Shown here: in pieces, positions 1-26,206 of the stretch | Numbering within the stretch: the first letter of the stretch is position 1 | How the letters are laid out: every line of letters begins with the position of its first letter | Origin: a virus | IMG/VR virus record: IMGVR_UViG_3300001450_000105 | Coordinates: 1-26,206 of that record | DNA: 26,206 nt | Strand: one strand, 5' to 3' | Notes under the pieces: model-generated | What the model was told of the DNA's origin: nothing | Seen by the model: only the letters and a program-made list of their open reading frames with translations | The model's database searches: none | Made by a program: the position numbers and the translations under genes

Positions 1-864
1 TATTCCACTTTGTTCTTCTAAAAATTTTCTTGATGCTTGGGTCGCTTCTAATGTTAATTTTTGTTCTGCAATTTGTACGGCTATATTTTCCTTATCTGCA
101 TGTGCCTTTGCTTTTTGTTGGTCAGTCATTGCTATTGTTCGACCTTTAGCATTTCTTAACTGAAAGGTTGCGTAACTAACAGATTCTGCTTCTAATTTTG
201 TAATAGATTCTTTTAAATCTCTTTCTTGTTCATAAAAATATAATGCATCGGTTACTTCTTTTCTTTTACTCATACCTGCTTGTTGAAACAAATATTGATA
301 TTTTTCTTCATACTTAATACGTTGAGTAACGCCACTTGCTAAAGCAATTTCAGATTGTATATTTTGATATACTTCTTCATTAAATTGTTTTTTATAACTA
401 ATTAATGCTTTTTCATTATCCATTCTAGTAGTTAATGATTTAAAATAATCATCTGTTCTTAATTTTTGCATTTCATATTCTTTTATTTGTGTTTTTTTAT
501 TTAAAATTGCTAATGTGTTAGCAGATTCCATTCTTACTTTTGTTTGTTTGTTAATTTGACTAGCAATTTCTCCTTCTTTTTTAATTTGCTCTTTTTGTTT
601 CTTTTCTACATATTGCATATAAACTGCTACTGCACGAATTTTATTTTGCATAGACCAAAAGCCGGGAAATATACCTGATGAAAAACGACTTACTGCATTC
701 CATAAAGTAGAAGAAGAACCTGCTGTGGCAAAAGATTGAAAAGATGCTAATAGCCCATCAGAAACTTGTTGGGTAGACTCCATCATTTCTGAAAGTTGGC
801 CTAAACCCCCTTGCATTTCTTGTAGACTTTCTATTGCTTTTTTTAAACTATCAGCGTCTGCCAC
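1..864 (-). CDS. Tail tape measure protein, N-terminal part (runs off window)
   Basis: The frame is open from a GTG at 864 to the window edge (288 codons), so this is the N-terminal part of a longer protein. The translation starts VADADSLKKAIESLQEM and continues as a long, Gln/Lys/Glu-rich, mostly helical chain with heptad-like stretches (for example around residues 80-130 and 220-280). A short Gly/Ser/Phe-rich hydrophobic patch lies near residues 45-70. The GTG is preceded by AAGGTG about 7 nt upstream and overlaps the end of the -1 chaperone frame (stop at 851). A long helical protein directly after a frameshifted chaperone pair is the normal place for the tape measure, which sets tail length. 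The call rests on position and composition, since no catalytic motif is visible in this part. A start at another codon nearby is possible. Confidence 0.8.
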   Translation of the reverse strand, partial: MADADSLKKAIESLQEMQGGLGQLSEMMESTQQVSDGLLASFQSFATAGSSSTLWNAVSRFSSGIFPGFWSMQNKIRAVAVYMQYVEKKQKEQIKKEGEIASQINKQTKVRMESANTLAILNKKTQIKEYEMQKLRTDDYFKSLTTRMDNEKALISYKKQFNEEVYQNIQSEIALASGVTQRIKYEEKYQYLFQQAGMSKRKEVTDALYFYEQERDLKESITKLEAESVSYATFQLRNAKGRTIAMTDQQKAKAHADKENIAVQIAEQKLTLEATQASRKFLEEQSGI

Positions 865-1425
865 TTTGTTTCACCTTATCCATATGTTTCGCTTCTTCTT
901 CTTTTTGTAAAGTAAATAATAAGAATAAATCCTTTACCATTGAATGAGGCATTTGGTATACCTCGGCAGGACTTATATGTAGTTCCTTTGCTAAGATATA
1001 TAAAGTTATCCGAGAAGCGATTCTAGGGTCAGTTATTTCTCCACCCTTTAAGGCTCTTGAGAATTTACTTTTAAATCCTCGTCCCCCGATTGCATATCAA
1101 ATGGGTCAGGTAATATTTCTTTAATTTGTGAACCAACATAAGGATTTAGTTTTAAAAGTTCAATAGCGGTTAAAGAAGGTTCTGTTTTTTCAACAAATGC
1201 TTCCCAAAGATAACGAAATAGGGTATCCATTTCTAGTGAAATATCTTGTGTTCGGGAATTAAGATTAATTAGTTTGGCTTGAGCCTTTTCTAATTGTAGG
1301 AATGTAGGTTCCTTAATCCAAACTTTCAAATATTCATCACTATCATGTGCTACTCTAATATAATGTAGTGTACTATCCGCAATTGCAAATAGGGCTGTCT
1401 TATTACTAACTGTTTTTTTCTGCAT
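851..1425 (-). CDS. Tail assembly chaperone, -1 frameshift product (gpGT-like)
   Basis: This is the predicted long product made when ribosomes slip back one base at 1069-1075. It joins 119 codons of the zero frame to 72 further residues of the -1 frame and stops at TGA 851-853, about 191 aa in all. The extension is clearly protein-like, with the segments ALKGGEITDPRIASRITLYI and LHISPAEVYQMPHSMVKDLF followed by a Leu/Phe and Lys/Glu-rich end. It resembles the T part of lambda gpG-gpGT chaperones, which bridges the tail tube protein and the tape measure during assembly. The -1 frame has no start codon of its own in the overlap, which supports frameshifting over a separate gene. It overlaps the tape measure start by 14 nt. 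Slippage itself is inferred. Confidence 0.75.
1048..1425 (-). CDS. Tail assembly chaperone, short form (gpG-like)
   Basis: A 125-aa protein between the tail tube protein and the tape measure, the usual position of the gpG-type chaperone that coats the tape measure during tail assembly. It has a beta-rich N-terminal part (ALFAIADSTLHYIRVAHDSD), a helical middle containing LFRYLWEAFVEKTEPSLTAIELL, and an acidic C-terminus. The size and the 3' slippery heptamer match the family; no sequence motif identifies it alone. The ATG at 1425 has a strong SD (AGGAGG, about 7-9 nt upstream). Normal termination occurs at TAA 1048-1050. In lambda-type systems the short form is made in large excess over the frameshift product. 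Confidence 0.75.
   Translation of the reverse strand: MQKKTVSNKTALFAIADSTLHYIRVAHDSDEYLKVWIKEPTFLQLEKAQAKLINLNSRTQDISLEMDTLFRYLWEAFVEKTEPSLTAIELLKLNPYVGSQIKEILPDPFDMQSGDEDLKVNSQEP
1069..1075 (-). promoter_or_regulatory. Programmed -1 ribosomal frameshift slippery site
   Basis: On the minus strand the zero frame reads GAT TTA AAA GTA, giving the canonical X-XXY-YYZ heptamer T-TTA-AAA. Slipping back one base gives TTT AAA AGT, and the -1 frame then stays open for 72 codons. The site sits seven codons before the zero-frame stop, as in gpG/gpGT genes. A 5-bp stem (AGGGT/ACCCT, 1025-1029 with 1043-1047) lies about 21 nt downstream, farther than a typical stimulator, so its role is doubtful. Confidence 0.8.
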
Positions 1426-1430
1426 ATCTA

Positions 1431-1449
1431 TACCTCCTACTATGTAGGA
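1431..1449 (-). promoter_or_regulatory. Shine-Dalgarno with overlapping small hairpin
   Basis: Upstream of the chaperone ATG the minus strand reads TCCTACATAGTAGGAGG. TCCTAC and GTAGGA form a perfect 6-bp stem with a 3-nt loop (1435-1449), and the right arm runs into the AGGAGG ribosome binding site. The stem could partly sequester the SD. The 57-nt gap also holds an AT-rich TATA-like stretch around 1470-1480, but that is too weak to call a promoter. Confidence 0.4.
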
Positions 1450-1482
1450 ATATGTATAACTTATTGGTTAGGGTTATAATAT

Positions 1483-3738
1483 TTATCCTTGTGTTATCCA
1501 ATAAGTACTTTCTGTTACTGTGCCTAACTTTAGAGGCTCAATAGTCCATGAAACACTAATAGGTGAATTATCATTTGTAAGTGGGAAGTCAGCAGACTTA
1601 ACCATATAGTTATGGAAATTCAATGATACAGATTCACCATTTGCTTTGTAAAAGTTTAGTTTAATATCTGAAGCACTAGATTGAAGTGCAGTTGCAGTAT
1701 TATTTCTTAACTCATCAAAAATAGCCGCATCTGTAACATAGCCTGTAAAAGACAATTCATAAGTCCTTTGTCCTGTGACATGACTTTTAATTGTTTTACT
1801 TGTACGGCCAATGTATCTTTTATCTTGTAGGCCATTACTAATAGTTAGCGTACAGTTTTGAATACGAATATATTCATTACCAAACATTTCAATAGTACCA
1901 TCGCTAAAGAAGTAAGGGGTCATTAAACTATCTGTTTGATTTGCTACGCCTCCGTTACGGGAACCATAATTAATAAAATCTTGTACATCTGTTTTAGCAT
2001 TAAAAGAATCATATGTAGAACCCGGAATTACAGTAGTTTTTGTCATTAATGAAACGTCCATTTTAATTTCCTGACCTTCATCTGCTGTAATTGTTAATGA
2101 GTTAACTTGACAACCCGGATATAATTTAGTATAAACGGATTCTTTAGCAGAATCATTAGTACTACTTTCTAGTGTAGATCCTTTCTTTAATGTATATTCA
2201 AGAGCAAATGATGGTAAGTTTTCACCATTTTCTTCTGAGTATGTGTATGTAATTAAATCTGTTTTTGTTGCAGATGGTGTTTTAAATGTATTACCAATTT
2301 CGTCTATTCCCTTTCTAACAGGGGGGCATACCTTTCCACCAATAACTCTATACCATCTATTATCGTTAGTAGTATCATACATAAAGTTAGTAGTACCTGA
2401 ATCAGTTGCAAATTCACTAGAAGGGTCTGTTGCCGTAGTAGGCATAGCCGCTTCACTTGCAACACTAAATGTTTTCTTTCCTAATGCATAGTAAAGCCAT
2501 GAAAAGTTATTAGCAAATACACTAATACTACCACCATCAGTAGATTCAGCACCCTTATATTGATAAATGTAATTACGAGTTCCAGCAGAAGCAAGATTTA
2601 ATTGTTTCATTTCAACACTTGTTGTAGGCACTGTAACTGAATCTACAAGACCAATCCAAGTATCTGATAATAGTCTAGCATTTCCAGTAGTATTAGGAGT
2701 AAGAGATAAAGATATATTATCACCAGTAGCGGTAATTCCTAAAGTTTTTGAACCACCAGCAGGGCTAGTAGAACTAACTGAAGAACCTGCATTAGTAATT
2801 GTAACTGCTGTTACAACTCCACCGTCTACATCATTAGATAAAGTACCAAAGTCTGTAACTGCACCACCAGAATCAGCCATAGTCATGTATGTTCCACTAT
2901 TAACAAATCCACCTGTATTATTTGAAATACTAAGTTTAGCACCTGCTCTTGATACTGTAATATCTTTACCTGCTAAAGCAGTTTGTATTGCACTAGCAAT
3001 TTGTACAGCAGTAGCACTATTAGGTACATTTACTTCTACAAAGTCGTCAAATGCACTTCCCGCTTTTGTTGTACCAGCAGAAGTATCAAATACTACACCT
3101 AATGTAGAATCACCAGTTGCAGATGCTAAATGAATAGTAATAAAACCTGTTTGATAATTTGCACCATCAGACGCATTAGCCGCCATAGTAATATCTCCTG
3201 ATTGTGAAGAAATAGTTAACTGTAATTCAGCACCTGTTGAATTAAAATTACTTACACCATTTATAACGGAATTAACAACAATTGATTGACTAGCCAAAAC
3301 TTGAGTACCACCATCTAAAATAGTAACACTACCTATTGTGGTACTACCACCTGTTGCTCTTGGAGCAGGTACAGGAGAACCAAATTGTCTTAATACACCA
3401 AAATGACCACTTGCATCAGAAACAACACCGTCACCACCAGTAGCAATTGTACTCGCTAAAGTATTAGCAACTGTAATAGTATTAGCCGTATTAGAAACCA
3501 CGGCACATTTATCAGTAAAAACAGGTACTGAAACATTTGTATATATTTCTAGTACACACCCAACATATAAATTAGGTACTAATGCAAAATTAGTTGTAAA
3601 GGTACTATTCAAACCTATTTCTCTATTTCCCCCTGAAGCCGCTTTCAAATCATTGAAAGGGCCTAAAAAGATTTCTTGTTCAGGTATCATAGACACCATC
3701 GCCCCGGAATCCATCCATATTTCATTTTTTACTGACAT
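1483..3738 (-). CDS. Major tail tube protein with large inserted decoration domains
   Basis: 751 aa, far longer than a usual tail tube protein (about 150-300 aa). The N-terminal 60 residues and the C-terminal ~200 residues look like the tube fold: strand-rich sequence including YIRIQNCTLTISNGLQDKRY, YELSFTGYVTDAAIFDELRN and a final SVSWTIEPLKLG. Between them (about residues 60-350) lies a low-complexity Thr/Ser/Gly/Ala-rich, beta-rich region with several repeat-like modules, such as TAVQIASAIQTALAG followed by DITVSRAGAKLSISNNTGG. These are typical of surface-exposed domains inserted in virion proteins. An SD-like AAGGTG precedes the ATG. Its position just before the chaperone/tape-measure genes and after the neck genes supports the call. 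The insert is probably displayed on the tail surface and might bind glycans; that is inference. Confidence 0.75.
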   Translation of the reverse strand: MSVKNEIWMDSGAMVSMIPEQEIFLGPFNDLKAASGGNREIGLNSTFTTNFALVPNLYVGCVLEIYTNVSVPVFTDKCAVVSNTANTITVANTLASTIATGGDGVVSDASGHFGVLRQFGSPVPAPRATGGSTTIGSVTILDGGTQVLASQSIVVNSVINGVSNFNSTGAELQLTISSQSGDITMAANASDGANYQTGFITIHLASATGDSTLGVVFDTSAGTTKAGSAFDDFVEVNVPNSATAVQIASAIQTALAGKDITVSRAGAKLSISNNTGGFVNSGTYMTMADSGGAVTDFGTLSNDVDGGVVTAVTITNAGSSVSSTSPAGGSKTLGITATGDNISLSLTPNTTGNARLLSDTWIGLVDSVTVPTTSVEMKQLNLASAGTRNYIYQYKGAESTDGGSISVFANNFSWLYYALGKKTFSVASEAAMPTTATDPSSEFATDSGTTNFMYDTTNDNRWYRVIGGKVCPPVRKGIDEIGNTFKTPSATKTDLITYTYSEENGENLPSFALEYTLKKGSTLESSTNDSAKESVYTKLYPGCQVNSLTITADEGQEIKMDVSLMTKTTVIPGSTYDSFNAKTDVQDFINYGSRNGGVANQTDSLMTPYFFSDGTIEMFGNEYIRIQNCTLTISNGLQDKRYIGRTSKTIKSHVTGQRTYELSFTGYVTDAAIFDELRNNTATALQSSASDIKLNFYKANGESVSLNFHNYMVKSADFPLTNDNSPISVSWTIEPLKLGTVTESTYWITQG

Positions 3739-3753
3739 CTTTTAACACCTTAC

Positions 3754-4359
3754 TTACAAACTTACTGCGTGTCGTTTTAACATAACATTTACTTTATATC
3801 CAAAAATTCTAGCCCTTTTGTCATTAGATTCTGTTCTATTTCCCAAAACTATATGTGAAATGTTTTCCTCCAATGCACCGACGGTTTTTAACCAGCCCCT
3901 CCGCTTCTGTTCTAATAGGAACCTTAATATTTTATAAAGGTTTTCTATTCTATCCCTTCCAAAAGTATCTCCTGAAGGAGTAACACGGGTAGAATTGTTT
4001 TTAACTCTATCATCTTGCTTTGTCCTTATACTAACTGAAAGGTCGTAAGTTTCATTTCTTACAGACCAATCCCGTGTAGGATAATCTAATGTTTGGGAGT
4101 TTTCCATTATTACAATTAAATCCATAGAGTTTGTAATTCCATCAACAGTACTTTCTGATGATTTACTAATTCTAACTCTATTTCCCCCTCTTCCGGGTTT
4201 TGATGTATTGCGAGTAGAAGCCATTGAGCGTATATCCATAATTTGTGGATGCACTCTATGTTCAGTAGGAATTGTATGGCCTTTTTGTATCATTGATGTA
4301 ATAGCACCATCCCAATTTTCTTCGATTAACTCGACTAAAAATGTAACTTCATCTACCAT
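3754..4359 (-). CDS. Probable tail terminator / tail completion protein
   Basis: 201 aa starting MVDEVTFLVELIEENWDGAI. I chose ATG 4359 because GGAGG lies about 6 nt upstream; an in-frame TTG one codon earlier is less likely. The pattern of an N-terminal helix with an acidic NW motif, a basic loop (TSKPGRGGNRVRIS), strands around DLIVIMEN and YDLSVSIRTKQDDR, then a helix and a final strand is what small tail terminator/completion proteins look like. The gene lies directly before the tail tube gene, their usual position. No diagnostic motif is visible, so the call is mainly contextual. Its start overlaps the end of the preceding small coiled-coil gene by 11 nt. Confidence 0.5.
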   Translation of the reverse strand: MVDEVTFLVELIEENWDGAITSMIQKGHTIPTEHRVHPQIMDIRSMASTRNTSKPGRGGNRVRISKSSESTVDGITNSMDLIVIMENSQTLDYPTRDWSVRNETYDLSVSIRTKQDDRVKNNSTRVTPSGDTFGRDRIENLYKILRFLLEQKRRGWLKTVGALEENISHIVLGNRTESNDKRARIFGYKVNVMLKRHAVSL

Positions 4360-4561
4360 CAAATGCCTCCTTAATTCTTTTTGATATTGTTTCTACTACT
4401 TCTTGTTGTATTACCTGTTCCATTATTTCATCGGACATTTTTTCTCCTAATAATTCTTCTGATAATTCTTCAAGGTCTTTATTTTGTTTAATAATTCTTT
4501 TAACTGTGTCATCGTATTCTACATGTGCTTTTTGCAATTTATCTAAAATACCTCTAAACAT
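4349..4561 (-). CDS. Small acidic helical protein of the neck/tail region
   Basis: 70 aa, predicted entirely helical and charged (MFRGILDKLQKAHVEYDDTV at the start, then EELSEELLGEKMSDEIMEQV). Heptad-like spacing suggests a coiled coil. It begins 4 nt after the stop of the preceding gene and overlaps the next by 11 nt, so it is translationally coupled within the connector operon. I do not recognise a family. A small structural or assembly factor is plausible from its place only. Confidence 0.6.
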   Translation of the reverse strand: MFRGILDKLQKAHVEYDDTVKRIIKQNKDLEELSEELLGEKMSDEIMEQVIQQEVVETISKRIKEAFDGR

Positions 4562-4565
4562 AATA

Positions 4566-5033
4566 TCACGGTTTTCTTCTTAAATTGTTATAACTTTGTT
4601 GTGCATTTTTAGGAACAGGTGTAGGTTTTTTACCGCCATCCATTGCTTCTAGTGAGCCTTTATAATTAATACCTTCGGTTAATTTCTTAAATGGGTTTAA
4701 ATCCATACTTTCAATATTGTCGTCTAATTTAAAACTACCTTGACCTCTTCTTTTTCTACCTGAAAATAATCCTAATACTTGGGCAACTGCGTTTTTAACC
4801 GCATTTCCCTTATCTACAGGTGTAATTAGTGCCTCTTTTACTTCACCTGTTTTTTCTTCAACTATTGCTAATTTCATATGAGAACCTGTTTTTGACTTTT
4901 TACTTTTACTTCTGTTAATTGTATAGCCTTTACTATTCAATTCTTTTTCAAATTTTTTCATAAAAGACCTACCCCTAGAAGGGCCTTTAATTACAGACCA
5001 CCAACTATCCAAAGGAACCCATTCTTCACTCAT
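4566..5033 (-). CDS. Basic head-tail joining protein candidate with internal W-x2-I-K motif
   Basis: 155 aa starting MSEEWVPLDSWWSVIKGPSR. I chose ATG 5033 because it directly follows the upstream stop (TAAAATG); an in-frame GTG at 5042 lies inside the upstream gene. Residues 10-40 and 80-100 are strongly basic (GRSFMKKFEKEL, LFSGRKRRGQGSF), with an unstructured Pro/Asn-rich tail. The order connector, this protein, small helical protein, terminator, tail tube suggests an HK97-gp10-like neck component, although no clear family motif is present. SWWSVIKGP near residues 10-18 closely resembles the N-terminal tag of the accessory proteins at 12.6-16.6 kb, here preceded by about 9 residues. Confidence 0.55.
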   Translation of the reverse strand: MSEEWVPLDSWWSVIKGPSRGRSFMKKFEKELNSKGYTINRSKSKKSKTGSHMKLAIVEEKTGEVKEALITPVDKGNAVKNAVAQVLGLFSGRKRRGQGSFKLDDNIESMDLNPFKKLTEGINYKGSLEAMDGGKKPTPVPKNAQQSYNNLRRKP

Positions 5034-5034
5034 T

Positions 5035-6111
5035 TTAATCACTATCCAAATAATATAATACCCTGCGTTTTAATTTTAAAATCTTATCTGCATCTGCCTT
5101 GTAAGAATCATATTTAGACTTTAGATCTAAACCACTTGTATTATCATCTCCTAATAATACATAAGAATCATCTGCGGCTATAATTTCACAAGCCACGAGT
5201 TTAGTAGCAGCATCTTCAATAATAGCGGGTACTCTTGAATTGCCATAGGAATATGTAACTTTAATTGAATGCTTTTGGTGATAAGGATATTCTGTACGGA
5301 AGAAAATATCTCCTGTATCTTTCATATCCCACCAAGTACCATTACGGTCATAAGTTTCTTTATCTGTAAAATCTGTTTTACTTATTCCACTCCCCGATAC
5401 AGCAATAGTAGAATTAGAACCATCAGAACCCGGCAACAGAGAAACAATTGTAACTGTATCATCTTCTTCTAAATTAGCGTAAAAAAAGTTAGAAATATTT
5501 TTGCTAGTACCTGTATCTTGTAAAACTTTACTTGCAGTAGCACCTGTAAATGGGGCAGTTAAAACAGGAGGCTGTTCATTAATTAAATAACAAATTTCCT
5601 GAGAAGTACTTCTTTCACCTAATGTTTTATTAAAAGTACCATTACTAGTACCTGCGGGTAAAGTCCAAGTAAGACCACCAGCAGTAAGAGTTATAGATGT
5701 AACATTTGTATAATCAGACAATGTAACTGTTGCTACGGCACTTGCTATGTCTTTATATACATCTCCTTCCCAAATAGCAATACGAATAATCTTTCTAATG
5801 TGTTCATTATGGACTCTAATTTTTCCTCTATAATCATCCCAAACAGTTTTTAATGCTGCTGTCCATTGAAAGTCGTGAAACTCATTTTGTACAATGTTTT
5901 CTCTCCATGAACAATTAGTTACTTCATCCACATAATCTTCACACCTACGAATAATATCTCCTATTTCTGCTTTAGTAGGAGAAGTAGATGTTGTAAAGTC
6001 GCTAATACCTAATAGTGCTGCTATTTTTACACCTGTTGTATAAGCACCATTAGCGTTAGCATAGTCTACAACATTGAGGGCAGAGTCAGAAGGTGTAAAT
6101 ATTTTGGTCAT
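5035..6111 (-). CDS. Head-tail connector (adaptor) protein with inserted beta domain
   Basis: 358 aa. The N-terminal ~100 residues (KIAALLGISDFTTSTSPTKA, then EIGDIIRRCEDYVDEVTNCS) follow the helical pattern of gp6-type connector proteins that sit under the portal. The C-terminus resumes a helix (IIEDAATKLVACEIIAADDS). A beta-rich insert lies at about residues 130-250 (SITLTAGGLTWTLPAG, SQEICYLINE, DDTVTIVSLLPGSDGSNSTI), of the kind displayed on virion surfaces. The gene overlaps the 860-aa gene by 4 nt (ATGA type). A 358-aa length is about three times that of a bare connector, and the excess is mostly the insert. The connector call is moderate; the domain boundaries are my reading. Confidence 0.6.
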   Translation of the reverse strand: MTKIFTPSDSALNVVDYANANGAYTTGVKIAALLGISDFTTSTSPTKAEIGDIIRRCEDYVDEVTNCSWRENIVQNEFHDFQWTAALKTVWDDYRGKIRVHNEHIRKIIRIAIWEGDVYKDIASAVATVTLSDYTNVTSITLTAGGLTWTLPAGTSNGTFNKTLGERSTSQEICYLINEQPPVLTAPFTGATASKVLQDTGTSKNISNFFYANLEEDDTVTIVSLLPGSDGSNSTIAVSGSGISKTDFTDKETYDRNGTWWDMKDTGDIFFRTEYPYHQKHSIKVTYSYGNSRVPAIIEDAATKLVACEIIAADDSYVLLGDDNTSGLDLKSKYDSYKADADKILKLKRRVLYYLDSD

Positions 6112-8690
6112 ACCCCTACACTCCTATTCAAGTTAATTAAATTTTGCCTTAATTCTGTGTAAAATTCCTTTCTTTTTTTATCTATGGTTACGCCGCTTTT
6201 AATTCTTTTAGAACCACTTACGGGAATATTTGTACTTCCTTGGTCTCTTATTCTTGTAAGAGGGGCAGAAGCAGAAGTAATTGTAACAGAATTAGTAGCC
6301 TTTACTTGGTATTTAATTTTTAAATGTAGGTCTAAACCAATAGGGGTAAATTTAATTTTAAATGATATTGTCATTTCTCCTTGATTTCTAGGGTCTGCTA
6401 TGTCTGTACCTGTGGACATTCGACTTAAATTTTCATATAAACCGTATTCTAATAGCAATTCTAATATATCATCTGGACTTATTTCAGTATTAAATCTACC
6501 TGATTTTTCTATTTCTTTAAATTCTTTTTCTAATTTAGTTCTTAAATTAACTAATTGCGGGGTTGCACTACTAAGAGATTGTATTTCATTTTCATAATCT
6601 TGCATGTTTAAGCCCATATCTTCTATTAGTTTTATAACCATAGTTTCTAACTCATCACTATTTGTTTTAGGAACCCACTTTTTTAACTCGCTACTAATTG
6701 TAGTAGCCATAGAATCAACACAAATGTCTATTAAATTATCTTCTTCGTCGTTAATTTTTAATGCATTGTATTCATCTACTGTCATATCTACTTCAGCATC
6801 AATAGCAGTAATTCCTGTTTTTGTATCTTGGGCCTTGAATTTAATATTTAATTGTTTTTTGTATTTATCAAAAAATCTTTGTATGTTTCTTAGGTCGTCG
6901 TGTACTTCTTGTATAAAATCTAACTTAGTACCTTCTTTGTGCATTTCTAATAACATGTTTAACATTTCGTCAGATGTATTATTTTTAAATTCGGATATTT
7001 GTGTTAAGTCTATTTCATTTTCAAACTCTTGAGACCATTTTTCTTCTTTAGACATTTCAATAAATTCATCGTAATTTTCTTCAAACTCTTCAAATCTTGG
7101 TAGGAAACTATTTGTTATATTTCTTATTTGTACTTTGTCTGAAACACGATTAGTCATTTTTAAATATTTATTAACTTTAACATAGTCACCTTTAAGGGAT
7201 TGTTCTTTTACCAACTTTCTTAATTTTTTGTTTTGACTTTTATCTTTAATTGTAAAAGACTCTTTAATTTCTATTTGTTTTTTAAGTCTATTTTTAGTAG
7301 TAGTATAAGAATTTCCTACCTTCCATTCAGGTATTAAGTCAAAACTAAAGAATGGAACTTTACCTTCTACAACAGTATTTTTACCTTCTGTGTTAACATC
7401 TATATTTCTATCTATTTTATCAGATTTTATACTTTCCATACCACGCTTAAAGGCTAAAGTAGTATTAGGTATTTTAATATCTCTTTGAACTAAACCGCCT
7501 TTAGACTTAACTCTTGGACTAAGGTTTAATGAATCTAAATGCTTGTTATAATATTCTCTAATTTCAGGGTCTAATTTTTGACCAGCCCTTATTTTTAAAC
7601 TTTCTTTAATTATACCCAAAGCCTTATCTTGAGAAATTATTCTTAAAAACTCTCGATATGTTTCACGAGTCATTGGAAAATCTTTTCCTACTTTAATAGT
7701 AAGTTCGTCTACTTCAATACCATTTTCTTTTAAATCTTTTGCTTCTTCTTCAGTTAATGATATTTCATCCGGCATATATTTATAATAATCAAAACCTTTA
7801 ATTCCTAATGCATTAGGTAATTGCTCTCCTTCTTTTACATTATAAATAGAATCATCACTTTCTAGCCACTCAACTATACTACCACCTGTGGGTAATTTAG
7901 ATTTTAAATAATTTAAAATTTCTTCTTTTTGATAATGTGCAATTTGTCTTTGATCAATATATTCTTTTAAATTTACAGTTTCTCCCATTTCATCACTTAA
8001 ATCTTGGGATAACCTTTCCAACAAGTTATCTGCTTGTTTACCATATTGTTGTGCAGACATTCGTTTAATAAAACCGTATTCACCTATTAACTCATGCATA
8101 TCTTCATCGTTAATATCTATTGTAGTAAAAAATCGTTGACCTTTGTTATCTAAAACTTCTTGTAAAGTTATTTTTACTTTACCTTCTCGTTTAGTTTTTA
8201 TACTTTCTAAAGATTGAATATAATTATCTATATATTGTTTATCTTCTTCATCAACTAACATTTCTTTACGCTGTTCTAATTCTCCTATTTCAGAAACCAG
8301 TTGCGCTATTATATCAGAATCAGTTACAATATCTCGTTTTCCTTTTTCTTTAAACTGTACTTGGTCAAAAATTTCTAAAGCGGCTTTAGGTTCAGCCAAT
8401 GTATCAGCACTAAGACTATCTACATTTAATGCAGTTATATCTAATGTTAATAGTTTAGCAAAAGCCAATTTATTAATATTATCAAATACTTCGTCGTTGT
8501 AACCTACAAGACCTTTTACATTTGAATGGTCTTCAATTAGCCATGCTTTAAAGTATTTTTTTAAATCCTTATACGCATTAGGTGTAGTAAAACGAGCCAT
8601 AGCCTTTAATGCTATATTTTCATCCCAATCTGAATTGTCAATAGACACAACTGTATCAGTGGCTATTCTTGGTACTTTTGTATTAGGCAT
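6108..8690 (-). CDS. Large (860 aa) protein of unknown function in the head block
   Basis: I do not recognise a family. It is a long, mostly helical, highly charged protein (Lys/Glu/Asp-rich) without membrane segments or an obvious catalytic motif. Residues ~135-180 look like a coiled coil (IAQLVSEIGELEQRKEMLVD). The C-terminal ~100 residues become beta-rich (TISFKIKFTPIGLDLHLKIK) and end in a basic helix. It lies between small decoration-like genes and the connector gene, with tight spacing on both sides, so it is expressed with the structural genes. Possible roles are a minor capsid/internal protein or a packaged effector; neither can be shown from sequence. The AT-rich codon use matches its neighbours, so recent transfer is not indicated. 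Confidence 0.7.
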   Translation of the reverse strand: MPNTKVPRIATDTVVSIDNSDWDENIALKAMARFTTPNAYKDLKKYFKAWLIEDHSNVKGLVGYNDEVFDNINKLAFAKLLTLDITALNVDSLSADTLAEPKAALEIFDQVQFKEKGKRDIVTDSDIIAQLVSEIGELEQRKEMLVDEEDKQYIDNYIQSLESIKTKREGKVKITLQEVLDNKGQRFFTTIDINDEDMHELIGEYGFIKRMSAQQYGKQADNLLERLSQDLSDEMGETVNLKEYIDQRQIAHYQKEEILNYLKSKLPTGGSIVEWLESDDSIYNVKEGEQLPNALGIKGFDYYKYMPDEISLTEEEAKDLKENGIEVDELTIKVGKDFPMTRETYREFLRIISQDKALGIIKESLKIRAGQKLDPEIREYYNKHLDSLNLSPRVKSKGGLVQRDIKIPNTTLAFKRGMESIKSDKIDRNIDVNTEGKNTVVEGKVPFFSFDLIPEWKVGNSYTTTKNRLKKQIEIKESFTIKDKSQNKKLRKLVKEQSLKGDYVKVNKYLKMTNRVSDKVQIRNITNSFLPRFEEFEENYDEFIEMSKEEKWSQEFENEIDLTQISEFKNNTSDEMLNMLLEMHKEGTKLDFIQEVHDDLRNIQRFFDKYKKQLNIKFKAQDTKTGITAIDAEVDMTVDEYNALKINDEEDNLIDICVDSMATTISSELKKWVPKTNSDELETMVIKLIEDMGLNMQDYENEIQSLSSATPQLVNLRTKLEKEFKEIEKSGRFNTEISPDDILELLLEYGLYENLSRMSTGTDIADPRNQGEMTISFKIKFTPIGLDLHLKIKYQVKATNSVTITSASAPLTRIRDQGSTNIPVSGSKRIKSGVTIDKKRKEFYTELRQNLINLNRSVGV

Positions 8691-8700
8691 ACATTACACC

Positions 8701-8976
8701 TCAACAGTGTAATATATAAACTTCTAAATTAGTCCAAGCCGCACATTCTACTCGAATACCTGTACCACAATTAATGTTCATACTTCTGTATAATTCTGAG
8801 CCTTCTGCTACTGCAAATTCAGCAATTTGATTTGCTGCACTTGTAGCATCGTAAACTTTAATGTTATTACTTGTAGAAACTCCTGAAGCCCCCACAATTA
8901 AAATACCATAGAATAATCCACCTGTATCACTAATTGTTGTATTTGCACTTGAAATTTTTGTTGATCTATATTGCAT
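8701..8976 (-). CDS. Small beta-rich virion protein (head decoration/fibre type)
   Basis: 91 aa, Ser/Thr/Gly/Ala-rich with alternating strands: GGLFYGILIVGASGVSTSNN, NIKVYDATSAANQIAEFAVA, and a final LEVYILHC. This layout, with a VYD-type strand pair, is common in small decoration or fibre proteins of marine tailed viruses as I recall them. The ATG follows an SD-like GAGAGGAA about 7 nt upstream and a 46-nt gap. It lies among small genes after the capsid gene. Structural role likely; exact role unknown. Confidence 0.5.
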   Translation of the reverse strand: MQYRSTKISSANTTISDTGGLFYGILIVGASGVSTSNNIKVYDATSAANQIAEFAVAEGSELYRSMNINCGTGIRVECAAWTNLEVYILHC

Positions 8977-9022
8977 ACTAATTCCTCTCTATATTTGCCT
9001 AACAAGGCTACACTAATAAAGG

Positions 9023-9361
9023 TTATTCTTCTTCATCAAGTGATAAAGCCAAATCTAACAATTTAGATTTATTATCCAATTTCTTAAATGGAACTCCTAA
9101 TGATGTCAAATACTCTTGCAATTCCTTCTTAGTCATTGAATTTATATCTAAAGTTTCTATTTCTTCTATAACTTCTTCTATAACTTCTTCTAAAGAAGGT
9201 AGAACAGGAGAGGGCGAACCCTCTTCCTGCTCCAATTCAAAGTTTGCACTTTTACTTGTAATTCTTTTTGCTACACCATCAGAAACTTCATACCAAAAAC
9301 CACGCTGGAAAAGTAATCCCAAAGTAGATGTTGTTGGTCCGTTATTTCTAATTTTTACCAT
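9023..9361 (-). CDS. Small virion/head protein with C-terminal SAP/HeH-like domain
   Basis: 112 aa. Residues 1-45 form a small beta-rich domain (GLLFQRGFWYEVSDGVAKRI). An acidic linker follows, with a repeated EEVIEEVIEEIE stretch (58-69). Residues 74-108 (SMTKKELQEYLTSLGVPF, then helix) match the helix-extended-loop-helix pattern of SAP/HeH domains, which often bind DNA and are often found at the end of phage head proteins next to the major capsid gene. It is probably a head-tail or head-DNA contact protein. The domain call is by eye; the role is inferred from position two genes after the capsid protein. Confidence 0.55.
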   Translation of the reverse strand: MVKIRNNGPTTSTLGLLFQRGFWYEVSDGVAKRITSKSANFELEQEEGSPSPVLPSLEEVIEEVIEEIETLDINSMTKKELQEYLTSLGVPFKKLDNKSKLLDLALSLDEEE

Positions 9362-9370
9362 TTAATCACC

Positions 9371-9931
9371 TTAAAGTTGTCCAAATACTCTTACTCTAAT
9401 CGCACCGCAATCAGTAGCAGGTAAACTACCATCAGCAGAAACTCTTGGTTTTAATACAAGGTGGTCTGCTAGTAAATCAGCACCATCTTCTCTTAGTAGT
9501 ATATTCCAATCTAAAGTTTCTAACTGTTGAGAGTATACCGAAGCATATGATACAGAAGATAGACCAAACGAAGAGTAAGGTACATGTTCTTCTGAACGAC
9601 TAATAGTTACGTTATCATCATCAGTGTCATCAGTTGCGACAGCACTAAGAGTTAATTCATTTCCTGCTTGTATTGCTATTGTTACAGTAGCGTTATTACC
9701 TGATTGGTCTGAACCAGTAATTGCTACTGTTTCTCCAACTCTATAAGTAGGGAATGCTGCTCCTGCATCTCTAGTAAAAGTATTAGCCGCCGCTACAAAT
9801 GCACCATTTACAACAATAGGTTCCAACAAAGCAGTTACATCAATAATAGCATCAACATAATATTGATGTCCTATTACCTTTGGTGCAGTTGTACCTAAGT
9901 GGTCTGCTACTAATGTTACTGTGTGTGTCAA
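9371..9931 (-). CDS. Probable capsid decoration protein
   Basis: 186 aa directly after the major capsid gene, the classic decoration-protein position. The start is TTG 9931, preceded by GAGGTG about 7-8 nt upstream; no ATG is available near it. Residues ~60-110 are a beta module (YRVGETVAITGSDQSGNNAT, then GNELTLSAVATDD). The flanking parts (HTVTLVADHLGTTAPKVIGH at the N-terminus and a strand-rich C-terminus ending GAIRVRVFGQL) may form the capsid-binding core. No family is recognised with certainty. The beta module resembles a segment of the tail tube insert. Confidence 0.55.
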   Translation of the reverse strand: MTHTVTLVADHLGTTAPKVIGHQYYVDAIIDVTALLEPIVVNGAFVAAANTFTRDAGAAFPTYRVGETVAITGSDQSGNNATVTIAIQAGNELTLSAVATDDTDDDNVTISRSEEHVPYSSFGLSSVSYASVYSQQLETLDWNILLREDGADLLADHLVLKPRVSADGSLPATDCGAIRVRVFGQL

Positions 9932-9941
9932 TTAAAACACC

Positions 9942-11144
9942 TCACACCAAGTCAATAATCTTTCCTTGACCACGGAAGTAAGTACACATAGTTTCAGCAG
10001 CAGTACGGTATAGTCCACGATGTCCTAGTTTACCATGACCAAATACTTCTCCAGTATCCATTCCAGCCTCGAAATATTCAGTAGGCTTTAGAGTACATAG
10101 GAAAAGATGGTCCGTATCTAGAATAAGCATATCACTTAGACCAGCACCGCCATTAGGCATATCCTTAACAGGAATCATTGGAATATCGTGGTATGTTGCA
10201 ACCTTGAATCCCATTTCTCTTCCCTTAACACCTTTAATTCCACCATGAGAAGGTACTACTTCTGCACGACCCATAAATCTTTCTTGTGCTTGTAGAAGTT
10301 CTCCCAAGTTCTGAATAGTATCATATCCAGTTAGAATAACCTTTGGATCTCCACCACGAGCATTCAAGTTTCTTAGTGCAGTATTCAATAGGTTAACAGT
10401 TAGACTTCTATCTGTTCCCGAATTGCTATCTACATAAGACTCCAAATAAGGTGTGTTAGATGTATGGCGAGTTTGTCCGTACAAATTCAAAGGAGTAGCG
10501 GCTCTACCTGCTGCTGTTAGTGCATTCATTTCAGCAAAAGTTGAAACAATCTTATACAAAGATAGCAAAGAGTTACCTTCAGTACCATATCCAGCAGCAT
10601 CCAATTCAACTAGGTCAGTAATAACCATCTTGTTCATTGCTTCAGCATGTGAAACTCCTACTTCTTCTCTGTATGCAGCCATAATATCTCCAATACCATC
10701 ATCCATTCCACCCATCAACTGTGCAATTTCACTTACTTCGTAGGTGTGTGCAATAGTCTTAGGAGATGCATGAAGTATATCGAATGTTGGTGCAATTTCT
10801 GTAATACCTGAAATAGTAGCGTTTTCTGCAACACCACCAAGGTCATCCAAATCTGCAACAGTAAATACATCTGTACCGCCACCAAGAGAACGACTAGTTA
10901 GGATTCTCCATCCACTAGAGTTCCAAGGCTTCTTAGGCAGAATACTTAGTGCATTCATTTCTCGGTTAATAAGTGACCAAACCTTTTGTCCGTAAACTAG
11001 GTTGTAAAGTCCCTTACTTCCAAGAGTCTGTGCGCCATCATGTATAGAATGAATACCAGTAGTAGCCTTCAATAGTTGGTCGCTTCCAGACATTCCATAT
11101 GTCGCTCTTTCTAAATCTTCAATTGTCTTATAATATCCTGTCAT
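9942..11144 (-). CDS. Major capsid protein, HK97 fold
   Basis: 400 aa lying immediately after the protease-scaffold gene, the standard order for HK97-fold capsid genes. The chain shows the expected sequence of elements: an N-terminal helical arm, GQKVWSLINREMNALSILPK, an E-loop-like beta region around WRILTSRSLGGGTDVF, a spine-helix-like stretch (DIMAAYREEVGVSHAEAMNK), A-domain strands and helix (GDPKVILTGYDTIQNL), and a C-terminal strand-rich end with HLFLCTLKPTEYFEAGMDTG. It has no N-terminal delta domain of its own, consistent with the scaffold being part of the protease gene. The start overlaps the end of the upstream gene region by close spacing (TGA then ATTAAATG), with GAGGGTG acting as a possible SD. 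Codon use is slightly richer in C-ending codons than its neighbours, as expected for a highly expressed protein. Confidence 0.9.
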   Translation of the reverse strand: MTGYYKTIEDLERATYGMSGSDQLLKATTGIHSIHDGAQTLGSKGLYNLVYGQKVWSLINREMNALSILPKKPWNSSGWRILTSRSLGGGTDVFTVADLDDLGGVAENATISGITEIAPTFDILHASPKTIAHTYEVSEIAQLMGGMDDGIGDIMAAYREEVGVSHAEAMNKMVITDLVELDAAGYGTEGNSLLSLYKIVSTFAEMNALTAAGRAATPLNLYGQTRHTSNTPYLESYVDSNSGTDRSLTVNLLNTALRNLNARGGDPKVILTGYDTIQNLGELLQAQERFMGRAEVVPSHGGIKGVKGREMGFKVATYHDIPMIPVKDMPNGGAGLSDMLILDTDHLFLCTLKPTEYFEAGMDTGEVFGHGKLGHRGLYRTAAETMCTYFRGQGKIIDLV

Positions 11145-11149
11145 TTAAT

Positions 11150-11776
11150 TCACACCCTCATGTTGTTTGCAAACTCATGTGCTTCTGCCCAAGACATATT
11201 AGCGACATCAACATCAATAGTAGTAGATTCAGTAATTGAATCTGCTGACTTTGCAATTGTTGTTGTTTCCATAGACTTACGTAGTTCTGCTAGTTCGTTC
11301 TTTAGTTCGCTAATTTCACCTTGAGAATCAAATCGAGACTTTGCAATTGCATCTGACTCAACCTTTAATTCGTTAGTATAACGGGACTCGAACTGTTCCT
11401 TAATTAGGTCATATGCTCGTGCCTCTTCTTTTTCAGCCTTGAATTGAGCGTATGCTTTAGCAAGGTTTTCCTCACTCAAGTCGAGAGTAGAAACTTCTTC
11501 TCCCTTTTGCTCAATGAATGTATCGTAATCAAGTGCGTCAACAGCATCGCCAGTTTTTGCTACAGGTTCTTCTTCTTCAGAATAGTCACCCATTTCAATA
11601 TCTTCTTCTGCCATTTCTTCATCCATCATTTCTTCATCCATCATTTCTTCGTCGCCCATCAATTCCATGCTTTCTACTTCTTCCTCGTCTTCCTTCTTAA
11701 CAGTATTAAGATGACCTTTTAGTTCACCCATAACATCGTTAAACTCAGCAAGAGCCTTTTCTATTTCTTCTGACAT
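11150..11776 (-). CDS. Nested in-frame scaffold protein (internal start)
   Basis: Predicted 208-aa product initiated at Met180 of the protease-scaffold gene. A perfect AGGAGGA at 11784-11790 lies 7 nt before this ATG, in the middle of the longer gene and exactly at the boundary between the protease and scaffold domains. This mirrors lambda C/Nu3, where a nested gene makes extra scaffold without protease. It would let the virus make much more scaffold than protease. The start signal is seen; use of the start is inferred. Confidence 0.65.
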   Translation of the reverse strand: MSEEIEKALAEFNDVMGELKGHLNTVKKEDEEEVESMELMGDEEMMDEEMMDEEMAEEDIEMGDYSEEEEPVAKTGDAVDALDYDTFIEQKGEEVSTLDLSEENLAKAYAQFKAEKEEARAYDLIKEQFESRYTNELKVESDAIAKSRFDSQGEISELKNELAELRKSMETTTIAKSADSITESTTIDVDVANMSWAEAHEFANNMRV

Positions 11777-12313
11777 TTTTTTGTCCTCCTTTACAATATT
11801 AAATTTTGCTTCAGGGTTTATTCCCTCTTCACAAATAGTAATTTCATGCAATTCAAGTTTATCAATTTCCTTGTAACTGCCTACATCGGCATCATAACGA
11901 TTAGTTTTACTAATTGCCTGACCTCCAATACTAAAAGAACGCAAATTTCCCCTGCGAATATCTCTCGCAACTTCTTTTGCTTTCTCTATATCACTTCTTA
12001 ACTTTATCACTACAAAAAAACCTGTATCATCAACGCCTGTTTTAAGGACTTTTCCATTGGAATCTGACCATTGGTTAACTACTTCACCAACTTGTACATT
12101 AGAATGGGTAATCATTACATTTCTATAACGATCACCTTTCATAAATTTATTAGCCGCTTCTTTAATTGCGGGTAATGTAATTTTATCATTTTGCTTATCT
12201 ACTACATCTACCGAAGCATATCCAGCAATAACTAAATCCTGTTCAGATTTAAGAATTACAAACTCTCCGCCGTCGGAAATAGACTTGCCAAACATAGGTG
12301 TCTCTATCTGCAT
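11150..12313 (-). CDS. Prohead maturation protease fused to capsid scaffold
   Basis: 387 aa. Residues 1-175 are an HK97/U35-type prohead protease. GYASVDVVDKQNDKI matches the typical opening strand, MITHSN holds the catalytic His (H70), LRSFSIGG holds the nucleophile Ser (S128), and LHEITICEEGINPEAKF matches the conserved Glu (E157) segment. Residues 180-387 are a charged helical scaffold: an acidic Met/Glu/Asp-rich tract at about 215-245 with a repeated MMDEE unit, then coiled coil (EISELKNELAELRKSMETT). The protease cleaves scaffold and capsid components as the head matures. The ATG lacks an SD and lies about 28 nt from a TATA box, suggesting leaderless translation. The scaffold half has its own SD and ATG (see 11150..11776). 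The major capsid gene follows. Confidence 0.88.
   Translation of the reverse strand: MQIETPMFGKSISDGGEFVILKSEQDLVIAGYASVDVVDKQNDKITLPAIKEAANKFMKGDRYRNVMITHSNVQVGEVVNQWSDSNGKVLKTGVDDTGFFVVIKLRSDIEKAKEVARDIRRGNLRSFSIGGQAISKTNRYDADVGSYKEIDKLELHEITICEEGINPEAKFNIVKEDKKMSEEIEKALAEFNDVMGELKGHLNTVKKEDEEEVESMELMGDEEMMDEEMMDEEMAEEDIEMGDYSEEEEPVAKTGDAVDALDYDTFIEQKGEEVSTLDLSEENLAKAYAQFKAEKEEARAYDLIKEQFESRYTNELKVESDAIAKSRFDSQGEISELKNELAELRKSMETTTIAKSADSITESTTIDVDVANMSWAEAHEFANNMRV
11612..11650 (-). repeat. Short tandem repeat in scaffold coding sequence
   Basis: A 15-bp unit (plus strand CATTTCTTCATCCAT) occurs twice in tandem at 11612-11626 and 11627-11641, with a third partial copy. It encodes the MMDEE repeats of the acidic scaffold tract and probably arose by slippage. 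Confidence 0.75.
11784..11790 (-). promoter_or_regulatory. Internal Shine-Dalgarno for nested scaffold
   Basis: The minus strand reads AAAGGAGGACAAAAAAATG. This is the strongest SD in this part of the window and is placed inside the protease-scaffold coding sequence 7 nt before an in-frame ATG. The normal start of the same gene has no SD at all. Confidence 0.7.
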
Positions 12314-12336
12314 TGTACAGGTCTTTGCTAGATGAC

Positions 12337-12349
12337 TATATAAATATAA
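12337..12349 (-). promoter_or_regulatory. Archaeal-type TATA box for the protease-scaffold-capsid genes
   Basis: The minus strand reads TTATATTTATATA at this place, within the 74-nt gap 12314-12387, the largest gap in the window. Its centre is about 28 nt before the ATG at 12313. Transcription starting about 26 nt downstream would give a leaderless or nearly leaderless mRNA, and that ATG has no SD. Purine-rich AAAATA upstream could serve as a BRE. The rest of the gap is AT-rich with no clear terminator. Confidence 0.55.
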
Positions 12350-12387
12350 CTGATATTTTAATCATTTTTCAATTGATTTTTAATTAT

Positions 12388-12588
12388 TCAATCTAAGTTT
12401 CTTCTTAAAATCCTCATAGCCATTGAGTCGGAACGGGTTTTTTCATTCTCATTTTTTTTATCTGTTAAAGTTCTAACTAAAGCCAATGCTTTAGATTTTG
12501 ACGATAATGGTTTTTCGTTAAATTTTTGATTAGTTACTTTATCGAATACATCGTATCCTTGCTTGCCTAATCTTAAATCGTATTTCAT
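12388..12588 (-). CDS. Small basic protein of unknown function
   Basis: 66 aa, Lys/Arg-rich (MKYDLRLGKQGYDVFDKVTN, then SKSKALALVRTLTDKKNENE and a basic end RILRRNLD). It has a short beta-hairpin-like start and a helical remainder. Its ATG overlaps the stop of the preceding tagged gene (ATGA type, 12585-12588), so it is coupled to it. It is the last gene before the protease promoter and one of the few in this cluster without the W-x2-I-K tag. Function unknown; nucleic-acid binding is possible from charge only. Confidence 0.6.
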   Translation of the reverse strand: MKYDLRLGKQGYDVFDKVTNQKFNEKPLSSKSKALALVRTLTDKKNENEKTRSDSMAMRILRRNLD

Positions 12589-12980
12589 TCTTCTTCACCA
12601 ATCCATTGATATTCTTTAGGACTTCTTTTAGTTACTGCTACATAATTTTTATTAGTTCTTAAATAAGTACTAATTGCATTTGTCATAGGCATGTTTTTTA
12701 AAGAAAGGGTAGTCCTACCAAGTGTTTGTCTATTAGAATACAAACCATCTATAATTGCCTTTACACTTCTTTTTTGCCCGTCTTGCATTAAAGTATCTAT
12801 CAAATTCCAATATCTTTTATCACTTCTTTTTCTTTTTTCAATCTTACAACCGCAAGGAGTTTCCTTATCTTCACAAGTTTCACATGGAGGTTTTTCACCA
12901 TATGTAGTATTGTGTAAGGCTGGGGTAAACCCTGCACTTGTACTTAGTGTAGGTTCTTTTATTATATCCCACCAACTCAT
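12585..12980 (-). CDS. Tagged protein with Cys motif and winged-helix domain
   Basis: 131 aa. Residues 1-10 are the shared tag MSWWDIIKEP. Residues 33-45 (CETCEDKETPCGC) hold four Cys (33, 36, 43, 45) that could bind zinc, followed by a basic stretch KRKRSDKR. Residues ~55-128 look like a winged helix: helix RYWNLIDTLMQDG, helices around VKAIIDGLYSNR and AISTYLRTN, and a hairpin YVAVTKRSPKEYQWI. This suggests DNA or protein binding. GGAGGA precedes the ATG, and the gene overlaps its neighbours by 4 nt on both sides. The Cys motif shares CETC and PCG spacing with the tail of the PAP2 protein nearby. Function unknown; the tag suggests it is handled like the other accessory proteins. Confidence 0.65.
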   Translation of the reverse strand: MSWWDIIKEPTLSTSAGFTPALHNTTYGEKPPCETCEDKETPCGCKIEKRKRSDKRYWNLIDTLMQDGQKRSVKAIIDGLYSNRQTLGRTTLSLKNMPMTNAISTYLRTNKNYVAVTKRSPKEYQWIGEEE

Positions 12981-13387
12981 GTTTTATCCTCCGAATATTT
13001 AGGGTTGGGCTTACCAAATAACATATTGGGTATATGCCTCCAAGACTCCTCGTGTTTATAACTATTTACTGCTATATAATTTATAAAACTATCTACTGAA
13101 TCAAATGGTAGTTCTTCTAAATATGGTTCTATTTTACTTTCATTCCACATGAAATGCCCACCATTTGAATAACTATGAAATAGGGGGTTAGGACTAGGTA
13201 CTTCAAATTGTTTAGGAAATTTTTTATATTTTAATCCTAAGCGGGAAGCCATTTGTTTTATTTCCGTGTCTTGTCCTTTATCCCAATCAATAGGAATATA
13301 ACCAATTGCTTTATCAGGATTTGTATTAAACATTCTTTCTATAACTTCAAGGTGATTATCCGGCCCCTTAATTATATCCCACCACAA
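12977..13387 (-). CDS. Tagged protein of unknown function
   Basis: 136 aa starting at TTG 13387 with the tag MWWDIIKGPDN, nearly identical to that of the next gene. After the tag the protein looks globular: VIERMFNTNPDKAIGYIPID, a DKGQDTEIKQMASRLGLKYK segment that could be a nucleotide- or phosphate-binding-like turn, and an aromatic/Ser/Asn-rich middle (PLFHSYSNGGHFMWNESKIE). HSYSNGGHF could place His near an active centre, but I recognise no family. GGAGGA of the following gene lies in its 3' end, and the two overlap by 4 nt. Confidence 0.6.
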   Translation of the reverse strand: MWWDIIKGPDNHLEVIERMFNTNPDKAIGYIPIDWDKGQDTEIKQMASRLGLKYKKFPKQFEVPSPNPLFHSYSNGGHFMWNESKIEPYLEELPFDSVDSFINYIAVNSYKHEESWRHIPNMLFGKPNPKYSEDKT

Positions 13388-13399
13388 TATTTACACAAC

Positions 13400-13618
13400 C
13401 TATTCTGATATTGTTTTAGCCGCTTGTGTACCTGCACCAACAACAAATGCTGCTAGTGGACCCATATTTTCAATATTACTTTCTGTTTCTAATAACTTTT
13501 TTACTCTTTCAATTAATGAAGGTTCACCCATTAGTTTTTCTACTACTAAGTCAATATCTTTTTTCATTGCTTCAGTTAATTTATGTGGTTCATTTTTAAT
13601 AATTTTTTTCCAACCCAT
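13400..13618 (-). CDS. Tagged small helical protein with hydrophobic C-terminus
   Basis: 72 aa. I chose the ATG at 13618 because GGAGAGGG lies about 5 nt upstream and the protein then starts with the shared tag MGWKKIIKNEP; the longer open frame upstream lies inside the PAP2 gene. Residues 12-45 are a charged helix. The end (NMGPLAAFVVGAGTQAAKTI) is hydrophobic and Gly/Ala-rich and could insert in or press on a membrane. Its start region overlaps no other gene end, and the PAP2 gene stops 13 nt upstream. Function unknown. Confidence 0.65.
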   Translation of the reverse strand: MGWKKIIKNEPHKLTEAMKKDIDLVVEKLMGEPSLIERVKKLLETESNIENMGPLAAFVVGAGTQAAKTISE

Positions 13619-13631
13619 TTTACCCTCTCCT

Positions 13632-14462
13632 TTAACATGCCCCACAAGTGGGTTTACAACTTCTTTTAGTTCCTTTAGAAGCATCTGGTCTTCCGCATGG
13701 TTTAGGGCCATTTTTATTATCACATGTTTCACAAGCAATCCAACCTTTTTGAGATTTACTATCTTTAGTTTCTTTACCGCCCCTTCTATTAAACCATCTA
13801 TAAAGAGTATCTTTTATTTTACCCTTTTCAATTTCTGATTTCTTTTCAGATTCTCCCCAATCTTTGACTAATATATTTTGCCAAGATTTATTAATACTTA
13901 AATATTTATCAGCAATTAAATTACCCACTTTTTCACCTGCCTTAATATCACTTGGATAATGGTTTCCCATTTGTACCCTTGATAATGCTATACGCTGGGC
14001 CATATTATTTAAGTCCTTTTGTTTATCAGGATATTTATTACCTAATACTTTTGCTAAAGCATATGCTTCTATTGCGTGACCACTTGGAAAAGAAGGGCTA
14101 TTATCTGTATCAGTTTGAGAATCTATTTCATCTGAAACTTCGTATGGTCTTTTTCTGCCATACTTCATTTTAAGTTTAATCGTGTGTATGTCTATGTCTT
14201 TAATAAAATCTTCCCAATCTGATTTATCTTCACCTACAATTTTTATTAACATTTTGTTATTATTTTTATCTAGATCTCTTTTTTCTTTTTCAGACAATTT
14301 ACTATTTTTGTACATTTGGGTTACTTTTGTTATTTCATTATCGGGATATGTTAATTCGGGAAAGTCAACTTCAAAGGAAGGTGTGGATTCAAATAACTTT
14401 TGCTTACTTTTAGGTAATTTTTTGACCCACATAGAATCTTCCTTGAGAATAAGTTTCCACAT
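13632..14462 (-). CDS. Soluble PAP2-type phosphatase with N-terminal tag and Cys-rich tail
   Basis: 276 aa from ATG 14462, which gives the tag MWKLILKED; a GTG three codons earlier overlaps the upstream stop. All three PAP2 signature motifs are present: K-x6-RP (K98...R105-P106), PSFPSGHA (123-130, H129) and SR-x5-H-x3-D (S161-R162, H168, D172). This superfamily dephosphorylates lipid phosphates or other phosphoesters. No membrane spans are seen, so it resembles the soluble acid-phosphatase/haloperoxidase branch. Residues 193-203 (SWQNILVKDWG) repeat the tag internally. They are followed by a basic linker and a Cys-rich end (C244, C247, C256, C269, C273, C276) like small marine-virus proteins. 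The gene looks like a fusion of a tagged phosphatase and a tagged Cys-rich protein. No SD is seen, so translation is probably coupled to the upstream stop. Confidence 0.85.
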   Translation of the reverse strand: MWKLILKEDSMWVKKLPKSKQKLFESTPSFEVDFPELTYPDNEITKVTQMYKNSKLSEKEKRDLDKNNNKMLIKIVGEDKSDWEDFIKDIDIHTIKLKMKYGRKRPYEVSDEIDSQTDTDNSPSFPSGHAIEAYALAKVLGNKYPDKQKDLNNMAQRIALSRVQMGNHYPSDIKAGEKVGNLIADKYLSINKSWQNILVKDWGESEKKSEIEKGKIKDTLYRWFNRRGGKETKDSKSQKGWIACETCDNKNGPKPCGRPDASKGTKRSCKPTCGAC

Positions 14463-14467
14463 AATAA

Positions 14468-14635
14468 TCACTTTTTTGATTTACCGTAATTAGCGCAACC
14501 TTTTTTTCTGCATTGTACTACTCTTCCTGATGCGTAAGCAGAAGGCCAAACTTTAGCACCTGCCTTTACTTTTTTAGCACAACAATCAAGTGGCTTTTTC
14601 TTAGCCTTTTTCTTTTTAAGAATATCTTGCCACAT
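14468..14635 (-). CDS. 55-aa tagged Lys/Cys-rich mini-protein
   Basis: ATG 14635 to TGA 14468-14470. The sequence begins MWQDILKKKKAKKKPLDCCA, continues with KVWPSAYASGRVVQCRK and ends with a Lys/Gly/Asn-rich tail. The first seven residues are the shared tag. It is extremely basic, with four Cys (18, 19, 42, 47). The VWPSAYASG...CRK...AN segment is one I recall from many marine phage mini-proteins, although I know no assigned function. It starts 2 nt after the stop of the preceding tagged gene (TGGTAATTATG) and stops 5 nt before the PAP2 start. Its codons are the AT-rich ones used by its neighbours. A DNA-condensing or DNA-binding virion component is a reasonable guess. Confidence 0.75.
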   Translation of the reverse strand: MWQDILKKKKAKKKPLDCCAKKVKAGAKVWPSAYASGRVVQCRKKGCANYGKSKK

Positions 14636-14637
14636 AA

Positions 14638-14907
14638 TTACCAATCCCTACAAGCCATACAACGGGGTGAATAATCTCCACCTTTACATGTAGAACATTT
14701 ATGTCTTGCTCTAAATGATTTCTTTCTTTTAGTATTTCCTCGCTTACCTGTAACAGAAACACCTTTTTGACCCCAATGTACTTTTTTGTATTTGCCTCTT
14801 TTCTTTGCTGGAACACAAGCCATCCACTTCTTACCTTTACGGTCTGAACTTGTTTTCTTAGTTCGTCTTTTACAACCGGCTTTAACTAATGTATCTTCCC
14901 AACCCAT
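14638..14907 (-). CDS. Tagged basic zinc-ribbon-like small protein
   Basis: 89 aa with GGAGGAAG 5 nt before ATG. Residues 1-10 are a variant of the shared tag (MGWEDTLVKAG). The middle is strongly basic (CKRRTKKTSSDRKGKKWMAC, KYKKVHWGQKGVSVTGKRGN). The end, KSFRARHKCSTCKGGDYSPR plus CMACRDW, carries two CxxC pairs (C71/C74 and C83/C86) that could bind zinc. The SFRARH...C...C...W pattern is one I recall from marine tailed-phage small proteins of unknown function. High charge and Cys pairs suggest nucleic-acid binding, possibly inside the virion. A 66-codon frame overlapping its 3' half is a shadow. Confidence 0.75.
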   Translation of the reverse strand: MGWEDTLVKAGCKRRTKKTSSDRKGKKWMACVPAKKRGKYKKVHWGQKGVSVTGKRGNTKRKKSFRARHKCSTCKGGDYSPRCMACRDW

Positions 14908-14948
14908 TATTCTTCCTCCATTAATTTTTTTCCAAAATTTTATTTTTC

Positions 14949-15290
14949 TTAGATAAAATGATACTCTCTCACTGCTCTCCTTCCAAGACTGTTTCCTTTA
15001 TTATCAAAAATAATTTTACTTTGTATTTTTACTTCTAGTAAATTACTTTTATTCAATATTTTAGTAACAATACTTCTAATACGGTTTCCGCCTACCCTCC
15101 CCCCGCCGCCAAGCGGATGAGAAGTGTGTTTCGTAGAATAACTCTGCCTTATTTCTTCTTGTAGTTGTAAATATTCATCTGCACTTAAAACCTCACCTTT
15201 CATTTCTTTACCTTTGGCTAAAACAATCTCTTTAAGAAAATCATAATTTATTCGCTTTGCTGCGCCCCTTTTTAATATTTCTTCCCACAT
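14949..15290 (-). CDS. Tagged small protein of unknown function
   Basis: 113 aa from ATG 15290, giving the tag MWEEILKRGAA; an in-frame TTG three codons upstream is less likely. Residues 15-55 are helical (FLKEIVLAKGKEMKGEVLSA). A Gly-rich loop follows (HPLGGGGRVGGNRIR, about 63-77), then a basic strand/helix segment (VTKILNKSNLLEVKIQSKII). The loop could touch phosphate, but I recognise no family. There is only a weak SD (AGGA about 14 nt upstream). The frame stays open upstream into the broken gene at 15291-15414. The 41-nt gap after it (14908-14948) holds only AT-rich sequence and the next gene's SD. Confidence 0.6.
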   Translation of the reverse strand: MWEEILKRGAAKRINYDFLKEIVLAKGKEMKGEVLSADEYLQLQEEIRQSYSTKHTSHPLGGGGRVGGNRIRSIVTKILNKSNLLEVKIQSKIIFDNKGNSLGRRAVREYHFI

Positions 15291-15414
15291 AGTAATCAAT
15301 AATCCTTTAACATTGTAGTTACGCCTAGGTAGACCATTTCTTCTAGCGTCTGGTAATACAGTAACTACCCATACATTATAATCCTTTTTGTTTTTTAATA
15401 ATATCGAACCACAT
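15291..15414 (-). pseudogene. Frameshifted tagged gene (start MWFDIIK, body in +1 frame)
   Basis: ATG 15414 opens with the shared tag MWFDIIKKQKG but meets TAA after 12 codons (15376-15378). Read one base later, from the A5 run at 15385-15389, the frame runs on without a stop as DYNVWVVTVLPDARRNGLPR plus RNYNVKGLL. This is plausible protein with the AT-rich codons typical of the window, and the frame continues into the next gene (MWEEILK, 15290). The +1 frame has no ATG, GTG or TTG until 15299. The simplest reading is a one-base insertion in a homopolymer, either real or an assembly error. Repairing it would give either a short tagged gene or one tagged protein fused to the next. Confidence 0.6.
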
Positions 15415-15419
15415 AATTA

Positions 15420-16250
15420 TCACACAATTGATATATTTGTTTCATTCCATTCGGAGTCCATTCTCCAACCATCAATATCAACCCAAAAAGTAAGACATAC
15501 ATCGTAATTCCCACTCGGTATATTTGTCTTTGTAAATACTTTTACATCACCCGCACTACCTGTTATATTGTAGCCAGCAAAATTACTATAATAATAAGTT
15601 TGATTTTCAGTCCATTTAATAGCAACATCTATTTCTACATATTGTTCTTCTTCACAAGACCAATCAGCATCCCAATAAATTTTCATATCTGTTGTATTAT
15701 TTACTGTTTCTAATTTTACTTCAGGATTATAAAAGGAACCTGTACAGTTATCTTCCGGTTCTTCATATTCACAAGACCCATCATCATTAGTAGCCGCATC
15801 ATTATAATTTATAGCAGTTGAATTTGTACAACCCCAAACTTCATCTTCATAATAACATGAACCATCATCTTCATTTGCGTAATCGTCATAGTTAATTGCA
15901 TCCCAATCTGTACATCCCCAATACATTTCCCCATCCATATTATTTTCATCTTCCCAAAATGGTTCTTCAGAACCAGCAGGTGTTAAATCTATTATACCTC
16001 CTAACTCAAGCCCACTCCCCGCTACAAGTATTAGTATAGGAATAAGGGCAGTTAATAACTTGTGGGTTTTACCTGCCATTTCTGTTGCTTTATCTAGTGC
16101 TGAAGTATTCTCTTTTATAGCATTTGAATTATTTAATTTACCATCATCTAATAGATCTGCTATAACATCACCTTTACTACGACCTGTTAATTCAGCAATT
16201 TCTTCTGCATTTTCTAACGATGCTTGTATATCGGGTGATGTATCAGCCAT
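15420..16250 (-). CDS. Membrane-anchored surface protein with GCT...DDGSC repeats
   Basis: 276 aa from ATG 16250 (GTGGGG 5-6 nt upstream; the GTG at 16262 is part of that signal). Residues 1-63 are hydrophilic and helical. Residues ~66-87 (LLTALIPILILVAGSGLELG) are a single membrane span, followed by an acidic ectodomain. Two repeats at 111-133 and 139-162 share WGCT-x3-AINY-x5-A-x-DDGSC-x-Y. I recall this repeat from secreted proteins of marine Bacteroidetes and Marine Group II archaea. The remaining ectodomain is beta-rich. Eight N-x-S/T sequons (N143, 168, 184, 185, 216, 228, 269, 272) suggest glycosylation after export. It could be a surface protein made in the infected cell or an envelope/tail-associated adhesin. 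It is the only gene of this cluster lacking the tag apart from 12388..12588. Confidence 0.7.
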   Translation of the reverse strand: MADTSPDIQASLENAEEIAELTGRSKGDVIADLLDDGKLNNSNAIKENTSALDKATEMAGKTHKLLTALIPILILVAGSGLELGGIIDLTPAGSEEPFWEDENNMDGEMYWGCTDWDAINYDDYANEDDGSCYYEDEVWGCTNSTAINYNDAATNDDGSCEYEEPEDNCTGSFYNPEVKLETVNNTTDMKIYWDADWSCEEEQYVEIDVAIKWTENQTYYYSNFAGYNITGSAGDVKVFTKTNIPSGNYDVCLTFWVDIDGWRMDSEWNETNISIV

Positions 16251-16305
16251 GTATTTCCCCACTTATTATTTATGTTTATTAATCTATCTCCATTTTGGGT
16301 AATAA

Positions 16306-16644
16306 TTACCAAGGGCCATAATTACCTGAAGTTAAGGCCTCTTTTGCTGCTTCTTCATAACTATATTTTTTTTCATTAGTTACATTGCCTATTCTTTTAT
16401 AAAAATCATAAGGAAATTTATAATTATCATTATGTTTTAATCTTTCAGTATCTATTACTGTGTCTCCATCTAAAATAAAAGCATGACCATAAACTTGTCC
16501 TTCAACATTTCCACCCGTTCCGGTAACATCTGCATGTACAAGAATTAAATTTGTTTCAAAACCATTTGACATATAATCTTCAGTTAAATAATTAAAAGCA
16601 GTTTGATAACATGTACCTGCTTTTTGTATATTTGACCAATCCAT
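16306..16644 (-). CDS. Tagged papain-like Cys/His peptidase or transpeptidase candidate
   Basis: 112 aa starting with the shared tag MDWSNIQKAG. It is followed by a probable nucleophile (TCYQTAFNYL, C12 at a helix start), a strand with LILVHADVTG (H37), and the active-site-like VYGHAFILDGDTVIDTER (H54, D65). Cys at a helix start, then His, then Asp on strands is the order of papain-fold (NlpC/transglutaminase-like) enzymes. Similar short NC...LVHG...HAW proteins occur in tailed viruses as I recall them. Such an enzyme might cut a cell-surface polymer or a virion protein. It starts 2 nt after the ligase stop. The 55-nt gap after it (16251-16305) holds only AT-rich sequence and the SD of the next gene. 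Confidence 0.6.
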   Translation of the reverse strand: MDWSNIQKAGTCYQTAFNYLTEDYMSNGFETNLILVHADVTGTGGNVEGQVYGHAFILDGDTVIDTERLKHNDNYKFPYDFYKRIGNVTNEKKYSYEEAAKEALTSGNYGPW

Positions 16645-16645
16645 A

Positions 16646-18700
16646 TTACCACTTTAGCCCTGAATGTTCATCCTCGTTTATATTTAATAAACCTTTGTCA
16701 CTAGATTCAGGGGTAGGTTTTGTTTCATAGCCTGTCCAAACAAGCCACATTTTTTTATCTTTAACGGGTAAAACACGGAAATGCATTTTACCTTTAGTTT
16801 CAGGTCCGTTTAAAATATACTCATGGTAGCCATTTCTATTAGCACCAAAAATTAAACCTCCCCTTTCTAATAATTTTTCCTTGTCAGGTTTATTATCAAC
16901 TAACGCTGGATATTTACCTGCTTCCCCTAATAAATCATATATTTCTTCTTCATTGTCTACTTTAATATGCCAAGACATTTCATTATTATCATATTTAATA
17001 ACAAAATTAAGTGTCTTATCTTCTCTTTGCCACAATTCAAACTTACCTTTTGGTTTATTTTCCGCCTTATTAATAACTACATCATCAAAAGAAAACATTT
17101 TATTTCTTTTATCATAAATAATTCCATATGTTTCCCCGCCCTTTTTTAACCTTTGTAATATTTTACCTTGTGGGTTATTACCGCCAAATAATCTATTGGT
17201 TAAATCCTTATCGTGTTCTGTAATTTTCTTACTTAATGATTCTATATTAGCAGGACCATCTCTTAATACTTGTTGAATGTAAGTAAAAAATCTACCATTG
17301 TCTTTTCCATAAGCAACTCGCAATTCGTCTTTCCAAATATCTATATCTAGTTGAGCATTCTTAGCCATTAAATTGTTATCCGCAAAGCCGTAAAAAGTAA
17401 AGCCTTCTAAATCTAACTCACCTTCAAATTTAGCCAATCCATGTACTCCGTCTGTAATTGTATAGGATTTTTTCAATGCTTCTATTGTATAATCTTCTAA
17501 ACTCTTTTTACCATCCTTTGTTAAAAATTGTAAAGTAACTAATTTATCCGGCTGTGTAGTTTCTGGCTTTTCTATAACCTTTGCGTTATACAAACTATAT
17601 CCTTTCTTTTCATTACCTTGTACTTCGTCTACCTTCACTCTAATAATATCACTAACATTTGCTTGTATTTGTGTATTAGTAGTTTTTCCCACAAACATAT
17701 AATGTTCATTTTCTAACTCTTGTACTTTTTTAGAATCTTCGTCTACCGGACCAATACCCATTTTATAATTAAAAGTATCATCTTTATTTTCTTTAATTTC
17801 TAAAACTACTACATCTAAGTCTACAAATTTTTTCCATTTAATCCACTTAGGATTTTTCTTTTTACCTATAATATATGAGGACTTAGCATCTTTAATTACT
17901 ACACCTTCACTTGTAGGATTATTCATTATTTCCATAGCGTATTCTTCAATTTCTTTTAACGAATCAGCATCTCTTGTATTAGATTTATTAGGAAATACTA
18001 AGTATTCATCTGACTGACTTGCAAAGTTTTGCATAAGTAATTGTAGTCTTTCTTCTAATTTTTGACCAATTACCGAATCATCTTCAAAGTACATTATATC
18101 AAAAATATATATTTTTATTTCTCCTTCACTTTCTATGCCTTTTTTATTAATATGTGCTAAAGTATCTGCTCTAATTAAAGGCTCATTACCTTTATGTAAA
18201 ATTGCTTCACCGTCTAAAATACAATTAGGAAACTCTCTTTTTTCTAATATCTTTACTGCTTTACTCATCTTACTAGTAATATCATTACCGTTAAAAGAAT
18301 AAATAGTAACCTTGTTATCAAACTTATGTAACTGCACACGAAGTCCATCATATTTTTCTTGAACTACATACTCCCCAGTAAAACCTTTAATTTCATTTAT
18401 ATCATCTATTTCAAAAATACGATACATAGGTTTATTAGGTACAATAAATTTATTTTCTTTATCTTCTTTAACTAAAGGACTAGGTAAAGTTTTACCTGAA
18501 ATAAGTCTATAAAGTTGATTAGCCTTTTTATTATCTACATTTAAAGTTTTATCTGAATATAAAATACTTGTATCTATATTTGGGAAAGCCGCTTTAATTT
18601 GAGGATCTTCAAGATATTCCCTTAATTGAATTACTAGTTTTTCCCAATCTTGTCTAGCATCGGGGTTATCCATAGCATGTAAATACTTAGAACCCATCAT
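16646..18700 (-). CDS. ATP-dependent DNA ligase with extra C-terminal domains
   Basis: 684 aa from ATG 18700. The nucleotidyltransferase core has every ligase motif: I, QEKYDGLR with adenylated K116; III, LDGEA (162-166); IIIa, IYIFDIMYF (about 197-205); IV, EGVVIK (265-270); V, WIKWKK (286-291). An OB-like domain follows (~295-395). Residues ~470-560 look like a winged helix (FFTYIQQVLRDGPANIESLS). Residues ~565-665 are beta-rich with WHIKV, GYHEYILNGPETKGKMHFRV and MWLVWTGYE, faintly like a LigD 3'-phosphoesterase domain; that last point is weak. It seals DNA nicks using ATP. Its place in the head-gene block is unusual and hints at a role in packaging, genome repair or circularisation after entry. 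The frame stays open 27 codons upstream without a standard start, so the true start may be at a non-AUG codon near 18760. Confidence 0.88.
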   Translation of the reverse strand: MMGSKYLHAMDNPDARQDWEKLVIQLREYLEDPQIKAAFPNIDTSILYSDKTLNVDNKKANQLYRLISGKTLPSPLVKEDKENKFIVPNKPMYRIFEIDDINEIKGFTGEYVVQEKYDGLRVQLHKFDNKVTIYSFNGNDITSKMSKAVKILEKREFPNCILDGEAILHKGNEPLIRADTLAHINKKGIESEGEIKIYIFDIMYFEDDSVIGQKLEERLQLLMQNFASQSDEYLVFPNKSNTRDADSLKEIEEYAMEIMNNPTSEGVVIKDAKSSYIIGKKKNPKWIKWKKFVDLDVVVLEIKENKDDTFNYKMGIGPVDEDSKKVQELENEHYMFVGKTTNTQIQANVSDIIRVKVDEVQGNEKKGYSLYNAKVIEKPETTQPDKLVTLQFLTKDGKKSLEDYTIEALKKSYTITDGVHGLAKFEGELDLEGFTFYGFADNNLMAKNAQLDIDIWKDELRVAYGKDNGRFFTYIQQVLRDGPANIESLSKKITEHDKDLTNRLFGGNNPQGKILQRLKKGGETYGIIYDKRNKMFSFDDVVINKAENKPKGKFELWQREDKTLNFVIKYDNNEMSWHIKVDNEEEIYDLLGEAGKYPALVDNKPDKEKLLERGGLIFGANRNGYHEYILNGPETKGKMHFRVLPVKDKKMWLVWTGYETKPTPESSDKGLLNINEDEHSGLKW

Positions 18701-18766
18701 GTTACAAAAAGAATCTACATTTTTGCCTATTGTATCAAAGGGTATTTCAAAAGGATTAATAATAAA

Positions 18767-18773
18767 TCCCCCT
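18767..18773 (-). promoter_or_regulatory. Possible ribosome binding site for a non-AUG ligase start
   Basis: AGGGGGA on the minus strand, 6 nt before an ATT codon at 18758-18760 that is in frame with the ligase. No SD is visible before the ATG at 18700, and the 71-nt stretch between is open and protein-like (NPFEIPFDTIGKNVDSFCN). It overlaps the stop of the upstream gene. Confidence 0.35.
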
Positions 18774-19182
18774 ACAATTGTTCATCTGTTGGGGTCAAAC
18801 TATCTACTAGCGGTACTTGTAAGGTATGCTTATATCTTTTAAGAGCCGCTAAAGCATTTTCCAAAGTAGATTCTAATTCCTTATCTTGTGAATCTTCAGG
18901 TTCTTCTATATTTTCAACAGGTGCTTCTTCATCTTTGTAAAGCATATATGTAGGCATTAAATTCTTTCTTACTTGTTTAGCAACAGGTATTGGTTTGTTA
19001 GCATTTTGGGTTACTTTATTTAAATTAAGTTTACCTTTAGATTGCTTACCCTTACCTTCTGTTGGTTCTTGTACGCCTAATGCGTTACTAATTAAATATA
19101 CTTGCTCATTTAATTGAGAAAGTAATGCTGAAATTCTACTGCCATCTAATTCTTCTATTCCTTCTATTTCATCTTTTGCCAT
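18772..19182 (-). CDS. Unknown hydrophilic protein between portal and ligase
   Basis: 136 aa. I chose ATG 19182 (AGGTGAG 5 nt upstream, directly after the stop of the previous gene); a GTG at 19191 would add three residues. Residues 1-40 are helical (DEIEGIEELDGSRISALLSQ, NEQVYLISNALG), and 45-75 are a Lys/Gln/Asn-rich linker. An acidic stretch with DEEAPVENIEEPEDSQDKEL leads into a helix (LENALAALKRYKHTLQV). No family is recognised. Spacing of 1 nt from the gene before shows it belongs to the same operon. A role in head assembly is possible from context only. Confidence 0.6.
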   Translation of the reverse strand: MAKDEIEGIEELDGSRISALLSQLNEQVYLISNALGVQEPTEGKGKQSKGKLNLNKVTQNANKPIPVAKQVRKNLMPTYMLYKDEEAPVENIEEPEDSQDKELESTLENALAALKRYKHTLQVPLVDSLTPTDEQL

Positions 19183-19183
19183 A

Positions 19184-19417
19184 TTACTCACCTGTTATTC
19201 CTCGAACCATTTCGTCTAATTGACTCCAATCCATTTTTGAAATAGTATTAGAATCAGGGGCAGATGAAGAAGCCCTATTGGGTCTTACACCTTCTACTTT
19301 AACTAATCCTGACTTCATCAAAATGTTATCTTGGTCATAAACATATTTTTCTAATTCCTGTACTCGCTCTACTAACATTTTTAACAATAATGTTAAATCT
19401 CCATATTCTTCAGTCAT
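19184..19417 (-). CDS. Small coiled-coil protein
   Basis: 77 aa. Residues 4-35 (LTLLLKMLVERVQELEKYVY) are a heptad-like coiled coil. A disordered Ser/Pro/Ala linker follows, then KMDWSQLDEMVRG at the C-terminus, which loosely resembles the W-x2-I tag seen farther along. The start overlaps the previous stop (ATGA). It is probably an oligomeric accessory structural factor; no family is recognised. Confidence 0.6.
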   Translation of the reverse strand: MTEEYGDLTLLLKMLVERVQELEKYVYDQDNILMKSGLVKVEGVRPNRASSSAPDSNTISKMDWSQLDEMVRGITGE

Positions 19418-21051
19418 TCTTCTTCATCCTCCGGATATACTTTTTCCCTTAATTTTCTATATAAATTTTCGTACTTTTTTCTTAATGAAGCGGCTACTTT
19501 AATCATTTTAAGATTCTCTTCTTCTAGCCCTTCTATCTCGCCTGTATTACCTTCTACTTGGTCAAGTATATTTATAAGTTTTCCTAATTTTAAATATTCT
19601 TCCCCGAAATATTCGGTAGGGTCAGCATCTTGTAGGTAGGTTTTAACCTTCCTTCGTTGTTTTGAATTTAATTCTTCTAAAGCCTTTTTGAGTTCTTCGG
19701 CTTTACCTAAAAGGTTTTGTCTGTATGTAGTGTCTTCAACAACATATGATTGTTTTGGTTTTTCTTTTCTTAATAGTATTTTATAAGGCAATTTACTAAG
19801 AATAGCCCTAAGCATAAAATACCCATAAGTTTTATCATTAACAGGTTCATCTAAAAATTTAATAACTTTATCCCTTAATGATACATCTTCTATTTCGGGT
19901 CTTTGGACTATTATAGTGCCTAATTCTTGTAGGCTAAAATTATTTTTTAAATCTAAATCTTTTAGTAAATTTTTATTTATAGTTTTTAGTTTAACTTTGT
20001 CTAATACAGTATCAACTTCTACATTACTTTTAACTGACTGTTTAATGTTGCCTTGCATTTCCCATATATTATCGTAAAAGTCTGAATTATTTTTTCCTTC
20101 TAAAGAACTACCTGATGTTCCTAAAAATAAATCTTCTACTAACTTTAATAAATCAGGTAAAGGTATTGCTGTATAACCATTATTATTTAACCAAGTATTT
20201 ACAGAAGTTTCTAATCTTGGGAAACTATTCGTATTAATATGTTTTTTAAACTCTGTCATACTAACTCTTAAACTTCCACTGGCCTTAGTAAATGGTCTTA
20301 ATTTATTTTCTTCATTATCTTGATAAAAAATTAATTTTTGATTACTTCCTAAATACTCATTAATAATTACAACATTATATCTTACCTTTTGTACAGTTCT
20401 TTTGCCCTTTTTGCTTTTCCTAGCAAGTCTAATAAGTACCTTTCTTAATTCAGGGTCTCCTTCTTCTTTATCGTAATTTGCTTTTATTTCTTCTAATTCT
20501 TCAATAGAATCAAAACCCATATCTTCTCCTGCTAGTAATTTTCCCCAAGCATTTTCGATTTTTTCAGGTGTAGGGTCTTTAATTTCCCTTAACATTATTT
20601 GTACAAATTTAGATTTATCCGTAGGTTTAATATCTTGCCCTTTATATTTAATAGAAGTTTTTTCTTCTATTACTTTTTGTTTAGGTTTAGGTTCAATATC
20701 TAAAGGTCTACTTCTTTCTTCTTCTGTAGTTTCTACAGCCTTTTTATACATTCGTTTAAAATTATCTAAAATTTCAGTATTATTTAAAGTAGTATCTGTA
20801 CCGGCTTCAATTAATTCCACAATTATATTATCTAAATCTAATTCTTCTGTATAATATTCATCTTTTTTACTATTTCTATCTTGCAATATTGAATCTGCTT
20901 CTCTTTTGATTTCCTTGTAAGTTTCTAAATCTGGTACAAAGGTTCCCTCTTTATTTTCATAACCAAAAGGAAAAACATCTTTTTTACCTTCGGTTTGTTG
21001 TTTGACATTTTCTTCATAAATGTCTTGTAGGTCGTCCTTTGCAATTGACAT
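19414..21051 (-). CDS. 545-aa protein of unknown function in the head block
   Basis: I do not recognise a family. It is highly charged and mostly helical, with an acidic/disordered N-terminal ~130 residues, a Lys-rich segment (LARKSKKGKRTVQKVRYNVV) and a strand-containing middle. The C-terminal coiled coil contains LGKAEELKKALEELNSKQRR and LRKKYENLYRKLREKVYPED. There is no membrane span and no obvious catalytic motif. GAGG precedes ATG 21051, and the gene is closely spaced after the small post-portal gene. In general character it resembles the 860-aa protein at 6108..8690, without an alignment I can defend. A large minor head protein or a packaged protein is possible. Confidence 0.7.
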   Translation of the reverse strand: MSIAKDDLQDIYEENVKQQTEGKKDVFPFGYENKEGTFVPDLETYKEIKREADSILQDRNSKKDEYYTEELDLDNIIVELIEAGTDTTLNNTEILDNFKRMYKKAVETTEEERSRPLDIEPKPKQKVIEEKTSIKYKGQDIKPTDKSKFVQIMLREIKDPTPEKIENAWGKLLAGEDMGFDSIEELEEIKANYDKEEGDPELRKVLIRLARKSKKGKRTVQKVRYNVVIINEYLGSNQKLIFYQDNEENKLRPFTKASGSLRVSMTEFKKHINTNSFPRLETSVNTWLNNNGYTAIPLPDLLKLVEDLFLGTSGSSLEGKNNSDFYDNIWEMQGNIKQSVKSNVEVDTVLDKVKLKTINKNLLKDLDLKNNFSLQELGTIIVQRPEIEDVSLRDKVIKFLDEPVNDKTYGYFMLRAILSKLPYKILLRKEKPKQSYVVEDTTYRQNLLGKAEELKKALEELNSKQRRKVKTYLQDADPTEYFGEEYLKLGKLINILDQVEGNTGEIEGLEEENLKMIKVAASLRKKYENLYRKLREKVYPEDEEE

Positions 21052-21053
21052 AC

Positions 21054-21269
21054 TTAAACCTCACGCCACTTGTTATTACCTTTTTTACCACCAGTGATAA
21101 AACCCGGAATATCGGGGTCTTTTTCAAATGTAGTAGGTGGAAGTTCAGGAATAGGTGGGCAAAGATTTGTAGTTTCTACTTCTTTCTTTACCGGCCTATC
21201 TGCTTCCTTTTCTGCTTGTTGTAAAGCCTTTCTTGCTTCTTCTAATTTCTTTCTTACTATTTCACTCAT
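21054..21269 (-). CDS. Small helical protein after portal
   Basis: 71 aa from ATG 21269, which follows the portal stop by 1 nt; longer in-frame starts upstream lie inside the portal gene. Residues 1-32 are a charged helix (MSEIVRKKLEEARKALQQAE). A Pro-rich extended segment (NLCPPIPELPPTTFEKDPDI) and a Gly/Lys end follow. No family is recognised. It is translationally coupled to the portal gene and may be a small partner of the portal or scaffold. Confidence 0.6.
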   Translation of the reverse strand: MSEIVRKKLEEARKALQQAEKEADRPVKKEVETTNLCPPIPELPPTTFEKDPDIPGFITGGKKGNNKWREV

Positions 21270-21270
21270 A

Positions 21271-22890
21271 TTAACCAATTCTCCTTTCTGTTCTTCTATC
21301 AACATTATTATTTGCTGCTTCTCTTGGTAGTCCTGTATTTCTTTGCGGAGGACCAACGCTCATTGAAGGTTTATTTCTAGTCATTGTTTCTTCTTGTATT
21401 TGACCTAACTGTGAAGCATCTACATTTGTACCTGCGTAAGGATCTATTTCTAACTTTTCATCTTTTCTTTCTGATGCAGGTTCATTCATATCTAAATTAA
21501 CTTCCTGTTTAGGGGGGAATTTTTTATAAACAAAGTTGCCCTCTTCATCCATGTCAACTTCAAACCCTAAGTTTTTAATTTGTGTAGCCATGTTAATTTC
21601 TATTTCACGTCTTCGTAGTCTTGCTAAGTTGTCTTCTTCTTCACTTCTTAGTAGTTGTAGTTTCCAATCTGTAATACCAAATTGCTTCATTAAGAAGGGG
21701 AACATATATTTGTTATATACATTTTGAGCCATTTCTACAGCACGATTTGTAACTAGTATTTGCATACCTTCATTATTTAGACCACCGCTTGCGGCTGAGT
21801 CTGCCATAAAGATTTTACTTACTCCATAGAAAGCCGAAATCCTATCCCTCAAATCTTCCTTAACTGCTATGTAATCCATTTCCTTTAGCGTGTTCATAAA
21901 TGGAATCCATTCAACAGAACCTTTACTACCTGAATCTGTTTCAATACCCATTATAGGAATATAGTGAGGGTCTTTTTCTAACTTCTCTTTTACCCCTTTC
22001 CAATATTTAATTAGTGACTCCATATTATTAGTCTGTACGGCCAATATACCTCTAGGTGTACGGGCCTTGGAATAACTTGTACTAACATACGACTCCATAG
22101 CCGCTAAGGTAAAGATATTATTCCATAGAGTAATAACTGGTGGATGCCCATATAAACGGGTAGGACTGTATTTACTTTGATGTATAACTTCTCCTACAAT
22201 AAAATTTTGGTCTATACCATTAACTTTATTTACAAATTCAATAGGGTGTAATTTACTATTACATTCAGCACATTTATCAAAAACATCTGTACTAGTAAAA
22301 TCTCTATGCGTAATACAAGTAAAGCGAGTATAACCTCTATCTCCATGTTCGTCTGTTTCTATAAACATAGTAACAGGGTCGCCTCTATAAACTTCATTAA
22401 TTTTAGATAATACTATATCGCCTTTATCATCTAAATAATAATCTTTAACTAATACTAAATAACAATCATCAATAATATTTAAATCTGTTTCTAATTCTTT
22501 TAACACATCAATAAACATTTGATGTGCATCATTAACATACCCGTTAAAGAATTTTTCTGCATAATTCTTTTGCTTAAAGGAAGGTTTGCGTAAATTTGTA
22601 CCTTCGCAATTCATACAATCATCTACTATTTTTTGATGCTCGTATCCGCAATCTGTACATTTTAATTCAAATGCTTTAGACCATTGATAACTTCTTCTAA
22701 ATATTTCAGTCTTTAATTGTACCATACACGACCTAACAATAGTTGAATTTTTAGCCGTATCATATAATACTGCACCAGCCATATGTTGAGGGTGTCTCCT
22801 TTCTTGTATTCCTAAATTATATATTTCTTTTTCATTAGGAACGGGTGTTTTTCTTCTAACTAAATTTTTAACTCTATCTCTTATACCCAT
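21271..22890 (-). CDS. Portal protein with two zinc-finger-like Cys/His clusters
   Basis: 539 aa with GGAGG before ATG. The core resembles phage portals: the wing and stem regions include YVSTSYSKARTPRGILAVQT, DYIAVKEDLRDRISAFYGVS, KIFMADSAASGGLNNEGMQI (common in portals near the stem/tunnel helix) and a helical crown region rich in Arg/Glu. The portal is the dodecameric ring through which DNA is packed. Two metal-site-like clusters are unusual: C78-x2-C81...C92-x2-C95 near the N-terminus, and C192-x2-H195...C207-x2-C210 in the wing region. The C-terminal ~100 residues are disordered. It is placed two genes after terminase, with the endonuclease-like gene between. Confidence 0.85.
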   Translation of the reverse strand: MGIRDRVKNLVRRKTPVPNEKEIYNLGIQERRHPQHMAGAVLYDTAKNSTIVRSCMVQLKTEIFRRSYQWSKAFELKCTDCGYEHQKIVDDCMNCEGTNLRKPSFKQKNYAEKFFNGYVNDAHQMFIDVLKELETDLNIIDDCYLVLVKDYYLDDKGDIVLSKINEVYRGDPVTMFIETDEHGDRGYTRFTCITHRDFTSTDVFDKCAECNSKLHPIEFVNKVNGIDQNFIVGEVIHQSKYSPTRLYGHPPVITLWNNIFTLAAMESYVSTSYSKARTPRGILAVQTNNMESLIKYWKGVKEKLEKDPHYIPIMGIETDSGSKGSVEWIPFMNTLKEMDYIAVKEDLRDRISAFYGVSKIFMADSAASGGLNNEGMQILVTNRAVEMAQNVYNKYMFPFLMKQFGITDWKLQLLRSEEEDNLARLRRREIEINMATQIKNLGFEVDMDEEGNFVYKKFPPKQEVNLDMNEPASERKDEKLEIDPYAGTNVDASQLGQIQEETMTRNKPSMSVGPPQRNTGLPREAANNNVDRRTERRIG

Positions 22891-22892
22891 TA

Positions 22893-24272
22893 TTATTCCT
22901 CCTTAACTATTGAATCTAATTCATCCATTGTAGTCATTTTACAATTAGTTTTATACTTGGCTATATCTTCCTCATTAATACCGTACTTGTCAAATTCCCA
23001 CTTGTTTCTAGCGTCTTTCCAATTTTCGTACTTAATTAGTTTGAAAATTTCCCCCACTCTATCCTTAGCCCACGGTTGTTTCTTATAGTTCTTTTTAATC
23101 CTAATGGCTTCTAATAGCAATTTACCCTGTTCTTGCTTCATGCGGAGGTGTGGAATACATTTATCCAACAGCGTAATTATATCATCTTGTTTGTAAAAAT
23201 TTAATCTATGTTGACTTCTATTATTTTCCCCTACCTTTTGGTCTAAATGTAGGCGGCCTATTTTCATCTCACCTTCTAGTTCTTGGAAAAATGCTTTACC
23301 CCTATTACCTGTGGCTACCATTCCTACTCTTGGTGAATGTGTTGAGTCCATAGTAATATAACCATCAGAATCAATAAAACCTGCTACATAGGAATAAAGG
23401 TCTTTTTTAATATTATCACTTAGTAGGTAATACTCTCCTTCAACATTTGTTACATCTAATCGTTTTAACATTTTAGATATAGTTTGAGGTGTAGAAGAAT
23501 CGTGATAACCTTTAGGTAAAGTAGAGTGTAACTTATTACTAGAAATTCCTGGCTCATTACATACAGATTTAATTAGTATGTCGTCTAAATTATCCTGTCT
23601 TGATTTTCTAATAGACTGATGATTAATATCTTTTAGTATAGTTCTAATACCCTTTTTAGAAGTCTTAAATATATTATTATACTCACAGTATTCTGCTCCA
23701 TAGTCTAGTTTAGATTTCATAGTATCTGCTTCCCATATATCTTTAAGATGTCCTATGATAATATTCCGTGTCTTACCGTCTTTAATATAGTCTAATTTTC
23801 TAATCATTTTTAAATTAGGAGTCATAGTTTTAAGTGGTTTAGTATAGGGGTTAAGCCAATACACTGACTTAATACAATTATTAAGATATTCCGTGTAGGC
23901 GTTAATTAAATGGTCAACAGTTTTACTAATTTTATCCCTTGCTGTACCTTTTAGTTCACGTCTTAACATTCTTAATTCTTTAGTTATTTCAGGTATAGTT
24001 TTATTATCAATTAGTGGTTCAGTAGGTAGCCCGTTCAACATAGACCTTGCTTCAGATAAATTAATAGAATAAACTTTAGAAATATCTTTAATAATTTCTG
24101 TTTCATCAGCAGACTGATAACCTAACCAATCTTGTAGTTTAATTTGACTAAGTAATTCTTCTTTCCTTTTCTTTGCTTCTTCATCCGCTTTTACTTTTTC
24201 TTCTTCATATTCAGATAATTTCCTACGCAACTCTTCGGTATTTATTTCATCTTCTTTAAAAATTAATTCCAT
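22893..24272 (-). CDS. LAGLIDADG homing-endonuclease-like protein between terminase and portal
   Basis: 459 aa from ATG 24272; GGGAGGTG lies 7-8 nt upstream, so the GTG at 24281 is part of the SD. Residues 1-45 are a charged coiled coil. Residues ~220-285 look like a winged helix (ILIKSVCNEPGISSNKLHST, then ISKMLKRLDVTN and a hairpin). Residues 296-304 (VAGFIDSDG) are a clear LAGLIDADG motif, followed by RVGMVATGNRGKAFFQELEG and KCIPHLRMKQEQGKLLLEAI as in the rest of that fold. Only one motif is visible, so it may work as a homodimer. The Asp residues needed for cleavage are present in the motif. Its start overlaps terminase by 17 nt and its end abuts the portal gene, so it is a full operon member. 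MELIFKED at the start loosely resembles the accessory-protein tag. Confidence 0.75.
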   Translation of the reverse strand: MELIFKEDEINTEELRRKLSEYEEEKVKADEEAKKRKEELLSQIKLQDWLGYQSADETEIIKDISKVYSINLSEARSMLNGLPTEPLIDNKTIPEITKELRMLRRELKGTARDKISKTVDHLINAYTEYLNNCIKSVYWLNPYTKPLKTMTPNLKMIRKLDYIKDGKTRNIIIGHLKDIWEADTMKSKLDYGAEYCEYNNIFKTSKKGIRTILKDINHQSIRKSRQDNLDDILIKSVCNEPGISSNKLHSTLPKGYHDSSTPQTISKMLKRLDVTNVEGEYYLLSDNIKKDLYSYVAGFIDSDGYITMDSTHSPRVGMVATGNRGKAFFQELEGEMKIGRLHLDQKVGENNRSQHRLNFYKQDDIITLLDKCIPHLRMKQEQGKLLLEAIRIKKNYKKQPWAKDRVGEIFKLIKYENWKDARNKWEFDKYGINEEDIAKYKTNCKMTTMDELDSIVKEE

Positions 24273-25677
24273 GTATTCCACCTCCCATATTTGTTCTTGA
24301 CGAGACTAAACTAGTAGCAAATAGACCATCTTCATCAACATCAATAAAGGCATCGTTAAAAGACTTTGTGGCGTAATTAGCCAATGCTAAGGCTATAACG
24401 CAATCATCGTGTGCGCCTAATCCCTCAATTTTACCCTGTGAACTAATACCAAATGCTTCTAACTCTTGTATAATTGCATTACTTACACCTTTAGCGGCAT
24501 CATCAGCATACGGAAATATAATTTTATTATTTTCTAAATTCATTTGTAGGTTAAGGATAATTTCCTCTTTCTTTTTTCTACTCATTGTAAAATCCCTCAC
24601 AGGAAAATCTGAAATATCGCGCAACTCCATACTAAATGATTTAGCAAAGGTGTTAGTTTCAATCATAACTACTTCAGGTTTAAATCTTTCGCACAAATCG
24701 CTAATACGGGTAATATGATTACGGAAATCTACATTCTTTTCTCTAACCATGTGTACGATTTTTTTATTCATATCCTCGTCTACTTCTATTACTAGCATAA
24801 CTGTATAGTCTCCATCTGCTGATAACGAAGGGTCGTAGCCTATATAATACTTCATGTTTTCTCTTCTTCTCCATAATAGTTTTTCTGTTCTATCTTTGGA
24901 TTTATCAATGTGTTCCTTAGCGAATAGCATAGTATTTGACGATATAGGAATACATAGATATTCACGAGTAAATTTAGATGAACCTATTTCCTTTCTTCGT
25001 CTTTCTAATGAATCTAAGTCCCAACGAGAAGACCATAATGCTTCCCCATGTTGATTAATTGCTGGATAACGATTAACACTGTATTGGCTATTTTCTTCTA
25101 ATTCCGCAAATATATCTGTATATGTGAAGGGTGTGCCTACCATTCTTAATGATGCTGTGTGGTGCAAGGTAGGAATCATATCTCCCCAAAACCAATCTGT
25201 AACTCTTTGTATTGCTGCTATTGTAAATTCTTTCATTGGATCGTCAATAATAATTTCTTGAGGGTGAAGTCCACGAATCTGAGAACCTACTGAACGCTCA
25301 AGTATTTCATTACCATTTGTTAATCTCATAGAACCTACCGCCCATCCTGACTTAGGCTTGTATGGTCTTAATGCTGGTATATTTGTAAACATGCGGTCTA
25401 TATCTTTCATGTGTACCATTGTCTGTTTTTGGTTTGAAGAAATGTATAGCATTTGATAAGGTGGTTCTTGAAATATTAATTGGTATACTGCCCATGCGTG
25501 AAAAAATACAGATTTACCGTGGTCCCTAGAACATATAATTACAGTTCTTTGTGTTGAATGTACAAGGTTTAACCATTGTGTGTGAAAGTCTGCCATTTCA
25601 TAGCCTAGTATGTTTTCAAAGAAGTAAGGGAAATTACCCTTAGACATTTTCATGTCCATTTCAGTTAATAGGTCCAT
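24256..25677 (-). CDS. terL: Terminase large subunit
   Basis: 473 aa. The ATPase domain has Walker A CSRDHGKS (49-56), Walker B EIIIDD (141-146, with DD in place of DE) and a coupling motif MVGTP (179-183). The RNase H-like nuclease domain has GYDPSLSADGD (D282), VMIETN (E340) and GLGAHDDCVIAL (D424, D425). This motor cuts concatemers and pumps DNA through the portal. The start is fused to the previous gene (TAATG, 25675-25679). No small-subunit gene is seen in the window; it may lie upstream. The C-terminal tail (DVDEDGLFATSLVSSRTNMG) may contact the portal. Confidence 0.93.
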   Translation of the reverse strand: MDLLTEMDMKMSKGNFPYFFENILGYEMADFHTQWLNLVHSTQRTVIICSRDHGKSVFFHAWAVYQLIFQEPPYQMLYISSNQKQTMVHMKDIDRMFTNIPALRPYKPKSGWAVGSMRLTNGNEILERSVGSQIRGLHPQEIIIDDPMKEFTIAAIQRVTDWFWGDMIPTLHHTASLRMVGTPFTYTDIFAELEENSQYSVNRYPAINQHGEALWSSRWDLDSLERRRKEIGSSKFTREYLCIPISSNTMLFAKEHIDKSKDRTEKLLWRRRENMKYYIGYDPSLSADGDYTVMLVIEVDEDMNKKIVHMVREKNVDFRNHITRISDLCERFKPEVVMIETNTFAKSFSMELRDISDFPVRDFTMSRKKKEEIILNLQMNLENNKIIFPYADDAAKGVSNAIIQELEAFGISSQGKIEGLGAHDDCVIALALANYATKSFNDAFIDVDEDGLFATSLVSSRTNMGGGIHGINF

Positions 25678-26206
25678 TACTGCACCTCTAATAACCTACG
25701 CAAAGCCTTAGCCACACGATTTTTCAAGGTAGGTGGTACATGGACAAATAACATTTTATTATTAGCCCTTCCTATTTCTTCTATTTCTTCCGGTAATTCA
25801 GGTGCATATAAAATATAATCTCTTGTACCGCATTTATGTATTACCTTTTTATCCCCACTAGTAGACACAACAAATAATTTATCTTTAGCCTCACACAAAG
25901 GTTCAACCATTTTACCTCTTATATCAAATAGACGGCTATACAAACCCTTGCCTTCATAATTCCTACCTTTAGGTAATTGATATTTACCTTTACCTACTTT
26001 TCTATCTGTTAATACACGGCCACCCGCATCAAGATAATGTCCACCAAATTCACCCCAACCTGAATGTCCAACAATTTTGTTATCTTTATCATCAATAGCA
26101 ATTATATATTTAATATTAGTAAGTGGCTCAAATGGTTGGTTCTCGTTTTCTGCTCTTGATTGTCTTATAATACCCCAATCTTCTTTATATCTTTCAATTA
26201 ACTCTT
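25677..26206 (-). CDS. GNAT-like protein, C-terminal part (runs off window)
   Basis: The frame is open from the window edge (first full codon at 26204) to TAA 25677-25679, about 175 residues; the true start lies outside. ATG/TTG codons within, such as the one at 25943, are internal. The sequence shows strands typical of an acetyltransferase fold (IKYIIAIDDKDNKIVGHSGW), a motif-A-like glycine stretch (KGRNYEGKGLYSRLFDIRGK) and later strands ending LLEVQ. YEGKGLYSRL fits the R/Q-x2-G-x-G/A acetyl-CoA loop followed by a helix. The acetyl acceptor is unknown. The stop overlaps the terminase start by one base, so it is coupled to it. GNAT is a moderate call. Confidence 0.5.
   Translation of the reverse strand, partial: ELIERYKEDWGIIRQSRAENENQPFEPLTNIKYIIAIDDKDNKIVGHSGWGEFGGHYLDAGGRVLTDRKVGKGKYQLPKGRNYEGKGLYSRLFDIRGKMVEPLCEAKDKLFVVSTSGDKKVIHKCGTRDYILYAPELPEEIEEIGRANNKMLFVHVPPTLKNRVAKALRRLLEVQ

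Follow-up and report, generated by a model that had tools for sequence, protein, structure and literature searches.

The octapeptide MSWxDILK opens dozens of otherwise unrelated late proteins per magrovirus genome, and it recurs at the C-terminal end of the scaffold and of a small core-like protein. The tag is a real, protein-level, N-terminal feature of hundreds of unrelated magrovirus late proteins. Judging from the sequences, it is probably a portable procapsid-docking and processing tag that mimics the scaffold tail, and would load cargo and be cleaved at its Lys. Magroviruses are uncultured, abundant archaeal viruses that are reported to occur widely in ocean surface waters, and no function has been assigned to the majority of their genes. 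A text search for the motif found no paper with the tag in the literature collection that was searched.

Tagged ORFs of the window and its record

The window is the whole stretch of DNA that was analysed (26,206 nucleotides of IMG/VR record IMGVR_UViG_3300001450_000105). The record itself covers 36.8 kb, part of the late block, and 15 of its 47 ORFs are tagged. They form two clusters, one of them outside the window. The sequence-only reading had confined the tags to 12585-16644, which is too narrow, as eight more tagged ORFs lie beyond the window at 25001-36832 of the same record (G000). The nine tag starts that it gave all hold on rereading, eight being ATG and the one at 13387 TTG. All features of the window given below are on the minus strand.

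The ORF at 12585..12980 (131 aa, ATG) starts with MSWWDIIK followed by EP (tag at 12957-12980) and has a relative at L004 8373 (MSWWNIIKEPTLTTSPAFTPALYNTTYG). The ORF at 12977..13387 (136 aa, TTG start) has MWWDIIK then GP (13367-13387), and that at 13400..13618 (72 aa, ATG) has MGWKKIIK then NE (13595-13618). A tagged PAP2-superfamily phosphatase with a Cys-rich C-terminal domain is encoded at 13632..14462 (276 aa, ATG); it begins with MWKLILK then ED (14442-14462) and carries an internal tag copy, I-N-K followed by SWQNILVK, at the junction of the two domains (13863..13886). Two tagged mini-proteins join MWQDILK then KK to a SAYASG domain (14468..14635, 55 aa, ATG) and the variant tag MGWEDTLVK to DUF5754 (14638..14907, 89 aa, ATG; Pfam PF19058, 2.1e-6). 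The ORF at 14949..15290 (113 aa, ATG) starts with MWEEILK then RG. A truncated ORF of 12 aa at 15376..15414 (ATG; MWFDIIKKQKGL), with a MWFDIIKKQ start, has an intact relative of 118 aa at L003 7473-7829. The last of the nine, at 16306..16644 (112 aa, ATG), bears the variant tag MDWSNIQK. Elsewhere in the window, the ORF at 4566..5012 (148 aa, TTG) is probably tagged, with MDSWWSVIK then GP, its start codon being uncertain; from an alternative GTG start at 5042 the tag would be internal. Some large head-side proteins of the record, of 538, 831 and 545 aa, are without the strict tag, which we counted against a loading tag.

Two of the nine window tags are variants in the core (WSNIQK and WEDTLVK). 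The L003 orthologue of the 16306-16644 ORF, 63% identical, starts with the canonical MNWEDILK, and a relative of the 14907 ORF in L005 starts with the canonical MGWEDILKRK.

The phosphatase label given on first inspection was borne out (Pfam PAP2, 5.6e-12), and the active-site motifs K..RP, PSGH and SR..H..D are all invariant in seven relatives (alignment A4). In the AF2 model of this protein, tag residues 1-9 have a pLDDT below 50 and lie outside the well-folded core. In L004 the PAP2 and Cys-rich domains are separate genes, each with its own N-terminal tag. We counted this change of arrangement, from tag-PAP2-tag-Cys-rich to two tagged genes with the tag kept, in favour of a loading tag, and likewise the occurrence of the SAYASG domain within cyanophage proteins that are annotated as structural or virion proteins. 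The labels of winged helix and Cys/His peptidase found no backing: a Pfam search gave no match for the 16306-16644 protein and only a non-significant one for the 12585-12980 protein. The Cys/His protein has one clear relative only.

A protein-level tag on unrelated magrovirus late proteins

The consensus of the tag is M-S-W-[EK]-[DN]-I-[LI]-K. Among the 478 tagged ORFs, 374 have the W at residue 3, and the last residue of the tag is K in 97%, in a search pattern that admitted only K or R there. Nothing is conserved after the K, conservation dropping sharply past residue 8, and K-x-G or K-x-P, once suggested as a processing region, is not general.

In a set of loci that was partly selected by the tag, 478 of 1371 non-overlapping ORFs start with it, while about 3 would do so if the hexamer were as frequent at ORF starts as it is internally. 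In the protease-selected set 140 of 1226 ORFs are tagged, and in 14 of 14 large records the tag is restricted to one strand (reversed control pattern: none). We reject a chance origin on the observed and expected counts, with which the protease-selected set and the reversed control agree.

The bodies behind the tag are unrelated: 597 distinct tagged proteins of 34 to 994 aa fall into 291 body clusters, and the full-length homology that would have betrayed simple tandem duplication failed to appear. Recognisable unrelated domains (PAP2, DUF5754, SAYASG) follow the same tag, although Pfam matches at E 0.001 are limited to 3 of 101 tagged representatives, one of these being a likely false positive. 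A peptide retained while all else is lost is itself under selection. Paralogue arrays also occur, with eight consecutive tagged genes in G006, L024 and L073 and a second shared segment behind the tag.

Copies of the tag are enriched 4.7-fold at C-terminal extremes and also occur between domains. Of 57 C-terminal or internal copies, 12 have [ILVM]xK immediately in front (2.3% expected for each, p 5e-9), and the other 45 do not. In the former it looks as if the cut were made on the upstream side instead.

The pattern ATGAGYTGGGANGAHATHYTNAAR matches at least 80 stretches in IMG/VR but 8 in cellular genomes totalling 257 Gb, where no match sits in a tagged cluster, and a cellular origin of the tag was rejected on these counts. 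Among the IMG/VR matches listed, L030, L040, L042, L087 and L091 look like chance or another virus, as do L036, L058 and L065 with one tagged ORF each; some pattern matches are false, for example the internal Met of a terminase (L033 958).

The relatives are magroviruses (order Magrovirales), with 14-29 tagged ORFs per record and major capsid proteins (MCPs) 47-85% identical to that of the window. According to the ICTV, members of this order have genomes of ~90-100 kb, oppositely transcribed morphogenesis and replication blocks, PolB and a chaperonin (PMC10768690), and the relatives have this layout (PolB 6e-40, Cpn60 4e-42). The S78 protease is present in 42 of 50 tag-bearing records. Across 11 records the tag is found on 224 of 819 late-strand and 0 of 616 early-strand ORFs. 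The tagged share is 51% upstream of the terminase, 34% from terminase to protease, 14% from MCP to tube and 4% after the tube, in the tail region. The sequence-only reading had set the tags beside the protease; they are indeed present there but not confined to it, the densest block lying directly upstream of the terminase. Restriction to the late strand, mostly on the head side, was counted for a loading tag. In the nearest cultured relatives, the Druskaviridae (late halves of HCTV-1 and HVTV-1, and vir519), 0 of 176 ORFs are tagged and the C-terminus of the protease is without MSWxDI.

The scaffold tail and candidate processing sites

The protein at 11150..12313 (387 aa) joins an S78 prohead protease and an acidic scaffold region in a single chain (Pfam PF04586, 6.8e-12; 46.3 bits with the Peptidase_S78 model, curated cut-off 21; PHROG head maturation protease, 2e-18). 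H70, S126 and S128 are invariant in the protease alignment (A1) and are the candidate active-site residues. From M373 onwards the C-terminal tail, NMSWAEAHEFANNMRV (11153..11197), is the same peptide as the tag, with M373 and W375 the sole invariant residues of the tail region in A1. All 67 distinct proteases end in M-[SDT]-W-x-[DE]-[IVLA]-[HN], the first position being M in 57 and L in 10. Between the portal and the ligase, a small coiled-coil protein (19184..19417, 77 aa; family size 74-107 aa) ends in MDWSQLDEMV (tail at 19187-19234); its M62 and W64 are invariant (alignment A2), and it has a conserved LMKSG at 19313-19321. The two tails share the pattern M-[SDT]-W-x-[DE]-[IL]-[HD] and differ from the tag in one position, where they have H, N or D and the tag has L or I before its K.

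When a tag profile of eight columns was scanned against 15,560 conserved windows of 77 families, the two tails ranked first (small coiled-coil protein, 16.6 bits) and second (protease-scaffold, 14.5 bits), with the next window at 7.5 bits. The match of the Met is suggestive rather than independent, since N-terminal tags owe their Met to the start codon; with a profile of seven columns that omits it, run on 8 families, the protease tail comes first by a narrow margin (9.6 versus 9.5 bits). The scaffold-tail profile matches the small coiled-coil protein in 18 places in other records, and the protease profile reaches that protein through the tail alone.

AF2 predicts a short helix at residues 375-385 of the protease-scaffold (pLDDT about 70) after a disordered stretch at 352-367. 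As the mean pLDDT of the model is 48, we took from it nothing but the helical tail and the disordered linker. The predicted tail helix is short and amphipathic, and the same is predicted for the tag of the PAP2 protein. The top Foldseek match of this low-confidence model is gp21 (5jbl), a weak one at E 0.028; a profile search of the PDB gave nothing useful.

The I-L-K at the end of the tag matches [IL]-x-K at the expected S78 cut points. With [ILV]-x-K counted among the distinct proteases, the proposed sites are I20-L-K22 ahead of the protease domain (12248..12256; 66/67, I20 and K22 invariant in A1), I173-x-K175 at the protease/scaffold boundary (11789..11797; 67/67 and in A1) and I353-x-K355 in the predicted disordered linker ahead of the tail (11249..11257; 67/67). 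In the MCP (9942..11144; Pfam SU10_MCP, 7.2e-8) the proposed site is LLK at residues 24-26, after a conserved N-terminal segment (11067..11075; 26/26). Each of these sites is weaker evidence than the tail, because a motif as short as [ILVM]xK is easily matched: 12 conserved columns of this kind occur in the protease alignment, several of them within the catalytic domain.

Proposed cargo loading, other readings and known systems

In the mechanism that we propose, cargo tag and scaffold tail would dock at one and the same site within the procapsid as it grows. The MCP inner face, to which the scaffold tails of tailed viruses generally bind, is the most likely site; the portal and the scaffold core are possible ones. 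Tagged late proteins would be trapped in the prohead through the bound tag; the S78 prohead protease would then cut after [IL]-x-K, taking the tag off after Lys8, in the same cleavage that would mature protease, scaffold and MCP. The cargo would be left free in the head and could be delivered along with the DNA. Whether this amounts to an open modular cargo code we hold to be evenly balanced. Under such a code, any late protein that acquires an eight-residue scaffold-tail copy, be it at either terminus or between domains, would be loaded, cut after Lys and injected with the genome, and each virus would have roughly 15-30 exchangeable internal or injected proteins out of hundreds of families.

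The chief competitor, for which we see a small but real chance, is that tag and tail bind a shared partner other than the general capsid interior, for example a portal or packaging site. Tagged proteins would then be associated with the portal, part of the ejection conduit, or assembly helpers that leave before maturation. The position of the densest tag block, next to the terminase, and that of the small tailed protein, next to the portal, would fit, but 14-29 diverse tagged ORFs per record, many of them tiny and either basic or Cys-rich, suit cargo better than a conduit, and the MCP N-terminus has the same [IL]-x-K. We think it improbable that the tag is a localisation signal in the infected cell (to a virus factory or membrane) for late proteins and scaffold, with assembly taking place there. 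Only late proteins are tagged, and the predicted amphipathic helices of tail and PAP2 tag would be in keeping with it, yet the tail proteins, terminase, portal and MCP, needed there too, go without the tag; copies also occur at C-termini and between domains, and an acidic D/E at position 5 is ill suited to a membrane anchor. More doubtful still is common ancestry, with the tag as the least-changed part of duplicates whose bodies have diverged: the arrays of eight are true paralogues, but the spread over 291 clusters of such different sizes and domains and the sharp loss of conservation after residue 8 speak against it. A DNA or RNA element that resembles a peptide (translation start enhancer, ribosome-binding context or regulatory site) is very unlikely, for although a Shine-Dalgarno-like motif precedes 82% of tagged and 50% of untagged ORFs, a gap that arises partly because the untagged, mechanically called ORFs include false ones, the Ile, Leu, Lys and Val codons of the tag are free, roughly as variable as in the bodies, C-terminal and internal copies exist, and the same peptide forms the scaffold tail.

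Were the tag a loading signal, the internal proteins of every such virus could be listed from sequence alone, and hundreds of families would be flagged as candidate injected factors. Its eight residues would also be a minimal signal for bringing protein cargo into a capsid and a concrete case of cargo loading through scaffold-tail mimicry, and [IL]-x-K would be a testable cut rule for an archaeal S78 protease.

Cargo loading by analogy with the capsid-targeting sequence (CTS) of T4, as the sequence-only reading had it, is the best-supported explanation and is partly supported: scaffold tail, late strand, head side and [IL]-x-K agree with it, but details of the T4 system differ. The T4 CTS, on IPI-III and Alt with gp21 as the protease, is likewise an N-terminal peptide of about ten residues common to unrelated, fast-evolving internal proteins, with targeting residues first, processing residues last and a hydrophobic-x-charged cut motif; in magroviruses, too, a prohead protease (S78 domain) is encoded nearby. 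Of the 10 CTS residues, 4 and 7 serve targeting and 8 and 10 processing, with the cut at L/I-x-E (PMC9026906), and Alt is processed at both termini (PMC9026906; PMC7697877). In contrast, the magroviral tag has another sequence (MSWxDILK) and ends in K, not E; it is found on 14-29 ORFs per record rather than about four proteins, and also at C-termini and between domains; and it visibly matches the C-terminal tail of the protease-scaffold fusion. Magroviruses are, moreover, archaeal viruses, in which the packaging of tagged proteins is proposed from sequence.

We know of no shared eight-residue N-terminal tag in SPN3US-like phages. In these phiKZ-like jumbo phages, as proposed for magroviruses, a single prohead protease processes many different head proteins at a short motif (PMC9026906), but there the propeptides of head and ejection proteins are cut after Glu. 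In P1, the 30 N-terminal residues of DarB carry mCherry into virions, an N-terminal signal that sends proteins to the head; however, no N-terminal consensus was found among Dar proteins (PMC9024508), as opposed to one magroviral consensus on hundreds of proteins. HK97 gp4 is a Peptidase_S78 by Pfam and cuts after Lys, at K103/S104 of gp5 (PMC10275583), as proposed for magroviruses. In HK97 the MCP's own delta domain serves as scaffold, whereas the magroviral scaffold is fused behind the protease and tags sit on the proposed cargo.

Herpesvirus UL26 and phage P22 scaffolds bind the capsid protein by a short C-terminal helix, and in the magroviral scaffold, likewise, a conserved helix is predicted at the C-terminus, behind a flexible linker. 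Nanocages derived from P22 encapsidate cargo that is fused to the scaffold tail. There the fusion of cargo to tail is engineered, whereas in magroviruses it would occur naturally, with the peptide at the cargo's N-terminus.

Distribution of the tag in the record and among related viruses

All nine tagged starts listed in the sequence-only reading are present on re-reading of the sequence. The ORF at 15414 does open with the tag, and its reading frame closes after 12 codons; an intact 118-aa relative is found in L003, a locus of a related virus. The virus record containing the window is 36,832 bases long, and at its other end (G000:25001-36832, locus L002) eight additional ORFs open with the tag: MSWQDILK, MNWKNTLRK, MSWADILK, MTWFDVLK, MTWFDVVK, MTWFNIIK, MSWQNILK and MSNWWSIIK. 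With ORFs called mechanically, the strict tag pattern is present in 15 of the record's 47 late-strand ORFs and a relaxed pattern in 17. Within the tagged cluster lies a 280-aa ORF without the tag (15420-16262, minus strand); its product has a hydrophobic segment as well as two repeats rich in Asp and Cys, GCTDWDAINYDDYANEDDGSCYY and GCTNSTAINYNDAATNDDGSCEY.

We retrieved 13 loci with a related capsid protein through that protein alone, and most have tagged ORFs with differing bodies. Searched with a DNA pattern encoding MS-W-[DE]-x-I-L-K, IMG/VR yields at least 80 matching stretches and 257 Gb of cellular genomes only eight, none of these eight within a tagged-gene cluster. The tag is frequent in related genomes: a looser pattern gave 148 matches in 20 large records, always on a single strand per record, and its reversed form gave no match. 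Part of the large locus set was chosen by the tag itself; 14 large records selected by protease, not tag, all contain matches, on one strand each, with empty controls. Judged by capsid protein and protease, the Druskaviridae are the closest relatives in culture, and their late halves together with vir519 (three genomes only) have no tagged ORF among 176 and no scaffold tail.

In large relatives one strand carries the late (structural) block and the opposite strand PolB, chaperonin and all remaining genes, the layout described for Magrovirales (PMC10768690). The strict pattern is found in 224 of 819 late-strand ORFs and in none of 616 on the early strand, where the relaxed pattern finds four. 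Along the late block the tagged share drops from 51% upstream of terminase and 34% from terminase to protease to 14% from MCP to tail tube and 4% beyond it. None of terminase, portal, protease, MCP and tail tube is itself tagged. The head-gene block also holds an ATP-dependent DNA ligase (16646-18700, minus strand); in the mapped relatives it has portal on one side and protease on the other, separate from the replication genes, which occupy the other strand. A 462-aa ORF between terminase and portal (22893-24281, minus strand) has no Pfam match, looks LAGLIDADG-like by eye and keeps its location in relatives. One 184,733-base record (G020, source of L022 and of pieces L144-L153) contains the terminase-to-tail-tube block twice with different sequences: either two related viruses were joined in one assembly, or this is an unusual double genome.

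The tag peptide and the proteins behind it

The consensus of 478 tagged ORFs is M-S-W-[EK]-[DN]-I-[LI]-K, with W at residue 3 in 374. Conservation ends sharply past the Lys, column entropy being ~4 bits from the second following residue; because the search pattern demanded K or R at the last position, the figure of 97% K reads as K over R. In the tag, Ile, Leu, Lys and Val are encoded by synonymous codons about as varied as those in the bodies, and selection therefore acts on the peptide.

The claim that the bodies are unrelated is borne out: after tag removal, 597 distinct proteins, 34-994 aa long, form 291 clusters, of which 216 have a single member. Few are recognised, namely a PAP2 phosphatase with complete catalytic motifs, DUF5754, DUF6782 (a putative metallopeptidase) and the SAYASG domain. 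The model of the PAP2 protein (13632-14462, minus strand) shows the tag as an appendage of low confidence (pLDDT ~45) on a well-folded core (pLDDT >90 over much of residues 30-190).

Arrays of ~8 consecutive tagged paralogues (L122:12473-13123 and neighbours in record G006; L024 2201-7969; L073 424-4969) have a further segment in common after the tag, such as ITQSRVKEIEDIDIDIDDDDCLRW or QxSSR..INLDWDEE..DC, and diverge beyond it, one member into an 806-aa protein. An untagged 545-aa ORF of the window (19414-21051) has a tagged, 807-aa relative in L006 (3194-5617), so members of a single family can acquire or lose the tag.

In cyanophages the SAYASG domain lies within a protein between gp16 and gp17, annotated by some depositors as a structural or virion protein. 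The window's 55-aa SAYASG mini-protein (14468-14635, minus strand) resembles part of a cyanophage protein, T4-GC_119 (L233-L238), and part of that protein also looks, by eye, similar to the Cys-rich GW..C domain; this suggests that marine archaeal viruses and cyanophages have exchanged domains.

Identity of the tag with two C-terminal tails

The S78 protease ORF (11150-12313, minus strand) runs on into an acidic, helical scaffold region ending in M-[SDT]-W-x-[DE]-[IA]-H-x-[LM]-V. In its last stretch only M373 and W375 are invariant across 23 aligned relatives; among 67 distinct proteases the first tail position is M in 57 and L in the other 10. The same C-terminal tail ends a short coiled-coil protein (74-107 aa; 19184-19417, minus strand, in the window), whose gene lies between those for portal and ligase in the genomes examined and which is detected via this tail by the protease profile alone in 18 places.

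We scored the tag profile against 15,560 conserved windows, drawn from 77 protein families with N-termini excluded. The tail of the small protein matches best, at 16.6 bits, followed by the scaffold tail at 14.5 bits, the third reaching 7.5 bits; the Met column is not fully independent in this match because the tag Met is the start codon. Without that column, in a comparison of eight families only, the scaffold tail ranks first by a narrow margin. AlphaFold2 gives a poor model of the whole protease-scaffold (mean pLDDT 48), in which the tail is placed as a separate short helix behind a disordered linker.

Candidate processing sites and a possible route into the capsid

The tag ends in I-L-K, matching an [IL]-x-K motif that recurs before the protease domain (66/67 proteases), at the protease/scaffold boundary (67/67), preceding the scaffold tail (67/67) and, as LLK followed by a length-variable linker, at the MCP N-terminus (26/26). 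A maturation cut would be plausible at each of these four positions; the catalytic domain has further conserved [ILVM]xK columns, and for this reason the cut rule is put forward as a hypothesis. HK97 gp4 is the type of the S78 protease family. The HK97 cut falls at K103/S104 (PMC10275583).

Copies of the tag also occur at C-termini, 4.7-fold enriched relative to internal positions, and between domains. [ILVM]xK directly precedes 12 of 57 such copies (2.3% expected), as in the window protein, where I-N-K|SWQNILVK lies between PAP2 and the Cys-rich domain; in locus L004 these domains are encoded by separate adjacent genes, both tagged at the N-terminus.

The viruses are uncultured and were read here from sequence alone. 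We consider it probable that the tag copies the docking tail of the scaffold, loads late proteins into the procapsid and is removed after Lys8 by the prohead protease. The receptor would most likely be the MCP, and the cargo may then be delivered to the host.

The T4-like cargo loading proposed earlier by analogy is probable in view of the tail match and the late, head-side location; the tag is not itself a member of the T4 family. The T4 capsid-targeting sequence has ten residues, with targeting in 4 and 7, processing in 8 and 10, and an L/I-x-E cut motif (PMC9026906; PMC7697877); the magrovirus tag differs from it in sequence and cut motif and would resemble it in its proposed working. P1 DarB (PMC9024508) may be another functional parallel.
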